Made by a program: the position numbers and the translations under genes. From contig JAIYDI010000019.1 of assembly GCA_027487555.1 (NCBI GenBank), forward strand, positions 62,001 through 126,000: a stretch of DNA of 64,000 bases, written 5' to 3'. Source of the DNA: Hyphomicrobiales bacterium (lineage in GTDB: Bacteria; Pseudomonadota; Alphaproteobacteria; Rhizobiales; Devosiaceae). This document shows positions 1-64,000 of this stretch, piece by piece. Under the pieces are notes generated by a model. The model was not told the origin of the DNA, did no database searches, and worked only from the letters and a program-made list of their open reading frames with translations. Within the stretch, counting starts at the first letter, position 1; each line of letters begins with the position of its first letter.

Positions 1-1572
1 GAAATCGCGTCGCTGTCGGGGCAGTGGAAGGAGGAGGGAGGCAATCTCGCCGATCTGTTGCAGAAGGCGCAGGAGGCGTTCAAGGCGCTGCGTACCGATT
101 TGGGCGCTGAGACGAATGCTTACGCCACGGCTTTGGGTGAGGCCGTCGCAACCATGAAGGTGAACGGCACGGAGGTCGAGGTCCAGGTCGCCGGCCTGAA
201 GCGCGCGATGGTGGATACGAATGCCCAGCTTGAAACGCTGAGCGGCGATCTTGCCAATCGCACTTTGGCGCTCGACCTGATGTCGCACCGCCTGCAGGGG
301 CAGAGCAACACGGCCGCCCATCGTGCGGATGCCCAACTCCAGGAACTCGAGCGGCTGATCGGCGAAGTGCCGCGGCGGCTCGGCGAGATCGCTGGTCCTG
401 TTCGGGCCATGGTCGAAACGCTGCGCGCCGATCTCGATGCGACCCAGCGCGCCGTCGCCGAGGCGGAGACCAGCACGCTGTCTGCAATCGAAGCAAACCG
501 CACGCGGGTCGTCGACAAGGTGACCGAGACCCGCGAATTCGTCGGCGCCGTGCTGGCGACTGGCACGAAGGAGATCGAGGGCAGCCTCGTTGCCGTTGCT
601 GCTCAGGTTGAGTCAGCCATGACGCGGGCTCTTGCGGGCGTCGAGCATCGGGTTGCGGGCAGCACGACTGCCATCAAGGCGGCGCTGGGCGGCAATGCCG
701 AGAAAATCGATGCCGCTGTGGGCGCATTGTCCAAGCGGATCCAGAAGAGTCTGGCAGTCGGGACCGAGACGCTCACCATGGCACTCGACAAGAGCGCCAC
801 GAGCGTTGAGGAGGCGCTGCATACGACATCACGCCGCACCGTCAAGCAGATCGGCGCACTGGCCGATACCACCATCTTCGAAGGCAGAAAGGCCGGCGAG
901 AGCGTCAAGGCCTCGCACCTCACGCTGATTGGAGAGATTCAGACGAGTGTGGCCGAAACACAGAAGGAATTGCGGCAGGCCGGCTCATCGGTGAAGAAGG
1001 CGGCGCTCGAGGTGCAGGAGGAGATCGGGCTTGCCCGGACGTCGATCGGTGCCGCTCTGGTCGACATGCCGCGCGAGCCCAAGGGGAGCCCGCCGCCATT
1101 TCGGCACGCCTCAGGCGGCAGCGCCCGCGATACCAATACGGTGCGGGTTCCCCAGACGGTGTTGCCGCTGCCGGCGCGCAACCCGCGCGCGGTGACCGGG
1201 GCAGTTGTTGCGTTTGCCACGCCCACCCCCGAGGTGACCTATCTCAACCAGCTGATTGCCCAGACGGAGCAGTTCTTCGTGTCGGGAGCGCTGCGCCAGG
1301 CTTGGGATGCCCACAGGGCGGGGCAGGTTTCGTGTTTCGGGCCGGAGCTCTACACCGACAAGGGGCGTGAGGCCACGGCTGGCGTTGCTCAGAAGCTCGG
1401 GGCCGAGCCTGCCTTCGCAGAGGTGGCGGATAAATTCCTGTCGGAGTTCGAAGCGCAGATGCGCGAGGAAGCCAAGGCGCCGGATGCCACTGAGGCTGTG
1501 CAGGCCTTGATGGCAAGCGTACGCGGTACCGCTTATGCGTTTTTGGCGCTTGCAGCGGGACGAATAAAGTAA
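1..1572 (+). CDS. Long coiled-coil protein of unknown function, 5' end outside the window
   Basis: The frame is open from base 1 to the TAA at 1570-1572, so the gene starts upstream; a TTG at 58 is only an internal codon. About 523 residues are visible. Residues 1-360 are almost uninterrupted Ala/Glu/Lys/Arg/Thr-rich helix with heptad-like spacing and many repeats of the type AxxxVExA, suggesting an extended coiled coil or a chemoreceptor-like or filament-like rod. A Pro-rich linker (about residues 365-400) is followed by a compact C-terminal domain of about 130 residues containing two Trp/Phe-rich helices. No membrane segment or catalytic motif is visible in the part seen. A perfect hairpin follows the stop. 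I do not recognise the family; a structural or cell-envelope role is only a guess. Confidence 0.75.
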   Translation, partial: EIASLSGQWKEEGGNLADLLQKAQEAFKALRTDLGAETNAYATALGEAVATMKVNGTEVEVQVAGLKRAMVDTNAQLETLSGDLANRTLALDLMSHRLQGQSNTAAHRADAQLQELERLIGEVPRRLGEIAGPVRAMVETLRADLDATQRAVAEAETSTLSAIEANRTRVVDKVTETREFVGAVLATGTKEIEGSLVAVAAQVESAMTRALAGVEHRVAGSTTAIKAALGGNAEKIDAAVGALSKRIQKSLAVGTETLTMALDKSATSVEEALHTTSRRTVKQIGALADTTIFEGRKAGESVKASHLTLIGEIQTSVAETQKELRQAGSSVKKAALEVQEEIGLARTSIGAALVDMPREPKGSPPPFRHASGGSARDTNTVRVPQTVLPLPARNPRAVTGAVVAFATPTPEVTYLNQLIAQTEQFFVSGALRQAWDAHRAGQVSCFGPELYTDKGREATAGVAQKLGAEPAFAEVADKFLSEFEAQMREEAKAPDATEAVQALMASVRGTAYAFLALAAGRIK

Positions 1573-1619
1573 TCAGTCAATTTTCGATACATTTTGGCGG
1601 CAGTACCGTTGGGTGTGGG

Positions 1620-1653
1620 GCGGCGTGAACCTAATAAATCTGGTTCACGCCGC
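1620..1653 (+). terminator. Perfect 12-bp hairpin after the coiled-coil gene
   Basis: Arms 1620-1631 (GCGGCGTGAACC) and 1642-1653 (GGTTCACGCCGC) pair perfectly around a 10-base A/T-rich loop, 48 bases after the stop codon. There is only a weak T-rich tail, so it could be a terminator or a 3' end-protecting stem. Confidence 0.6.
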
Positions 1654-1758
1654 TGCTTTAGGTATCACTGATTTGCATGGGTGTGGCGGATATGCGCCAG
1701 GAAATCTGGAAATACAGGCTAACTTGCTTGTTTGAGTATTTTGTAGTGGGGGTGCGGT

Positions 1759-2169
1759 GTGATTGGGTTGGTATGCGCTGACATCCGTGAGGCTGAAGAC
1801 TGGCAAGACGAACTTGCGCGGCATGGCTTTGGTTGCGTTGTCGTGGCGGGCCTTGCTCCCGGCAATGACTCGTTGTTGGCGGCGTGCCGCCTCGTGGTGG
1901 TGGATGAGGCCTGCGTTCCGGCCTTCCTTGATCACCAGGCCCGTCTGAGCACCGCTGCAGGCGATGTACTGGTCCTCGTGGCCGTGACGGATCACGACAA
2001 GGTTTCCGCGCTGACGGCGCGGGTGATCGGCTACATCGGCGGTATTGTTGCCGTCGTGGAGCGGCAGTCCCTCTCCCGGGCACTTCTGGCCGTGCTTGAA
2101 GGGCTGCGTGGCCCAGCGGTTGTGTCCGTGCCCGTCGTTTCAGAGGCGGCAGGCCCTGCGGGTGCGTGA
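1759..2169 (+). CDS. Hypothetical protein with a degenerate receiver-like fold
   Basis: 136 residues from a GTG start preceded by a G-rich stretch that could serve as ribosome binding site. The alternation of hydrophobic strands and helices (IGLVCADI near the start, then CRLVVVDEA, GDVLVLVAVTDHD and GGIVAVVERQSLSRALLAVL) looks like an alpha/beta receiver-type Rossmann fold, but a clear phospho-acceptor Asp with the usual acidic pair and Lys is not evident. It lies next to a two-component operon on the other strand, which makes a divergent receiver plausible but unproven. Coding status is supported by length and hydrophobic patterning; function unknown. Confidence 0.5.
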   Translation: MIGLVCADIREAEDWQDELARHGFGCVVVAGLAPGNDSLLAACRLVVVDEACVPAFLDHQARLSTAAGDVLVLVAVTDHDKVSALTARVIGYIGGIVAVVERQSLSRALLAVLEGLRGPAVVSVPVVSEAAGPAGA

Positions 2170-2236
2170 GCGCTGCGATCAGCCTGCCCTCATATCGTCG
2201 CTGGGCGTTTGTGAGCCCATCCAAGCAGAGTCCATC

Positions 2237-2500
2237 ATGCCGTTCAGATCTACTTCGAAGAAGCCGCAGATGACACGTGTAGCCTTCGGCACGCGCCAGC
2301 CGCGCATGACAAACCCTGAGATGCACACCTCGGGATCGCCCTTGAAGACCATTGCGCTGTTTGTTCTGGTGCCGTCTTTGCTGCTCTGGACGGTTTTGTG
2401 CCTCATTGTCATCGGCGACGTCAGTACCGCAGTGCTGGTCGGCTGTTGTGCGATTGCAGCTGGAATTGTGGGTTGGTTCGTCAGCCTCGGCAGGCGCTAG
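2237..2500 (+). CDS. Small membrane protein of unknown function
   Basis: 87 residues from the ATG at 2237; the frame is open further upstream, but the product only becomes protein-like from MPFRSTSKK. The first 35 residues are polar and basic (cytoplasmic tail). They are followed by two hydrophobic segments (about residues 36-56 and 59-80) separated by a short loop, predicting a hairpin inner-membrane protein. There is no signal peptidase site and no recognisable domain. It follows the preceding small gene by 67 bases and converges with the response regulator gene at 2538. Confidence 0.45.
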   Translation: MPFRSTSKKPQMTRVAFGTRQPRMTNPEMHTSGSPLKTIALFVLVPSLLLWTVLCLIVIGDVSTAVLVGCCAIAAGIVGWFVSLGRR

Positions 2501-2537
2501 GGACCGTCCGTCGCGTCTGTCCTGTCGCAACGAACGG

Positions 2538-3314
2538 TCAGTCCTGATCGTCGGCATATACCAAGCTGTGGAACCACTGGTTGAAGGCGTGCATCTGCTC
2601 CGCGCCGAAACGGGTCTGCCGTATGAATACACGCCGGCCGTCGGTGCTGTCAGGGACGCGCTCGGCCAACCCGAGGCTGACGAGGCTGTTGAGGCGGCGC
2701 AGGGCGGTTGTGGAGGATGTCCCAGCGCCGGTACACAGGTCGGTTACCGACAGGTTGAGTCCGCGCAGCGTCGACTCGTGCAGGTCGAGGAGGATGTTCC
2801 AGGCCGGGTCCTCGAACAATTCTGCACCAAACAGAGAGTCGCGCTTCTTTCGCACCTCCATCAGCAGTTTTGCCGTGCTGAGTTCCCGCCGCCGGCGCGT
2901 GGCCTGCCCGGAGCTCCGCACGAGGGCGCGGTTGATGGCATTGAGCAGCTCTTCCCCGTCTACTGGCTTGGGCAGGTAGTCGACAGCGCCCAGGCGCAGG
3001 GCGATCAGCAGGGTGTCGACGCTGGTATTGCCCGAGAACACGATCGTCTGAATGCCGGAGTAGCGCTTCGACTGGCTGATCTTGCGCAGCAATTCGAGCC
3101 CGCTTACCGGGCCGAGGCCGATATCGGTCGCGACCACCTTGATCGCGGTGTCGGTTTCAATGGCTTCCATCGCGGCCGATGCGGTCGCGCAGGTGCTCAC
3201 CAGCAGATCGTTCAGTCTCAGATAGTCGACCAGTTCCTCGCTGAGGGCCAGATCGTCCTCCACGACGAGAATGTGTGGGCGGGTGCCCGGCGCGGTGTAG
3301 GTTTCTGTCTTCAT
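2538..3314 (-). CDS. Response regulator: receiver fused to a MarR-like winged helix
   Basis: 258 residues from the ATG at 3314, which overlaps the stop of the upstream receiver gene (ATGA). The N-terminal receiver (residues 14-125) has the acidic pair in VVEDD, phospho-acceptor Asp about 64 in VVATDIGLG, the switch Ser about 94 in VFSGN and Lys about 116 in YLPKPVD. After a basic linker, residues 175-240 form a winged helix with the MarR-type pattern (LSVTDLCTGAG, then TTALRRLNSLVSLGLAERV and a DxGRR wing). This output domain is unusual, since most DNA-binding response regulators carry OmpR, NarL or NtrC domains. It is last in the operon with the kinase at 3694-5412 and is the likely DNA-binding output. 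Target genes are not evident. Confidence 0.85.
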   Translation of the reverse strand: MKTETYTAPGTRPHILVVEDDLALSEELVDYLRLNDLLVSTCATASAAMEAIETDTAIKVVATDIGLGPVSGLELLRKISQSKRYSGIQTIVFSGNTSVDTLLIALRLGAVDYLPKPVDGEELLNAINRALVRSSGQATRRRRELSTAKLLMEVRKKRDSLFGAELFEDPAWNILLDLHESTLRGLNLSVTDLCTGAGTSSTTALRRLNSLVSLGLAERVPDSTDGRRVFIRQTRFGAEQMHAFNQWFHSLVYADDQD

Positions 3315-3685
3315 TTGGGTCCTGCAAGATATTGAGTGAACCGCGCCTCGAGCGCGGCAGGGTCGAACGGTTTGCTGATTTGGAGCGCATCTCCGGCCAG
3401 AGTGTCTTCGCTCTCCCCATTGGGCACGCCGGTCATGATGGCGATGACCCGTGGTCGTCGTTCCAGCGGCAGGGCAAAGGCGAAGGCCGCGAGATATTCG
3501 CCACCAATGCTGGGCATCGCGCGGTCGGTCAGAAGACACTGCACGGGGTCGCCGGCCAGCAACAGCGCGACAGCCTCGTCATAGGAACACGCGATCGCCG
3601 TGTCCCAGCCAACTAGCGCGAAGAATTCGGTCAGCTCTTCCGCGAGTGGTCGTTCGTCGTCGCAGATCAGGATGCGGTGGGCCAT
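3311..3685 (-). CDS. Single-domain response regulator (CheY-like)
   Basis: 124 residues. I place the start at the ATG at 3685 (MAHRILICDDE) rather than the in-frame TTG at 3697. The protein is only a receiver: acidic pair Asp9-Asp10, phospho-acceptor Asp54 in LLTDRAMP, Thr85 in IMTG and Lys105 in ISKPFDP are all present. There is no output domain, so it probably relays phosphate or competes with the downstream receiver-wHTH protein for the kinase. It lies 8 bases after the kinase stop and overlaps the next gene by four bases. Confidence 0.85.
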   Translation of the reverse strand: MAHRILICDDERPLAEELTEFFALVGWDTAIACSYDEAVALLLAGDPVQCLLTDRAMPSIGGEYLAAFAFALPLERRPRVIAIMTGVPNGESEDTLAGDALQISKPFDPAALEARFTQYLAGPK

Positions 3686-3693
3686 GGATCGGA

Positions 3694-5412
3694 TCAACTC
3701 ACGGCCAGAGGGAGGCGGATCGTGAACTTCGCGCCATCTGCGCCATTGGCTGCGGAGATCTGACCACCCATCTGCTCGATGCAGCGCCGGCTGATCGCAA
3801 GGCCCAGACCCATTCCGCCACTCTTGGCTTTGGACGTGACGAAGCTATCGAAGATCGTCGGCAGGAGTGCGGGGTCGATGCCTCCAGCGTTGTCCGAGAT
3901 ATCGATCGTCACTTCGCCATTGCCGCGCACGATGTGCATGTCGACAGCGCGATCGATGCCCGGCTTTTCACCGCGCGAGACGAAGGCATCGCGCGCGTTG
4001 AGCAGGATGTTGAGCAGCGTCAATTCAAGCAATGTCGCATCACCACTGATCATGTTGGGAAAAACCGAGAAGCCGGTGACTGACAGTTGGATCGACGCCA
4101 GCATGTATTGGTGCCCGACGACGTCGATGCTGGCATTGACGGTGCCATCGAGGTCGAACACGGTGGCCGGAGTCGCCGGGGCGGCAAGCGCGCGAATGTT
4201 CGACACGATCCGGCTCATGCGGTCGACCTGGTCGGTGATCCGTACCAGCTTGCCAGCGACCCGCTCCGATGGCTCCGCCCTGTGCAGTAGTATCTGCGCA
4301 TTGCCGGCAGCCGCCTTGATGGTGGCAAGCGGCTGGTTGAGTTCATGGGCGATGGCCGACGACAGTTCGCCAAGGATCGCCATTTTGCCCACCGCAAGCG
4401 TCAGCAACTGGGCGTTGCCGTCCACTGGTGCATCATTCAATACCCAGACCACCGCCATCTCGTCGCTCCAGCCGATCTGAAGCAGGTGGCACTTGAACGA
4501 ATGCGGCCGCCCGTCAGCCGTATAGAGCGACAGTCTGCGCGTCGTGATTTCCCCGGCCTGCGCATGTCCACTCTCGGCGGCGAGGGTGGCAATATTGCCC
4601 CCGATGCGCTCCCCCAGCATGTTGACAGCGGCCGCATTCTCGTAGGTGAGCCCACCGTTGCGATCGATCACGAAAACAGGTGCGGGCAGGGTGTCGAGCA
4701 GCCGAACCACGTTTTCGCGCTGCCGCTGCTCATTGCCGCGCATCGATTCGAGTTCGCGCAGCAGGCGCCCGCGATGCCGGATCTCGACCATCATCATTGT
4801 AACGATTGCCAGCCCGGAGACGGTAAGGAGCAGGAAGGGCAGTGTCGGACTCGTGTCCTTGAGGCTCTTTTCGCGCCGCTCAATGGCGCCGTTGTAGAGA
4901 GTTGTGTCCTGTAGCAGTCCGCGCAGGACTGTGCCGGCTTCGTCGAGCGGCCTGCTGATCCGCTCCGCCAGCACACGGTTGGTCGATTGGTCACCGGGGA
5001 CGAAGTCGTCGGGATAATCGCCGAATATCTCTGTCAGTTGGCTATAGAGCCCCTGCAGTTGCGGCTTGTAGGCCGTCAGATACGCGAGCCCATCGTACTC
5101 GCGTGACGTGGCCAGCACATCAAGCCGCGATGCAAAGACCTGTGCCTGCAAAAGCAGAGATCCGCTGGCGCACCCATGATCCATAAGGCATTCGGTGGCC
5201 TGCTGTACGAGCTCGAGATACTCGATCTGCGCCTGATAGGCGCCCCAGCTGCCGATCCGCACGGACTGATACATCTCTGTGCGTTGGGCATCGTTGTTCA
5301 TGTAGATCCAGGCTGTCGATACCGACAGCCCGATCATGCTGTTAACCAGGATAATATAAGGGGCGAGACCGACGAGCCGAAATCTACTCGAGATAGAACG
5401 TGACTGCATCAA
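3694..5412 (-). CDS. Membrane PAS sensor histidine kinase
   Basis: 572 residues. A transmembrane helix at about 16-36 and another at about 190-210 flank a helical periplasmic domain of about 150 residues. Then come a PAS domain (about 230-340), a HisKA domain with the phospho-acceptor His about 356 in SSAIAHELNQPLATI, and a HATPase domain with N box (LNILLNARDAF, about 467-477), G1 (DNAGGI) and G2 (GGMGLGLAISRR). The kinase core resembles the DctB/FixL-like family. The gene overlaps the preceding periplasmic MopB-like gene by 29 bases and is followed by two receivers, so the four genes are translated as a unit. The signal is unknown; the periplasmic partner suggests that the ligand is sensed outside the inner membrane. 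Confidence 0.9.
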   Translation of the reverse strand: MMQSRSISSRFRLVGLAPYIILVNSMIGLSVSTAWIYMNNDAQRTEMYQSVRIGSWGAYQAQIEYLELVQQATECLMDHGCASGSLLLQAQVFASRLDVLATSREYDGLAYLTAYKPQLQGLYSQLTEIFGDYPDDFVPGDQSTNRVLAERISRPLDEAGTVLRGLLQDTTLYNGAIERREKSLKDTSPTLPFLLLTVSGLAIVTMMMVEIRHRGRLLRELESMRGNEQRQRENVVRLLDTLPAPVFVIDRNGGLTYENAAAVNMLGERIGGNIATLAAESGHAQAGEITTRRLSLYTADGRPHSFKCHLLQIGWSDEMAVVWVLNDAPVDGNAQLLTLAVGKMAILGELSSAIAHELNQPLATIKAAAGNAQILLHRAEPSERVAGKLVRITDQVDRMSRIVSNIRALAAPATPATVFDLDGTVNASIDVVGHQYMLASIQLSVTGFSVFPNMISGDATLLELTLLNILLNARDAFVSRGEKPGIDRAVDMHIVRGNGEVTIDISDNAGGIDPALLPTIFDSFVTSKAKSGGMGLGLAISRRCIEQMGGQISAANGADGAKFTIRLPLAVS

Positions 5413-5890
5413 CCTGCCAGATCATTCTCGAGACGAACTTCTGCTCCAGAGGCTGGCCCAGACTATCCACCGGGTAAATCAGCCAGTACGGGCCCTTCTC
5501 GTAGACGCGCGGCACCTTGCCATCGATCCGTGTCGCAAGGACGATCCCGTGGTCGGTCCAATCCTCGCTGGGCACCTCGGCGGTGAAGTCGTTCAGCGCG
5601 CGCAGGACGGCACGGTTGGGTGTCCCCCCCTCGAGATTGGCAAGCACGGCAAGTGGCGGCCCGGAAAACGTGCTGCGCCCACTGGTCCATGGGGTCGAGG
5701 TGACGATCTCGCCCTGTTCCAGTCCGTCCAGGGCCTCAAGGTCCATCGAGCGTGTCGCGACCACCGTGCCGTCGGCAGCGACCCAACTGACATTCACATC
5801 TGCTGCCTGCGCCGGCACAACCAGGCTCAGCGCCGCAAGAAGCAGCGCGGCCGGCAAACCCTTGTGGAGAGAACGAAAACGCACATTCAT
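5384..5890 (-). CDS. Periplasmic MopB/SUOX-fold-like protein, kinase partner
   Basis: 168 residues from the ATG at 5890; a longer frame exists upstream but MNVRFRSLHK gives a classic signal peptide (basic n-region, hydrophobic AALLLAALSLVV, cleavage after AQA). The mature domain carries the pattern of small molybdopterin-dependent-oxidoreductase-like proteins: SGPPLAVLANLEG, then RALNDFTAEVP, an ILA/VLATR-DG segment and GPYWLIYPVD. No cysteine remains in the mature protein, so the cysteine ligand of sulfite-oxidase-type enzymes is missing and catalysis is unlikely. I infer a ligand-binding accessory protein for the histidine kinase whose gene overlaps its 3' end. It could also be a remnant fold of unknown use. 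Confidence 0.7.
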   Translation of the reverse strand: MNVRFRSLHKGLPAALLLAALSLVVPAQAADVNVSWVAADGTVVATRSMDLEALDGLEQGEIVTSTPWTSGRSTFSGPPLAVLANLEGGTPNRAVLRALNDFTAEVPSEDWTDHGIVLATRIDGKVPRVYEKGPYWLIYPVDSLGQPLEQKFVSRMIWQVDAVTFYLE

Positions 5891-6351
5891 ACTTTCAGAC
5901 TCCAAACCAAATCGCACTCAGCCTAGCTTTCCGCCAGACCGACTGTGCAGACCGTATTGCCTTCAGATTGAACCTAAGGACGCTGCCCCGATGGCCACCG
6001 ACACAAGTCAGGCAGACGGGATGCCCGCGACGGACGTTCATGACTGGCCCACCCAACGCGTCGTATGCGCTGTTCGGAGCCTCGAATTCCCTGTGTCTCC
6101 GGCCCGGCGATGTTCCGCGGGCTTTGCAACAGCATTGGTTGATAACCCCCGCGCGTGTCGGCGAACCGGACGTCAACGGAACCAAACCGCGCTGCGCATT
6201 GCCGCCGCAAAGTTAAATTCTGTATCAGGAGTTTTAACCGCACGCCCGTCATCTCACGCCAGAACGCGCAACGCAACCGCGTAGGATGGCGTATTTGTAA
6301 GACAACTAGACTTAAACTGCTCACCGGCGCGCACCGCCACCGCCCGTGGTG

Positions 6352-6388
6352 GATAAGGGGTGCTGTGGTTGGGTCAGCACCCCTTATC
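6352..6388 (+). repeat. Perfect 14-bp inverted repeat
   Basis: Arms GATAAGGGGTGCTG (6352-6365) and CAGCACCCCTTATC (6375-6388) with a 9-base loop. No T-run follows on either strand, so it is not a standard intrinsic terminator. The stem is long enough to be a structured RNA element or transposon remnant. Confidence 0.7.
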
Positions 6389-6392
6389 GCGC

Positions 6393-6423
6393 AGATGAAA
6401 ATAGCGGGGGGCCACTTTCATCT
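6393..6423 (+). repeat. 8-bp inverted repeat next to the 14-bp hairpin
   Basis: Arms AGATGAAA (6393-6400) and TTTCATCT (6416-6423) flank a G-rich loop. The repeat starts five bases after the preceding hairpin, giving a double-hairpin arrangement. Confidence 0.5.
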
Positions 6424-6693
6424 ACTTCGGCGATCTGGTGCGGGGCGAGTCGCCGAAGACCCACCCAAGCTGCCACACCCTTCCGCTATTGCCATTTGGA
6501 ATCTGATCTTGTTCAGAACTGAAGATATCAATTTGAACCTTGCATATTCAGTTTGACTGCGATTTTTTCATATAACTACTTAGTTGGCCGAAGAGATAAT
6601 TGCAAAAACGACAGTAAAACCGCATGCTGCCAATGCACACTGAGAATGCGTCACACGCGCCGACCCCTCAGACCACAGGGTCGGCCGAAACTG

Positions 6694-6727
6694 CGGCGGG
6701 CAAATGAGTACGGCGTATTGCCCGCCG
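6694..6727 (+). repeat. 10-bp inverted repeat upstream of the autotransporter
   Basis: Arms CGGCGGGCAA (6694-6703) and TTGCCCGCCG (6718-6727) pair perfectly across a 14-base loop, followed by TCTTCTGCTTTTGGGCC. With the short T-rich tail it could act as a terminator or attenuator in front of the autotransporter gene. Confidence 0.5.
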
Positions 6728-7011
6728 TCTTCTGCTTTTGGGCCCTATCTCGAACTGCCGGCGAGCACTCCAGTGGCTGCTGCGGAAATTCCCTTTCATT
6801 TCGAAGCCACTTTACACGAGATCACAAAGTCGAGGTGCAGCAGGAGAGCGCCGCGCTTTGGCGCATCGGTGCGCGGCAAAATCCACCAACCGACGGGTTG
6901 GGACCGGGCACAGGCACGGCTGCATTACCGATCCCCTTCGAATTGAAGCCGGTTCGGGCAGAAAGACATCAGACGTTCTGCGTAGGTGGTCTCAACTGCC
7001 GGGAGAGCGCC

Positions 7012-7065
7012 ATGTCAAACAATCAACAGAATCGTGCACGCCGCACTGGCGCGCGGGTCGTTTAG
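7012..7065 (+). pseudogene. Original start of the autotransporter, closed by an in-frame TAG
   Basis: ATG at 7012 has a GGGAG-type ribosome binding site a few bases upstream and encodes 17 residues with a basic n-region (NRARRTGARVV). The TAG at 7063-7065 is in the same frame as the autotransporter. Reading through it continues with AFIACVLFGVPAGAQS, a hydrophobic core and an AGA/QS signal-peptidase site. The stop therefore splits what looks like one normal Sec signal peptide. Confidence 0.7.
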
Positions 7066-7080
7066 GCGTTCATTGCTTGC

Positions 7081-10000
7081 GTGCTTTTCGGTGTCCCGGC
7101 GGGAGCCCAATCCCTGACGGTGCCGGTCTCGACAGTCGAAACCGTTTCCGCAAGCACGGATATTTCTGCCGTCCCGGCCAGCGGCCTGGCTGGGCTGACG
7201 GGCAGCGATGGACGGTACAATTGTTCCGACATGACCTGGGGTGAGGCCTGTGCCAAGGTTGGCTATGGGTTCCCCAGCGCCAATGTCGTGGCCCCCGGCG
7301 CGGGCGGCGATGCACCTGACGCAGGCACCGCCACGCGACTGAACTCTGATGATTCCGGCGTGTTTGTCATCGAGAGCTACGATACGAGTTCAACGTCCTA
7401 TTCGGCGCTGACCTCGCCGTCGACAATCGTGGTCACCGAGGAAAGTACAAACCTCGAGACGTCGATCCTCACCTCAGGCACCGGGCTTTCCGCCTCGGCC
7501 TGGGTCAATGACGGCGCTGCTTTCGAAATCGCCGGTTCGATCGATAACGGCCCAGATCCGGATACATCATTCTCGGTGAGTTTTGCGGAGACCCTCAATC
7601 TCGCCAATGAGCCGACCAGCGGTTTCACGCTTGCGCAGGTTGCGGCGGCGTTCAATGCCCAGTCGGTAAGCGATGCCTGGGGCCTTGAAGCGAGCGTCGT
7701 CAGCGAGGGCGGGGAGTACTTCCTCAGCATCATCGCCGCGACCGAAGGCGACAGCCGGCCCATTTCCGTCGAGGTAACAGGAACGACAACGGCCTCAGCG
7801 GTCGGCAGTGGCGCCGGAAACCCGGTCGGTGACCTCGACTTCGGCGGTACTTCGGCGACTGGTTACGTGGCCACGAGCGGCACGATAATCAGCAACACGC
7901 CATGGAAGTACACCGTTGACGGTGGGTCCGTGCTGGAATCCGAAACAAGCCAGATTACCGTTGATGGCATCGGCGTGACCCTTGTCGGTACGGGAACGGC
8001 CGTCCTCAGCGGTACCTTGGTGGATGCGACGATCGCGGCGGGCGACAACGGGAATGGCGGCTCTGTCGGCACCGCGATCGCAATCGCCGATGACTGGGTA
8101 GCAATCAATCTCGGCGGCACGGCCTACGCCCTTTCAACCACGGGCGGCGATGCCGGGATGGCAGGGGTCGGTGGCACAGGAGGTGCGGGTGGCGCCGGCG
8201 CGGCGGGCTATACGGACACCGTGCCGCTCATCATGATGACGCCATTTCCGCCGCTTGCCGTTCCCAAGACCCAGGCGATTTCAGGCGGGGGAGCCATGGG
8301 TGGGGAGGGCGCCTCTGGCGGCGTCGCAGGCGATGGTGCCACCGGAGGAGCAGGGGGAACGATCGATTTCGACCTGTCGGCGCTTGACGTCACTGTCGGA
8401 CAGCTTCTCGACGCACGATCGATCGGCGGTCGTGGCGGCGAAGGCGGGACCGGCGGCACCGGTGGTGCGGGCGGTGCCGGTGGGGATGGTGTCGCGGCTA
8501 TCCAGTCGGACAATTTCTTGCCGGTGATATCGACGGCGTCGGGCAATATCGGCGGCCTAGGTGGCACAGGGGGGACCGGCGGGCTTGCAGGCACGGGCGG
8601 CCTCGGCGGCGGCGTGAGTATCGATCTTGAACTCGGCACAGTGAGTTTCACCGATGCGGCAAGTGCGCTGAGTCGCGGCGGCGCTGGTGGCGCCGGCGGC
8701 ATTGGCGGGATCGGCGGGACAGGCGGGCAGGGCGGAGATGCCGCCTCCATCGACCCCGAAGTGATGGGCACCGGCGGGGTAGACGGCAGAACCGGGGGCC
8801 TTGGCGGCACGGGTGGTCTGGGTGCCACGGGTGGTACCGGTGGCAAAGGAGGCCTTGTCTCGCTCACGAACGACTCAGCGTCCATCACGTCTGCCACCGT
8901 CGCCCTGATCGCCAGGAGCGAGGGAGGCAACGGCGGCACGGGCGGTACCGGCGGCACCGGCGGCACCGGAGGCACGGGAGGCAATGGATCCGCCGCGCGT
9001 GAAAACACCTTCCTGTCCGACACGGCCAACAGTGCGGGAATGGGTGGCCTGGCTGGCGTCGGCGGAAATGCCGGCACGGGCGGCAAGGGCGGTGCCGGCG
9101 GCCTCGTGCAGGTCTCCAATCTCGGCGCGTCCAACACCATCGAGGCCAGCAGCATCGGGATTGTGGCAGAGAGCCTGGGCGGTATCGGCGGTACTGGTGG
9201 TACTGGCGGCACCGGAGGCGTAGGCGGCGACGCCGGCGCGGTGGGCTATGTCAGTCCGTTTTTCGTCACGCTTTATGGCGGCACGAATGGTGCCACCGGC
9301 ATGGGGGGTGACGGCAATGGCGGTGGCGATGGCGGCGACGGTGGCAATGGCGGCGACGGCGGCAGGGTAGAGGCTATCAACGAGGGGACGATCAGTGTCG
9401 GGGGCACCCCCTACGGCTCCGCCATTCGGGCACAGAGCCTCGGTGCTATTGGCGGCCTCGGTGGGGCCGGTGGTGTGGCGGGCGAGGGCGGCAACGGCAG
9501 TGCCGCAGGGTCGAGTTTTGACGCCTGCACGCTCGATGCCGTCGCGTGCCTCGGCTACGCAATCGCTGGCAGAGAGCCGGGGCTTCTGCTTGAGTGGGGC
9601 GCAGGCAGCATTGGCAACGCAGGGACATTTACCGGCCTTGATGGTGATGAGTCGCTGATCGGCGGCGCCGGTGGTGACGTTGTGGTGGACAATTCCGGCT
9701 GGCTCGAGACAGCCGGCGTTCATGCCGACGGTATTCTCGCGATAAGCGCCGGCGGGGTGAACGGCCTCGATGACCGCCACGGTTTGGGTACATACAATGG
9801 CAACCTGCTCTATTGGTCGGGGCTTCCAGCCTTGGCGCAACTGGGCGCGTCTGGCGACGTCGCGGTTGTGAATACCGGTGAAATCGTCACGACGGGCGAA
9901 ATGTCCGCGGCGATCGCCGCCCTCTCCTACGCACTCGGCGCCGGGGCAGGCGATGTCAGCGTCGACAACGATACCGGGCTGCTTGCGACGAGCGGCGCGC

Positions 10001-12447
10001 AGTCGCATGGCATCATCGCGCGCTCCGATGTTGCGGAGCTCGGCGCAGGAGACACCGGTGACTCAGCCTCCGTCACGGTTACAAATCGCAGCGGCGAAGT
10101 CAGCGTGACCGGCAGCCTCAGTTCCGCGCTCATTGCCGCGAGCTACTCCGCCATCGGAAATGCCGACGGCGTAGACGTCAACAATGCGGGAGGCCGTTTG
10201 CTTTCACTGCATGTCGATGGTGGCCTTGCCCTGTTTGCCCAAAGCTCATCGCTTGCGGCCGACGCTGGCCAGGTCCATCTCGCCAATCTGGACGGCACAA
10301 TCATTGGGCTCGGTGGCGCAGGTGCGGCATCACTCGAGAGCATAGCCGCCAATGGCTACGTTTCGGGTGGCATCGCTGTGGAAAGCAGCGGCGTGATCGC
10401 GGCGGCGGCTGATGGCGCTGTGGGGCTAAGGCTCGAGAGCAGCACCGGCAACATCGTCATCGCCAATGCAGGTGCCATCCAGGGTGGTGCTGGTGCTCAT
10501 GCGGTGGTCATTCAAGGTGGTACGGCCAACACCCTGTCCAATGCCGCTGGTGGCGAGATTTTCACCCTGGGTGGTGTTGACGATGTCGCCATCACAGCTG
10601 GTGCGGCGGCGGAGGCGGTCACCAATCTGTCGGGTGGCTGGATGCTGGGCTCGATCGATCTCGACTATTCCAGTACCGGTGGCACGGACAACAGCATTAC
10701 CAATGCCGCTGGTGCGACCTACCTGATGGGTGCCGATGTGGATCTCGGTGATGGCACCGATCCGAGCAACCTCTTCTCGAACGCCGGCGTGGTTTCGGTA
10801 GGTCTTGCAGGCAATGCGAATGGCAACCTTCAGCTTGCGCCAACCATGAGTGTTGTGGGCGCGCCAGCGGCAGCGGCTATCCGCGCCGCCGGTTCGCCCC
10901 CCGCTGCGCCGACGATCGCGGGGCTCGCCCAGACCGATATAACCGGCAATTTCGTCCAGTCGGCGGGTGGCACCATTGTCGCTGATCTGGCGTTCGGGCG
11001 AAACGACCAGGGCAGCCCGGTTGCCGAGGAGATGGATCAGGTGACCGTCACCGGCACTGCCTCCCTCGATGGCGCACTGCAACTCAGCCCGATCACCGGC
11101 GCCGGGGCCCCTGGAATCTACGTCATCCCGTTCCTCTATGCTGCTGGCGGCGTCACCGATGCGGGCATGGAGATTGACCCGTACTTCCTCAACGGCACGG
11201 CCTCTCGGACTGCGACCTTCAGTGCACAGATGGATTGGTCCGATCCGTTGCTGGCACAGGTGCGCTTCACCATCGACTATTGTCCGGGCGTCATGACTGC
11301 CAATCAGACCAGCTATTGTGGCGCTGTCGGCGGAATCCAGGACTACGGCTGGGCGGGATACGAGGAAGTGGCGGCCAATATCCTGCGCGTCGTCGATCGC
11401 GACGATCTGCTTACGGTCTATGATTCTCTGAGTGGTGAAGGTCTCGTTGCTGCCGCCGAGGCACAGGGCGCCTCGGCGCGCCAGATCGGCACGGCCCTCG
11501 GCGACGCAGCTGGCAGCGCTGTGGATTGTGCCAGCTCCCGCAAGCGAAAGGGCGATGGGCAAGGACCTGGCGCCCGCGACACCTGCGCAGATGAGGTTCT
11601 GTACTGGTCCTCCGGTCAGTTTGGCCGCGCCCCCGTCGGTGGCAACGACAACAGCGCCGCGTATGTTACCACCGGCGGGCAGACCAGCTTCGGCGCAAAC
11701 CTGCTTGCAGGAGGCGGCTTCCTTGGTGTCGGTTTCGGAGCCAATGGCGCTGAATACGATATCGATGATCGCTGGATGCACGGCACCAGCGGTGGTGGCT
11801 GGGCCGGTGTGTCGGCTGGCTGGGGTGCTGACAATGGCGTGTACGCCTTCGGCACACTCGGGGTCGGTGCGACCATGTCAAGCTATGGGCGCACCGCCTG
11901 GGGCTACTCTCTCGATGGCGATTTCGTACCACATGGGCTCGGTGGTGAATTCGCCACGGGGTTGATGCAGTTTGCGCTGCAGAGCGGCGTGAAGGTGGAT
12001 TTGGGTGATTCCGCACGAATAGATCTGTTCGGCGGCTATCAGGCGGTCTCGACCTTGCGCGCGGACTTCTCCGAAGACGACCCGACATGGGGCAACCACT
12101 ATCTCGAGGACCGCGTCAGCGATCAGTTCGCGACACTTGGCTTCACTCTGTCCGGTCTTGTGCCGATAGGACGCGGCGATTTGCTGGTGCCGAGTGTCAC
12201 CATTGCGCATTCTGGCGCGATCATCAGTGACGACCGCTCGATAGATGTGCGTTCGAATGGGGCGGACGCGGAGGGCTTCGGATGGGTCTCGGAAGGCGCC
12301 GCTCCGGACTTCTCGCAAACCAGACTGGGTGTCGGGCTCAAGCTCGAAGCCGCGTCGGGTTTCTCCTGGGAGGCGCGCGCTTCAGGGGTGAACGACAGTG
12401 CCGGTCCCACGGGCGACGTCAATGTGCAGATGAACTGGCTTTTCTAG
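7081..12447 (+). CDS. Giant Gly-rich autotransporter (type Va), signal peptide disrupted
   Basis: 1788 residues from a GTG at 7081, the first start after the in-frame TAG at 7063. This start leaves only MLFGVPAGAQS as leader, too short for normal export. The passenger begins with a Ser/Thr-rich region (to about 350). It continues with an extremely Gly-rich block of GGTGG/GGAGG repeats (about 355-810) and a beta-helix-like region rich in N-G-G turns (810-1480). The last 280 residues or so are a typical autotransporter beta-barrel with alternating hydrophobic strands ending in terminal Phe (QMNWLF). Such proteins insert the barrel in the outer membrane and expose the passenger. If the TAG is real the protein would not reach the membrane unless read through; a sequencing error or recent mutation are the alternatives. 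The frame is otherwise intact. Confidence 0.85.
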   Translation: MLFGVPAGAQSLTVPVSTVETVSASTDISAVPASGLAGLTGSDGRYNCSDMTWGEACAKVGYGFPSANVVAPGAGGDAPDAGTATRLNSDDSGVFVIESYDTSSTSYSALTSPSTIVVTEESTNLETSILTSGTGLSASAWVNDGAAFEIAGSIDNGPDPDTSFSVSFAETLNLANEPTSGFTLAQVAAAFNAQSVSDAWGLEASVVSEGGEYFLSIIAATEGDSRPISVEVTGTTTASAVGSGAGNPVGDLDFGGTSATGYVATSGTIISNTPWKYTVDGGSVLESETSQITVDGIGVTLVGTGTAVLSGTLVDATIAAGDNGNGGSVGTAIAIADDWVAINLGGTAYALSTTGGDAGMAGVGGTGGAGGAGAAGYTDTVPLIMMTPFPPLAVPKTQAISGGGAMGGEGASGGVAGDGATGGAGGTIDFDLSALDVTVGQLLDARSIGGRGGEGGTGGTGGAGGAGGDGVAAIQSDNFLPVISTASGNIGGLGGTGGTGGLAGTGGLGGGVSIDLELGTVSFTDAASALSRGGAGGAGGIGGIGGTGGQGGDAASIDPEVMGTGGVDGRTGGLGGTGGLGATGGTGGKGGLVSLTNDSASITSATVALIARSEGGNGGTGGTGGTGGTGGTGGNGSAARENTFLSDTANSAGMGGLAGVGGNAGTGGKGGAGGLVQVSNLGASNTIEASSIGIVAESLGGIGGTGGTGGTGGVGGDAGAVGYVSPFFVTLYGGTNGATGMGGDGNGGGDGGDGGNGGDGGRVEAINEGTISVGGTPYGSAIRAQSLGAIGGLGGAGGVAGEGGNGSAAGSSFDACTLDAVACLGYAIAGREPGLLLEWGAGSIGNAGTFTGLDGDESLIGGAGGDVVVDNSGWLETAGVHADGILAISAGGVNGLDDRHGLGTYNGNLLYWSGLPALAQLGASGDVAVVNTGEIVTTGEMSAAIAALSYALGAGAGDVSVDNDTGLLATSGAQSHGIIARSDVAELGAGDTGDSASVTVTNRSGEVSVTGSLSSALIAASYSAIGNADGVDVNNAGGRLLSLHVDGGLALFAQSSSLAADAGQVHLANLDGTIIGLGGAGAASLESIAANGYVSGGIAVESSGVIAAAADGAVGLRLESSTGNIVIANAGAIQGGAGAHAVVIQGGTANTLSNAAGGEIFTLGGVDDVAITAGAAAEAVTNLSGGWMLGSIDLDYSSTGGTDNSITNAAGATYLMGADVDLGDGTDPSNLFSNAGVVSVGLAGNANGNLQLAPTMSVVGAPAAAAIRAAGSPPAAPTIAGLAQTDITGNFVQSAGGTIVADLAFGRNDQGSPVAEEMDQVTVTGTASLDGALQLSPITGAGAPGIYVIPFLYAAGGVTDAGMEIDPYFLNGTASRTATFSAQMDWSDPLLAQVRFTIDYCPGVMTANQTSYCGAVGGIQDYGWAGYEEVAANILRVVDRDDLLTVYDSLSGEGLVAAAEAQGASARQIGTALGDAAGSAVDCASSRKRKGDGQGPGARDTCADEVLYWSSGQFGRAPVGGNDNSAAYVTTGGQTSFGANLLAGGGFLGVGFGANGAEYDIDDRWMHGTSGGGWAGVSAGWGADNGVYAFGTLGVGATMSSYGRTAWGYSLDGDFVPHGLGGEFATGLMQFALQSGVKVDLGDSARIDLFGGYQAVSTLRADFSEDDPTWGNHYLEDRVSDQFATLGFTLSGLVPIGRGDLLVPSVTIAHSGAIISDDRSIDVRSNGADAEGFGWVSEGAAPDFSQTRLGVGLKLEAASGFSWEARASGVNDSAGPTGDVNVQMNWLF

Positions 12448-12475
12448 CTCCCCCGCGCTCGGCGGAGCGAGGCGC

Positions 12476-12507
12476 GCGTGGCGGTGGACCGAGGGGCCCC
12501 GCCACGC
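12476..12507 (+). terminator. GC-rich hairpin downstream of the autotransporter
   Basis: Arms GCGTGGCGG (12476-12484) and CCGCCACGC (12499-12507) pair perfectly 29 bases after the stop codon. No T-tract follows, so it may be a weak terminator or a 3'-stabilising stem. Confidence 0.5.
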
Positions 12508-12769
12508 AGCTGCGCACACGTCGCAGAATGATCTTCACCACCGGACATGCAGCGGTGGTGCAGAGTGGTGTGGGTGCCGTCGCACAGGTCGGCACCCCAC
12601 CGCTACGCGCCGAGGAACAGCATCGCGCCACGCCCACGACGGACCGCATAGGCGGCGGAAACGGCATTCAGCCATCGCGCGCACGCCAAGAGCATTGCCG
12701 ACTGGCACTTCGGTGCGAGCGGATTGAAGCGCGTATTGCCAGGCAGCTTGGCAAGTCACAAATCCTGCC

Positions 12770-12804
<35 letters not shown>

Positions 12805-12949
12805 CGGCGCGTGGCATCGGCCGTGGTCGACGTTCCGTCAGCCACCATGACCGGACCCTGTTCTCACATTGTTGGAAATAGTCTCGCACCGGGTGTGACC
12901 CAAGGCCGAACATGACTATGGTCCAGCAAACCGAACGAGAAGCAGGTTC

Positions 12950-15247
12950 ATGTCCGAACTCGACACCCGCATAGCCGCCCAGATCGCCAAGGAAGTCGCA
13001 GCCCGCCCGGACCAGGTGCGGGCCGCCGTGGCGCTGCTCGATGGCGGCGCGACAGTGCCATTCATTGCGCGTTACCGCAAGGAGGTCACCGGCGGTCTCG
13101 ATGACACACAGCTCCGTCTCCTGGCCGAACGGCTGATATATCTGCGCGAACTCGAATCCCGCCGCGCCGCGATCCACAGGTCCATCGACGAGCAGGGCAA
13201 GCTCACGGACGGACTAACGGCCGCAATCATGGGCGCTGCCACCAAGGCCGAGCTTGAGGATATCTATCTGCCGTTCAAGCCCAAGCGGCGCACAAAGGCC
13301 GAAATCGCCCGCGAGCGCGGACTTGGTCCACTGGTCGAAGCTATCCTTGCCAATCGCAACGCCGCGCCAGAACGGATCGCCGAAGGCTACATCACGGCCG
13401 ATGTCCCCGGGACCAAGGAGGCGCTCGAGGGCGCGCGCGATATCATCGCCGAGCGGTTGTCGGAAAGTGCCCCCCTGCTTGGCCAGCTCCGCGCCCATAT
13501 GCGCGACAAGGCCATGCTCAGAGCCCGCGTCGTCAAGGGCAAGGAGGAGGCGGGGGCCAAGTTCTCGGACTATTTCGACCATTCAGAGCGCTGGGCGAAA
13601 GTGGCTGGCCACCGCGCTCTTGCCATGATGCGCGGCCGGGATGAGGGCTTTCTGAGTCTCGACATTGAAGTGGATGGCGATGCCCCTGACCCGATCAAGC
13701 CGGCCGAACGTCTGGTCGCCGCTGCGCTTGAGGCGCCAGGCAGTGGGGCGGGGGACAAGTGGCTGCGCGAAATGGCCGGCTGGGCCTGGCGGACGCGCCT
13801 GCGCGTCACGCTCTCGGTCGACCTGATGGTCGAGTTGCGCGAGCGCGCCGAAACCGAGGCCATCAACGTCTTCGCCCGCAACCTGAAGGACCTGCTGCTC
13901 GCTGCGCCCGCGGGCGCCCGCGCGACCATGGGCATCGACCCCGGCATCCGCACGGGTTGCAAGCTCGCGGTGATCGATGCAACCGGCAAGGTGCTTGCAA
14001 CCGAAACCATCTACCCCTTCCCGCCCCGCAACGACGTGATGGGTGCGCAGGCCGCCATAGCCGTGCTGGTGCAAAAGCATGGCGTGCAACTCATTGCCAT
14101 CGGCAATGGGACGGGCAGCCGCGAGACAGAGAAGCTGGTCACCGACCTCATCGATCGACTGCCCGCACCGAAACCCACGAAGGTCATCGTGTCGGAAGCC
14201 GGCGCGTCGGTCTACTCGGCCTCAGAGCTTGCCGCGACTGAGTTCCCCGATCTCGACGTGTCGTTGCGCGGCGCCGTTTCCATCGCCCGCCGCCTGCAGG
14301 ACCCATTGGCCGAACTGGTCAAGATCGAACCCAGGGCCATCGGCGTCGGCCAGTATCAACACGATGTCGACCAAGGCCGCCTCGGGCGCTCGCTCGATGC
14401 CGTTGTCGAAGACGCGGTGAACGCGGTCGGCGTCGACCTCAACACCGCATCTGCGCCGCTGCTTGCCCGCATTTCGGGCCTCGGCCCGGCGATCGCCGAA
14501 GCGATCGTCAGCCACCGCAACGCCAATGGGCCGTTTCGCTCCCGCAAGGCGCTGCTCGATGTCCCGCGCCTTGGCCAGCGCACCTTCGAGCAGAGTGCCG
14601 GATTTCTGCGCATCACCAGCGGCACCGAGCCGCTGGACGCGTCCTCGGTCCACCCCGAAGCCTATGGCGTGGCCCGCCGGATCGTCGCCGCCTGCGGCCG
14701 CGATCTGCGCAGCATCATGGGCGACAAGTCGGCCCTCTCGGGCCTCGATCCGCGCCGTTTCGTCGATGATCGCTTCGGTCTGCCGACGGTGCGCGACATC
14801 CTCGCCGAGCTGGAAAAACCCGGCCGCGACCCCCGGCCCGCCTTCAAGACCGCGACCTTTGCCGAGGGCGTGGATGACATCAAGCACCTGGTGCCCGGCA
14901 TGATGCTCGAAGGCACCGTCACCAATGTCGCCGCCTTTGGCGCCTTCGTCGATATCGGCGTGCATCAGGATGGGCTGGTGCACGTCTCCCAACTCGCCGA
15001 CAAATTCGTCAAGGACCCGCACGAGGTGGTCAAGGCCGGCGATGTGGTGAAGGTGCGCGTCGTCGAGGTCGATGTGGCGCGCAAACGCATCGCGCTCTCG
15101 ATGCGCAAGGACATCGATACCAGTGCGCCGCGTGAGCGCCCCCGCGATCCGCCCGTCCGCGCCAACCAGCGTCCGCCGCAGGAGGCGCCCCGCAGCACCG
15201 GCTCGCTGGGCGACCGGCTCAGCGAAGCCATGCGCAAGAAAACCTAG
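12950..15247 (+). CDS. tex: Tex family transcription accessory / RNA-binding protein
   Basis: 765 residues, normal length for Tex. An AGAAGCAGG ribosome binding site precedes the ATG. Order of domains: helical Tex N-terminal region (1-200), YqgF/RuvC-like domain beginning near residue 327 (MGIDPGIRTGCKLAVID), tandem helix-hairpin-helix (about 495-555, ARISGLGPAIAEAIVSHRN), and an S1 RNA-binding domain (about 650-720, GTVTNVAAFGAFVDIGVHQD). It ends in a basic Arg/Pro tail. Tex is a cytoplasmic nucleic-acid-binding protein implicated in transcription and stress tolerance. The gene is monocistronic here. Confidence 0.97.
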   Translation: MSELDTRIAAQIAKEVAARPDQVRAAVALLDGGATVPFIARYRKEVTGGLDDTQLRLLAERLIYLRELESRRAAIHRSIDEQGKLTDGLTAAIMGAATKAELEDIYLPFKPKRRTKAEIARERGLGPLVEAILANRNAAPERIAEGYITADVPGTKEALEGARDIIAERLSESAPLLGQLRAHMRDKAMLRARVVKGKEEAGAKFSDYFDHSERWAKVAGHRALAMMRGRDEGFLSLDIEVDGDAPDPIKPAERLVAAALEAPGSGAGDKWLREMAGWAWRTRLRVTLSVDLMVELRERAETEAINVFARNLKDLLLAAPAGARATMGIDPGIRTGCKLAVIDATGKVLATETIYPFPPRNDVMGAQAAIAVLVQKHGVQLIAIGNGTGSRETEKLVTDLIDRLPAPKPTKVIVSEAGASVYSASELAATEFPDLDVSLRGAVSIARRLQDPLAELVKIEPRAIGVGQYQHDVDQGRLGRSLDAVVEDAVNAVGVDLNTASAPLLARISGLGPAIAEAIVSHRNANGPFRSRKALLDVPRLGQRTFEQSAGFLRITSGTEPLDASSVHPEAYGVARRIVAACGRDLRSIMGDKSALSGLDPRRFVDDRFGLPTVRDILAELEKPGRDPRPAFKTATFAEGVDDIKHLVPGMMLEGTVTNVAAFGAFVDIGVHQDGLVHVSQLADKFVKDPHEVVKAGDVVKVRVVEVDVARKRIALSMRKDIDTSAPRERPRDPPVRANQRPPQEAPRSTGSLGDRLSEAMRKKT

Positions 15248-15590
15248 ATGCCTGTCCGACCCTTGCCATATGGAGCAAAGGACAAGCGAAGCTGAGGCGC
15301 TTTCCGTGCCCTTGGGCGGAAGGTCGCAACGTCCTTGACGCTTCGGACCAGGCCTGTTCGCAGGTGCGTTTCAGGACGGGCAGCGCCGGGCGGAAATGGC
15401 GTCGCCCACAATTGGCAAAGTGCCGGCGCGATCTCGCGCGCTTTCTTCGGCGGCATTGATGTCGCGATGCAAATCCGCTGGGCGACGCTCACGCCGCATC
15501 TCACGGGCGGCCTTCTAGAAGAGCGGATCGCCGTGGCCATATCCGAACTTGAAGGCCCGGCCACTCGACCTGGCCAGAAGCAGGCACCCG
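15248..15590 (+). other. Intergenic region after tex
   Basis: About 340 bases between the convergent tex and hydrolase genes. I see no supported gene, tRNA or strong terminator hairpin in it. Confidence 0.4.
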
Positions 15591-16343
15591 CTAACTCAGC
15601 TCCTTGGCAAAACCGAGCAGGTGCGCTGCCACGTCGCCGGGAGTGGACAATTGCGGCGCATGGTCGGTGTCGATGCAAGCAATCCGAGCGCCGGGCACAA
15701 GTCGTTGCATGGTCCGCTGCACCGCGATGGGCACTGATCGGTCCTGCAGGGCCTCGATGTACAGGCGCGGCACAGTCCCGGCACCCGCGGCGGTCCAGAG
15801 CGGCACGATCATCCAGCTGCTGTCGAGTTGCGGATTGAGACGTCGTGCCGCCGCTATGGCGTCATCCGGTGCCGCGCAATGAAAGAAGATCGCGACGGCT
15901 GCCTCCGGCGGGACGAGGGTCGACAGGCCGTCGGGAGCAGGCTTGAGGTATGGCTCGATGCCTTGCGGAGGAATGGAGCCCGCAATGGTGCAGGCCTGCT
16001 GGAAACCCATGCCGCTGGGTAGCATCATGCCGGCGAGATAGACGAGGCCGACGATGCTGTCCGGGCGCGTCGCCACCATGCGCTCGGCGACCATGGTGCC
16101 CACGACGCCACCGCCCGAATGACCAACCACTATCCAGGGGCCGCCTGCGTCGGGGAGGGCGGCGAGGGACTGGTCCACCATGTCCTCGACCGAAACGGTT
16201 TCCTTTGCTGTAGTCGATACGCCACCGGGCAGGTCGGGGGCGACGACCAGATGCCCCGCTGCCCGCAAATGCGGCACCACCCGATCCCACACCCAACTGC
16301 CAGCCCACGCACCATGCAAGAGCAGAAAGGCGGGGAGGCTCAC
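15591..16343 (-). CDS. Alpha/beta-fold hydrolase
   Basis: 250 residues. The oxyanion region LLLHGAWAGSWVW, nucleophile elbow GHSGGG (Ser about 97) and a late His in DTDHAPQLSTP near the C-terminus match the AB-hydrolase triad of the salicylate-esterase/EstC-like subfamily. No signal peptide, so cytoplasmic. The ATG overlaps the stop of the upstream 2-oxoglutarate-type oxygenase gene by four bases (ATGA), so the two proteins are co-translated and probably act in one small-molecule pathway. Substrate unknown; ester hydrolysis is the family default. Confidence 0.85.
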   Translation of the reverse strand: MSLPAFLLLHGAWAGSWVWDRVVPHLRAAGHLVVAPDLPGGVSTTAKETVSVEDMVDQSLAALPDAGGPWIVVGHSGGGVVGTMVAERMVATRPDSIVGLVYLAGMMLPSGMGFQQACTIAGSIPPQGIEPYLKPAPDGLSTLVPPEAAVAIFFHCAAPDDAIAAARRLNPQLDSSWMIVPLWTAAGAGTVPRLYIEALQDRSVPIAVQRTMQRLVPGARIACIDTDHAPQLSTPGDVAAHLLGFAKELS

Positions 16344-17386
16344 GCCGGCCGTCCGGCCGAGGCCAGCACGCGCTCGGCCTCCCGCACCGCATCGAGGTTC
16401 TTGCGACCCTGCCGTGAACCGGCAAGCTTGGCGGCGACGTGGTCTCGAACGGTAATGGGCTCGTAGGCCAGGCCATCACCTAGGTCGCGGAAGCTTTCGA
16501 GGGTGTGCACAACGGCATCGGCATTGCCATCGTGGAAGAACGCCACGGAGCGGCGTCGGCGGATCGTGCCATTGACCACCGGCGGCTTGACCCGGTGCAG
16601 TGTCGACATCCAGCGGTCATTGGTGATACGGGCGGTCAAGTCGCCGAGATTGACGAGGAGAGCCCCGTCTGCCGGCATCACGTCATGCCAGAGGCCGTCC
16701 CGCCCCAAGACCTGCAACCCTGCCACATTGTCGGCCCACAGCACCGTGACGATGCCGAAATCGGTGTGCTCGCCCATGCCGGTGAGATCACCGTCGAGGC
16801 TGATATCGGTGCCCGGCGGCAGAGCATAGTTGTTCATCCGCAGGACATCGATGGAATGATCGGTGATGGCCTCGAAATAGTCCCTTTCCGTTCCCAAGGC
16901 GTCGGCGAATATCCTGGTCAAGGTGCGTGCCACTCGCTGGGCCTCGTCGAAGTAGCCGGTGACACGGTCTTGGAAGTTGACGACCTCTGGCCAGAGATTG
17001 ATGCCATAGTCACGCTCATCGAGCTGCAGATGCGGGAAGGACCGCGCCTCCGCCCCGACATTATAGGCTTCGAAGAAGTCGTTCATCCGGTTTGCCGCTT
17101 CCACTCCCACGCTCAGCGACAGGGATTCGCTCTTGGGCGGGCTGTAGCCCCGGTTGGAATTGGGCACCCGATAGTGCTTCTTCTCCTCGAGCGGCAGACC
17201 AAAGAAATCGTCCACTGCCGATGCGAGTCCGGCTTGCACGGCTGGCGAGATACCGTGGCCAACGACTTGCATGAACCCGACCTCAGTGCACGCCTGATCA
17301 ACCGATGCCGCGACTGCAGCCTGGTCACGCCCGCGTCGGTCTTCAACATAAGCAGTGATATCGATGGTGGGGACGCTGAACGACAT
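16340..17386 (-). CDS. 2-oxoglutarate/Fe(II) oxygenase, isopenicillin-N-synthase-like
   Basis: 348 residues, the usual length of the family. The N-terminal DIOX_N region (VPTIDITAYVEDRR, then VGHGISPAVQ and NRGYSPPKSES) precedes the double-stranded beta-helix with the Fe ligands His and Asp in GEHTDFGIVTVL and the distal His in STLHRVKPP. The co-substrate-binding Arg-x-Ser is seen in RRRSVAFFHDGN. Members oxidise small organic substrates; the specific one cannot be read from sequence. First gene of a two-gene operon with the alpha/beta hydrolase. Confidence 0.9.
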   Translation of the reverse strand: MSFSVPTIDITAYVEDRRGRDQAAVAASVDQACTEVGFMQVVGHGISPAVQAGLASAVDDFFGLPLEEKKHYRVPNSNRGYSPPKSESLSLSVGVEAANRMNDFFEAYNVGAEARSFPHLQLDERDYGINLWPEVVNFQDRVTGYFDEAQRVARTLTRIFADALGTERDYFEAITDHSIDVLRMNNYALPPGTDISLDGDLTGMGEHTDFGIVTVLWADNVAGLQVLGRDGLWHDVMPADGALLVNLGDLTARITNDRWMSTLHRVKPPVVNGTIRRRRSVAFFHDGNADAVVHTLESFRDLGDGLAYEPITVRDHVAAKLAGSRQGRKNLDAVREAERVLASAGRPA

Positions 17387-17767
17387 GCGTGACTCCGGCT
17401 CGGTTATCCCGGAGGTGTCAGGCCCGACTGGCCGTCGTTGAACTCGGCAGAGATGACGATACCAGATCGACTTTGCCCGTCAAGCGGACGTGAAGACCTG
17501 GACATGCTGACCGAAGGCATGGACTTTTCGCCTTTCGGGTCGACGCCGGAGTACTCGAGCCGTTGGCCGCCAAAGGCCGAGTCAGCAGGCACCGGGTAGC
17601 CCGCTCCGGGTGCGCCCCGAACAGTCGAGATCGGTTTGCCGCCCGCCCGCTGGTTTATATTGTCGGTCCTGCGAACCGAAAAAATCGAGTGTGATGTCGA
17701 TTGGTCGCCAGCCCGACTGTCATGGTGTCGAAGCGATTGGACGCTTCATCGCCAAAAGGAGTTCATC
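17387..17767 (+). other. Divergent intergenic region upstream of the SRPBCC-ECF operon
   Basis: 380 bases between divergent genes. No gene is supported. It contains two TGTCGA hexamers (17695-17700 and 17726-17731) discussed as possible ECF42 promoter elements, and an AAGGAG ribosome binding site just before the GTG at 17768. Confidence 0.5.
17695..17717 (+). promoter_or_regulatory. Possible ECF42-type promoter
   Basis: TGTCGA at 17695-17700 is followed 13 bases later by CGAC (17714-17717), about 50 bases before the SRPBCC start. ECF42 sigma factors are known to use a TGTCGA -35 element with a CGA-type -10 element, and an ECF42-like gene lies in the same operon. The spacing is shorter than usual, and a second TGTCGA at 17726-17731 is an alternative. 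Confidence 0.35.
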
Positions 17768-18289
17768 GTGGCTATCACAACTATCGCTATCGTCGTGGCG
17801 TTTGCCCTCGCCTTTATCGCAGTGACCCCGTTCGCGCTGCCGGCCAAAGCCCATGTCGCCCGCAGCGCCGTCATTGCCGCCCCGGCTCAGGACGTTTACG
17901 CGATCCTCTCGACCGCCTCGGGCTTTGATCGGATAAATCCCTTCCGTGACGCCGATCCGAGCCTCGCCGTCACCTTCTCAGGTCCCGATGCCGGGGTCGG
18001 GGCGTCCTTTGCCTGGTCTGGCAAGAGCGGCTCAGGTCGCCAGACGATCGTTGCGGCCGAACCAGGGTCCCGGTTGGCGATGCAACTCGACCTCGGCCCC
18101 ATGGGACGCCCGATGCAGAGCTTCACCCTCGAACCCGTCGCCGAAGGCACCCGGGTCACCTGGGCAATTGATGCCGAACTCGGGCCGAACCCGGTCAAGC
18201 GCGTGTTTGGGATTTTCATGGATCGCATGTTGGGCCAGACCTATGAGGCCGGACTCAAGAACCTCGCGCGCGTCGCGGTCGGCACCTGA
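17768..18289 (+). CDS. Membrane-anchored SRPBCC (START-like) family protein
   Basis: 173 residues from the GTG at 17768, chosen because AAGGAG lies six bases upstream; a longer frame to 17636 lacks such a site. Residues 2-20 form one hydrophobic N-terminal helix (ITTIAIVVAFALAFIAV). The START/Bet v1-like domain follows: VARSAVIAAPAQDVYAILS, SGFDRINPFRDADPS and TRVTWAIDAELGP. The family binds hydrophobic ligands in a cavity. It is followed after 43 bases by a YciI-like gene and the ECF sigma factor, a neighbourhood common for SRPBCC and DGPF proteins linked to ECF regulators. Confidence 0.85.
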   Translation: MAITTIAIVVAFALAFIAVTPFALPAKAHVARSAVIAAPAQDVYAILSTASGFDRINPFRDADPSLAVTFSGPDAGVGASFAWSGKSGSGRQTIVAAEPGSRLAMQLDLGPMGRPMQSFTLEPVAEGTRVTWAIDAELGPNPVKRVFGIFMDRMLGQTYEAGLKNLARVAVGT

Positions 18290-18332
18290 TCGTTCAGCCG
18301 CATACCAATCGCAATGAGAAGGAACAGGACCA

Positions 18333-18680
18333 ATGAAGTACACTTTGTTTTTGCATTCCGATGAAAGCGCCATGGTTGGTGTCCCACCCGAGGCGATGGC
18401 GCAGATCCAGGGCGCCTTCGAGGCCTACACCAAGCAGTTGATCGAGGCGGGCGTGTTCGTCGCCACCGACTGGTTGCAGCCCTCGCTGACGGCCACGACA
18501 ATCACGCTCAAGGATGGTGGGCGGCGCGTTCAGGACGGCCCGTTCAGTGCGACCAAGGAACAGATCGGCGGCTATTACGTGATCGAGGTGGCTGATCTCG
18601 ACGCTGCGCTTGACTGGGCCGAGAAGTGCCCTGCAGCACACGGTGGTGTGATCGAGGTGCGCCCCTCCGCCATGGGCTAG
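18333..18680 (+). CDS. YciI/DGPF-domain protein
   Basis: 115 residues. The sequence shows the YCII-related pattern: MKYTLFLHSDE, a central helix and the diagnostic DGPFSATKEQIGGYYVIE stretch around residues 69-86, then the LDAALDWAEKCP helix and VEVRP strand. Small ferredoxin-like fold proteins of this type are regularly encoded next to ECF42 sigma factors, often called DGPF proteins; their chemistry is unresolved. The stop lies four bases before the sigma-factor ATG, indicating translational coupling. Confidence 0.92.
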   Translation: MKYTLFLHSDESAMVGVPPEAMAQIQGAFEAYTKQLIEAGVFVATDWLQPSLTATTITLKDGGRRVQDGPFSATKEQIGGYYVIEVADLDAALDWAEKCPAAHGGVIEVRPSAMG

Positions 18681-18684
18681 GCGG

Positions 18685-19902
18685 ATGGAGGCAGCATCGA
18701 CGCGCGCGGCGCAGGTCGCGCGCGACAGCTACGGCAGATTGCTGGCGCTGCTCTCGGCCCGCCTCGGCGACATCGCACGTGCCGAGGAAGCCCTTGCCGA
18801 GGCCTTTGCCGTCGCGCTGGAGACCTGGCCCGCCAACGGCATTCCCGACCGACCCGAGGCCTGGCTGCTGACGGTGGCACGCCGAAGGGGCATCAACGCC
18901 GCGACCAGGATTGGTGTGCGACGCGCCGTGCCGATCGAGGCGGCTGATATCCTGGAAAAGGCGATGGCCGAGATCGATCCCGATACTATCCCGGACGAGA
19001 GGCTGCGGCTGCTGTTCGTCTGCGCGCATCCAGCAATCGATGAGAACATCCACGCCGCCTTGATGCTGCAAACCGTGCTCGGGCTGGAGGCATCGGATGT
19101 GGCGCGGCTGTTTCTGGTGCCAGTCGACGCGATGGCGCAGCGTCTGGTGCGCGCCAAGCGCAAGATACGCGACGCCCGCATCGCCTTCGTGTTGCCCAGC
19201 CGCGCAGACATGCCATCGCGGGCGCTGGCTGTCTGCGAGGCGGTCTACGGCGCTATCGCGGCAGGATTCGATGGCCTCGGCGCGCAGCTTGCAGAGCCCA
19301 TCGGGCTCGAGGCCCTCTATCTCGCTCGGCTGCTGGCCGACCTTCTGCCCGACGATCCTGAAGTGCAGGGCCTTGCGGTGATCGCGCTGCACCTGGCAGC
19401 GCGCAGCCAAGCGGGACGCGATGGGGCCGGGCGCTACGTACCGCTTGACCGCCAGGACGTCACTCTCTGGGATGCGGATTTGCAGGATGAGGCGGAAGAC
19501 CGCCTGAACAGGGCATCTCTTCAGGGTCGCCCCGGCCGCTTTCAGATCGAGGCGGCGATCCAGTCGGCGCATGTCGCGGGGTGTCGCAGCGGGTCGACCA
19601 ACTGGTCTGCCATTGCGCTGCTCTACGAGGGATTGATGCGCATTGCGCCATCGGTGGGGGCCGCCGTTGGCCGTGCTGTGGCTGTCGGCAATCTGCGCGG
19701 GGGAGCAGACGGACTAGCCTGCCTTGAACTCGTCTCGTCCGAGATTCGCGAGACCTACCAGCCTGCCTGGGCAGCGCGCGCGCACCTGTTGGCCCTGGCG
19801 GGACGGCACGCCGAGGCTCAGCTTGCCTTCCGGCGTGCCGCCGAACTGGCGACCAATGTCCCGGTCCGCGACTTTCTTGCAGCGATGGCCCTGCGAAACT
19901 GA
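18685..19902 (+). CDS. ECF42-type RNA polymerase sigma factor with C-terminal extension
   Basis: 405 residues, twice the size of a minimal ECF sigma. Region sigma-2 (about 15-85) contains ALSARLGDIARAEEALAEAF and the DRPEAWLLTVARRRGIN helix; sigma-4 (about 110-170) contains LMLQTVLGLEASDVARLF and a recognition helix. The remaining 230 residues form the helical, TPR-like extension of ECF42/DUF6596 proteins. No anti-sigma gene is adjacent. In this family the extension is thought to control activity, and the partner genes encode DGPF proteins, exactly as here. Confidence 0.92.
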   Translation: MEAASTRAAQVARDSYGRLLALLSARLGDIARAEEALAEAFAVALETWPANGIPDRPEAWLLTVARRRGINAATRIGVRRAVPIEAADILEKAMAEIDPDTIPDERLRLLFVCAHPAIDENIHAALMLQTVLGLEASDVARLFLVPVDAMAQRLVRAKRKIRDARIAFVLPSRADMPSRALAVCEAVYGAIAAGFDGLGAQLAEPIGLEALYLARLLADLLPDDPEVQGLAVIALHLAARSQAGRDGAGRYVPLDRQDVTLWDADLQDEAEDRLNRASLQGRPGRFQIEAAIQSAHVAGCRSGSTNWSAIALLYEGLMRIAPSVGAAVGRAVAVGNLRGGADGLACLELVSSEIRETYQPAWAARAHLLALAGRHAEAQLAFRRAAELATNVPVRDFLAAMALRN

Positions 19903-19974
19903 AGGCAGGCGTTTCGGTTCACCCCTCCATCAACGCCACCACAAGCGCCGCCGCGGACCCTGCACGGACTTGCC

Positions 19975-20964
19975 TCATCTTCCCCAGCGCAGCCCCGCCG
20001 AGTGGACCGGCGCATCCCAGAAGCCGAGCATGGTCGTGTCCAGCAGACTGACTGTGAGGGAGCAGCCGGCCATATCGAGCGAGGTCACATAGGGTCCGAC
20101 CAGCGAGCGGACAATTTCGATGCCGCGGGCCTCAAGCAGGCGGCGGGCGCTGTTGTAGACGAGATAGAGCTCCAGCGAGGGGGTGCCGCCAAAGCCGTTG
20201 ACAAAGAGGAGTGCCTGCCGCCCAGCCACATCGCCAAAGTCTGCAACGATGGCATCGACCATTTCTGCGACGATCTCGTCGGCACTCTTCAGGGTCTCGC
20301 GGCGACGACCGGGCTCGCCATGGATGCCAACACCAAACTCCATCTCGTTGTCAGCTATGTCGAACATCGGTTTGCCCGCCGCCGGAACGGTACACGAGCT
20401 GAGCGCAACGCCCATCGAGCGGGTGGCGCGATTGACGCTGTCGCCCAACGCCTTGAGCGACTGCAGGTCGTGGCCTGCTTCTGCCGCCGCACCAACGATC
20501 TTTTCGACAACAAGCGTTCCGGCCACGCCACGGCGGCCGGTGGTATAGAGCGAATCCTCGACGGCAACGTCGTCGTTGACGAGGACACGCGCGATCTGGC
20601 CCTCAGCCATCTCTGCGGCCATCTCGAAATTCATGACGTCGCCTTCGTAGTTCTTGACGATCAGCAACACGCCAGCGCCTGTGTCGATCTCGGAAATCGC
20701 CTCGAGCATCTGGTCGGGTGTGGGCGAGGTGAAGACCTGGCCCGGGCAGGCGGCATCGAGCATGCCTTCGCCGACAAAGCCACCATGCAGCGGCTCGTGG
20801 CCCGCCCCACCACCGGAAAGCAGGCCGACCTTGCCCGGCCTGAGCGTCTTGCGCCGGACAAACTTGTGCCCAGGGTCGAGCACAAGGATATCCGAGTGCG
20901 CTGCAGCCAGGCCGTCGAGGCTTTCGACCAGCATGGAATCCACGCTGTTGAGGAACTTCTTCAT
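19975..20964 (-). CDS. dhaK: Dihydroxyacetone kinase substrate-binding subunit DhaK
   Basis: 329 residues, full DhaK length. MKKFLNSVDSMLVESLDGL is the standard N-terminus. LLSGGGAGHEPLHGGFVG is the dihydroxyacetone-binding loop, and the His in VGIHGEPGR is the residue that forms the covalent hemiaminal with dihydroxyacetone. With DhaL and DhaM it transfers phosphate from PEP via EI and HPr to dihydroxyacetone, giving DHAP for glycolysis. Cytoplasmic. It is the last gene of the 12-gene minus-strand operon, after a small HTH-like protein. Confidence 0.97.
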   Translation of the reverse strand: MKKFLNSVDSMLVESLDGLAAAHSDILVLDPGHKFVRRKTLRPGKVGLLSGGGAGHEPLHGGFVGEGMLDAACPGQVFTSPTPDQMLEAISEIDTGAGVLLIVKNYEGDVMNFEMAAEMAEGQIARVLVNDDVAVEDSLYTTGRRGVAGTLVVEKIVGAAAEAGHDLQSLKALGDSVNRATRSMGVALSSCTVPAAGKPMFDIADNEMEFGVGIHGEPGRRRETLKSADEIVAEMVDAIVADFGDVAGRQALLFVNGFGGTPSLELYLVYNSARRLLEARGIEIVRSLVGPYVTSLDMAGCSLTVSLLDTTMLGFWDAPVHSAGLRWGR

Positions 20965-20976
20965 GCGACGCTCTCC

Positions 20977-21402
20977 CTAGACATCGTCATTCTTTTTCAT
21001 CAATCCGGCGATGCGCGATACGAATTCGCTGACCGCCTTGTCGAACGCTGCATTGTCGGCGCCAAGATCGGGCACCAGCAGCGTGAGGTGGCGCGTTCGT
21101 CTCGTTGCATCCCCAATCCTCCGGCGCCCCGGATGCGCCAACTGATAAGCGGCCATGAATCCGTCCCGCTCTGCCGGTGAGAAGTGGCAGACCGAAAAGA
21201 TCGTCGCGAGGTGCTTTTGCGGGATCGGTGTGGAATAGCCGGGGCTGGTGATCTGGGTAACGAAACTGCGATGCTTGCCGAGGGCATCGGCGAGGCGCTG
21301 TCGGGCGCCCGATGGTCGGGTTTCGAGCACGCGGGACAGCACCGCCTTGTAGGCGCGAATATGGGCTTCAGGGCCCTCGGCGGTTGGCTCAGGCGGCGCC
21401 AT
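20977..21402 (-). CDS. Small HTH-like protein inside the dha operon
   Basis: 141 residues from the ATG at 21402, which overlaps the 3' end of the EI gene by 14 bases; an upstream in-frame start would run deep into that gene. Residues 15-80 (IRAYKAVLSRVLETRP, RQRLADALGKHRSFVTQI) are compatible with a lambda-repressor/XRE-type helix-turn-helix with GKHRSFVTQI as turn and recognition helix. The C-terminal half is basic then helical. I do not recognise a named family. Its position between ptsI and dhaK suggests a regulator or adaptor of dihydroxyacetone phosphorylation; DhaR, DhaQ and DhaS of other bacteria are different proteins. Confidence 0.7.
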   Translation of the reverse strand: MAPPEPTAEGPEAHIRAYKAVLSRVLETRPSGARQRLADALGKHRSFVTQITSPGYSTPIPQKHLATIFSVCHFSPAERDGFMAAYQLAHPGRRRIGDATRRTRHLTLLVPDLGADNAAFDKAVSEFVSRIAGLMKKNDDV

Positions 21403-22996
21403 CGATGGGGTCCATGGCACGTGACGCCGCGATGGTGGCCTTGGCAAGCGGCAGCTGCGCCGGAGTGACCGACAAAGACCGCAGGCCCGCTTTCAGCAGG
21501 GCCGGGATTGCCGCCGGATCCCCACCGGCATCGCCACACAGGCTGACGGGAATGGCTTTGGCCGCACCGAAGCGTGCAACCTGGCCGATCAGGGCGATCA
21601 CTGCCGGGTTGCGAACGTCGTTGAGCATGGAAACGGCGTTGTTGTCGCGACCAGCCGCCATGACATATTGCGTGAGATCGTTGGAGCCGATTGAGAAGAA
21701 AGCGGCCGCTGCAAGCCCCTCGGGACTTATCGCCACGGCGGGCACCTCTACCATGATTCCGAGTGGCGGCATGCGATGCGGAATCCCGGCGGCAGCGAGA
21801 CCTTTAGCCTCCAGCTCAAACAACTGCGCGGCCTCGGCAAGCTCCCGCGCAATGGTGACCATTGGAAACATCACCTTGAGATTTCCGTGCACGGCAGCGC
21901 GCAAGAGCGCCCGAGCCTGAACGCGAAACACATCCGGGCGCGAGAGCGACAGCCGGATGCCGCGCAAGCCGAGGAACGGGTTCGTTTCGTCCAGTGTGTA
22001 GCCAGGAACGGGCTTGTCGCCGCCGGCATCGACGGTACGAATGGTCACCGGCTTGTCGCCCGCCCATTCGAGCACCGTGCGATAGGCCGCATATTGCGTG
22101 GCTTCGTCGGGCAGGCCGTGTCCGAACAGAAACTCCGTTCGCATCAGCCCCACGCCGTCGCAACTGGCTAAGTCGAGACTGCGAACGTCTGCCGGTTCAG
22201 CGATGTTGACCAGCACGTCGATGGCCACGCCATCGACCGTGACCGCCCGATCACGCACCCGCAGCTGCGCGTGCTGCACCCGATCGCGATGGGCGGCAGA
22301 TGCGCTCATGAATGCGCGCTGAGCCTCCGCATCGGGACCCACGACGACACTGCCATGCTCGGCATCAAGCAGCACGAGATCGCCATTGGCCGCCTCTAGA
22401 GAGTCGACGCCGACCAGCATGGGCACTGCACGCGAGCGGGCAAGCATGGCGACATGGCTGGCAGGGCTGCCCGCCTTGAGCACAATGCCTCCGCCACGTG
22501 TCCAGTCCATGGCCAGGAACTGCGTAGGTGTAAGGTCTTTTCCCGCGATGATTGCGCCCTGCGGCGGAGCCAGCTCGGCGACGCCCGATAACTTGCGCAG
22601 GACGCGCGCGGCAATGTCGCGCAGATCGCTGCTGCGCGCGCGAAAATAGGCGTCTTCTGCCGCTTCGTAGCCCTGGATTTCATCCGCCATGGCGTCCGAC
22701 CATGCATCCGCCGCGTTCGCACCCGCGGCGATGGCGGCAAAGGCCGGCTCGGAAAGTGACTCGTCGTCCAGCATGGCGATCTGGAATTCGAGGATGCCGG
22801 CTGCCTCTTCGTCGGCGGACTGCATCAGGGTGGCCACGCTCTCGGCAGCGCTTGTAAGTGCGGCCCGCAAGCGAACAGCTTCCTCATCCGCTACGCCGCT
22901 GGGCATGTAGGCCACGGCGTCGACGCTCAGGAAGAATAGCGGACCCGACGCATAGCCGATCGATGCAACACTGCCACTAGCCCTTGACTTCGACAT
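21389..22996 (-). CDS. ptsI: PTS enzyme I (PEP-protein phosphotransferase) for the Dha system
   Basis: 535 residues from the ATG at 22996; eight extra residues are possible from an upstream start. The phospho-accepting His lies in GSPASHVAMLARSRAVP. The PEP-binding barrel has LMRTEFLFGHGL, TVDAGGDKPVPG and GSNDLTQYVMA, and the active Cys is in VSLCGDAGG. It lacks the GAF domain of nitrogen-PTS EI. It phosphorylates the HPr encoded just upstream (20-bp overlap) to feed DhaM. In E. coli HPr- and EI-like domains are fused to DhaM; here they are separate genes dedicated to the operon. Confidence 0.95.
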   Translation of the reverse strand: MSKSRASGSVASIGYASGPLFFLSVDAVAYMPSGVADEEAVRLRAALTSAAESVATLMQSADEEAAGILEFQIAMLDDESLSEPAFAAIAAGANAADAWSDAMADEIQGYEAAEDAYFRARSSDLRDIAARVLRKLSGVAELAPPQGAIIAGKDLTPTQFLAMDWTRGGGIVLKAGSPASHVAMLARSRAVPMLVGVDSLEAANGDLVLLDAEHGSVVVGPDAEAQRAFMSASAAHRDRVQHAQLRVRDRAVTVDGVAIDVLVNIAEPADVRSLDLASCDGVGLMRTEFLFGHGLPDEATQYAAYRTVLEWAGDKPVTIRTVDAGGDKPVPGYTLDETNPFLGLRGIRLSLSRPDVFRVQARALLRAAVHGNLKVMFPMVTIARELAEAAQLFELEAKGLAAAGIPHRMPPLGIMVEVPAVAISPEGLAAAAFFSIGSNDLTQYVMAAGRDNNAVSMLNDVRNPAVIALIGQVARFGAAKAIPVSLCGDAGGDPAAIPALLKAGLRSLSVTPAQLPLAKATIAASRAMDPIDGAA

Positions 22997-23291
22997 GAGC
23001 TCCAACCTCGTCAAAGTCACGCCGGACCAGATCTACAAGCGCCGCAATTGCCCCGGCGGCATCTTCACCCTCGGCCCGCAGGTAGAGCGTCGAGCCCTTC
23101 GGTGCCTTGGTCGCCATGACCTTGACGATCGACTTGGCGTCGACCCAAGGCCCGTCGGCATGCAGGGCCAGCGCGGTGCGCGCGGCAAAGCCCTTGGCGA
23201 GCTTGGTCAGCTTTACCGACGGGCGTGCGTGTAGTCCCACTTCGTGGGTAATCAGCACCTGTGCTTCGGCCAAGTCCCTGGTGTCCTTCAT
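22977..23291 (-). CDS. HPr phosphocarrier protein
   Basis: 104 residues. The His phosphorylation site sits in ITHEVGLHARPSVKL; the second helix region AKSIVKVMATKAPKGS corresponds to the regulatory Ser46 area (Ser present in AKSIVKVM). It shuttles phosphate from EI to DhaM. The start overlaps the DhaM stop (ATGA) and its 3' end overlaps the EI gene by 20 bases. Confidence 0.95.
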   Translation of the reverse strand: MKDTRDLAEAQVLITHEVGLHARPSVKLTKLAKGFAARTALALHADGPWVDAKSIVKVMATKAPKGSTLYLRAEGEDAAGAIAALVDLVRRDFDEVGAHVEVKG

Positions 23292-23677
23292 GCTGGTGAC
23301 AGCTCTTCGGCGGTCGCGCGCACTTCTGCGAGCGATGCACCGCCGGATGCTTCAGTGGCGGCCATTACAGCGCCCTCTACCACGGGTGCATTGCAGACCA
23401 CCACTTTGTGCGCGCGGTCGCCGTCTAGCATTTCAACCGCCATTTCCGAATTGGTTTCGGCGCCGCCAAGGTCCACCAGGATGGCAACGCCGCGGTCGGA
23501 CCATGCCCGGTCGATAGCCGCAAGGATCGCCTCGACGCTGGTACCGAGGCCGCCTTCGGGATTACCTCCGCACCATGCCAGCGGGACGTCGTCTCCGACC
23601 ATCTGGCGCACCATGCTGGCGGCCCCTTCGGCGACGAGGGGGGAGTGGGAAACAATCACGATGCCAACATTCTTCAT
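23288..23677 (-). CDS. dhaM: PTS-dependent dihydroxyacetone kinase phosphotransferase subunit DhaM
   Basis: 129 residues, a single EIIA-Man-like domain. The phosphate-accepting His is in VGIVIVSHSPLVAEG; LVDLGGAETNSEMAVEML and VVVCNAPVVEGAVMAA complete the fold. It rephosphorylates the ADP tightly bound to DhaL. E. coli DhaM additionally carries HPr and EI-like domains, which here are separate neighbours. Both ends overlap adjacent genes by four bases. Confidence 0.95.
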   Translation of the reverse strand: MKNVGIVIVSHSPLVAEGAASMVRQMVGDDVPLAWCGGNPEGGLGTSVEAILAAIDRAWSDRGVAILVDLGGAETNSEMAVEMLDGDRAHKVVVCNAPVVEGAVMAATEASGGASLAEVRATAEELSPA

Positions 23678-24264
23678 GGCAAAACTCCGGCAACAGCTTC
23701 GATTAGCAACAGGCTCGACCTCGCGCCTGGGTCGACATGGCCAATGGAACGGTCCCCGAGAAACGAAGCCCGGCCGCGAATGGCCTTGCGATCCTTGGTT
23801 CCAGCCACCGCCGCGCCGGCTACCGCCAGGACGTCGGCTTTCGACGCTCCTGCCTCAAGGGCATCGGCGACCGGGTAGAGCACATCGAGCAAAGTCTTCT
23901 GGTTGATTTCGGATTTGCCGCGCGCGGCCACCGCATCGACTGCCTTTCGGTAGGCCGCAACATAGGCCTCCGGATTGGCGGCGAGTTCCTTGCCCAGGGT
24001 AAGGAACAATGTGCCGTAAAGCGGGCCCGAGGCGCCGCCGACAGTCATGACCAGCTTGGTTCCGACCGCCTTGAGCGCTTCGGCCAGCGGCTTTGCACTG
24101 ATCGCATCCAGATCAGCCGCCACGGCGTCAAAGCCCCGTTTCATGTTGGCGCCGTGATCGCCGTCACCGATCGCTGAATCGAGCGCAGTGAGTTCTTCGG
24201 CATGCGCGGACACACTGGCAGCGATCGCGACAATGGCTGCCCGCAGGTGATGGGAGTCAATCAT
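23674..24264 (-). CDS. dhaL: Dihydroxyacetone kinase ADP-binding subunit DhaL
   Basis: 196 residues. The acidic metal/nucleotide-binding motif is in LDSAIGDGDHGANM, and the phosphate-binding loop region in VGGASGPLYGTLF. DhaL holds ADP as a cofactor, receives phosphate from DhaM and passes it to dihydroxyacetone on DhaK. The ATG overlaps the stop of the upstream ABC ATPase gene, tying transporter and kinase expression together. Confidence 0.96.
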   Translation of the reverse strand: MIDSHHLRAAIVAIAASVSAHAEELTALDSAIGDGDHGANMKRGFDAVAADLDAISAKPLAEALKAVGTKLVMTVGGASGPLYGTLFLTLGKELAANPEAYVAAYRKAVDAVAARGKSEINQKTLLDVLYPVADALEAGASKADVLAVAGAAVAGTKDRKAIRGRASFLGDRSIGHVDPGARSSLLLIEAVAGVLP

Positions 24265-25283
24265 GGTGCTTCCCCAAGTCGATCGCCATTGGCATCAAAA
24301 TAGAGCGGGTCCTTGTAGCGAATTGCCACCTTGTCGCCTGACGCGAGCGGGGAGTCCGGCGGAGCGAGCGTTATGATCTTGCGCTCCCCAACCCGTACAT
24401 GCAGGTGATTCTGGTCGCCAAGATGTTCGATCCAGTCAACAACGCCGTCTGCGTGGCCATTGCTTGCCTTTGCGATGACGAGATGCTCGGTGCGCGCGCC
24501 GATGGTCTTTGCAGCCGCGGCAGCGTCCGCATCGGGGATCAGGCCGCTTGGCAGCAGATTGATCGCTGGTTGCCCCAGCCGTGTCGCTACATGGGTGTTG
24601 CGCGGCGCAGTATAGATTTCGCGCGGCGTTCCGATCTGGATCAACTCGCCCTCCTTGAGGATCCCGATCCGATCGGCCATGGTCATAGCCTCGATCTGGT
24701 CGTGGGTCACATAAAGCAGCGTTGCCCCCAGATCCTGCTGGATGCGCTTGAGTTCAAGCCGCATTTCGCTGCGCAGCTTGGCATCGAGCGATGAGAGCGG
24801 CTCGTCCATCAGATAAATCGCTGGCTGACGCACCATGGCGCGGCCGATGGCGACGCGTTGCATCTCCCCGCCCGAAAGTCTTGTGGCGCGGCTGTCGAGC
24901 TTGTGGTCGATGCGGACCGTGCGTGCCGTGTCGCGGACGCGCCTGTCGATCTCGAGCTTGTCCATGCGTCGGGCCGGCGAGCGCAGCGGGAATGCCAGAT
25001 TCTCGTAGACGCTCAGATGTGGGTAGAGCGAGTATTGCTGGAAGACGAACGCCACGTCGCGGGCCGAGGGCGGCAGGCCCCCTACGTCTTCGCCGCCGAT
25101 GCTGACGCTGCCCTGCTCCGGCCGCTCAAGGCCCGCGACAAGGCGAAGCGTCGTCGTCTTGCCGGCGCCGGTCGGGCCGAGCAGCACGACAAACTCGCCA
25201 TCGGCAATGGTAAGGTCGAGCCCCTTGATCGCCACATTATCCTTGAAGCGCTTGACGATGCCGCGCAGCGTGACTTCAGCCAT
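24261..25283 (-). CDS. ABC transporter ATPase (CUT1, second of a pair)
   Basis: 340 residues from the ATG at 25283, just before MAEVTLRGIVKRF; longer in-frame starts run into the neighbouring gene. Walker A is GPTGAGKTTTLR, signature LSGGEMQRVAIGRA, Walker B IYLMDEP, with the H-loop in YVTHDQIEAM. The C-terminal TOBE/regulatory domain is shorter than in UgpC/MsmX. Together with the neighbouring ATPase it should form a heterodimer that powers the two permeases at 26553-28468. Paired ATPases also occur in rhizobial glycerol transporters (GlpS/GlpT). Confidence 0.93.
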   Translation of the reverse strand: MAEVTLRGIVKRFKDNVAIKGLDLTIADGEFVVLLGPTGAGKTTTLRLVAGLERPEQGSVSIGGEDVGGLPPSARDVAFVFQQYSLYPHLSVYENLAFPLRSPARRMDKLEIDRRVRDTARTVRIDHKLDSRATRLSGGEMQRVAIGRAMVRQPAIYLMDEPLSSLDAKLRSEMRLELKRIQQDLGATLLYVTHDQIEAMTMADRIGILKEGELIQIGTPREIYTAPRNTHVATRLGQPAINLLPSGLIPDADAAAAAKTIGARTEHLVIAKASNGHADGVVDWIEHLGDQNHLHVRVGERKIITLAPPDSPLASGDKVAIRYKDPLYFDANGDRLGEAP

Positions 25284-26373
25284 GGGGTGCCCCCTCGTAA
25301 AGGGCTGTATCGATGGCGCGACCAGAAGCCGTGTCAAAGAGCGACAAATGAGCACCGCTCAGCGTCAGGCCGACGGTCTCGCCGGTTCGCACCAGATCGC
25401 TGGCGGGCACACGCGCTCTGACCAGTCCGTCGCCGGTCCGAACGACCACGATCTGTGTGGTGCCCAGATACTCGGCGCCAAGCACCTCTCCGCGCAGCCC
25501 GCTGGCGTCGTCCAGCCGGATATGCTCCGGGCGGGCGCCGAGCGCCAGTGCGGACGGAGCAATATCTTCGCGGATCTCGGGGACTGCGATCTCGGCGCCA
25601 TGCACCGAAACCAGGCGCGCGCCCCGAACCAGGCCGCTATGGAACCTGAGGAAGTTCATAGGCGGCGAGCCCATGAAATCGGCGACATACATGGATCGCG
25701 GCCGGTCATAGATTTCCCGCGGGGAGCCAAACTGCTCGATAATCCCGTGGTTCATCACGGCGATCTTGTCGGCCATCGACATGGCCTCCAACTGGTCATG
25801 CGTCACGTAGACTGTCGTGGCACCGATGCGGTTATGCAGTTCGCGAAGCTCATGCACCATCAGATCGCGGAATTCGGCATCAAGTGTGCCGAGTGGCTCG
25901 TCCATCAGGAAGCAAAGCGGCCGGCGCACGATGGCGCGGCCGAGCGCCACGCGCTGGCGATCCCCCCCCGCAAGACCAGATACCGGCCGGTCCAGAATGT
26001 GGTCGATGCGAAGCAAGCGAGCCACGTCCTCAACCTGCTTCCTGATTTCGGCCCTGGGCACTCCCTGTGCGAGCAGCGGAAAGCCGATATTCTTGCGCAC
26101 ATTCATGTGCGGATAGAGCGCAAAGAGCTGGAAAACGAAGGCGATGTCGCGTTCGCGGGCACGCTTCATGGTGACATCTTCACCGCCCAGCAGGATGCGG
26201 CCCGAGGTCGGCAGCTCAAGCCCCGCAATCATGCGCAGGGTTGTGGTCTTGCCGCAGCCCGATGGTCCGAGCATGACGAAAAAATCGCCATCGTCGACCG
26301 TGAAGGATGAATTCTGTACGGCGGTGAAGCCTGAGAATTCCTTGCGCAGGTTTTCGACCCGGATCTCAGCCAT
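25276..26373 (-). CDS. ABC transporter ATPase (CUT1, first of a pair)
   Basis: 365 residues. Walker A GPSGCGKTTTLR, Walker B CFLMDEP and the H-loop in YVTHDQLEAM are intact, but the ABC signature reads LAGGDRQRVALGRA instead of LSGGQ, a mild degeneration. C-terminal TOBE domain present. It overlaps the second ATPase gene by eight bases and follows the 59-residue membrane protein gene by three bases. The asymmetry of signatures suggests a functional heterodimer rather than redundant copies. Confidence 0.93.
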   Translation of the reverse strand: MAEIRVENLRKEFSGFTAVQNSSFTVDDGDFFVMLGPSGCGKTTTLRMIAGLELPTSGRILLGGEDVTMKRARERDIAFVFQLFALYPHMNVRKNIGFPLLAQGVPRAEIRKQVEDVARLLRIDHILDRPVSGLAGGDRQRVALGRAIVRRPLCFLMDEPLGTLDAEFRDLMVHELRELHNRIGATTVYVTHDQLEAMSMADKIAVMNHGIIEQFGSPREIYDRPRSMYVADFMGSPPMNFLRFHSGLVRGARLVSVHGAEIAVPEIREDIAPSALALGARPEHIRLDDASGLRGEVLGAEYLGTTQIVVVRTGDGLVRARVPASDLVRTGETVGLTLSGAHLSLFDTASGRAIDTALYEGAPHG

Positions 26374-26376
26374 GTC

Positions 26377-26556
26377 TCACTCCGGGAACTTCGAGACGAC
26401 AATGAACATCACGGTGCCGATCAGCATGGTGATGAACGAGTACGAGTAGAGCTCCAGCACGAATGGCTGGAAGAGCATGAGGAAGCCCAGTCCGATGAGC
26501 GCAATCGCTGTCCACTCCATCGGTCCACGCCGGAGGATTTTTGGCCAGGCCTTCAT
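26377..26556 (-). CDS. 59-residue inner-membrane protein of the ABC operon
   Basis: Starts at the ATG at 26556, which overlaps the permease stop (ATGA). The sequence has a basic N-terminus (MKAWPKILRRGP) and two hydrophobic segments (about 13-32 and 38-55) with a short polar end (SKFPE). A small membrane protein in the same position, between permeases and paired ATPases, is known from glycerol-type ABC operons (GlpU/DUF2160), but no clear homology can be claimed by eye. It may stabilise or modulate the transporter. It is small enough to be missed by gene callers. Confidence 0.8.
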   Translation of the reverse strand: MKAWPKILRRGPMEWTAIALIGLGFLMLFQPFVLELYSYSFITMLIGTVMFIVVSKFPE

Positions 26557-27503
26557 TTGCGAACCGCTCCGAAGGTTATGCCCCGCAGCAGCTGCTTTCT
26601 GAGCAGGATCGTGAACACGAGGATCGGCACGAGGAATATCGTCGTCCCGGCCGCGACGGCCGGCCAGTCCTGCCCGCCCTCGCCGATAATGGTTGGGATG
26701 AAGGGAGGTGCCGTCTGTGCGGTGCCCGAGGTCAGCAGGGCGGCGAAGGCATACTCGTTCCAGGCGAAGATCAGGCAGAAGATGGCGGTAGCCGCAATGC
26801 CGGTCGTGGCCTGGGGGAGCACGACCTTCCAGAAGGCCTGCAGCCGCGTGTAGCCGTCGATCATGGCGGCCTCTTCGTACTCGCGCGGGATCTCGTCGAT
26901 GAAGCCCTTGAGCAGCCAGACCGCCAGCGACACGTTCACCGCCGTATAGAGCAGGATCATGCCCAGCGCCGAGTCCGACAATCCAAGCTCGCGGTACATC
27001 AGATAGATCGGGATGGCCACCGCGATCGGCGGCATCATCCGCGTCGAGAGGATGAAGAACAGCAGGTCGTCTGCCAGCGGTACCTTGAAGCGCGAGAAGC
27101 CATATGCCGCCAGCGTTCCAAGGAACACCGCGCAGAATGTCGACCCAAACGCGATAATCAGCGAATTGACGAAGCGCGGCAGGAAGTTGGACGGCCCGGC
27201 GATGACCATGTTGCGCTTGCGCGTGACCTCGTCGCAGAACGACGTCGCGGGCGGCAGGCTGGCAATGTATTCCGCGGTCTGTCGCGTCCGCGTGGTGAAC
27301 AGGTTGCAATAGCCCTCTGTCGAGGGTTGAAACAGGATCTTGGGCGGATAGGCGATCGAGTCGGGCGGCGTCTTGAAGCTGGTCGCGAAGATCCAGAGCA
27401 GCGGCACGATGGAAATGAGCGCGTACGCCACGATCAGCACGGCAGCGATGCGTTTGGACGTCGTCGACGGCACGACGACCGAATGCGCGGTGGTCAGGCT
27501 CAT
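26553..27503 (-). CDS. CUT1 ABC transporter permease (MalG-like)
   Basis: 316 residues with six predicted membrane helices. The EAA loop (EEAAMIDGYTRLQAFWKVVLP) contacts the ATPases, and the C-terminus LRKQLLRGITFGAVRK matches the MalG subfamily. A long periplasmic loop of about 75 residues follows the first helix (from TSFKTPPDS to RKRNMVIAGP), larger than in most MalG proteins. Overlaps both neighbours by four bases. Confidence 0.92.
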   Translation of the reverse strand: MSLTTAHSVVVPSTTSKRIAAVLIVAYALISIVPLLWIFATSFKTPPDSIAYPPKILFQPSTEGYCNLFTTRTRQTAEYIASLPPATSFCDEVTRKRNMVIAGPSNFLPRFVNSLIIAFGSTFCAVFLGTLAAYGFSRFKVPLADDLLFFILSTRMMPPIAVAIPIYLMYRELGLSDSALGMILLYTAVNVSLAVWLLKGFIDEIPREYEEAAMIDGYTRLQAFWKVVLPQATTGIAATAIFCLIFAWNEYAFAALLTSGTAQTAPPFIPTIIGEGGQDWPAVAAGTTIFLVPILVFTILLRKQLLRGITFGAVRK

Positions 27504-28468
27504 CTCTGCTTCACCCGGTTGAGTGCCTTGACGTAGATGTTGGCGAGGCCGAACACAGCCACGAACAGAATGATGGCAAAGGCCGAGCTATAGCCGGTAC
27601 GCCACTTTTCGAATGCCTCGCGCTTGAGGGTGATCGAGGCCACCTCGGTCGTCGAGCCTGGGCCGCCGCCGGTCAGCAGGTTGACCATATCGAACATCTT
27701 GAAGTTCTCGATGCCGCGGAACAGGATCGCCAGCATGATGAAGGGCAGGGCCATAGGCAGCGTGATGGACAGGAACTGCCGAATGGGCGACGCGCGATCA
27801 ACCTCTGCGGCCTCGTAGATGTAGTCCGGTATCGATCGCAGCCCGGCGAGGCAGATCAGCATGACATAGGGCGACCACATCCAGGTATCGACGATGATGA
27901 TCGACCACGGCGCCAGCGAGACATTGGAGAGCATCTCGATCTCGGTTGGCGGAATGCCAGAAACGAAGCTCACCGCATACGCGAACAGTCCGATCTGCGG
28001 CTCGTAGAGAAAACGCCAGAAATTGCCGACCACCGCGGGCGAAAGCATCATCGGCACGAGGATGATGGTGGTCCAGAAGGCGTGGCCGCGGAACTTTCGG
28101 TCGATCAGATAGGCGAGGCCAAACCCGATCACGGTCTGCAGCAGAATGGTCCAGAAGACAAAATTGGCCGTGGTCTGCATGGCGATCCAGATGTCCGGAT
28201 CAGTCAGAATGCGCTCGTAGTTGCGCAGGCCCACGCTCTCCACCGGTTCATTGGGCCGGTTGGCGCGATAATTCGTGAAGCTCAGACCGATCGCCCAGAA
28301 CAGCGGGAAGATATTGATGGCGAGCAAGAGCACCATTGTGGGGCCGATGAACAGCCATGCCACCATGCGGTCCGAAAGGCCGGTGACGCGCTTGACCAGC
28401 CTCGATGGCGTCGAGCGGGCCACAGCCTCGGCGGCGCGATTGAGCGGAGATGTCTTGGTGTCAATCAC
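27500..28468 (-). CDS. CUT1 ABC transporter permease (MalF/UgpA-like)
   Basis: 322 residues, six membrane helices. It begins with a cytoplasmic basic tail followed by MVAWLFIGPTMVLLLAINIFP. The EAA loop is YEAAEVDRASPIRQFLSITLP, and the GGPGSTTEV segment typical of MalF-like sugar and polyol permeases is present. It pairs with the MalG-like subunit encoded next. Confidence 0.92.
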   Translation of the reverse strand: MIDTKTSPLNRAAEAVARSTPSRLVKRVTGLSDRMVAWLFIGPTMVLLLAINIFPLFWAIGLSFTNYRANRPNEPVESVGLRNYERILTDPDIWIAMQTTANFVFWTILLQTVIGFGLAYLIDRKFRGHAFWTTIILVPMMLSPAVVGNFWRFLYEPQIGLFAYAVSFVSGIPPTEIEMLSNVSLAPWSIIIVDTWMWSPYVMLICLAGLRSIPDYIYEAAEVDRASPIRQFLSITLPMALPFIMLAILFRGIENFKMFDMVNLLTGGGPGSTTEVASITLKREAFEKWRTGYSSAFAIILFVAVFGLANIYVKALNRVKQR

Positions 28469-28502
28469 GGCGGTGAAAACCCTGAAGGAAGGCCGAGGAG
28501 GA

Positions 28503-28536
28503 ACCGCGCTTCGTGCTCAAGTGCACGAAGCGCGGT
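28503..28536 (-). repeat. Perfect 14-bp hairpin between binding-protein and permease genes
   Basis: Arms ACCGCGCTTCGTGC (28503-28516) and GCACGAAGCGCGGT (28523-28536), 6-base loop, in the 83-base gap after the binding-protein gene. No T-run. In binding-protein operons such stems protect the upstream message and raise binding-protein over permease levels. Confidence 0.75.
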
Positions 28537-28551
28537 CAGGCTGGGAGGAGC

Positions 28552-29895
28552 CTAGAGCTTGCCTTCGTCCTCGAACGTCTCGGTCCAATCGGCAACGAGA
28601 GCGTCGAGGGCTTCCTTGGCAGTGCCGTTGCCTGCAACGACATAGTCATGCAGGCGCTTCTGCGACGCCTGGAGGAGCGACGCATAGGCCGGTTCCGCCC
28701 AGAAGTCCTTCACGATGGCCATCGAGTCGAGGAAGGTCTGCGCGTAGGGCTGGGTCGCGGCAAAGCCGGGGTCTTCGACCACTGCCTTGAGGCAGGAGAA
28801 GCCACCCAGCGACCACCACTTGGCCTGCACGGCAGGGTTGGCGAACCACTTGATATACTTGAGGGCAGCTTCCTGCTTGCTCGAATAGGCCACCACGGAG
28901 ATACCCTGCCCGCCGAGCTGGGCGAACCTGTCGCCACCAGGGCCGGCCGGATTGGCAAAGTAGCCGATCTTGTCGCCGCCGACGGCCTCGTCCTTCTGCA
29001 GACCGGGCCAGGTGAAGGCAAAGTTCATGTGCATTGCCACCTGTCCGGATTTGAAGGCATCGACGCCTTCACCCATGTAGGAGTTGGCAGCCCCCGGCGG
29101 GGTGCAGCAGTCATAGAGTGCCTTGTAGAACTCGAGCCCGGCCACTGCGCCGTCCGAGTTGACAAAGCCGTTCATGTCATAGGGCTTTTCCGGATTGTCG
29201 TACTTGAAGCCGAAGCTGTAGAGCACGTCCATCGCGCCCATGGTGATGCCTTCCGAGCCGCGCTCGGTGTAGATCGAAGCACCATAGACGGTCTTGCCGT
29301 CCACTTCGCGGCCCTGGAAGAACTCGGCGATCTGCTTGAGCTGTTCAAAGGTGGTCGGCGCGGCGAGGTCCCAGCCGTACTTTTCCTTGAACTCGGCTTG
29401 CAGCTCTGGCCGCTCGAACCAGTCCTTTCGATAAGTCCAGCCAACGACGTCGCCCATGGCAGGCAGGGCCCAGTAGTTCGGGGTACCCTTGGGCCACTCG
29501 GAGTATCCCGTGACCGTAGCCGGCACGAAATCGTCCATGGTGATGCCTTCGGCGGCGAAGAAATCATTGAGCTTGATATAGTGGCCGTTTTCGGCCGAGC
29601 CACCGATCCACTGGCTGTCGCCAATGATCAGATCGCACAGCTTGCCCTTCGAGTTGAGCTCGTTGAGGAAGCGGTCGGCGTAGTTCGTCCACGGCACGAA
29701 CTCGAACTTCATGTCGATACCGCTTTCGGCGGTGAAGTCCTTGCTCAACTCAACAAGAGCATTTGCCGGGTCCCATGCGGCCCAGCATAGCGTCAGCTCT
29801 TCCGCCTGCGCCGCGGTGACCGACACCAGCGGCGCAACGGTCAGCGCAGACAATAAGGATACGCCCGCTAAAGCGGCTCTCAACGTCCTGGTCAT
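28552..29895 (-). CDS. ABC transporter substrate-binding protein (family 1, CUT1)
   Basis: 447 residues. Signal peptide MTRTLRAALAGVSLLSAL ending at AQA/EEL. The mature protein shows the family-1 solute-binding pattern: LTLCWAAWDPANALVELSKDF, CDLIIGDSQWIGG, YWALPAMGDVVGWTYRKDWF and AFTWPGLQKDE. Two Cys occur in YDCCTPPG. It is the first gene of the dha-linked operon and by context binds a polyol, glyceraldehyde/dihydroxyacetone-like or related compound. It does not resemble GlpV, the rhizobial glycerol-binding protein, so glycerol itself is uncertain. Confidence 0.92.
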   Translation of the reverse strand: MTRTLRAALAGVSLLSALTVAPLVSVTAAQAEELTLCWAAWDPANALVELSKDFTAESGIDMKFEFVPWTNYADRFLNELNSKGKLCDLIIGDSQWIGGSAENGHYIKLNDFFAAEGITMDDFVPATVTGYSEWPKGTPNYWALPAMGDVVGWTYRKDWFERPELQAEFKEKYGWDLAAPTTFEQLKQIAEFFQGREVDGKTVYGASIYTERGSEGITMGAMDVLYSFGFKYDNPEKPYDMNGFVNSDGAVAGLEFYKALYDCCTPPGAANSYMGEGVDAFKSGQVAMHMNFAFTWPGLQKDEAVGGDKIGYFANPAGPGGDRFAQLGGQGISVVAYSSKQEAALKYIKWFANPAVQAKWWSLGGFSCLKAVVEDPGFAATQPYAQTFLDSMAIVKDFWAEPAYASLLQASQKRLHDYVVAGNGTAKEALDALVADWTETFEDEGKL

Positions 29896-30004
29896 TGCAT
29901 TCCTCCCTCTGGCGGAACCCTCCTCGGCCCGCCTCCAATCGGGACACCTCGGCGCCCCTGTCTTCCGAACAAGCCCTTCTGGTGGTCAGCTTGTTTAGTA
30001 AGAG

Positions 30005-30032
30005 TGTTGAGTAATGCTCACTTCACTCAACA
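30005..30032 (-). promoter_or_regulatory. 8-bp inverted repeat upstream of the dha-linked operon
   Basis: TGTTGAGT (30005-30012) and ACTCAACA (30025-30032), about 110 bases upstream of the binding-protein start. Spacing and symmetry fit a dimeric repressor or activator site; the cognate regulator is unknown. Confidence 0.45.
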
Positions 30033-30446
30033 TTGCAAGGGGCAATGTGCGTCGATCGTGCCGACAGCTTCGGGAACCCCCGGGGCTTGGCGAAACTCGC
30101 CTTCCACGGCTTCCCAATTGCGCGGCGCGCCTGCGCCTGTCCGGACGGACCAATGCCAGTCGGGCAGAGCTTCCTTTTTCCTAGCGGGTGGCGCGTTGTG
30201 CACTCAGTGCGCTTTGCGCCGGGAGGGCTGTGTCCCCGTCGAAGCGTCAGGCGGGCCATGTTGCCCGCGCTCAGACCTGAATGCGATGCCACCTCAACTA
30301 CTTAGCAGGGCTGCTTGAGACCCCCCGGGTGGGTACACGCCGGCCAGCGCGCCCAGGTCCAACTCCGTTGTCGACGCCCCGCCGGGTGGTAGTTGCCTCG
30401 TGACGATGCGCGACCAGCTTGACAGATGGTGCTCAACCTGACAAAC

Positions 30447-30460
30447 CTAAAGCGCTTTAG
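30447..30460 (+). promoter_or_regulatory. LacI-family operator candidate 1
   Basis: Perfect 14-bp palindrome CTAAAGCGCTTTAG with central CG, the form expected for LacI/GalR-family operators. It lies about 90 bases upstream of the alcohol dehydrogenase start. The same 14-mer occurs again at 31689-31702. A LacI-type gene is in the same operon at 38038. Confidence 0.75.
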
Positions 30461-30550
30461 ATTGCTGACTGATGGACTGAGCAGCCGCTGAGAGGCATTC
30501 GTGCCGCGGTCAACCGACCCGGCGGGCGGGGTAACAATGGGGTATTTCGT

Positions 30551-31588
30551 ATGATGAGCACGATGCAGGCTGCGGTGCTTCATGGCGCCAATGATCTTCG
30601 CCTTCAGGAGGTCAAGCGGCCGGAGCCTGGTCCTGGGGAAGTGCTTCTGCGCGTGCATCGCTGTGGTATCTGCGGGACCGACTCCCATATCGTCAAAGGG
30701 CGATTTCCGGCGCCGAACCTTCCACTCATCATTGGCCATGAGTTCGCCGGAGAAGTTGCGGCAGTTGGAGCGGGTGTAACGCACATCAAGGAAGGTGACC
30801 GGGCGACAGCAGATATCAACATCTCCTGCGGGCACTGTTGGTATTGTCGCAACAACCAGAAGCTCTTCTGCCCCGATGTGCGCCAGCTCGGGGTCCATGC
30901 TCACGGTGGCATGGCCGATTACATCGTTGTTCCTGCCCGCAATATCTACATCATCCCAAACAATATGACTTTCGATCATGCCGCTTTCATTGAGCCATTG
31001 GCATGCGCGATCCATGGTCAGAAGCGTATTGGCATTGAGGTCGGCGAGTCGGTTCTGATTCTGGGTGCGGGGCCGATGGGCCTTGCGCATGCCGCTCTGT
31101 CAAAACAGCGCGGGGCGGGCTTGGTCATGGTGTCGGAGCCCAATCCGGAGCGCCGAGCCAAGGCGCACGATATTGGCAGCGATATTGAGTTTGATCCGAG
31201 TTCGCCCGATGGCCTCGAGGCGATCATGCAGGCAACACAGGGGCGCGGTGCCGATGTGGTCATCGAGGCGGTCGGGTCTGTCGTAACCTATGGGCAGGCC
31301 TTCCAGCTGGTGCGCCGCGGCGGACGCATTCTCGCCTACGGCGCCGCGGCAACCGACGCTGTCGTGCCGATGCGGCCGTTCGAAATATACGCCAAAGAAC
31401 TCAGCATCGTCGGCTCTTACGCTGGAACATACGAGACCTGGCCTGCTGCTATTGCCCTGATATCCGGCGGTCGCTTCGATCCGGGCAAGATCATAGACTC
31501 CGTCCGCTCGCTTGCGGACGTGAATGCAGCGCTGCAAAGCCTTGATCGCGACAAGTCGGTGGTCAAGGTCCAGATTCAGATCGCCTGA
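30551..31588 (+). CDS. Zn-dependent medium-chain alcohol/polyol dehydrogenase
   Basis: 345 residues; starts at MMST or three residues later are also possible. Catalytic zinc ligands lie in CGICGTDSH and GHEFAGEVAAVG. The four structural-zinc cysteines are CGHCWYCRNNQKLFC, and the NAD fold has ILGAGPMGLAHAALS. It resembles sorbitol/L-iditol and threonine dehydrogenases of the MDR family. As first gene of a transporter-epimerase operon it probably oxidises the imported polyol or the epimerised sugar. Expression is likely controlled by the palindromic operator upstream. Confidence 0.93.
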   Translation: MMSTMQAAVLHGANDLRLQEVKRPEPGPGEVLLRVHRCGICGTDSHIVKGRFPAPNLPLIIGHEFAGEVAAVGAGVTHIKEGDRATADINISCGHCWYCRNNQKLFCPDVRQLGVHAHGGMADYIVVPARNIYIIPNNMTFDHAAFIEPLACAIHGQKRIGIEVGESVLILGAGPMGLAHAALSKQRGAGLVMVSEPNPERRAKAHDIGSDIEFDPSSPDGLEAIMQATQGRGADVVIEAVGSVVTYGQAFQLVRRGGRILAYGAAATDAVVPMRPFEIYAKELSIVGSYAGTYETWPAAIALISGGRFDPGKIIDSVRSLADVNAALQSLDRDKSVVKVQIQIA

Positions 31589-31676
31589 ACCGGCGTACCC
31601 TGACTTCGAGCGCCGCCTAGCCGGCGTTCAAAGGAACACCCAAACGTGGAAACCGAAACGAGGAGAATGTTGAAAA

Positions 31677-33029
31677 ATGCGCCGAAATCTAAAGCGCTTT
31701 AGAACTTCCAGACGAACCGCTGCTGCAATGCTTGTGGGGGCTGCAGCCGCCTTGGCGCTGCCCGGCATCAGCATGGCCCAAGACCAGGTTACCTTGCAGG
31801 CGATCTTTCTGCCGGCAACATGGGGCGTGGTGGTGCGCGATGTATTTGCGCCGCAGTATGAGAAGGAAACCGGCGTCAAGGTCGAGGTGCAGCTGGTCGG
31901 GCGCGACGCCATCCATGAGAAGATGGCCACATTGTTCGCCGCCCAGGACCCGAGCTTCGATATCTTCAATCTCGACTATTCCTGGATCCCAGAATTCGGT
32001 GCCGGTGGGCATCTGCTGCCGCTCGACGACCTTCTGTCCGAGGACGACAAGGCCGACTTCTTCAAGACAGCCCTCGACGTCGGGAGCTGGAATGGCACGC
32101 TCTACGGCCTACCCCAGACCATTCATCCTCACGTACTGTGGTATCGCGCTGATCTCTATGCCGATCCGGATGTGATGGCTGCCTACAAGGCCAAGACCGG
32201 CAGCGAACTTGCCCCTCCCACGACCATGGCGGAATGGCTGCAGCAGGTCGAGTTCTTCAACGGCACGCAGTTCGAAGGCCAGACGATCTATGGCTGGGCC
32301 GCACAGGCGGCCAAGGGCTTTGGCAATGTCCATACCTGGCTGACGTTCCTGTACGGGTACGGCGGCTCCGCCTTCAATGCCGACTTTTCCGCTTCGACGC
32401 TCAGCACCCCGGAAGCCATTGCAGCAACCAAGCAATGGGCCGAGATGATGAAGTACATGCCGCCGGGCTCTTCGGCGTTCACCTACGACGATGTGACGAC
32501 CTCTGCGCAGCAGGGCACCGTTGCTACCGCGCTCCAGTGGTCGTGGGGTGCCTTCGCGGTCGACGATCCGGCCAGTTCAAAGACTGTCGGAGACTGGCAG
32601 TTCGTCGAGGTGCCGGCCGTCGAAGCTGGTGGTCAAAGTCACCCGCACCTGGCGTCCTGGGTCATCTCGGTCTCCAAATACTCCAAGCATGGGGATGAGG
32701 CCAAGAAGTTCACGGCCTGGCTCGAGACCAAAGCAAATGACGTGGTGCAGGCCTCGCTCGGCGGTGGCGACCCAGTCCGCAGTTCGAGCTACGCGAACCC
32801 AACGCTGACCGAGGCCAAGCTCGAGGGCAGCGACGCCCTCCGCTTCCGCCGTTACGACGTCGTCCTGAAGGCGATGCAGAACACCAAACCGCGCCCGTTC
32901 TTCCCCGGAGAGGAAGCCTGGGAGACCGTAGTCTCGGGCCCGCTTCAGGCCATCCAGCTCGGCGAGAAGAGCGTCGAGGACGGACTCGCTGAATCGGACG
33001 CCGCTGTCAATCGCCTGCTCGCTCGCTGA
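31677..33029 (+). CDS. ABC transporter substrate-binding protein (family 1)
   Basis: 450 residues with a basic n-region (MRRNLKRFRTSRRT), hydrophobic core and cleavage near SMAQ/DQV. Typical family-1 motifs: VEVQLVGRDAIHEKMATLFA, FDIFNLDYSWIPEFG, LYGLPQTIHPHVLWYR and AVAALQ-like segments. It binds the carbohydrate imported by the permeases at 33140-34938. Codons 4-9 of the gene lie within a perfect LacI-type palindrome (31688-31703), so the start of the gene is itself a probable operator. An AGGAG lies 11 bases before the ATG. Confidence 0.94.
   Translation: MRRNLKRFRTSRRTAAAMLVGAAAALALPGISMAQDQVTLQAIFLPATWGVVVRDVFAPQYEKETGVKVEVQLVGRDAIHEKMATLFAAQDPSFDIFNLDYSWIPEFGAGGHLLPLDDLLSEDDKADFFKTALDVGSWNGTLYGLPQTIHPHVLWYRADLYADPDVMAAYKAKTGSELAPPTTMAEWLQQVEFFNGTQFEGQTIYGWAAQAAKGFGNVHTWLTFLYGYGGSAFNADFSASTLSTPEAIAATKQWAEMMKYMPPGSSAFTYDDVTTSAQQGTVATALQWSWGAFAVDDPASSKTVGDWQFVEVPAVEAGGQSHPHLASWVISVSKYSKHGDEAKKFTAWLETKANDVVQASLGGGDPVRSSSYANPTLTEAKLEGSDALRFRRYDVVLKAMQNTKPRPFFPGEEAWETVVSGPLQAIQLGEKSVEDGLAESDAAVNRLLAR
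31688..31703 (+). promoter_or_regulatory. LacI-family operator candidate 2, inside the gene start
   Basis: 16-bp perfect palindrome TCTAAAGCGCTTTAGA, containing the same 14-mer found at 30447-30460. It covers codons 4-9 of the binding-protein gene, a position suited to a transcriptional roadblock or a second promoter within the operon. Confidence 0.7.
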
Positions 33030-33040
33030 TCGAAACCCTG

Positions 33041-33066
33041 TCTGTCGCCCTCCCACGGGCGGCAGA
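33041..33066 (+). repeat. Hairpin between binding-protein and permease genes
   Basis: TCTGTCGCCC (33041-33050) and GGGCGGCAGA (33057-33066), 10-bp stem with one G-T pair and a 6-base loop, 12 bases after the stop. Probably a 3'-stabilising or attenuating stem, as in the other ABC operon. Confidence 0.6.
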
Positions 33067-33139
33067 CACCCTGCCGGCGCACCATTGCGAGCGGCCTTCA
33101 GAACATAGCCCATGCTCGCCGCAAGGATCGGACTGCCCC

Positions 33140-34078
33140 ATGTCTGACAGCATATCGACAATCACCAGAGGCTCACACCACCGGTCGAGGCGGGACGGGT
33201 GGACCTGGTTCGCCAGGCGCTACGGCGCTCTGCTTCCGATGGCACCAGGCATGTTGTTCCTCGTCCTGATGTCCATCTATCCGACGGTGTACTCATTGGT
33301 GATTTCGCTGTTCCGCTGGAACCTGTCGGATCCCACGCGGATGCGGTTTGGCGGCTGGCACAACTATGGCCTGCTGCTGACCGATGCCACATTCTGGAAT
33401 GCCGTCATCGTTACCTTCAAGTTCGTGACGATCGCCGTGTCTCTCGAGCTTGTCTTGGGCCTGGCCATTGCGCTGCTGTTCTTCCAGCGCTTCCCCGGCG
33501 ACCGGTTTCTGCGTGCCATCCTGATCCTCCCGATGGTCGTGGCACCGGTCGTTGTGGGCCTTCTTTCGCGCTACATGCTCAACGTGCAGTTCGGCATCGT
33601 CACATTTGTGACCGAAGCCCTAGGTTTTGGCCGCGTCGACTTCTTCGGCGAACCCGACCTCGCCCTGGGAACCCTCATTGTCATCGACATATGGCAATGG
33701 ACGCCGTTCATGTTCCTGATCATGCTAGCTGCGCTGCAGGGGGTTCCCGAGGATATCATCGAGGCAGCCAAAGTCGACGGCGCGCGCCCGGTGCGCATCT
33801 TGTTCGACCACATCCTGCATCTCATCCGGTATCCCGTAGCGGTAGCTGTAGCGCTCAGGCTGATCGACGCTTTTCGGGTCTACGACATCATCTTCATGAC
33901 CACGCGCGGCGGTCCGATCGACGTCACACAGACGTTGTCCTGGCAAATCTACGACGCCGGCTTCAAGTCCCTCGATATCGGGTACGCCGCTGCCTACTCG
34001 TGGCTGATGCTGATCATTGTCGTGGTGACGGTCACCCTTGTCCTCCGCCTCTTGCTCAATGAACAGGCCAGCAGATGA
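33140..34078 (+). CDS. CUT1 ABC transporter permease (MalF/UgpA-like)
   Basis: 312 residues, six membrane helices starting with YGALLPMAPGMLFLVLMSI. EAA loop: IEAAKVDGARPVRILFDHILH. The motif FMTTRGGPIDVTQTLSWQIY is typical of sugar/polyol permeases of this type. It overlaps the next permease gene by four bases. Confidence 0.94.
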   Translation: MSDSISTITRGSHHRSRRDGWTWFARRYGALLPMAPGMLFLVLMSIYPTVYSLVISLFRWNLSDPTRMRFGGWHNYGLLLTDATFWNAVIVTFKFVTIAVSLELVLGLAIALLFFQRFPGDRFLRAILILPMVVAPVVVGLLSRYMLNVQFGIVTFVTEALGFGRVDFFGEPDLALGTLIVIDIWQWTPFMFLIMLAALQGVPEDIIEAAKVDGARPVRILFDHILHLIRYPVAVAVALRLIDAFRVYDIIFMTTRGGPIDVTQTLSWQIYDAGFKSLDIGYAAAYSWLMLIIVVVTVTLVLRLLLNEQASR

Positions 34079-34938
34079 CCAGCGCCACCCTCCCCCCGCC
34101 ACGCCCCACTCGGCGTCTGCTCCGGGCCCGCATTCTCACCCTGATCCGCGCCGGCGCTGCGCTGATCGTCTCGCTCATGTTCTTCGCACCGATCTATTGG
34201 ATGGTCTTGACCGCCTTCAAGAGCGGCAATGAAGCCTTCAACGCCACGCCGAGCCTCATCGTTTGGCCAGACTTCGGCAATTTCTCTTTGGTGCTCACGC
34301 AGAGCAATTTCGGCTTGGCTCTCTCGACCAGCCTGTTTGTCGCCACGACCTCCACCGTGTTCTGTCTCATCCTGGGAGCTTCCATCGCTTACCCCCTCGC
34401 TCGGATAAAGATGCGTGGCCAGAAACACATCGCCTTCTGGATTCTGTCGCTGCGGATCATTCCGCCGATCGCCGTGATCATCCCGTTGTTTCTTCTGCTG
34501 CGCAGCGTAGGGCTGACTGGCTCGATCTGGTCCTTGGTGATCGTGTACACCTACATGAACCTGCCGCTGACGGTCTGGCTGCTGCGTGGCTTCTTTGCCG
34601 ACCTGCCTGCCGAGATTGAGGAGGCGTCGTTCGTCGACGGCGCTGGCCGCTTCCGTACATTCATCGGCGTCACGCTGCCACTCACGGCACCAGGCTTCAT
34701 CGCCACAGCACTGCTCTGCTTCATCTTCGCGTGGAACGAGTTCCTGTTTGCCAACATCCTGACAGGCGCTGCTACCCGCACGGCACCAGTCGGGCTGACC
34801 GAGTACGTGACGCCGGTCAGCGTCGAATGGAACAAAATCATGGCCGCCGGCACCCTGGTTGTGTTGCCGGTCTGGATCGGCGCGCTGGCGGCGCAACGCT
34901 ATCTGGTGCGTGGCCTTACCCTCGGAGCAGTGAAATGA
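34075..34938 (+). CDS. CUT1 ABC transporter permease (MalG-like)
   Basis: 287 residues, six membrane helices. EAA loop: EEASFVDGAGRFRTFIGVTLP, followed by a helix containing FAWNEFLFANILTG, and the MalG-type C-terminus AAQRYLVRGLTLGAVK. ATGA overlaps at both ends tie it to the other transporter subunits. Confidence 0.94.
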   Translation: MTSATLPPPRPTRRLLRARILTLIRAGAALIVSLMFFAPIYWMVLTAFKSGNEAFNATPSLIVWPDFGNFSLVLTQSNFGLALSTSLFVATTSTVFCLILGASIAYPLARIKMRGQKHIAFWILSLRIIPPIAVIIPLFLLLRSVGLTGSIWSLVIVYTYMNLPLTVWLLRGFFADLPAEIEEASFVDGAGRFRTFIGVTLPLTAPGFIATALLCFIFAWNEFLFANILTGAATRTAPVGLTEYVTPVSVEWNKIMAAGTLVVLPVWIGALAAQRYLVRGLTLGAVK

Positions 34939-36185
34939 CAGCACATTCGTCAATCAAGGAAGGTACGCCGAGGGTGAGCAAGACCAAAGCCGCAGGTATC
35001 GAGTTCTCGGCCGTAAACATGACTTTCGCCGACGGCACGACGGCTCTGAAGTCGCTCGACCTCGTCATAGAGGAGGGGGAGTTCGTGGTCTTTGTCGGCC
35101 CCTCGGGATGCGGCAAGTCCACGGCCCTGCGCATCCTTGCCGGCCTCGAACAGGCAACAGGTGGGACCATTGCCATCAAGGGGCGCGACGTCACCGACTT
35201 GGGGCCGCAGCACCGCGACATTGCCATGGTCTTCCAGTCCTACGCGTTGTATCCCCACAAAACGGTCTACGAAAACCTCGCCTATCCGCTGAAGATCAGG
35301 GGCCTCGGCAAGGCCGCCATCGAAACGGCCGTTGCCGGCGTTGCCGACCTGCTTGGTCTAGCGGCTTTGCTGCAACGCAAACCCGGCGCCTTGTCTGGAG
35401 GCCAGCGACAGCGCGTCGCCATGGGCCGTGCGCTGGTTCGCAATCCCAAGGCCTTCCTGATGGACGAGCCGCTGTCCAACCTTGACGCGGCGCTGCGCGT
35501 CGAGATGCGCGGAGAAATCAGGAGACTGCATCGCCGCCTTGGCGTGACGACCGTCTACGTCACTCACGATCAGGTCGAGGCCATGACCATGGGCGACCGT
35601 GTGGCGGTGCTGCGCGGCGGAGAACTGCAGCAGTTCGATGCCCCGCAGCGGCTATACGAGCAGCCGGCAAACATGTTCGTTGCAAGCTTTATCGGCTCTC
35701 CGGCCATCAATCTTGCCATGGCTGAACTCGGCGCAGGTTCGGCGGCAGTCACCCTGGCCGGCAATGCAATTCCACTGCCGCCGAGCCGGCGGGTGGAAGG
35801 CCAATCGGCCGGTCCCGTCATGATTGGTATCCGGCCGGAAGCATTCAGCTATCGGCGGGACCTCGAGCATGACGTGTCGCTGACAATTACCCCCGACTTG
35901 ATTGAATCGCTCGGGGCAGAGCTGCTGGTGCACTTCGCGATCCCTGCAGCGTCCGTCCCCGTCGCGTTGACCTCATCCGCAAAGAGCGCCGTGAGCCAAA
36001 TCTCCCTTCCGGGCAATGCGAGGGAAGTGAGCACACGCTTTGTCGCAAAGCTTGACGCCCGATGTGCCTACGCGGTCGGTCAGGAAGCGACCGTTTGGTT
36101 CTCAACCGACCATCTCATGCTGTTCGAGGCGGCGACTGGCAGGACCATCCTTGCCTCCGCGCCGATGCTCAAGCTGCCCGTCTGA
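34935..36185 (+). CDS. CUT1 ABC transporter ATPase (UgpC/MsmX-like)
   Basis: 416 residues from the ATG at 34935 (ATGA overlap with the permease stop); a GTG 18 codons later would give a more standard N-terminus. Walker A GPSGCGKSTALR, signature LSGGQRQRVAMGRA, Walker B AFLMDEPLSNLDA and H-loop YVTHDQVEAMTM are all intact. A C-terminal TOBE domain follows. A single ATPase serves this transporter, unlike the paired ATPases of the neighbouring operon. Confidence 0.95.
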   Translation: MTAHSSIKEGTPRVSKTKAAGIEFSAVNMTFADGTTALKSLDLVIEEGEFVVFVGPSGCGKSTALRILAGLEQATGGTIAIKGRDVTDLGPQHRDIAMVFQSYALYPHKTVYENLAYPLKIRGLGKAAIETAVAGVADLLGLAALLQRKPGALSGGQRQRVAMGRALVRNPKAFLMDEPLSNLDAALRVEMRGEIRRLHRRLGVTTVYVTHDQVEAMTMGDRVAVLRGGELQQFDAPQRLYEQPANMFVASFIGSPAINLAMAELGAGSAAVTLAGNAIPLPPSRRVEGQSAGPVMIGIRPEAFSYRRDLEHDVSLTITPDLIESLGAELLVHFAIPAASVPVALTSSAKSAVSQISLPGNAREVSTRFVAKLDARCAYAVGQEATVWFSTDHLMLFEAATGRTILASAPMLKLPV

Positions 36186-36267
36186 AGCTGCCCGGTATCC
36201 CCAGGGGGGCGTTTCCACCCCCAGTCCGTCCCGGCCGCCGCGAAGCGCCAAAAGTCAGGAGATTGCC

Positions 36268-37107
36268 ATGTTCAAATACAGCTACGATGCTCTCGTCTAC
36301 GCGGGCGAACCCATCGAGACGTCCATTCGCCGCGTGGCACGATTTGGCTATGACGGCATTGAGCTCGTCGGTGAGCCGGACAAACACGACGTCGCAGAAG
36401 TCCGCCGCCTCTGCGCAGCCGAAGGCATCGCGGTCTCCTCCATATGCTCCATCTTCGTCGGCGCCGAGCGCGACCTGGTGGCCCTTGATCCCGGGATGCG
36501 CCGAAAGGGCATCGCATACGCCAAGTCGGTCGTCGATTTCGCCGCCGAAGTGGGGGCGCCGACCATCAACCTCGCGCCGAGTCCGGTGGGTAAGCTCGCT
36601 CCTGTTGGCAGCCGGCAGCAGGAATGGGATCTGGCACTGGAAAGCCTTTCCGAGATCGCTGCCTACGGCGCCAATGCAGGTGTCCGCACGTGTCTGGAGC
36701 CCTGGAACCGCTATGAGACCTACTTCATCAACCGATTGGATCAGGCACTCGACCTTGCTGCTGCGGTCGGCCATGAAAATCTCGGCGTCATGGGCGACAG
36801 CTTCCACATGAACATCGAAGACGCCGATGTCGCGGGCAATTATCGGGTGGCCGCTGACAGGCTTTTCCATGTGCATTTCGCCGACAGCCAGCGTGCCGCA
36901 CCCGGCCAGGGCCATATCGACTTCCGCCCATTGCTCGCGGCGCTGATCGAAATCGACTACCAGGGCTACATTGCGTTCGAATTGCTGCCTGCCGCAGCCG
37001 ATCCGTTTGCCTCGCTGCGAAGTGGCGGCGGCGGTGAATTCCTCGACGCGTATACTGAACTCGCCATCCAGACGATCAAGGCGGCAGAGGCCGAGGTACG
37101 CAAGTGA
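36268..37107 (+). CDS. Sugar phosphate isomerase/epimerase (AP endonuclease 2 fold)
   Basis: 279 residues from the ATG at 36268, preceded by TCAGGAG. TIM-barrel motifs: FGYDGIELVGEPD, INLAPSPVGK, LEPWNRYETYFINRLDQAL, LGVMGDSFHMNIED (metal ligands) and FHVHFADSQRAAPGQGHIDF. These glutamate/aspartate/histidine metal ligands are those of the ketose 3-epimerase and IolE/IolI-like families. It probably isomerises the imported sugar or its keto form. The stop overlaps the start of a paralogue. Confidence 0.9.
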   Translation: MFKYSYDALVYAGEPIETSIRRVARFGYDGIELVGEPDKHDVAEVRRLCAAEGIAVSSICSIFVGAERDLVALDPGMRRKGIAYAKSVVDFAAEVGAPTINLAPSPVGKLAPVGSRQQEWDLALESLSEIAAYGANAGVRTCLEPWNRYETYFINRLDQALDLAAAVGHENLGVMGDSFHMNIEDADVAGNYRVAADRLFHVHFADSQRAAPGQGHIDFRPLLAALIEIDYQGYIAFELLPAAADPFASLRSGGGGEFLDAYTELAIQTIKAAEAEVRK

Positions 37108-37973
37108 TGCGACCGCGCTTCGGCGCCAGCACCTTCATCTGGGTTTCTCCCTTCTCCAACGCGACGCTGTCGCTCATCGACAGCGTCGCGGCCATGGGTT
37201 TCGATCTGATCGAGCTATGCATCGAAGATCCGGCAACGATCGATCGGGTCGCGATTCGAGCGCGGCTTGAGGCTGCCGGAATCGGAGCGCTGGTCTGCGG
37301 CGCATTCGGGCCCGACCGCGACGTCAGTTCTGACGATCCGGCGATCCGTGAAAGCGGCCTGCGATACATCGCTCAATGTGTCGAGATCGCGGCGGAGCTT
37401 GGCGCGCCATTTGTCGGGGGCCCAATGTATTCGGCAACGGGCAAGACGGCGCTGGTGTCGCAGGACAAGCGCTCCCAGCAGTTGGAATGGGCGGCGGAAA
37501 ACCTTGCACGGGCCGCCGATGCCGCGGCTACCCGTGGTGTCGGTCTTGCCATAGAGCCGTTGAACCGTTTCGAAACCGACCTCATCAATACCGTCGATCA
37601 GGCCGTCGCCTTCGTCCGGCGTATCGGGCAGGACAATGTCGGACTGTTGCTCGACACCTTTCACATGAACATCGAGGAGCGGTCCATTCCCGATGCGTTG
37701 CGCCGGGCCAAGGGGCACCTCTTCCACTTTCATGCCTGCGCCAACGACCGCGGCGTGCCGGGAAGGGACCATTTGCCTTGGACGGAAATCGATGCAGCGC
37801 TTGCGCAAATCGGCTATCGGGGGCCGTGGGTCATCGAGGCCTTCAATCCCGCCATCAAGGAGATAGCGCGCGCTGTTTCACTCTGGCGACCTCTTGCTTC
37901 AAGCCAGGACGAGATCGCAGCCGACGGTCTGAACTTCCTGCGATCGATTGTGGGGAAGCCGGCCGCGGGATGA
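37107..37973 (+). CDS. Ketose 3-epimerase-like sugar isomerase
   Basis: 288 residues from the ATG at 37107 (TGATG overlap). Motifs of the D-tagatose/D-allulose 3-epimerase group: MGFDLIELCIEDP, IEPLNRFETDLINTVDQA, VGLLLDTFHMNIEE, FHFHACANDRGVPGRDHLPW and YRGPWVIEAFNP. The four metal ligands (Glu, Asp, His, Glu) can be placed in these segments. Together with the preceding paralogue it points to epimerisation of a ketose or ketose-like intermediate, with the dehydrogenase generating or removing the keto group. Confidence 0.9.
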   Translation: MRPRFGASTFIWVSPFSNATLSLIDSVAAMGFDLIELCIEDPATIDRVAIRARLEAAGIGALVCGAFGPDRDVSSDDPAIRESGLRYIAQCVEIAAELGAPFVGGPMYSATGKTALVSQDKRSQQLEWAAENLARAADAAATRGVGLAIEPLNRFETDLINTVDQAVAFVRRIGQDNVGLLLDTFHMNIEERSIPDALRRAKGHLFHFHACANDRGVPGRDHLPWTEIDAALAQIGYRGPWVIEAFNPAIKEIARAVSLWRPLASSQDEIAADGLNFLRSIVGKPAAG

Positions 37974-38037
37974 CTTGCGCCCGCTCTGCCGGCTTGGTTG
38001 ACTAAATCCTTGCCGCAATGCGCCCAAGCTGCCGGAG

Positions 38038-39096
38038 ATGATCTTGTCGACCCTAAAGGACGTTGCAGAATTGGCAGGAGTATCTACGGCGACGGTGTCG
38101 CTGGCGCTCAATAATGGTCCAGTCGCAGCAGAGACCAGGTTGCGGGTTCAGGAGGCAGCACGGGCGCTCAAGTATGTTCCCAACGCCATAGGCAGGTCCC
38201 TCACAACCGGTCGCACGCGCACCATACTTCTCGTCACCATGATATCCGAGAGTCATGCGGATACCGTGCGCAAGACCTCGCTGTTCCACTATATCCTGGA
38301 AGGATTGTTGTCGGCGGCCACCGCGCGCGGTTACGGCGTTCGGTTTGACGTGAAGAGTCACGACGACCCCTCGACGGCGTCGTATTTCGAGGAGTTGGTC
38401 GGCGGCGGCACAGTAGACGGCGTGGCGATCATCCCGCAGTTCAACCGAAACGGCGATCTGCTTGCGCCGCTGAAGCGCGAGAAATTTCCCTATGTCGTGC
38501 TGCGTCCAGGTCGCTTCGGCACGGACGACAATTTTGTCGATATGGGAAACTATGCCGGCGCCGAACTGGTGGCCAGGCTGTTCGTCGCCAGCGGCGCCAA
38601 GCGCATCGCCTTCATTAATGGTCCGTCAACCCATTTCGACGCTCTCGAGCGCGAGCGCGGCTTTCGCGATGGCTTGGCAGCCGCCAAACCCGAGATCATC
38701 AAGGTCTGGTATGGCGATTACACCATCGAGGGCGGCTATGTCGGCATGTCGGAGATCCTGCGGGAAATGCGGCCCGACTCGGTGTTCTGCGGCAACGACT
38801 ACATGGCCGCGGGCGCAATCCGGAGGCTTCTCGAGGCCGGCATCAGGGTGCCCAGTGACGTTTCGGTGGTCGGCTACGACGACAACGACGTCTGCACCGG
38901 CCTGTTTCCACCCCTTACGTCAGTGAACAATCACTTCTTCGACCTTGGAAATGCGCTTGCGGCGAGCCTGCTGGCGCAGATCGAGGGTCACCCCGTGGCG
39001 CAGCAGCAGACTCTTCTGCCGCATCTGGTCGAACGTCAGTCACATCGGCCGCCGCTCGCAACGCGGCGGCAAAATCGCAACAGAGGAACACCATGA
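38038..39096 (+). CDS. LacI family transcriptional repressor
   Basis: 352 residues. The N-terminal HTH reads TLKDVAELAGVSTATVSLALN with hinge helix AIGRSLTTGRTRT. The periplasmic-binding-like core contains FCGNDYMAAGAIRRLLEAG and VVGYDDNDVC. The last gene before it ends 64 bases upstream. It is the obvious candidate to bind the two CTAAAGCGCTTTAG palindromes at 30447 and 31689, with a sugar or sugar phosphate as inducer. Confidence 0.95.
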   Translation: MILSTLKDVAELAGVSTATVSLALNNGPVAAETRLRVQEAARALKYVPNAIGRSLTTGRTRTILLVTMISESHADTVRKTSLFHYILEGLLSAATARGYGVRFDVKSHDDPSTASYFEELVGGGTVDGVAIIPQFNRNGDLLAPLKREKFPYVVLRPGRFGTDDNFVDMGNYAGAELVARLFVASGAKRIAFINGPSTHFDALERERGFRDGLAAAKPEIIKVWYGDYTIEGGYVGMSEILREMRPDSVFCGNDYMAAGAIRRLLEAGIRVPSDVSVVGYDDNDVCTGLFPPLTSVNNHFFDLGNALAASLLAQIEGHPVAQQQTLLPHLVERQSHRPPLATRRQNRNRGTP

Positions 39097-39401
39097 CTTC
39101 GGAAGCCATCGCCATAATTGCCCGTATCGCTCCGAAAATGGGCCGGACTGAACTCCTGAGGGGGATGCTGATGGCCATGGTCGAGCCGACCAATCGTGAG
39201 GCCGGGTGCGTGGTCTACAATTTGCATGAACACGCCGGCGAAAACGGCACCAGCTTTTCGTTCTACGAGGTATGGAAGTCCCAGGCGGCACTCGACGAGC
39301 ACATGACGACCGCGCACGTTCGGGCTCTCATCGATCGGCTCGAGGACCTGGTCGAGGGCGATATCGAGATAGAACGCTTGCACCTGCTGGCCACCCACTA
39401 G
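39093..39401 (+). CDS. Antibiotic biosynthesis monooxygenase (ABM) domain protein
   Basis: 102 residues, ATGA overlap with the LacI gene. Ferredoxin-like ABM fold: AIIARIAPKMGRTELLRGML, TNREAGCVVYNLHEHAGENG, FSFYEVWKSQAALDEHM and HLLATH. Members include quinol monooxygenases (YgiN) and small stress or regulatory enzymes. In sugar operons such ABM proteins recur without a proven role; function here is open. Confidence 0.88.
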   Translation: MTSEAIAIIARIAPKMGRTELLRGMLMAMVEPTNREAGCVVYNLHEHAGENGTSFSFYEVWKSQAALDEHMTTAHVRALIDRLEDLVEGDIEIERLHLLATH

Positions 39402-40363
39402 CAGCCCAGCTCGGCGCCCGCCTGATGGGCTGACCAGGCGCGCCCTCGGTGGCGTTGGTCGCAGAGGTGCCGTCTGCTGCATGGCCCGCTGGTCGTCGAC
39501 ATCAATGGCGTGTCTTCATGGGTCCGGTCGCGGCAAGCGGGCAGTGCCATTCTTCATCGCCGCCCGCCCTAGCAAACTAAAGGCGCGAAAGTTGGCATGG
39601 CTGGTAGGGTCATCCCTCGTCCGGCCCGCTGATTGCGACGAACCCCATTGCATCATCGCGGGACGAGATAGTGCGCATCCGCGCGCCCAGAGACCAGGGG
39701 CGCCGCACCGGCAGACGCGGGACTCCGCTGCTTCGACGCGTTATCCGTTGCGTCAGCGCTACGTGCCAGGCTTGGGTCGCTTGCAGGCGACAAGAAATGT
39801 TATATAGCAAAAAAATAATAAAAGTTCGGACTTTCTGCAATATTTTTGGTTCCAGATGAATTGAAAATCTACAAATCTAAATATAGTAGATGCAATTAGC
39901 AGATGTAGAGCGCAATAAATAAAAATTATATCACTAGTTTAGGATATTGTGGAATTGTAATTTGCCAGATCTATTTCCATAGATTTGATGCGCGACAAAT
40001 TTCTCCGACTTCTGCCGCTGAGGTGGGGCCGGCTTTCCGCTATAGACGTGGCTCGTTGGTCGCTGTGGCGGGTGGCATTGTGACAATCGAGCGGCTGAGT
40101 GTCGGCGATGGTGTATTGGCGATTGAATCGCAAAAAGACGCTGGATGTGCGCAAATGGATGAGCGGACAACACCAGACGCGGCGATGGCCGAGCCCAAGC
40201 TGCGCAACACTGAAAGCGACCGTGCTGGTCACGCGTGTCAAGCCGCGCTCCAACGTTTGGCCTGTCGTGGAGGCCTGAACAAAACGGACGAAGGCGATCG
40301 AATGGGTGGATTTAGGGACGTGCGCGCAGTAGCTTGGCCGGGGTGAGGATGAGGGGAGCTGCC
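39402..40363 (+). other. 960-bp gene-poor region with a strongly AT-rich core
   Basis: No gene is supported. By hand count 39841-39960 is about 27% G+C, far below the surrounding DNA, with runs such as AAAAAAATAATAAAA near 39809. It could be a promoter/regulatory region for the pao operon, a matrix for nucleoid proteins, or a scar of inserted DNA. Confidence 0.6.
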
Positions 40364-40915
40364 ATGCCGGGGACTGAGGATGCGGGTTTGCCAGAAGCGC
40401 CTGGGGCTGTGCCGCTCAGTCTGTGCGTGAACGGCAAACCATGGGTACTGCAGATTGACCCGCGCACCTCTCTGCTCGATGCGCTGCGCGAGCACCTTCA
40501 CCTTACAGGTACCAAAAAGGGCTGCGATCACGGGCAGTGCGGAGCCTGCACGGTGCTTGTGAATGGTCGCCGAATAAACTCCTGCCTCAGCCTTGCCGTG
40601 ATGCACGAGGGGGATGAGATTTCCACCATCGAGGGATTGGGGTCGCCCGAAGCGCTGCACCCGATGCAGCAGGCATTCATAGATCACGATGGCTTTCAGT
40701 GCGGCTACTGCACGCCGGGGCAGATACTCTCCGCGCTCGCCGTGATCGAAGAGATCAAGGCCGGTATTCCCAGCCATGTCACCGCCGATCTCAACGCACC
40801 GCCGCCGCTGTCAGCAAGTGAAATCCGCGAGCGGATGAGTGGCAATCTGTGCCGATGCGCTGCCTATCCAAACATCATTGCCGCGATTCAGGACGTTTCG
40901 GGGATCCCGTCGTGA
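40364..40915 (+). CDS. paoA: Molybdo-hydroxylase [2Fe-2S] subunit (PaoA/YagT-like)
   Basis: 183 residues from the ATG at 40364, which has AGGGGAG six bases upstream; a 5-codon longer start is possible. N-terminal plant-type ferredoxin with [22 protein letters not shown], then the helical second cluster with CGYCTPGQ and [11 protein letters not shown]. Unlike E. coli PaoA it has no twin-arginine signal, so the complex should be cytoplasmic. It passes electrons from the Mo-cofactor subunit to the FAD subunit encoded next (GTGA overlap). Confidence 0.93.
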
Positions 40916-41850
40916 AGTCTTTCACCTATGAGCGCGCCAACACGGCCGCGGAGGCCGTGGCTGCCGTTGCTGCAATGCCCGGCGCCAAGTTCATCGCCGG
41001 TGGCACCAATCTGCTCGACCTGATGAAGCTCGGCATCGAGGCGCCGGTGCATCTGGTGGACATCAACCGTCTCGGCCTCGACGCCATCGAACCAACCGAG
41101 GCTGGTGGCCTCCGCATTGGTGCGATGGTGCGCAACACCGATCTGGCCGCGGACGCGCGCGTGCGACGTGATTATGCGGTGCTCTCCCGTGCCTTGCTTG
41201 CTGGCGCGTCGGGCCAGCTCCGCAACAAGGCCACGACGGGGGGGAACCTGCTGCAGCGGACACGCTGCGCATATTTCTACAATACCGACATGCCCTGCAA
41301 CAAGCGCAGCCCCGGCTCGGGTTGCGCCGCCGTCGGCGGCTTGAGTCACAACCATGCGGTGATGGGTGTGAGCGACGCCTGCATCGCCACCCATCCTTCA
41401 GATATGGCAGTGGCCTTGCGTGCGCTCGACGCGACGGTCGAGGTCATCTCTGCCAAGGGCAGCATGCGGATGATCCCGATCGCCGATTTCCATCGCCTTC
41501 CCGGCGATACCCCGCACCTCGAAACAAATCTCCAGGCGAACGAAATGGTCACCGCCGTCATCCTGCCAAGGCCGGTTGGCGGCACACACATCTACCGAAA
41601 GGTCCGCGAGCGTGCCTCCTACGCCTTTGCCAATATTGCCGTGGCGATGATCGTGAGGGAAGGGAAAGCGGCTCGCCTGGCGCTCGGCGGTGTGGCGCAC
41701 AAGCCATGGCGCGTCGAGGCCGCCGAAGATGCGCCGGCGGAGGGCATTGCCGACATTGTCCTTGCCGGTGCCAGACCTACCGCCGACAACGCCTACAAGC
41801 TCGATCTCACCCGCCGCACCATCGCGGCATGCCTGGGTGACGCGTCATGA
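40912..41850 (+). CDS. paoB: Molybdo-hydroxylase FAD subunit (PaoB/YagS-like)
   Basis: 312 residues from the GTG at 40912. The FAD-binding loop is [17 protein letters not shown], and [19 protein letters not shown] followed by [17 protein letters not shown] is the PaoB-type insertion whose cysteines carry an extra [4Fe-4S] cluster. This insertion separates PaoB-like proteins from ordinary xanthine dehydrogenase FAD subunits. Translationally coupled on both sides. Confidence 0.94.
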
Positions 41851-43964
41851 TCGGGGAGGGGCTTTCGCGCACCGACGGGCCACTCAAGGTATCCGGCCGC
41901 GCCCGCTATTCCGCCGAGCGGCGCGAGATGGGCGAACCGCTGCATGGCTTTATCCTGGGCGCGGCTATCGGCAAAGGCCGGGTCGTGTCCATCGACACAA
42001 GCCGCGCCGAGGCGATGCCCGGCGTGCAGCTTGTCCTGACCCACCTCAACGCTCCGCCACAGGCCGAGGTGATTCCCAAGTCCGACATACTCGATGTACA
42101 GCCGCAACTGACGACCGACGTGATCGCGCACTATGGAGCGCCAGTCGCGTTCGTAGTGGCCGATACGTTCGAGCAGGCGCGCGCCGCCGCAGCATTGATC
42201 GATATTGGCTATGAAGTCGTCGCCGGCGAGTTCGTGCTCGACGAGAACTCGGCCGCTCCCGAATGGCATGACGAGTCCCGGCTCGGCGACCTCGACGCTG
42301 CCATGGCCGCCGGGGCAGCCACCATCGACGCGGTTTACGCCACGCCCTATCACTTTTCCCAGCCCATGGAGCTGCACGCCTGCATCGCAGACTGGCGCAA
42401 CGGGCATCTGACGCTCCACATCGCTGCGCAGATGGTCGCGCAACTCGCCGACGCGGTTGCCGACACCATTCTCATCGACCGGAGCTGCATCACCGTGGAC
42501 AGCAGCTTTGTCGGTGGCGGCTTCGGCGCCAAGATCGCGCTGCATGCCGAGGCTATACTGAGTGCCCTCGCAACGCGACAACTCAACCGACCGGTTCAGC
42601 TCGTGCTGACCCGGCGGCAGGGCTTCACCATTGCCGGCCACCGCCCCGCTTCTATCAGCCGTGTCCGCCTTGCTGCGACGCGCGAAGGCCAGCTGACGGG
42701 TATCGGCCATGACGCAAATATTCAGGTCTCGCCCGAGGGCAACTGGAAGGAAGGCGTCGCCACGGTAGCGCGCGCGCTATACGCCGCCCCCAACCGCCTG
42801 ACTCGCACCCGTCACTCCGAACTCGATACCGGCGTGTGCGAACCGGTACGGGGCCCCGGCGAAGTGCCGGGGCTGATGGTTTTCGAATCCGCCCTGGACG
42901 AGCTGGCGGAAAAACTCGGCATCGATCCGCTGGAACTCCGCATTCGCAATGACACGGCCATCGATCCGGAAAAGCACCGCCCGCTGAGTGGCCGCCGCCT
43001 CGTTGAATGCCTGCGCGAAGGCGCGGCACGTTTCGGCTGGGACCAGCGGCCCAAAACACCGGCCAGCCGCCGCGACGGCCGCTGGCTGATCGGCTACGGC
43101 GTCGGCTCGTCCATCCGTGGCCACTACCAGACGACCGCCGAAGCGCGTGTCCGCCTCGATCCGGACGGTCAGGTGATTGTCCAGACGGATATGACCGATA
43201 TCGGCACCGGTACCTATACCATCGCCGCGCAGGTCGCCGCCGCGGCACTCGGCGTACCGGTCGGACAGGTGCGGGTCGAGCTTGCGCGCTCCAACCTGCC
43301 GCGCGGCAATGGCGCCGGCGGTTCGTGGGGCTCGGGCAACACCTCTGTCGCCATCGACCGGGCCTGCCAGGCACTCAGGGAGAAGCTCGGGCGCGTCGCC
43401 GGCACGGGCTACAACGATCTGTTTGCCGAAGTCCGCCGGCACTTCCCCACCGGCATCGAAGCCGTCGGCTCAACGCGCGGCATGGACGACGAGCCCAGTT
43501 ACGAGAACTTCTCGATCTTCACCTATGGCGCCACCTTCACCGAGGTTGGCGTCGACATCATGACCGGGGAAACCCGCATCCGACGGATGCTCGGCGTGTT
43601 CTCCGCTGGCCGCATTCTCAATGCCAAGACCGCCCGCTCCCAGCTGCTTGGCGGAATGATCTGGGGGATCTCCGCCGCCCTGCACGAGGCAGCCCATGTC
43701 GATCCGCGCAATGGCGCCTGGGTCAATGGTGATTTCGCCGAGTACCTCGTCCCTACCCATGCCGACGTCCCCCAGATCGAGGCTATCGCGCTCGACGATT
43801 TCGACGGCGCAGCCAACCATCTTGGGTCCAAGGGCATTGGCGAGCTCGGCTCCGGCGGTACGGCCGGGTCGGTCGCCAACGCCGTCTACAACGCTACCGG
43901 TGTGCGCGTTCGGGACTTTCCGATCACAATCTCAAAGCTGCTCCCCGGCTTGCCGAAAATCTGA
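41847..43964 (+). CDS. paoC: Molybdo-hydroxylase Mo-cofactor subunit (PaoC/YagR-like)
   Basis: 705 residues, somewhat shorter than xanthine dehydrogenase large subunits and close to PaoC (about 730). Cofactor-binding elements [15 protein letters not shown] and [18 protein letters not shown] are present, and the catalytic base Glu lies in [16 protein letters not shown] near the C-terminus. It hydroxylates aldehydes or N-heterocycles using water. The 3' end overlaps the convergent MocA-like gene by 33 bases. No export signal. Confidence 0.93.
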
Positions 43965-44504
43965 CGGCAGGTCGAAGTCGCGCACCATTTCTGGCGTCGC
44001 GCGGATCACCACCGCGTCCCGCAGCAGATGGCGCGCGCCGCCATCGCCCGTCAGTTGGGTCAGTGCCGAAAGGATACTGTGCGAGAAGACCGCTGGTGGG
44101 CTCCTGACCCCTTCGGCCTCAGTCGCCACCAGGTTGCCTCCGGCAGCCATCAGCAGGCGAAGATGCGCCGCCGTAACGAAGGGCATGTCGGCGAGGCACA
44201 CCAGCATTCGCGCCGCTCCCAGGTCCAGGGCCCGTCGGGCGCCGAGCGCCAGCGACGATGCCATCCCCCGTCCGGGCTCGCCATTCTCGACAATCTCGAA
44301 CCCCTGCGCGGTAAAGAGCGTTTCCCGGTCTGCGCTGGCTGAACAGATGGCAACGCGATGGGCAACATCCAGCGCAGCCAAGGTCGCGGCGATATGGGCT
44401 GCCAATGGCTTGCCCTGAAGCGGAGAGAGCAGCTTGTCGCCACCAAACCGCCGTGAAAGTCCAGCGGCCAATACAACGGCGATGGTGACGTCAGACCCGT
44501 TCAC
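43932..44504 (-). CDS. Molybdenum cofactor cytidylyltransferase-like protein (MocA/MobA family)
   Basis: 190 residues from the GTG at 44504, overlapping the upstream XdhC-like gene by 14 bases. The nucleotide-binding N-terminus VVLAAGLSRRFGGDKLL and the LVCLADMPFV motif identify the NTP-transferase fold of MobA/MocA. PaoABC uses the cytosine dinucleotide form of the cofactor, so a CTP-dependent MocA-like activity fits, though CTP versus GTP specificity cannot be fixed by eye. It converges on paoC. Confidence 0.9.
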   Translation of the reverse strand: MNGSDVTIAVVLAAGLSRRFGGDKLLSPLQGKPLAAHIAATLAALDVAHRVAICSASADRETLFTAQGFEIVENGEPGRGMASSLALGARRALDLGAARMLVCLADMPFVTAAHLRLLMAAGGNLVATEAEGVRSPPAVFSHSILSALTQLTGDGGARHLLRDAVVIRATPEMVRDFDLPSDFRQAGEQL

Positions 44505-45459
44505 GTCGGGCCCGTTCCGCGGTGATTTCGGCCAGTACCGACAAGGCCAGCATGCCCGGCTCGTGCGCCCGGTCGATGAGCCCGATCGGTCCATGAATCC
44601 GGTCGATCTGCGCCGCCGGCACCCCAATCGCTGCCAACCGCTCGCGCCGTTTGGCGTGCGTCTTCACGCTCCCCAGCGCGCCTACATAAAACCCCGAGCC
44701 GGCCACCGCCTGCGTTAGCAAGGCGTCCTCCCACTCATGCTCGTGGAACAGCAGCACCGTCGCCGTCCACGGGTCGATCGGCAGCGTAGGCGTCCGTGTT
44801 GGATCGTGCAGCCGCGTGATCGTTCCCAGCTCGGCGGCCTGGTCCGGGCTGGCGAGCCAGAGGTCGAACTCCGCCGCCGCCGCGACGCGCGCCAGCACCT
44901 CGAAATCCGGACCGCGTCCGCAGAGCACCAGTTTGGTCCTCGGCAGGAAGCCACGAACAAAGGCGCCATTCACCCAACCTGTCTTCGCGAACTCTTGTAC
45001 CGCCGCTTGCGATGCACCCGCTTGGAACGCAATCGCAAACGCCTCGCGTCGCTCGAACAGCGCCAGGGCCTCGGCGAGCATCTGCGTGCTCGGGGACACA
45101 TGCACCAGCAGGTCCACGCCACCCCCGCAGGGAAAACGGATATCGATGAACCGCGATCCCCTGCCGAAGCGCAGGATCTCGTCGCGGCCCCGGGCAATCA
45201 TCGGTACGACTTCGGCGGCAATTGCGGCCTCGACGCAGCCCCCGGACACGTGGCCGACATGCCGTCCGTCCTCCAGCACTGCCATATGGGTGCCGAGCGG
45301 CTTCGGGGCACCGCCCTCGATGTGCGAAATGGTCACAAGCGCACCGCGGAGGCCTGCGTCTCGTGCCCGCGCTAGAAACAGAAATGGCGCCGCTTCCCGA
45401 TCTGCGACACTGTGAAGTTCACAGATCGGCACGCTGCCATCAGGTCTACCAGTTGGCAC
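44491..45459 (-). CDS. XdhC family molybdo-enzyme maturation protein
   Basis: 322 residues. N-terminal XdhC/CoxI region (LVTISHIEGGAPKPLGTHMAV, VSGGCVEAAIAAEV) and a C-terminal Rossmann XdhC_C region (VLCGRGPDFEVLARVAAAAEF, YVGALGSVKTHAKRRERL, RIHGPIGLIDRAHEPGMLA). PaoD/XdhC proteins sulfurate the cofactor and insert it into the large subunit. It is encoded with the MocA-like protein in a small operon convergent to paoABC. Confidence 0.93.
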   Translation of the reverse strand: MPTGRPDGSVPICELHSVADREAAPFLFLARARDAGLRGALVTISHIEGGAPKPLGTHMAVLEDGRHVGHVSGGCVEAAIAAEVVPMIARGRDEILRFGRGSRFIDIRFPCGGGVDLLVHVSPSTQMLAEALALFERREAFAIAFQAGASQAAVQEFAKTGWVNGAFVRGFLPRTKLVLCGRGPDFEVLARVAAAAEFDLWLASPDQAAELGTITRLHDPTRTPTLPIDPWTATVLLFHEHEWEDALLTQAVAGSGFYVGALGSVKTHAKRRERLAAIGVPAAQIDRIHGPIGLIDRAHEPGMLALSVLAEITAERARRERV

Positions 45460-45797
45460 CTGCTTCTCCCCAGCCCGGTTTCACCAACTCTAGACCCGAA
45501 GCCGCAATGGTCAAGTCGATGCGCTGACGGAGGGAACGTGTCGGCCGCGCCGGAGCGTTGTCTCGTGGTCGCGAAGATGGAAGCGAACTGTCCGGTTCCA
45601 TACAGGTCTGCGCCCAAGATGATGTGCGGATTGTCGAGGCTGCGGCAAGGCGCGAACTGACCTGAGGCCCAACTGCCGTCCGGCTTTGGGAGTTAGGTCG
45701 GCTCCAGCTTGTCTATTGCGCTTGAGACCCGTCCCGCGCGCTTGTATGGACGGCGCGCAAATCGCGTATACTACATGTCGCTTCTGGAGCCAGAGTG
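45460..45797 (+). other. Divergent promoter region, xdhC-like / gntR
   Basis: About 340 bases without a gene. A GTATAC palindrome (45766-45771) in GCGTATACTACATG lies about 30 bases before the GntR start and could be an auto-regulatory half of a GntR operator. Confidence 0.4.
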
Positions 45798-46529
45798 ATG
45801 ACCGCAGTCGTGGACCGGGTTGAGATCGCCTACCGTGCGCTTCGCCAGGCGATCATCGAGCAGGCGCTGCTGCCCGGCACCAGGTTGCCCGAGGACGAAT
45901 TGGGGCGTCACTTCGGTATGAGCCGCACACTGGCGCGGACCGTGCTGACCCGTCTCCAGTCACTCGGCCTCGTCGACACGGTCCACAAGCGTACCGCCAC
46001 CGTTGCCCAGCCGAGCCTTCAGGACGCCAGGGAAGTCTTCGCCGTGCGGCGGGCGCTCGAGCGAGAAGTCGTGCGCCTCGTTGCCCGGCGCTGGAATGCC
46101 ACGATAGAGGCTGCGCTCGAGGCCCACGTGCGAGAAGAGGCGGAGGCGGTCGCCCAGAGAAACACTCGGGTTTCGATGCGTCTCGCCGGCGAGTTTCATC
46201 TGCGCCTTGCAGAGCACGCGGGTAACGCTGTGCTGGAGCGATACCTCAGCGAGCTCGTGTCGCGCTGCTCGCTGATCCTTGCCGTCTACAGCCGCCCCCA
46301 TTCCGCCGAATGCGCCGTCAACGAGCATTCCGCCATCATCGATGCCTTGCGGCAGGGGGATGCGGCGAGGGTCGAGGCCTTGATGGAGAGCCATCTCGGT
46401 CTCGTCGAAACTCGCGCGCTGATCGCCGATGGCTCCGGCGAGCCGCCGGCCTTGGCCGCCGTGCTGGGCCGCTACAGTCCTCCTGCAGCGACCAACCTGC
46501 CGGCCTCCCGCCTGAAACGCATCGGCTGA
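45798..46529 (+). CDS. GntR family regulator, FadR/FCD subfamily
   Basis: 243 residues from the ATG at 45798 (a GTG directly before it is an alternative). Winged helix: YRALRQAIIEQALLPGTRLP, EDELGRHFGMSRTLARTVL and RLQSLGLV. The all-helical FCD domain follows with AREVFAVRRALEREVVRL, GEFHLRLAEHAGNAVLERYL and the metal-binding His in NEHSAIIDALRQGD. It probably controls the downstream ABC importer and amidohydrolase genes, whose promoter region carries a GTATGCATG inverted repeat. Confidence 0.94.
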   Translation: MTAVVDRVEIAYRALRQAIIEQALLPGTRLPEDELGRHFGMSRTLARTVLTRLQSLGLVDTVHKRTATVAQPSLQDAREVFAVRRALEREVVRLVARRWNATIEAALEAHVREEAEAVAQRNTRVSMRLAGEFHLRLAEHAGNAVLERYLSELVSRCSLILAVYSRPHSAECAVNEHSAIIDALRQGDAARVEALMESHLGLVETRALIADGSGEPPALAAVLGRYSPPAATNLPASRLKRIG

Positions 46530-46677
46530 GTTGCGCGTTTTTTCATCGAGTGAGCTTTTCTGCATAATTTGTCGCCAGTCACGAGTGGGCGCTGGGTGTT
46601 CGCTCGCGTGCAGCGGGCCATCGTCTCTCGGGAAATAAGCTCGACACGCCATGGGGATGGCCGCTCCGAACAGCTGT

Positions 46678-46718
46678 GTATGCATGTTCGGATACCAAAT
46701 GGCACGCATCATGCATAC
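46678..46718 (+). promoter_or_regulatory. Operator candidate: GTATGCATG inverted repeat
   Basis: GTATGCATG (46678-46686) and CATGCATAC (46710-46718), spaced 23 bases, 35 bases before the ABC ATPase start. Each arm contains palindromic ATGCAT. A likely site for the GntR protein encoded immediately upstream. Confidence 0.55.
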
Positions 46719-46753
46719 CAGATGCTGAAGAGCCATCCGGGGTGTCGCGCCGA

Positions 46754-48322
46754 ATGCCGTTGCCTGAAACCGATCCTGGTCGCCAGTTCCGCCTCGAGCT
46801 GAGAGGGATTTCCAAGTCCTATCCGGCGGTGCGCGCCAATGACCGCATCGACCTGACCGTGGCTCCTGGTGAGATCCATGCCGTGGTCGGTGAGAACGGC
46901 GCCGGCAAGTCCACGCTGATGAAGATCATCTACGGCATGGTCCGGCCCGATGCAGGCGACGTGCTCTGGAATGGTCGCGAAACGCAGATCAGCTCACCTG
47001 CCGAGGCGCAGCGGCTCGGCATAGGCATGGTGTTTCAGCACTTTGCCTTGTTCGACACCCTGACGGTTGCCGAGAACATCGCCCTCGCGCTGCCAGAAAA
47101 GCTGCCGCTCAAGGCCGTCGCTGCGCGCATCGTGGAGGTTGCGTCGCGTTATGGCCTGCCGGTCGATCCGGGCCGCCACATCTACACCATGTCGGTGGGC
47201 GAACGGCAGCGGGTGGAGATCATCCGCTCCCTGCTGCAAAAGCCGGGTCTCCTGATCATGGATGAACCGACTTCAGTCCTGACGCCGCAGGCAGTGGACA
47301 CCCTGTTCGTCACGCTGCGCGAACTGGCAGCCGATGGCTGCTCGATCCTCTATATCAGCCACAAGCTCGACGAGATTCGCGCCCTCTGCGAGCGCGCCAC
47401 CATCCTGCGCGGCGGCAAGGTCACTGGCGTCTGCGACCCGCGCCGCGAGTCATCGAACGCGATGGCACGGATGATGATCGGCGCCGACATTCAGGCGATC
47501 AGCTCTGCCCGGACGGTCAGCGCAGGGAGCGAACGCCTCGCCATCCACAATCTCAGCCTGCCGGCTTCCGACCCATTCGGCACGACGCTCAGCGACATCT
47601 CCCTGTCGATCCGTGGTGGCGAGGTGCTCGGCATTGCCGGCGTCTCCGGCAACGGTCAGCAGGAACTGCTGGCGGCACTATCGGGCGAGACAATGTTCGC
47701 CGACCCGCAAGTCATCACCATCGATGGCAAACCGGCTGCCAATCTCGATCCGCGCCAGCGTCGCGCCATCGGGCTGAGTTCAGTTCCCGAAGACCGGCTG
47801 GGGCGGGGCGCAATTCCCTCCCTGCCGCTGAGCGAGAATGCGCTCCTTACCAATGGTGGCCCGGACTCGGTGCGTGGCGGGTTCATCCGTCTCGACAAGG
47901 TGAAGGCCTTTGCCGAACGGTGCATCGCCGAGTTCGGGGTGCGCGGCGGCACTGCAGATTCGCCGGCGGGCAGCCTGTCCGGCGGCAACCTGCAGAAGTT
48001 CATTGTCGGACGCGAGATCCTGCAGGCGCCCGGCGTGCTGGTTGTGGCGCAGCCGACCTGGGGCGTCGATATCGGCGCGGCGATCGCCATCCGGCAGGCT
48101 ATCCTCGACCTCAGGGCCAAGGGTGCGGCCGTCCTCGTCATCTCCGAAGAACTCGACGAACTGTTCGAGATCGCCGACCGCATCGCGGTGATCGCCTCTG
48201 GCCGACTGTCGCCCTCGGTGCCGCGCGGCCGGTTCGACCGCGACGCCATCGGCCTTGCCATGTCCGGCCAGTTTGCCGCTGCGTCCAACCGGTCGGAGGC
48301 CTCTCGTGTCCATTCGGTTTGA
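46754..48322 (+). CDS. BMP-type ABC importer ATPase with two nucleotide-binding domains
   Basis: 522 residues from the ATG at 46754. The first domain has Walker A GENGAGKSTLMKIIYG, signature MSVGERQRVEIIRSLL and Walker B LLIMDEPTSVLTP. The second has the degenerate GVSGNGQQELLAALSG loop and LSGGNLQKFIVGREIL. This tandem RbsA/YufO-like layout goes with nucleoside and purine importers using BMP-type binding proteins. It overlaps the permease gene by 17 bases. Confidence 0.95.
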   Translation: MPLPETDPGRQFRLELRGISKSYPAVRANDRIDLTVAPGEIHAVVGENGAGKSTLMKIIYGMVRPDAGDVLWNGRETQISSPAEAQRLGIGMVFQHFALFDTLTVAENIALALPEKLPLKAVAARIVEVASRYGLPVDPGRHIYTMSVGERQRVEIIRSLLQKPGLLIMDEPTSVLTPQAVDTLFVTLRELAADGCSILYISHKLDEIRALCERATILRGGKVTGVCDPRRESSNAMARMMIGADIQAISSARTVSAGSERLAIHNLSLPASDPFGTTLSDISLSIRGGEVLGIAGVSGNGQQELLAALSGETMFADPQVITIDGKPAANLDPRQRRAIGLSSVPEDRLGRGAIPSLPLSENALLTNGGPDSVRGGFIRLDKVKAFAERCIAEFGVRGGTADSPAGSLSGGNLQKFIVGREILQAPGVLVVAQPTWGVDIGAAIAIRQAILDLRAKGAAVLVISEELDELFEIADRIAVIASGRLSPSVPRGRFDRDAIGLAMSGQFAAASNRSEASRVHSV

Positions 48323-49400
48323 GCTGCGGGCGCAGCCCTCCAGAACGATGGTCTGGCTGTCGCCGATCATTGCCATCACGCTGACCTGTTGCGTCGCCAT
48401 GGTAATCTTTGCGTTGGCCGGGTTGGAGCCGGTTTCTGCTCTTGCCACTTTCATCTTCTCGCCGCTGGCGGACCTCTATTCCGTTGGCGAACTGCTCATC
48501 AAGGCCGCGCCCCTTGTCCTGATCGCCGTGGGTCTGGCCGTCGGCTTCCGCGCGGGCGTCTGGAATGTCGGCGGCGAAGGCCAGCTCATTCTCGGCGTCA
48601 TCTTTGGCGGTTTCATTGCCTTGACCTTTGGCCCCACGGGCGGCGTCTGGGTGCTGCCGGTCATGGTGGTGGGCGGAGCGATCGGCGGCGCCATCTGGGC
48701 AGGCATTCCGGCGTTCCTGCGCACCCATTTCAATGCCAGCGAAATCCTCACCAGCCTGATGCTCAACTACGTGGCGCAGCTCTGGCTGAGCTACCTGATC
48801 TTCGGGCCGTGGCGCGATCCGGCGGGGTTCAACTTCCCGCAGTCCGCGCCGCTGGCGCCGTCGGCACTGTTTCCCACCCTGATCGACGGGACGCGGGCCA
48901 ATGCCAGCATTCTGATCGCGCTGGTGGCCGTCGGCCTCGGCTGGGCGCTGATGAGCAAGAGCTTTGTCGGCTTCCAGCTCAAGGTCACCGGCCTTTCCGA
49001 GGGGGCCGCCAAGTACGCCGGATTCAGTGCCAAGCGAGCGGTATGGATCGGTATGCTGGCGGGTGGCGTCGCAGCAGGCATTGCCGGGGTCGGTGAAATC
49101 GCAGGTCCGCTCGGCCAGATTTTTCCCACGGCCTCGCCGGGTTACGGCTACGCCGCCATAATCGTGGCCTTCCTCGGTCGCCTCAACCCAATTGGCATCC
49201 TCTTCTCGGGCCTTTTGATGTCGCTGCTCTATCTGAGCGGTGACGTTGCCCAAATGTCGCTGGGGCTGCCGTCCTCGATCACCGGTCTCTTCCAGGGCAC
49301 GCTGCTGTTCTTCCTGCTCACCGCGGACGTGCTGATCCACTACCGCCTGCGCGCGACCAGCGCAGCAGGTGCACCCAAGGGAGCAGCCAATGGGCTTTGA
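48306..49400 (+). CDS. BMP-type ABC importer permease (YufP-like)
   Basis: 364 residues from the GTG at 48306. About ten membrane segments; AVGFRAGVWNVGGEGQLILG is the typical motif of this permease family (RbsC-like, nucleoside type), and GFSAKRAVWIGMLAGGVAAG and FLGRLNPIGILFSGLL support it. Overlaps the ATPase gene at its 5' end and the next permease by 11 bases. Confidence 0.94.
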   Translation: MSIRFELRAQPSRTMVWLSPIIAITLTCCVAMVIFALAGLEPVSALATFIFSPLADLYSVGELLIKAAPLVLIAVGLAVGFRAGVWNVGGEGQLILGVIFGGFIALTFGPTGGVWVLPVMVVGGAIGGAIWAGIPAFLRTHFNASEILTSLMLNYVAQLWLSYLIFGPWRDPAGFNFPQSAPLAPSALFPTLIDGTRANASILIALVAVGLGWALMSKSFVGFQLKVTGLSEGAAKYAGFSAKRAVWIGMLAGGVAAGIAGVGEIAGPLGQIFPTASPGYGYAAIIVAFLGRLNPIGILFSGLLMSLLYLSGDVAQMSLGLPSSITGLFQGTLLFFLLTADVLIHYRLRATSAAGAPKGAANGL

Positions 49401-50313
49401 TCTTCTCCCGATCCTCCTCTCTACCCTGATCGCCGGCACGCCGCTGGTTTACGCCGGATTGGGTGAACTGATCACCGAGCGGGCGGGCGTCCTCAACATG
49501 GGTGTCGAAGGCACCATGGTGACTGGCGCGGTGGTGGCCTTCGCCGTGGCGCTGACCACCGGCAACCTTTGGCTCGGCGTTCTGGCAGCCATGGCAGCCG
49601 GCGCGCTGCTGTCGCTGCTTTTTGCCGTTCTCGCCATCAGCTTTCGCGCCAACCAGCTCGCCGTTGGCCTTGCCATGACGATCTTTGGCACCGGACTCGG
49701 CTCCTATCTCGGTAGGCCATATGTCGGCATGGCGTTGGTCCAGGATGCGACCCAGGCCGGCGGCGGGCTCGCGCAACTGCCGGTCATCGGCCCGTTGTTC
49801 AGCGCCGTCCATCCGCTGATCTGGCTATCCTGGATCCTGTTTGCAGCGGTCTGGTATTTCCTCGCACGCAGTCGGGCAGGGCTGGCCCTGCGGGCCGTCG
49901 GCGAGGCGCCGACCTCAGCCCACGCCATCGGCTATCCGGTGGTGCGTATCCGCTATTGGGCCACACTCTTTGGCGGCGCCATGTCGGGGATTGCTGGGGC
50001 TTACATGTCCACGGTCTATGCCTCGCTCTGGACCGAAGGACTCATCGCCGGACGCGGCTGGATCGCCGTGGCGCTCGTTGTCTTCGCCACCTGGCGGCCC
50101 GAGCGCTGCATTGCCGGCGCCTACCTCTTTGGCGGCGCCACCATGGCGCAGCTCTTTGCGCAGAGCGCCGGTATCGGCCTGCCGTCCGAACTGATGTCGG
50201 CTCTGCCCTACCTCGCCACCATCGTCGTGCTCGTTCTCATCTCCCGGGACGCATCCCTTATGCGCCTCAGCGTCCCGGCCTCTCTGGGCAAGCCCTTCAA
50301 TCCGCAAGGGTAA
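49390..50313 (+). CDS. BMP-type ABC importer permease (YufQ-like)
   Basis: 307 residues from the ATG at 49390. Motifs ITERAGVLNMGVEGTMVTGA and RAVGEAPTSAHAIGYPVVRI identify the second permease of nucleoside/purine BMP importers. About eight to ten membrane segments. Confidence 0.94.
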   Translation: MGFDLLPILLSTLIAGTPLVYAGLGELITERAGVLNMGVEGTMVTGAVVAFAVALTTGNLWLGVLAAMAAGALLSLLFAVLAISFRANQLAVGLAMTIFGTGLGSYLGRPYVGMALVQDATQAGGGLAQLPVIGPLFSAVHPLIWLSWILFAAVWYFLARSRAGLALRAVGEAPTSAHAIGYPVVRIRYWATLFGGAMSGIAGAYMSTVYASLWTEGLIAGRGWIAVALVVFATWRPERCIAGAYLFGGATMAQLFAQSAGIGLPSELMSALPYLATIVVLVLISRDASLMRLSVPASLGKPFNPQG

Positions 50314-50354
50314 CCCGCCTCGTCCCCCGAAACGTTTCAACAGGAAGGAAGACC

Positions 50355-51452
50355 ATGTTCAACATCTCGCGTCGCAATTTCATCAAGGGGGCAGCCGCCA
50401 CTGCCATGCTTGGGAGCACCGGGCTGCCGGTCCTCGCGGCTGGCGAAAAGCTCAAGGTCGGCGTCATCCACATGGGCGCCATCTCCGACACCGGCTGGGA
50501 GTACTTCCAGGCCCAGGCGTGGCGCGCCCTGCAGGCCCAGTATCCCGATCAGGTGGAAGTCACCGTGCTCGAGAACATCGCGCAAATCCAGGACTGCGAG
50601 CGGCTGTTCCGTCAGCTCTCCACCCAGGGCCACAAGCTGCTGTTTGGCACCACGTTCTCGCAGTATGCGTCGCTGAAGAAGCTTGCGCCCACGCTGCCGA
50701 ACTCGCATTTCGAAAGCTGCGCCGGTATCGATTCCAGCGAAAACCTCGGAGTATTCGAGGGCAAACATCACGAAGGCACCTACCTCACCGGTATCGCTGC
50801 CGGCCGCATGACAAAGTCGAACGTCCTGGGCTGGGTAGGCGCCTTCCCTGTCCCACAGGTGATCTATAGCCTCAATGCCTTCCTGCTCGGCGCCCGCAGC
50901 GTCAATCCTGAGGTCGTTCTCAAGGTGGTATGGGCCAATGCCTGGGTCGATCCGGCCAAGGAAAAGGACGCCGTCGCAGCGCTTGTTTCGCAGGGTGCCG
51001 ACGTCATCTCGGGCAGCCCCAACACGCCGGTGCAGGGCCTCGCCGCCGAAGAAAAGGGCATCTGGTCGATCGGCAGCACCGGCGACTTCTCGGCTTACGT
51101 CAAGAAAGGCCAGTTGGTGTCGTTCGAACTCGATTGGAGCGCAGCGCATATCGAGGCGGCCAAGGCGGTGCTCGAGGGCACCTGGGCACCGACCAACCGC
51201 TGGCGCGGGCTGGGCGAGGGCGGCTTTGTGAAGATGACCAGCTCGAGCCCGGATCTGCCGGCCTCCGTCGCCGCCGAAATGGCCACCGCGGAAGCGGCGA
51301 TCATCGCGGGTACCCTCAATCCGTTTGCTGGTCCGATCAAGGACCAGGCGGGCGTCGAGCGCGTCGCTGCCGGAGCCGTGCTGCCGGACAACGACATCAA
51401 GGGCATGACCTGGCTGGTCGAAGGCGTGCAGGGCACTCTCCCCAGCGCCTGA
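50355..51452 (+). CDS. BMP family solute-binding protein, Tat signal
   Basis: 365 residues. The N-terminus MFNISRRNFIKGAAATAML is a twin-arginine signal; cleavage is likely after VLA/AGE. The BMP (basic membrane protein) domain shows VGVIHMGAISDTGWEYFQ, HEGTYLTGIAAGRMTKS, VVWANAWVDPAKEKDA and DVISGSPNTP. No lipobox is present, unlike many BMP proteins. Family members bind purine nucleosides or related N-heterocycles; this one feeds the importer encoded upstream. GGAAGGAAG precedes the ATG. Confidence 0.94.
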   Translation: MFNISRRNFIKGAAATAMLGSTGLPVLAAGEKLKVGVIHMGAISDTGWEYFQAQAWRALQAQYPDQVEVTVLENIAQIQDCERLFRQLSTQGHKLLFGTTFSQYASLKKLAPTLPNSHFESCAGIDSSENLGVFEGKHHEGTYLTGIAAGRMTKSNVLGWVGAFPVPQVIYSLNAFLLGARSVNPEVVLKVVWANAWVDPAKEKDAVAALVSQGADVISGSPNTPVQGLAAEEKGIWSIGSTGDFSAYVKKGQLVSFELDWSAAHIEAAKAVLEGTWAPTNRWRGLGEGGFVKMTSSSPDLPASVAAEMATAEAAIIAGTLNPFAGPIKDQAGVERVAAGAVLPDNDIKGMTWLVEGVQGTLPSA

Positions 51453-51519
51453 TCTGGCTCACCTGGGTGGCGGCCGATGTCGCCACCTGCCTTTCTTCCC
51501 GAGTTCCGGAGACGTCGAC

Positions 51520-52728
51520 GTGACGGTTGCTGACAGCCTCTTCACCAACGCCAAGCTCGCCGACGGCCGCAGGGCGAGCGTCGCCGTGACCGGCGGTCGG
51601 ATTGCCGCGATCATCTCCCCGGGCGAGGCTCTCCCCGAGGCAGGAGAAACAATCGACCTTGCGGGTGCCATGCTGGTGCCAGGTTTTGTCGAAGGTCATA
51701 TTCACCTCGACACCAGTTTCTATGGCGAGGCCTGGAAACCCCATATTCCGTGCAGCAACGGCTTTGATGTGCATGAGCGGGTCGCCTTCCAGGCGCACAA
51801 TCTCGCCAATGCCGGGCCGATCGAGACGCGGGCCCGCGACCAGCTCGAGCTCTGCGTCGCCAGCGGCACCACCAGCATGCGCAGCCACGTTATGGTCAAC
51901 GGCTCGGTCGGTCTGCGCCATCTGGAGGCGGTGCTTGCGGTACGGGAGAAGTACAAGAGTATCATCGATATCCAGCTCGTCGCCTTTCCGCAGAACGGTA
52001 TCCTGTCGAGCCCCGGCACCGCCGATCTCCTGGACCAGGCGATTGCCATGGGCTGCGATCTGGTCGGCGGCCTTGATCCGGCAACCTATGATCGCGATAT
52101 CGAGCGGCATCTTGAGATCGTCTTCGATATTGCCCAGAGACGCGCCGTCGATGTCGACATCCACCTGCATGATGGGGGCACGCTTGGCGTTTTCGAGATC
52201 GAACAGATTTGCGCCTGGACCCGCAAGCTCGGCATGTCCGGTCACGTCGCGGTGAGCCACGCCTATGGTCTCGGCGACATCCCGCCCGACCGTCAGCAGA
52301 AGATCGCCGCCACGCTCGCCGAGTCTGGCGTCGCCATCATGACCAATGCCCCCGGCGCTCACGCCTTTCCGCCCGTCGCCACGCTGCGCCAGGCCGGCGT
52401 GACCGTGTTCAGCGGTTCGGACAATATCCGAGACAGCTGGTGGCCCTATGGCGACGGCGACATGCTCGGACGCGCCAATATCATCGGCTATCGGTCCGGG
52501 TTCTACGAAGATCGCGAGCTCGAGGCTGCCTTCGATATCGTGACCTCGGCCGGCGCCCGCGCCCTGCGCCTTGAGGACTATGGCATTGTTCCCGGCGGCA
52601 AAGCCGACTTCGTCACCTTCACCGCGGCACACATCCCCGAGGCTGTGGTCGCACTCCCCAAGCATCGCTCGGTCTACAAGGCCGGCCGTCTCGTAGCACG
52701 CGACGCTAAGCCCCTGTGGCGGCCCTAG
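51520..52728 (+). CDS. Cytosine-deaminase-like amidohydrolase
   Basis: 402 residues from the GTG at 51520. Metal ligands: HIHLD in VEGHIHLDTSF, His in DVDIHLHDGG and VAVSHAYGLGD, Asp in FSGSDNIRDSWWPYGDG. The GSDNIRDSW motif and HxHxD start match the CodA-type cytosine deaminase subgroup of the amidohydrolase superfamily, which acts on cytosine, isoguanine, creatinine-like and s-triazine compounds. As last gene of the importer operon it should hydrolyse the imported heterocycle in the cytoplasm. Exact substrate unknown. Confidence 0.92.
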   Translation: MTVADSLFTNAKLADGRRASVAVTGGRIAAIISPGEALPEAGETIDLAGAMLVPGFVEGHIHLDTSFYGEAWKPHIPCSNGFDVHERVAFQAHNLANAGPIETRARDQLELCVASGTTSMRSHVMVNGSVGLRHLEAVLAVREKYKSIIDIQLVAFPQNGILSSPGTADLLDQAIAMGCDLVGGLDPATYDRDIERHLEIVFDIAQRRAVDVDIHLHDGGTLGVFEIEQICAWTRKLGMSGHVAVSHAYGLGDIPPDRQQKIAATLAESGVAIMTNAPGAHAFPPVATLRQAGVTVFSGSDNIRDSWWPYGDGDMLGRANIIGYRSGFYEDRELEAAFDIVTSAGARALRLEDYGIVPGGKADFVTFTAAHIPEAVVALPKHRSVYKAGRLVARDAKPLWRP

Positions 52729-53048
52729 AGCGCTTCGAGGAAAAGCTGCAGCACTTTTCTGGTTCGCAAGTACGACCTGGCAAAGACCTGAATCAGTTCA
52801 GCGTTTCCCTGGAAACGTGAACTGATCTGTCCCTTGGCAGCGGGTCCTGACCGATGTGCAGGACAAACCGGAACCTGCGCTGCGCAGGACGCGGCCGCCA
52901 CCGGCGCCACTCTCCAACGGCCAGGGCTCACGGTGCGCGCTAGCTACAATTCAGCCGCGGCCCCCTGTCTTTGCCATGCCCGCCTGCCGGCCGCCGGCCG
53001 CGGCAGGCGGAACGCTCAGGACGAGAGCGCTGCCGTCGCTGCAGGTCA
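52729..53048 (+). other. Convergent intergenic region with an imperfect palindromic element
   Basis: 320 bases between convergent genes. The first 100 bases resemble the dispersed non-coding palindromic elements frequent in Hyphomicrobiales (beginning TAGAGCGCTTCGAGGAAAAG). They contain a second imperfect repeat around AGGAAAAG/CTTTTCT and the hairpin at 52792-52826. The rest holds nothing I can identify. Confidence 0.5.
52792..52826 (+). repeat. 16-bp hairpin with one bulge
   Basis: ATCAGTTCAGCGTTTCC (52792-52808) pairs with GGAAACGTGAACTGAT (52811-52826), one bulged G. It lies about 65 bases after the amidohydrolase stop and may end both convergent operons. No T-run. Confidence 0.65.
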
Positions 53049-54416
53049 TCAGGATCTATGGCGCTCACAATCGAGGACGCTTTCTGGCCCGGTGATTTCA
53101 CCAGTGCCCGTCTCCGGTTCACTCGGCATGTGTTCGTCGTTGAGGGAGCTCTTGGATACACACCGTGACTTCCCCTGTCTGTCTACAATGGCGTCGACTT
53201 CCTCGAGGAAAGCCCGTCTCGGGTCATAGGCTTTCGCATAGGCCGCGAACTTTGCCGTGCCTTGCATGGGTACGCTCAGCAGCCTGCGCAGCTTCGTCGC
53301 GGTGTCGGGGTGTCCGATGTGGTTCGCCCGGAAGCCGAGCTGGTGGTGTTCGATCCGCGCGGCGTAATCGAACTGATCATAGTCATGGGGGACCGCCAGC
53401 ATGGGTTTTCCCGCGGCGATGCAGGCGCTGGCTATACCCGCCCCGCAATGATGGATCACGGCGTCGAACTCGGTCAGGTACTGGCCGTAGGGGACAAAGG
53501 CATAGGCCTCGACATTGCCTTGAGAGAAGACGGGGGTGCGCGATCGCTCCGCTGGCCTGCCGAGCGACACCACGAATTGCATATCGGGGAAAGAGGCCGA
53601 CAGCGCCCGGGCTTCGTCGATCAGGGTGCGCTTGGCCCATGGCAGATGTGTGCCGAGCGTGAGAAGAATCTTCGGGCCGGGCCTGAACTCGAGCTGCAGA
53701 GCGGGTTCCGGGTTGTCATGCAGCGGCCCGATAAACCGGACGGCGGCCGGCCAGTCCCGCTCGAATTCCAGCTCCTTGAGACCGAGGGCAAGGATCCGAT
53801 CGCGTGAGTATATGGCTTCGCTGCCATCGGGGCGGAGCCGCCTGAGCCCCATCGCCGCCATCTGGTGCCCGAACAAACCGGCGAGTAGCCCTTTGCCGGC
53901 TTTGACAGCCGCCCATCCGGCCCGGTCACGAAGCCGACCCAGCGCGCCCGGCATCGGCTGGAGCCCGCCGAGATAGCTGGGCGGACCAGTGCTCGCTTCG
54001 AGGGCGAACGGGGTGGGAAGTGTCGTTATCCAGGGCAATCCCAGAGCGTCCGCGGCAAGACCCGGCGCAACGGTGATGAAGTCGGCGATGACCAGGTCGG
54101 GCGGGTCAAGCGTCCATGCTTCCACAAGCTCATCGCGAACGGCCCGAATCGCCGCGAAGGAGGCGCGCAACTGCCGGGCGATCCGCATGGGATGAATGCC
54201 AACCCTGTGGGGCGCGTCGGCGATGGCTTCGAGCGCATCACTGCCGAGCGATGGCGGGGCGACGGCAGGCAATCCGGCCTCGGCCAGCACATCGAGCTTG
54301 GCGTGTCCCGTCACCATTTCCACAGTGTGGCCTGCGGCCTGTGCTGCGAGCGCCAGCGCAGCGAGTGGGTTCAGGTGTCCGGCGAAAGGTGGCGCCACGA
54401 ACGCAAGCTTCGCCAT
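53049..54416 (-). CDS. UGT-like glycosyltransferase (GT1/MGT family)
   Basis: 455 residues. N-terminal acceptor domain starts MAKLAFVAPPFAGHLNPLAA. The C-terminal donor-binding signature VIHHCGAGIASACIAAGKPM followed by AVPHDYDQFDYAARIE is characteristic of macrolide/zeaxanthin-type glycosyltransferases of the GT-B fold. The last 35 or so residues (after VDAIVDRQGKS) are a polar tail not typical of the family. Last gene of the six-gene lipid-like cluster; it likely adds a sugar to the product. Confidence 0.92.
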   Translation of the reverse strand: MAKLAFVAPPFAGHLNPLAALALAAQAAGHTVEMVTGHAKLDVLAEAGLPAVAPPSLGSDALEAIADAPHRVGIHPMRIARQLRASFAAIRAVRDELVEAWTLDPPDLVIADFITVAPGLAADALGLPWITTLPTPFALEASTGPPSYLGGLQPMPGALGRLRDRAGWAAVKAGKGLLAGLFGHQMAAMGLRRLRPDGSEAIYSRDRILALGLKELEFERDWPAAVRFIGPLHDNPEPALQLEFRPGPKILLTLGTHLPWAKRTLIDEARALSASFPDMQFVVSLGRPAERSRTPVFSQGNVEAYAFVPYGQYLTEFDAVIHHCGAGIASACIAAGKPMLAVPHDYDQFDYAARIEHHQLGFRANHIGHPDTATKLRRLLSVPMQGTAKFAAYAKAYDPRRAFLEEVDAIVDRQGKSRCVSKSSLNDEHMPSEPETGTGEITGPESVLDCERHRS

Positions 54417-54459
54417 CGCCTACACCGCGCTCCGGAGCCGCAGTCTCAAGGGTTTGTCC

Positions 54460-55593
54460 TCACTCATAGGTGATCCGGTCGTCGGTCATGCGGATGCGCC
54501 TACGTCGCCAGTTGAAGCGGTTGGGGCCAGCAAAGGCGAAAATGATGTGAACTGGCGTCAGGAGGTCGGCCGCCATTTCGTAAGCCACATCTGTGAGGCT
54601 GCCGGCGGGGCCACCCAGACGCTGACGAAGCAATCGGTTGGCGGCCGCCTTCGCCATGAGCAACGCCAAGGCGCCCAGCAGCCAGGGCCAGCCTGCCGCA
54701 AGGCCGATCACGATCAGCACCGGCGGCATCACGGTCGGCAGGAGGATCAGCACCATGCTGACGAAGGAATAGTTCTCCCGCACATAGCGGCTGCCGAAGA
54801 TCATCCAGCGCCGCATGATGCCGAAATAGTGCCCGGGGCCGGTGACAGTCGTGGAGATCGGGTGGAGCACGTCCGTCTGTGTGATGGGCGCTTTCATCCG
54901 GCGGAAAAGTGACGCGATGGCGTAGTCGTCGGTCAGGCTGGTGCGGATCGCCTCGAAGCCGCCGGCCCTTTCCAGCGCCGCCGTCTCGGCAACATAGAAC
55001 ATGCCGTTGATGGTGCGCGCGGCACCCAGGAGGCTGGCGGCCGGGTAGGTGAGGAGGGCGGAGCCGTTCACGAAGCCCGTCACGAGCCGCGACCCGCCAT
55101 TGCTGTGGTTGACATAGAGCGGCAGTCCGGTCGCAAGGCCCCCGGGTTCGAGGCTGGAAATGGCCCGAGCGAGGCCGCCGGGTGGCAGCACGGTGTCGTC
55201 GTCGAGCACGGCCACATAGCGCGTCTCGACAAGAGGGAAGGCGCGGGCGAGCTTGGCGACCTTGGGATTTTCTCCATCCCGTGGGGGCGGCCCCATCACC
55301 AATGTGACCCGCTGATGCAGAGGCAGGGTCTCCGCGATCGTCCGGGCCTCGAGGTCATCCTCGTCGATCAGCCAAAGGAACCGCGCCCCTGGCGTCTGGC
55401 TGAGATTGCCCGAGAGGCAGGCGGCCAAGGTTGGATCGCCGCTCAGGATGGGCTGCAGGACAGTCACTTCTCCAAGGTCGAGGGGCGTTGTCTGGTGTGC
55501 GGCGCGACGCCTGAGATACAGCCAGCCCAGGCTCGCGCGAACCGCCGTCACCAGGCCGTAGAGGACGAACAGCACTCCCGCCGCAATACTCAT
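54460..55593 (-). CDS. GT2/GT21 glycosyltransferase, ceramide-glucosyltransferase-like
   Basis: 377 residues from the ATG at 55593, overlapping the SDR stop (ATGA). N-terminal membrane helix, then a GT-A domain with DEDD (about 80), DDDTVLPPGG, TDDYAIASLFRR and the (Q/R)xxRW-type IMRRWMIF motif, as in glucosylceramide synthases and HpnI-like enzymes. Two or three C-terminal membrane segments follow. It should glycosylate a membrane lipid at the cytoplasmic face. Donor and acceptor unknown. Confidence 0.92.
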   Translation of the reverse strand: MSIAAGVLFVLYGLVTAVRASLGWLYLRRRAAHQTTPLDLGEVTVLQPILSGDPTLAACLSGNLSQTPGARFLWLIDEDDLEARTIAETLPLHQRVTLVMGPPPRDGENPKVAKLARAFPLVETRYVAVLDDDTVLPPGGLARAISSLEPGGLATGLPLYVNHSNGGSRLVTGFVNGSALLTYPAASLLGAARTINGMFYVAETAALERAGGFEAIRTSLTDDYAIASLFRRMKAPITQTDVLHPISTTVTGPGHYFGIMRRWMIFGSRYVRENYSFVSMVLILLPTVMPPVLIVIGLAAGWPWLLGALALLMAKAAANRLLRQRLGGPAGSLTDVAYEMAADLLTPVHIIFAFAGPNRFNWRRRRIRMTDDRITYE

Positions 55594-56567
55594 GCCAGCC
55601 TCATCTGCGCGGACTGCCATTGGAGAAAAGCGTTGAGGCCGTCTTCGAGGCGAACGGGTGGGACGCCTAGAAGTTGTTCAGCCTTCCGCATATCGATCGT
55701 CTTCGAATAGGCGAGGCTGGCCACCCCAAACTTCGTGACGGGTGGCTCCCGCCAGTTCTGCAGCCAGCGCGAGCGCAACTCGAACGCCCCAGCCAGGGCC
55801 ATGGCGGCTCCCACTCCGAGTTCCAGCTGCGGCTCGCGCAGGCCAAGGCGGCTAAGCACCGTGGTCAGCAAAGCGGGCGTCTCCACGGATTGTGCGTCGG
55901 CGAGGTTGAAGACACCGCTTTGGCCACTGTCCAGTATTCGCTCCAGGAACCAGCACAGGTTGTCGATATAGAGGAGGCTGATGCGCGGAACCTTGCCGTC
56001 CCGCCGCCTCAACCTGGGCAGCACGCCCTTCCGCGCCGCCTGCAGGATCCGTGGAAAGACGACAGTATCGCCCGGCCCATAGACGGCGCGGGGACGCACG
56101 ATCGTAAAGTTGAGGGGCGACGCTGCCACCATCGCCTCGCCACGACGCTTGCTGGCGGCGTAGAGGTTGATCGGATCTGCGGGCCAGGGCGTGTCTTCGG
56201 CGAGCTCCAGCTGGTCGGCAAAGGCGTACTGGACTGCGCTCGACGAGATGAAAACGAAGTGCGGAACGGCCTTTGCCTCGGCCCATGCGAGGATGTTGCG
56301 CAGGGCGAGAATGTTCGCCGCTTCATAGTCCTGCGGTGCCGCCCATGGCGAGGCGAGGGCCGCACAGTGAACGAGCACGTCGCAGGGTTCGACGGAATCC
56401 GGCAGCGGGTTGGTCAGGTCGTGCCGAATATGAATGTCGCAGGCCTCCGGTCTCGGCGGCGAGCGGCTCAGTCCGACCACTGTCGCCCTGGTGCGGTGGC
56501 GCAACCAGGCTCCCAGTGCGCCGCCCACGAAGCCGCTCGATCCGGTGATGAAGACGCGCTTGTTCAT
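55590..56567 (-). CDS. Extended SDR, NAD-dependent epimerase/dehydratase (3beta-HSD/OleD-like)
   Basis: 325 residues from the ATG at 56567. Cofactor loop VFITGSSGFVGGALG, catalytic Tyr136 and Lys140 in NLYAASKRRGEAM, Ser in FVFISSSAVQYAF. The C-terminal half resembles NAD-dependent beta-hydroxy/keto-oxidoreductases of the 3beta-HSD type, the family of OleD. In the cluster it could reduce the beta-keto product of the synthase at 58621. An NDP-sugar epimerase function is the alternative. ATGA overlaps on both sides. Confidence 0.9.
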   Translation of the reverse strand: MNKRVFITGSSGFVGGALGAWLRHRTRATVVGLSRSPPRPEACDIHIRHDLTNPLPDSVEPCDVLVHCAALASPWAAPQDYEAANILALRNILAWAEAKAVPHFVFISSSAVQYAFADQLELAEDTPWPADPINLYAASKRRGEAMVAASPLNFTIVRPRAVYGPGDTVVFPRILQAARKGVLPRLRRRDGKVPRISLLYIDNLCWFLERILDSGQSGVFNLADAQSVETPALLTTVLSRLGLREPQLELGVGAAMALAGAFELRSRWLQNWREPPVTKFGVASLAYSKTIDMRKAEQLLGVPPVRLEDGLNAFLQWQSAQMRLA

Positions 56568-57820
56568 GGCTGCCACCGCCTTTCCACCCGCCGCAGCTTT
56601 CGCGCACTGACCTCGAGCACCGGCAGGATGGTCACGTCGATCGTCGCATTTGCGCCCATCGCCCTGAGCACGGGCTCGAGCGCCGCCTTCGCTGCCTCCG
56701 CAGCAGGCGCCGAAGTCAGGCAAAGTTCCAGCCGGTTCGCCGCGGTCTGCACCAATCGGAAATCGTCGATGCCGTTGTCCGCCCCCACGATCGCGTTGCG
56801 CATCACATCGGGCGTCACTGTAATCACGCCACTCGGCCCCGGCAGATGCAAGAGGTCGTCCATGCGCCCCTCGACCTGCGCAATCGCCTGAAGCGGCGAC
56901 CCGCAGGGGCAAGGATCTGGCCGCAACCGCAGCAGGTCATTCATCCGGTAGCGCACCATGGCCTGTGTCTGTCTGCTGAAATCCGTGATGATCGGCGTCA
57001 CCAGTTCGCTACCAGGCACCGGCTGTTCGTACTCGAACTTCACGCAATCCTCGCACAGATGCAGCGTGCCGTGCTCGCAGGCGACGCCGAGCAGGCCCTC
57101 CGTCGCCATGTAGATCTCCCGTACCGTGACGCCGAAACGCCCCTCGATGATCTCGCGGTCGCGCGGGTCGAGAACCTCGGCGGCCGAGAAGACATGCCGA
57201 ACCCTAAGCAGCGGCCCGCCATGGTCCGAGAGCCAGCGCAATACCTTGGGCGGTGCAATCAGCGTGTCCGGGTCCAGTGCCCTGACGCCCTCGGCACAGG
57301 CCGGAAGCCCCTGGTGCAGGTCAAAGAACCGAAGCTTGAGCAGGCCGCCTCGTGCAGCGGCGTAGAGACTGCTGTCGCGCGGCAGGATCAGCGCAATTCG
57401 CGCCCGCCGCAGCTGCGGCATGGTCTTGGCAACCATCGTGCCCAGCCACCGCCACCGCTCCGCTTCGGAAATGACGTAGAGCCCGCGATTGCCGCTCGTT
57501 CCGGTACTGGCGCCAACATGGAACCGACCTACCCGCCCGCCCGTCTGCAGCGCCGCCCATCCCGCGTCAGCCGTGATGCGGGGCAGGTTGAAATCCGCAA
57601 AGCGCGACATCAGCAGGTGCTTATCGATGACCGGCAGGCCCTCCAATCCGGTCGCCCGGACATCTCGATAGAACTGCATTCGCGGCAGCGCGTCATGCAG
57701 CAACTGCGCCAGTTGCCGATCCTGCCAGGCCGCGATGTCGGCCCGCGTTTTCAGCATGCGCGACAGCCGCCGTGTTCGCAACCACGCCGCCAACGCCTCC
57801 CATTTCGGCCAGAAGCTCAT
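56564..57820 (-). CDS. Adenylate-forming enzyme, F390-synthetase/PaaK-like
   Basis: 418 residues, the short PaaK/F390-synthetase length. Phosphate loop FHVGASTGTSGNRGLYV (about 100), the A5-like YMATEGLLGVACEHG, the cysteine pairs CEHGTLHLCEDC and PCPCG (a zinc site in this subfamily), and RYRMNDLLRL. It activates a carboxylate with ATP. In context it may activate a beta-hydroxy acid (OleC-like lactonisation) or load an acyl group; the actual substrate is unknown. Translationally coupled to the SDR and the MBL genes. Confidence 0.9.
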   Translation of the reverse strand: MSFWPKWEALAAWLRTRRLSRMLKTRADIAAWQDRQLAQLLHDALPRMQFYRDVRATGLEGLPVIDKHLLMSRFADFNLPRITADAGWAALQTGGRVGRFHVGASTGTSGNRGLYVISEAERWRWLGTMVAKTMPQLRRARIALILPRDSSLYAAARGGLLKLRFFDLHQGLPACAEGVRALDPDTLIAPPKVLRWLSDHGGPLLRVRHVFSAAEVLDPRDREIIEGRFGVTVREIYMATEGLLGVACEHGTLHLCEDCVKFEYEQPVPGSELVTPIITDFSRQTQAMVRYRMNDLLRLRPDPCPCGSPLQAIAQVEGRMDDLLHLPGPSGVITVTPDVMRNAIVGADNGIDDFRLVQTAANRLELCLTSAPAAEAAKAALEPVLRAMGANATIDVTILPVLEVSARKLRRVERRWQP

Positions 57821-58614
57821 GCCGCCGCCCGGTCGTGGCAGAGGACTACGCGCCCGCCGGCCCCCCGAAATGCGGCGACCAGCGCCGCAGACTTCCGCAT
57901 TGCGGCCTCGTCGGCATAGATCATCCGCGCGGGACCACGCGGCAGCCGGTCATCAACTGCGTCCGACAACCACGTCGTGTCGGCCGCGTAAAGCAGAGGC
58001 GGATCGAGCTCGGGCCAGACGAGACCGAAATGCCCGGTCGCATGCCCCGGCAGGTCGATGGCGAGGCAGCGCCCATCGCCCCAGATATCTCGGCCCGCTC
58101 CAAGCCCGAATGGCGCCGGCCGCTCCGACAAGGTCTCGATCGGCAGCAGCCGGCTGGCGAAATCCTTGGGCAGGAGCTCTTTGAAGATGCCGTTGTGGAT
58201 GCGCTGCGTGTCCCGCATCCGCCTGATGGCCTCCCATGCCACCCCCGATGCGATGAAGCTCGCATTCGGAAAGTCGCGCAGCGCCGCCACATGGTCGGCA
58301 TGGAAGTGCGTGATGATGATCCGGCGCACATCGCTGGCGGAATAGCCCTCCCGGGCGAGCGCCGACAGCGGCAAGTCCGCTTCGACGAGCCGCGGCCGCA
58401 GCACGCCGCCATAGAGTTTCAACGCCAGGCTCCGTTGAGCCCCTTGGGTGGCACGCGGACCGTAGCCGGTATCGATCAGCACCGGCCCGAACTCAGGTTG
58501 TGTCACAAGACCATACCGCACTCCGACCTCGATCCACCGCCATGAGCCGCCCCGCAACACCAGACGTTCCGGTACCCTTACGGTGGCGCTGTTGATGAAC
58601 CGAGGCATGTCCAT
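57817..58614 (-). CDS. Metallo-beta-lactamase-fold hydrolase (lactonase-like)
   Basis: 265 residues. Metal site HFHADH at about 103-108, an Asp in LIDTGYGPRAT, His in LPGHATGHFGLV and Asp in YAADTTWL, the pattern of AHL-lactonase/AttM-like members. No signal peptide. In the cluster it might hydrolyse a lactone or thioester intermediate or act as a thioesterase. Starts six bases after the FabH-like gene ends. Confidence 0.9.
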   Translation of the reverse strand: MDMPRFINSATVRVPERLVLRGGSWRWIEVGVRYGLVTQPEFGPVLIDTGYGPRATQGAQRSLALKLYGGVLRPRLVEADLPLSALAREGYSASDVRRIIITHFHADHVAALRDFPNASFIASGVAWEAIRRMRDTQRIHNGIFKELLPKDFASRLLPIETLSERPAPFGLGAGRDIWGDGRCLAIDLPGHATGHFGLVWPELDPPLLYAADTTWLSDAVDDRLPRGPARMIYADEAAMRKSAALVAAFRGAGGRVVLCHDRAAA

Positions 58615-58620
58615 GGCCTT

Positions 58621-59613
58621 TCACATGACCACTGCGAGGCCGCCAAACGAAATGCCGGCAGAGGTTCCAAGCAGCAGGGCGCGCTGCCCTTTGCCAAGCC
58701 GACCCTCCATGCGCGCGACATGCAACGCCGTCGGCAGCGAAGCTGCGACCTGATTGCCGAAGTCCCGGACGATACTCACCACCGCCGCGGGCGCAAAGCC
58801 TGACCGCCGCGCCAGATGCGCCAGTGCTCCGGGGCTCGCCTGATGCGGCACTACGATATCGACGTCGCCGCGCTCCCAACCGGCCTCCGACAGCACCCGG
58901 TCGAGGAAGGCCGGAAAGTGCTTCACCGTCAGTTTGTAGAGTGTCTCGCCGCGCATCTCGAACATGGAGTGGCGCGCATAGTCCTCCGGCTGGTTGTGAT
59001 AGTCATACCGCGTTCCGCCCGAGCCGATCCGACAAGCGTCAAAGGCCGACGGATAGGTCTCCATCGCCGCTGCCGCGAGATGCGCGGTGCCGTCGCCGGC
59101 AGAGAACACAGCGGCGGCCGCGCCGTCCCCGAAAAGGGCTGCCGTAAGTGGGTCGTCGTTCCAGGGCAGGGCGCGCGAGGCCACTTCTGAGGCAACGATC
59201 AAGCCTCGCCGATATCGTCCGCTCGCCAGCAGAGACGCCAGCATGTCGAGTGCCGTCAGAAAGCTGAGGCAGGTCGAGTTGATGTCGAAGGCCGCGCAAG
59301 CGCCATCGGCGATCCCCAGCCTATGCTGGATCAGTGGCGCTGTCGCCGGGATCGACTGATAGGGTACGGCCGCTGCGAACAGGATCACATCGATCTCGTC
59401 GGGCGACGCGTCCGCCGCCTCCAGCGCCTGCCGGCCCGCATCGACGGCCAGATCAATCTGGTCCTCGCTGCCGCAATAATACCGGCTCAGCACCCCGGTC
59501 CGCCGATAGAGCCAGCCTTCCGGCCTGCCGATCCGGCCATCGAGTTGAGACGAGTGCACCATTCCCGCTGGTGTCGCCGCGCCTGTTCCATCAAGGCGTA
59601 AGGGAAGCTTCAT
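58621..59613 (-). CDS. Ketoacyl synthase III (FabH/OleA-like)
   Basis: 330 residues from the ATG at 59613; upstream in-frame starts add a Cys/Arg/Val-rich stretch that does not look native. Active Cys116 in DINSTCLSFLTAL, His257 in VVPHQASPGALAHL and Asn287 in VRDFGNQVAASLP form the C-H-N triad. It condenses an acyl starter with malonyl-ACP (FabH-like) or joins two acyl units head-to-head (OleA-like). Not the housekeeping fabH, which usually sits next to plsX. First gene of the six-gene cluster. Confidence 0.92.
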   Translation of the reverse strand: MKLPLRLDGTGAATPAGMVHSSQLDGRIGRPEGWLYRRTGVLSRYYCGSEDQIDLAVDAGRQALEAADASPDEIDVILFAAAVPYQSIPATAPLIQHRLGIADGACAAFDINSTCLSFLTALDMLASLLASGRYRRGLIVASEVASRALPWNDDPLTAALFGDGAAAAVFSAGDGTAHLAAAAMETYPSAFDACRIGSGGTRYDYHNQPEDYARHSMFEMRGETLYKLTVKHFPAFLDRVLSEAGWERGDVDIVVPHQASPGALAHLARRSGFAPAAVVSIVRDFGNQVAASLPTALHVARMEGRLGKGQRALLLGTSAGISFGGLAVVM

Positions 59614-60235
59614 CGCGCCGACACATCGCCTGACAACCAACATAAACCATAAGGGTACAGCCCAGACACAGCAATGGCGGAGACCGGATTTCAGCGGAAC
59701 GATCAAGCGGACTGACCAATGTCAGCCCTAAAGTGACGTTCGACCGCCACCCGGATGATGGCGACACGGATCAGGCGCGCGTCGCAAAGGGACCCGATGT
59801 TCGTGCTTGGGATGAGGTTGCAACGGGAGCCGAAGCCGTGCCGCCCGACGAGATCAAGGACGTCGAGGATCAGCAGGGTCATCGTCGAGAAGTCGGTGTT
59901 TGCTCCGCCCTCGCGAGGCTTTTGGAGCTAGGACATCTTGGATCGCGATATCGACGGCACGCGGCCAGTTTTGCTGTGTTCTGCAAAACCCGACCAGCTT
60001 TTCACGTCTGCTTTCGCCGGAGCATTGGCAAGAGCTGCCAGTCCCCCTTCCCACCTCATCGCGGACGCCGACATCGAGGAAGCAGACTATCTGCTTTTGC
60101 CTGCCCTCGCATGACGACCAAGGTCTGAAACTCGCGCTTGGGCGCCCCTAAACGGGTGGTGCCATTGTCCGCCTTCGGGCAAGTGGTCTTCCAGGGCAAA
60201 GGACTGGGCTCGGGGCGTAAAGCGGCTGTTCAAGC
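59614..60235 (-). other. Intergenic region upstream of the ketoacyl-synthase cluster
   Basis: About 620 bases. The promoter of the cluster must lie near 59620-59760 (minus strand). A 58-codon plus-strand frame (59938-60114) looks mildly protein-like but is not supported. No RNA gene is seen. Confidence 0.4.
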
Positions 60236-61369
60236 TTACCAGTTGGTGAGCGAGCCATCGACCCTATGGAACAGCGGCAGGGCCTCGTGCTCGAACGGGT
60301 AACGCTTCAGCCCCTCCCAATCGACCTCAAGGCCGAGTCCCGGCGCATCCGAGGGGATCAGCCAGCCATCCTCCCAGCGGTGACCGCTGACGATGATATC
60401 GGAGAGGCTCTCTCCCGGTCGCCGCGGAAGCTCCTGTACCAGCATGTTCGGCGTCGCCATGTTCAGATGCAGGCAGGCCGCGGTGGAAACCGGGCCGATC
60501 GGATTATGTACAGCAATGTCGATGAAGTGCGTTTCACACCAGCCTGCGATCTTTCTCGCCTCGGTGAAGCCGGCCGCAATGCACATGTCGATCCGGGCAT
60601 AGTCGATCAGTTCCTCTTCGATGAGAGACCGAAACTGCCACTTGGTGCCGAGTTGTTCACCGGCGGCGATCGGTACCGCGGTCTGCTCCCGCAGGCGGCG
60701 GTACGATTCCGGGTTCTCGATACGGATGGGGTCCTCGATGAACATCGGGCGGTAGGCCTCGACGCCTCGGCACAGTCGCACCGCGTCTGGCACGCTGGTG
60801 CGCGTGTGCGCATCGAAGGCCAGCTCGATGTCCGGGCCAAGCTCGCCGCGCAACAGGCGGAACGTCTCGATCGCATAGTCGACGGCCTTGTGTGGCTCGT
60901 AGATGCCGTCACCGACGGGGCCACTCGACCAGCGCAGGCAGTTCCAGCCCTCTGCCACTCTGACGCGAGCATCAGCGAGCAGTGCCTCGGGCGTGGCGCC
61001 GCCAATGTGGCAGTAGCAGTCGACCTTGTCGCGAACCTTGCCACCAAGCAACTGGTACACCGGCACGCCCAGAGCCTTGCCCTTTATGTCCCAAAGGGCA
61101 ATGTCGATTGCCGCCATCGCAGAGGTGAGGACCTGGTTGGAGGGGTGAAAGCCGCTGCGCCACATCAACTGCCACAGATGCTCCGACCGCATCGGGTCCG
61201 CGCCGACCAGCAGCGGCGCCAGCGCACTGATTATGCCAGCGACGCCTTCCTCACGCGACGTGAGTCCGCCTTCGCCAATCCCGATGAGGCCGTCGTCGGT
61301 TTCGACCTTTACAAACAGCATGGTGCGCCACTCCTTTACCAGGTGCGCAGTCACCGACGTGATCTTCAT
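60236..61369 (-). CDS. Mandelate racemase/muconate lactonizing enzyme family, galactonate dehydratase-like
   Basis: 377 residues. Enolase-superfamily barrel with Mg ligands Asp in LAFDAHTRTS, Glu in FIEDPIRIENPES and Glu in PIAAGEQLGTKW, and the catalytic His in VHNPIGPVS. N-terminal capping domain MKITSVTAHLVKEW. The pattern is that of D-galactonate/D-arabinonate-type acid-sugar dehydratases, which make 2-keto-3-deoxy acids. Downstream of an aldehyde dehydrogenase and ThuA-like gene on the same strand, but with a 537-base gap. Confidence 0.92.
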   Translation of the reverse strand: MKITSVTAHLVKEWRTMLFVKVETDDGLIGIGEGGLTSREEGVAGIISALAPLLVGADPMRSEHLWQLMWRSGFHPSNQVLTSAMAAIDIALWDIKGKALGVPVYQLLGGKVRDKVDCYCHIGGATPEALLADARVRVAEGWNCLRWSSGPVGDGIYEPHKAVDYAIETFRLLRGELGPDIELAFDAHTRTSVPDAVRLCRGVEAYRPMFIEDPIRIENPESYRRLREQTAVPIAAGEQLGTKWQFRSLIEEELIDYARIDMCIAAGFTEARKIAGWCETHFIDIAVHNPIGPVSTAACLHLNMATPNMLVQELPRRPGESLSDIIVSGHRWEDGWLIPSDAPGLGLEVDWEGLKRYPFEHEALPLFHRVDGSLTNW

Positions 61370-61906
61370 CTTTCTTTCCCTTGCTGGGGCGTGGTCAGTT
61401 CGCGGCCGGCAGCCGTCTCACAGGATGGCTCGACTGGTGGTTGGCACGTCGCCGGGTTGTCGATCGCTTTGGGCACGCTGCAGACTTGCCGTCGAACAGG
61501 GTCAATAGGGCCCAGCATGCCAACTTTTTTGGGCATTCACCAGATTCAACAATGCGCTCTGCTCTTAGGATGGCATGCGACGGCAAGGTAGACCCGACCG
61601 CTTTCGCAAAGCCTCATCGCGGCGGTTGCTTCGGCAAATGCGGATCCCGCTGTCGACGGGGTTCCTGATCGACGAGAATGAACTCCGCGTGCGCCAAAAG
61701 CTGCACTTGTTCCAAAAATATGTGCCGGACGCTCTGGAGCTGTGGACGCGGCCCCCGAGCGTCCGGCCCCTCAATCGCTTGAGGGATGCCTTGGGCCTAG
61801 GGGTGTTGGTGGACTACCTCGCAGCACCTCCGCACCCGACATGCCGTCGGTGCTGACCATTCGGATTCGGCAGCCCACACACCTGGCGCCTGCCGCGCTG
61901 AACAGT
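61370..61906 (-). other. Intergenic region between aldehyde dehydrogenase and dehydratase genes
   Basis: About 540 bases with no supported gene on either strand; long random frames exist because of high GC. It may hold an own promoter for the dehydratase gene. Confidence 0.4.
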
Positions 61907-63421
61907 TCAGATCCACGCGCCACCATGCTCCAGCACCACATAGACGTTCTTCAACGTCGAGTATTCGTCGAATCCGCCTCTTCCCAACTCTCGACCCATG
62001 CCGCTTTGTCGAAAGCCCGAGATGCCCATCTCCGGCCCACCGGTGCCCGCGCCATTGATCCACGTCCGTCCGGCCCGCACCGCGCGTATGGTCTGGACTG
62101 CCTTGCCCAGATCATTGGTCCAGACATTCGCAGATAGTCCGTAGTTGGTGTCATTGGCCAGCCTTGTCGCCTCTTCCGGCGTATCGAAGGTTTGCACTGC
62201 AAGAACCGGCCCGAAGATTTCATCCCGGGTCACCGACATATGGGCTGCTGCCTCGGAAAATATGGTCGGGGCGAAGTAGTTACCAGAATTGCTCAGTCGC
62301 CGCCCCCCCACGACCAGCCCGGCGCCGTCGCGGATGCCTTCGGTGACATAGCGCTCGACCTTCTCCATATGCGGCCGGTGGATCATCGCACCGATCTTGG
62401 TACGGGGATCCAGAGGGTCCCCCACCGTCACGTTGCTGGCGATATGCACCAGCCGCTCCAGCATGGCGTCTTTGACCTCACGCTGCACGATCATCCGGCT
62501 ATTCGAGATACAGGCCTGTCCTTGACCGCCAAAAATCGACCGGGCAATGGTGTCGGCTGCGGCTTCAAGGTTTGCATCTGCAAAGACAATGGCAGGGCCC
62601 TTGCCGCCGAGTTCCAGCCCCACGCGCTTGATGCGGGCTGCCGCCAGTCCGCCAACAATCTGCCCCACGCGGAAGGACCCGGTGAAGTTGATCATGTCAC
62701 ACGCCGGATGCTCGGCAAAGAGTTGACCGACCGGGTTGCCATACCCGGTCACAACGTTGATCACTCCGTCTGGGATTCCAGCTTCACGCGCCAGTTCTGC
62801 CATGCGGATAGTCGAGCCTGACGTGAACTCGCTCGGCTTGACCACAACACAGCATCCCGCACCGAGCGCCCATGGCACACGCTCGGACCCAATCAGGAGC
62901 GGGAAATTCCAAGGGGTGACGATGCCAACCACGCCGATGGGCTGGCGCAGCATCAGGCCCAGGGCACCGGGGCCGAAATCGTTGTGGCTTTCGCCCTCCA
63001 GCCCGCGGGCATGGCCCGCTGCATATGACCAAAGCTCGGCCGAGTAGTTCATCTCTCCCCGCGCCTGCTCAAGCGTCTTGCCGACCTCGAGACACTCGAT
63101 CAATGCCAACTCCTCGCGGTGGGCGTGGATCAGTTCGCCCAGCCGCGCAATACGTCCAGCGCGGTCAGCCCCACTCATTCGGGGCCAGTGCCCCTCGTCA
63201 AAGGCGCGGCGGGCCGCAAGTATGGCCCGTTCGCTATCCTTCGCGCTGCCGTTCGGGATCTCGGACACGATCACGCCCTCATAGGCCGGGCTTTCGCGCC
63301 TCAGAGTTTCACCGCTGGCGGCATCGACGCTTTGCCCATTGATCAGCATCTGGAACCGCATTGGAGCGGCAAAACGCGGATCGGCTTTACGTGGCTCAAT
63401 GAAAGGCGCAAGTTTGTTCAT
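61907..63421 (-). CDS. NAD(P)-dependent aldehyde dehydrogenase
   Basis: 504 residues from the ATG at 63421 (six further residues possible upstream). Cofactor and catalytic motifs: TPWNFPLLIG, VVKPSEFTSGS, FTGSFRVGQ, the Glu in GLELGGKGP and catalytic Cys in GGQGQACISNSRMI, EIFGPVLAVQTF and GGFDEYSTLKNVYVV. It likely oxidises a sugar-derived aldehyde. The start codon ends one base from the stop of the upstream ThuA-like gene. Confidence 0.95.
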   Translation of the reverse strand: MNKLAPFIEPRKADPRFAAPMRFQMLINGQSVDAASGETLRRESPAYEGVIVSEIPNGSAKDSERAILAARRAFDEGHWPRMSGADRAGRIARLGELIHAHREELALIECLEVGKTLEQARGEMNYSAELWSYAAGHARGLEGESHNDFGPGALGLMLRQPIGVVGIVTPWNFPLLIGSERVPWALGAGCCVVVKPSEFTSGSTIRMAELAREAGIPDGVINVVTGYGNPVGQLFAEHPACDMINFTGSFRVGQIVGGLAAARIKRVGLELGGKGPAIVFADANLEAAADTIARSIFGGQGQACISNSRMIVQREVKDAMLERLVHIASNVTVGDPLDPRTKIGAMIHRPHMEKVERYVTEGIRDGAGLVVGGRRLSNSGNYFAPTIFSEAAAHMSVTRDEIFGPVLAVQTFDTPEEATRLANDTNYGLSANVWTNDLGKAVQTIRAVRAGRTWINGAGTGGPEMGISGFRQSGMGRELGRGGFDEYSTLKNVYVVLEHGGAWI

Positions 63422-63422
63422 G

Positions 63423-64000
63423 TCAGTGGTCCTGTGCACTGTCCCGTGCAGCCCAGTTCAGGCCACGGCGAAGCATCAGCCGCGCCTGGGGGTGGGAGAG
63501 TTCCTCGGGCGCGTGGCCCAATGCGGTGTAGAAGATGCGCCCCCCGCCGAAATGGCGCTTGACCACGACGGGCATCGTAACGCCTCGCACGGCTGGGTCG
63601 TGTTCGCCCGAAAAGCTGGTGGTGGCCAGGACTTCGACCGAGGGGTCATAGAGCAGGTAGTATTGTTCGGACTGGTAGTCGAAATCCTCGATTCCCTGCA
63701 TCAGGGGGTCATGAGGTCGCGTCACTGTCACCCTATACTTGGCGCCCATATCGCCGGGATGGGCAACCCAGTGCAAACCGCACAGGTAGTGGAATCGCAC
63801 CGCTCCGTGAAAAGACGCCGCAAGACCACCATGGTAGCCTGCCAGGCCAGTCCCGGCGCGTACGGCGAGGGTGAGGCTGTCGACTAGCGCGGGGTCGATG
63901 TGGTCATTGGTGATGACCGGTACCACAAGGTCATAGGTGGCAGCCTCGGCCAATGCTGCATAATCAGGAGTTAGGGTGATGGCGAAGCTGTCTTCCGCCA
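63423..64000 (-). CDS. ThuA-like (trehalose utilisation-type) protein, truncated by window edge
   Basis: The minus-strand frame runs open to base 64000, so the 5' end lies outside; at least 192 residues are visible. A TTG at 63953 is internal because coding sequence (DSFAITLTPDYAALAEA) continues upstream. ThuA/glutamine-amidotransferase-like features: GTGLAGYHGGLAASF, the HPGDMGAKYRVTVTRP segment, DFDYQSEQYYLLYDP and GGGRIFYTALGHAPEEL. ThuA-like proteins occur in operons for trehalose, keto-sugars and acid sugars; the biochemical role is not settled. Confidence 0.9.
   Translation of the reverse strand, partial: AEDSFAITLTPDYAALAEAATYDLVVPVITNDHIDPALVDSLTLAVRAGTGLAGYHGGLAASFHGAVRFHYLCGLHWVAHPGDMGAKYRVTVTRPHDPLMQGIEDFDYQSEQYYLLYDPSVEVLATTSFSGEHDPAVRGVTMPVVVKRHFGGGRIFYTALGHAPEELSHPQARLMLRRGLNWAARDSAQDH

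Follow-up and report, generated by a model that had tools for sequence, protein, structure and literature searches.

A six-gene cluster occupies the minus strand between positions 53049 and 59613 of the window, by which we mean the whole 64,000-nucleotide stretch of DNA that was analyzed. Its genes and one further feature are as follows.

58621..59613, minus strand: KAS, a ketoacyl synthase III-type enzyme, gumO counterpart, with C115-H257-N287
57817..58614, minus strand: MBL, an MBL-fold hydrolase, gumP counterpart, with an intact HxHxDH motif and H191/D212/H260
56564..57820, minus strand: LIG, a PaaK-family adenylate-forming ligase, TIGR02304 (F390 synthetase-related)
55590..56567, minus strand: SDR, an extended SDR grouping with GT21-type clusters, best NCBIfam matches OleD-type
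54460..55593, minus strand: GT21, glycosyltransferase family 21, start set by the ATGA overlap with SDR
54420..54467, minus strand: open stretch of 15 codons that separates GT21 from UGT, at the place of a gene, X, in related clusters
53049..54416, minus strand: UGT, an EryCIII/GT28-like glycosyltransferase (PF06722)

With frames and families checked, the minus-strand cluster is confirmed as real, intact, and compact. All six ORFs are open (6/6), and they are joined by ATGA overlaps and short gaps, as expected of the single unit described in an earlier note made from the sequence. Sequence reading gave a 6-bp gap between KAS and MBL, ATGA overlaps at MBL-LIG and LIG-SDR, and a third ATGA at SDR-GT21 provided that GT21 starts at 55593, which agrees with the links noted earlier for the first five genes; a 43-bp gap separates GT21 from UGT. 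A promoter and terminator scan returned nothing above shuffled controls, and an Rfam search of positions 45000 to 64000 gave zero matches. The nearest neighbors of the cluster in the window look, from their translations, like transport and catabolic-type genes.

KAS belongs to the KAS III family by PF08541/PF08545. Its triad had been given as C116-H257-N287; H257 and N287 are right, and the nucleophile is C115 when counted from the Met at 59613. All three residues are invariant in 86/86 family rows (rows shorter than 180 aa were left out, which took KAS from 90 to 86 and dropped, among others, the E. coli KAS, aligned separately at 36% identity). This is also the Cys-His-Asn triad of OleA, and it is not OleA specific because FabH, PpyS, and others share it. 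According to PMC4578411, the base is E117 in OleA and E105 in PpyS, and MxnB and CorB lack the catalytic glutamate (V94). At the corresponding position, located via that CorB V94 in an ungapped alignment block, the window KAS has I88, and I, L, or M occurs in 86/86 rows. Among solved proteins, a sequence search with KAS placed Neisseria FabH first (E = 7e-50), followed by MxnB (2e-46) and CorB (2e-45), with OleA at ~1e-19; in a fold search with the KAS model, MxnB was nearest (Z = 43.9, 2.0 Å, 320 aligned), FabH structures reached 42.9, CorB was fifth (42.0), and the best OleA scored 39.8 (2.1 Å, 312 aligned). By sequence and modeled fold, KAS is nearer to FabH, MxnB, and CorB than to OleA. 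Assignment of KAS as an OleA was rejected on the missing glutamate, and the "OleA-like" label of the earlier note is not supported.

The strong sequence and fold matches to MxnB and CorB raise the alternative that KAS joins two beta-ketoacyl chains into an alpha-pyrone-like lipid, which is then opened, reduced, and glycosylated. Both enzymes are within the top three solved sequences for KAS and share its lack of the glutamate, unlike PpyS, which has it (PMC4578411). However, FabH structures lie one Z unit below MxnB, Neisseria FabH has the best sequence E value, and the six genes include no polyketide synthase to supply beta-ketoacyl chains; we consider this alternative improbable.

The remaining core enzymes also retain their catalytic residues. 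MBL was assigned to its fold by PF00753, its metal ligands (H103, H105, D107, H108, H191, D212, and H260) are invariant in 93/93 rows, and its nearest solved relatives are AHL lactonases. SDR Y136 and K140 are invariant in 92/92 rows. The top two NCBIfam matches of SDR are OleD-type models (113.1 and 104.2 bits, below the OleD equivalog cutoff of 580 bits), and a core SDR from Asticcacaulis reaches 204.8 bits against an OleD-type model, in keeping with the OleD-type SDR proposed earlier. LIG exceeds the curated TIGR02304 cutoff (276.3 versus 251.9 bits) and had zero matches in a Pfam search; its motifs G107-T108-S109-G110, E241-G242, D295, G318-R319, and D322 are invariant in 90/90 rows. Its fold is nearest to PaaK-family AMP ligases (6siy, Z = 26.0, 3.0 Å, 288 aligned), and the 6siy sequence is NatL2 according to a sequence search with LIG. 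The ligase is therefore PaaK-like by both sequence and fold and, as had been suspected, not a canonical OleC. The nearest solved relatives of LIG act on aryl acids, so a small aromatic or pyrone product is also conceivable.

Taken as classes, KAS, SDR, and LIG together with a hydrolase parallel OleA, OleD, and OleC plus a hydrolase. An OleABCD-like route would have KAS condense two acyl chains head to head, SDR reduce the product, LIG close a beta-lactone that MBL opens, and the glycosyltransferases decorate a two-tailed product. The OleD-type matches of SDR and the lactonase relatives of MBL fit this route, yet KAS lacks the OleA glutamate and matches OleA less well than FabH, MxnB, and CorB, LIG is PaaK-like, and genomes with the gumO/gumP-type clusters described below have no such ligase. 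The window also differs from OleABCD in carrying an MBL-fold hydrolase and glycosyltransferases. We regard the route as unlikely, and the beta-lactone-like product first suggested has no direct support.

GT21 matches PF13506 (88 bits versus a cutoff of 21.7), whereas the HpnI model gives 70.5 bits against a cutoff of 310. It has the GT21 domain of ceramide glucosyltransferase; ceramide glucosyltransferase and HpnI share family GT21 with the window, but its six genes include no sphingoid or hopanoid gene. UGT is 455 aa long, compared with 412 to 441 aa in six relatives.

The neighborhood of the ligase is co-conserved, which was the check the earlier note had called for. When the 80 top-scoring ligase loci were examined by tblastn, 75 contained KAS, MBL, the TIGR02304 ligase, and SDR, and since the whole core sits in so many ligase loci, its co-occurrence is above chance. 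Four of the five exceptions have a contig end within ~1.8 kb of the ligase start, and the contig of the remaining one (L064) stops ~110 bases beyond the ligase. The locus counts come from tblastn; greedy ORF calling, which errs in high-GC DNA, served as a lead only. The window has this core in the order KAS-MBL-LIG-SDR. Other clusters with KAS, SDR, MBL, and a TIGR02304 ligase (mostly from Alphaproteobacteria, with E. coli and Paenibacillus) share up to 62% (KAS), 58% (MBL), and 55% (ligase) identity with the window but differ in gene order, finishing genes, and SDR (at most 37%, median 33.5%). Two metagenome bins labeled Flavobacteriaceae (L094) and Sulfopaludibacter (L039) were not counted as further phyla because their genes sit among alphaproteobacterial rows. 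In an even draw of 385 genomes from the class, LIG was uncommon, with matches at 1e-50 in 2, one of them its own genome.

What varies is the set of finishing genes beside the core, for example among Asticcacaulis, Maricaulis, and Ruegeria. Among the 75 full cores, a census that represented each type by one to three queries (cutoff 1e-8), and that distant versions may therefore escape, found ATP-grasp+GNAT+Rieske in 46, ATP-grasp+GNAT in 8, ATP-grasp alone in 1, UGT only in 7, DUF3419 in 6 (3 alone and 3 with GNAT and/or Rieske), sulfotransferase in 2, and none of the tested types in 5. That UGT replaces the other finishing genes in 7/75 cores supports the earlier view of the glycosyltransferases as decoration. 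The E. coli core is accompanied by PAP2, hydroxylase, and desaturase genes in a seven-gene island that is present in 672/5426 complete E. coli genomes, including that of the asymptomatic-bacteriuria strain 83972, and lies between narI and a tRNA-Tyr pair in the one chromosome examined.

A second type of cluster, KAS-MBL-SDR-GT21-X-UGT, was found at six loci. It shares five of its six genes with the window, which has the ligase in addition and lacks X, and so does not carry this gene set. At L126, a locus labeled Xanthomonas type from its gum genes and the one such locus examined, the cluster has a gumN-family gene on one side and dxs on the other, in the place of gumO-gumP; identities to the window are 47% (KAS), 33% (MBL), 40% (SDR), 33% (GT21), and 40% (UGT). 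By family and by position in this locus, KAS and MBL correspond to gumO and gumP of Xanthomonas, as named in PMC4468381. The earlier description of the cluster as apparently undescribed thus holds in part: no characterized pathway with this gene set was found among the best-ranked open-access results for broad queries, but two of its genes match gumO and gumP. According to PMC2585010, gumO-gumP have no demonstrated role in xanthan. A role as accessory genes of a surface polysaccharide, implied by these old names and by the gum-locus cluster, is very improbable: in the papers cited here, a xanthan role of gumN/O/P is not shown and several xanthomonads lack them (PMC2585010, PMC5554336, PMC4468381, PMC4046712, PMC4408752), and the window cluster adjoins genes that translate as transport and catabolic types, with no gum genes directly beside it.

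A TIGR02304-type ligase was absent from 7/7 gumO/gumP-type genomes; therefore, it is either not needed there or replaced by something else. Gene X is present in L117, L125-L129, and L114, and it may be an alpha/beta hydrolase, given the S, D, and H that all six aligned rows share; the 15-codon stretch in the window is a possible remnant of it. Fusobacterium has a rearranged set with GT21 beside the core (SDR-GT21-X-SDR-MBL-ligase-KAS). The exact window order was found in none of the 87 + 8 loci searched, the closest arrangements being the second cluster type and the Fusobacterium set, and the form without X was seen only once.

Quick trees on chosen rows (SDR, 39/92; KAS, 38/90; MBL, 40/93) placed the window SDR in one clade with the six GT21-type rows (support 100), whereas the window KAS and MBL fell with alphaproteobacterial loci. 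Grouping of MBL with the GT21-type rows was rejected (AU P = 4e-5); the KAS test was less clean, since L117, a GT21-type row, stood apart from the other five. Inheritance of the six genes as one block was rejected on the disagreement of the SDR tree with those of KAS and MBL. The window cluster is an apparent hybrid of alphaproteobacterial-type KAS, MBL, and ligase with a gumO/gumP-type SDR-GT21-UGT block. Such a hybrid, having lost X, might make nothing, and the trees, the 15-codon stretch, and the absence of the cluster from the relatives searched are consistent with a nonfunctional assemblage. Against this stand six open frames, retained catalytic residues, and intact ATGA couplings, and we consider it quite improbable.

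We tentatively favor, at slightly less than an even chance, an uncharacterized accessory pathway in which the six genes make a hydroxy-acyl lipid and glycosylate it twice, because the core recurs, the finishing genes swap, the catalytic residues are intact, the folds fit, the cluster looks hybrid in origin, and GT21 accompanies the core in Fusobacterium as well. Against it count the lack of any carrier protein or transporter gene in the cluster, the absence of the ligase from gumO/gumP-type genomes, the aryl-acid substrates of the solved relatives of LIG, and the single sighting of the form without X. In this pathway, KAS would condense an acyl thioester with a partner of the malonyl or beta-ketoacyl type, MBL would release the beta-keto acid or open a lactone, SDR would reduce the beta-keto acid to a beta-hydroxy acid, and LIG would adenylate the carboxylate of this acid and transfer it to CoA, a hydroxyl, or an amine. 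A free hydroxyl would then receive its first sugar from GT21, acting at the membrane, and UGT would attach the second. Hydroxyls are the acceptors in the known families of GT21, UGT, sulfotransferase, BtaA-type DUF3419, and PAP2 head-group enzymes, and a hydroxyl-bearing anchor would for this reason be their common denominator. The commonest finishing set, ATP-grasp+GNAT+Rieske, reads poorly as simple head-group transfer to a hydroxyl.

More broadly, KAS, SDR, MBL, and ligase would form a portable anchor-making core whose exchangeable neighbors set the head group. It is possible, if on balance rather doubtful, that the core, with or without the ligase, represents an unrecognized polar-lipid anchor pathway that is neither glycerol nor sphingoid based. 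If so, many Alphaproteobacteria, xanthomonads, Fusobacterium, Paenibacillus, and the E. coli strains carrying the island would make an anchor that, like diacylglycerol or ceramide, is dressed with sugars, sulfate, a BtaA-type or PAP2-transferred group, or an ATP-grasp/GNAT product. This would give gumO/gumP, the TIGR02304 ligases, and the E. coli island one testable function together, and the swapped finishing genes would be a natural experiment in which a shared anchor mass is expected across the strains' lipid extracts.

Plasmid records contained no match to the window UGT and one to GT21, from Fusobacterium. SDR matched 85 records (the 12 listed at 31 to 37% identity, 3 of them Streptomyces), and LIG matched 77, with gene neighborhoods examined in 6; plasmid records from Shinella, E. 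coli, Ketogulonicigenium, Paenibacillus, and Rhizobium carried the core.

The six open frames arranged in tandem on the minus strand of the window are a real, recurrent, and uncharacterized biosynthetic unit, and the form found there, judged from sequence, appears to be a twice-glycosylating hybrid that was seen once. Matches to domain and family models confirmed the families that the earlier note had given to all six genes, and its gene reading stands; the nucleophile of the synthase, which it had placed at C116, is C115. The genes, in transcription order, and the two flanking genes, named from their translations, are as follows.

59613-58621, minus strand: ketoacyl synthase III-type (KAS), first
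58614-57817, minus strand: MBL-fold hydrolase (MBL), second
57820-56564, minus strand: PaaK-family ligase, third
56567-55590, minus strand: OleD-type extended SDR, fourth
55593-54460, minus strand: glycosyltransferase family 21 (GT21), fifth
54416-53049, minus strand: EryCIII/GT28-like glycosyltransferase (UGT), sixth
51520-52728: flanking gene, amidohydrolase type
60236-61369: flanking gene, mandelate-racemase type

Read from the sequence, three of the junctions are ATGA overlaps, one is a 6-bp gap, and one is a 43-bp gap. The ligase scores above the curated cutoff of TIGR02304 ("F390 synthetase-related protein").

A contig scan with an alignment of seven ligases yielded at least 560 relatives, and for each of the best 80 a stretch reaching as far as 9 kb to either side of the ligase was fetched. 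KAS, SDR, MBL, and ligase (the core) were all present in 75 of these best 80 loci; in each of the other five, the contig breaks off close to the ligase. Of the 75 full-core loci, 62 have KAS-SDR-MBL-ligase in that order on a single strand, 12 have a divergent ligase, and one has an irregular arrangement. A Sphingomonas core locus (L073:9001-18196) also contains, on the opposite strand, a further partial match to the ligase. The core was likewise found in plasmid records of Shinella, Ketogulonicigenium, Paenibacillus, and Rhizobium, in Pseudomonas sp. Leaf58, with its genes spread over ~10 kb, and in Escherichia coli, within a seven-gene island that adds PAP2, a fatty-acid-hydroxylase-family protein, and a desaturase (L027:6173-13054; L113:4001-10882). 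In one chromosome the island lies between narI and a tRNA-Tyr pair. Of 5426 complete E. coli genomes, 672 contain a stretch that matches it, 671 of them covering 80% or more of the query; a search of open-access literature found no paper on it.

The variable genes beside the core (finishing genes) were surveyed by tblastn over the 75 full cores. ATP-grasp, GNAT, and Rieske occurred together in 46, ATP-grasp with GNAT in 8, ATP-grasp alone in 1, UGT alone in 7, sulfotransferase alone in 2, and DUF3419 in 6 (3 alone, 3 with GNAT and/or Rieske); 5 had none of the tested types. In E. coli, the three added island genes form the finishing set instead. Neither ATP-grasp nor GNAT was found in the seven UGT loci, six of which (L035, L050, L052, L070, L082, and L084) come from Maricaulis, Hyphomonas, and related bins; these core-plus-UGT loci are a simpler glycosylated version in Alphaproteobacteria. 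The best clue to a hydroxyl-bearing anchor as the product of the core is that finishing enzymes of different loci often come from families acting on hydroxyls; the commonest set, ATP-grasp/GNAT/Rieske, has no simple fit to this reading. The same census found no GT21 in the 75 full cores, nor gene X, which lies beside GT21 in related clusters.

The window GT21 is rare: at 1e-15, a sample of 398 genomes from the phylum gave 2 with a match (its own and G651), and at 1e-25, 299 genomes of the order to which G651 belongs gave 7 (G651 itself and six members of a single genus). KAS-MBL-SDR-GT21-X-UGT (GT21-type rows) was found in G651 and five of those six, and the sixth species (L130) has a decayed KAS-SDR-GT21-X-UGT copy in broken pieces, in which no MBL match was found. 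None of the seven genomes gave a TIGR02304 match. At one locus, L126, KAS is preceded by genes for a MOP flippase, GumK, a pyruvyl transferase, a WecG-type transferase, and a gumN-family protein, and UGT is followed by dxs on the opposite strand. In the available text of PMC4468381, gumO (3-oxoacyl-ACP synthase) and gumP (metal-dependent hydrolase) stand directly behind gumN; excerpts of PMC2585010 give them no demonstrated role in xanthan, and those of PMC5554336, PMC4046712, and PMC4408752 describe them as absent from several xanthomonads. The earlier description as undescribed holds for the product within the literature searched, while two gene names, gumO and gumP, already exist with no function demonstrated. 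A Fusobacterium vincentii row reads classical SDR, GT21, X, OleD-type SDR, MBL, ligase, and KAS; no UGT match at 1e-4 was found in that stretch. Gene X is a family of 185 to 215 amino acids adjoining GT21 (L114:11100-11747; L117:10352-10906; L126:8408-9016), and three members tested gave no Pfam match. A Ser, an Asp, and a His that do not vary across six rows may form a hydrolase triad. X is absent from the window, where the GT21-UGT interval has just a 15-codon open stretch.

Sequence comparison argues that the window cluster is a hybrid. Among the compared loci, its KAS, MBL, and ligase have median identities of 51.2, 45.8, and 48.6%, versus 47.6, 41.9, and 48.8% all against all, whereas its SDR is an outlier (33.5 versus 47.1%; second lowest of 84). 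In quick trees with SH-aLRT support, the window SDR joined six GT21-type rows (support 100; 39 rows), its KAS joined one Asticcacaulis and three Rhizobium loci (support 97; 38 rows), and its MBL fell among 24 rows that are mainly alphaproteobacterial (support 100; 40 rows). A single group of window and GT21-type rows was rejected for MBL (AU P = 0.00004) and for KAS (AU P = 0.00058, partly owed to L117, whose KAS lies away from the remaining GT21-type rows).

Enzyme sequence, fold, and motif evidence from KAS, ligase, and MBL makes one series likeliest: a Claisen condensation would be followed by hydrolysis of a thioester or lactone, then reduction, activation of the carboxyl group, and two glycosylations. 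The KAS Cys-His-Asn residues are kept in 86 of 86 rows. The OleA-like condensation proposed earlier is unsupported, since the position of OleA E117 and PpyS E105 holds I (56), L (29), or M (1) in these rows; the available text of PMC4578411 gives V there for MxnB and CorB. By sequence and fold (model pLDDT, 91.6), KAS groups with FabH and MxnB/CorB (Z scores: MxnB, 43.9; Aquifex FabH, 42.9; CorB, 42.0; best OleA, 39.8). The ligase, modeled with a pLDDT of 91.6, is of the PaaK family, with 6siy, the NatL2 sequence (Z = 26.0), and PaaK1 (Z = 25.6) tied as nearest; its adenylation motifs are kept, and 29 rows show no variation at C248, H254, C304, and C306. AHL lactonases are the nearest solved sequences to MBL, which keeps all its metal ligands.

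The six-gene segment is accessory DNA, with ordinary G+C content. Some TIGR02304 match at 0.001 occurs in 14 of 136 genomes of the family, own included, and the window's own is the sole genome with a match above the cutoff. In an even draw of the class, 2 of 385 genomes, own included, gave ligase matches at 1e-50. In a DNA comparison with 41 genomes (the window's own and 40 relatives), the full segment matched only the window's own genome. Some match appeared in 18 of the 41, mostly short and lying outside the six genes or in a dispersed repeat; the longest one within the six genes covers ~670 bases of KAS (64%, in G002). The sister species G094 keeps the left flank (88.6% over 5.7 kb, ending at ~52692) and the right flank (91.7% over 1.2 kb, starting at ~60223) on two contigs, and the six genes were not found in these flank alignments. 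A dispersed repeat of ~100 bases lies at 52720-52830, with six further copies (76 to 79% identity) among the own-genome matches listed and shorter DNA matches in the genomes of other members of the genus.
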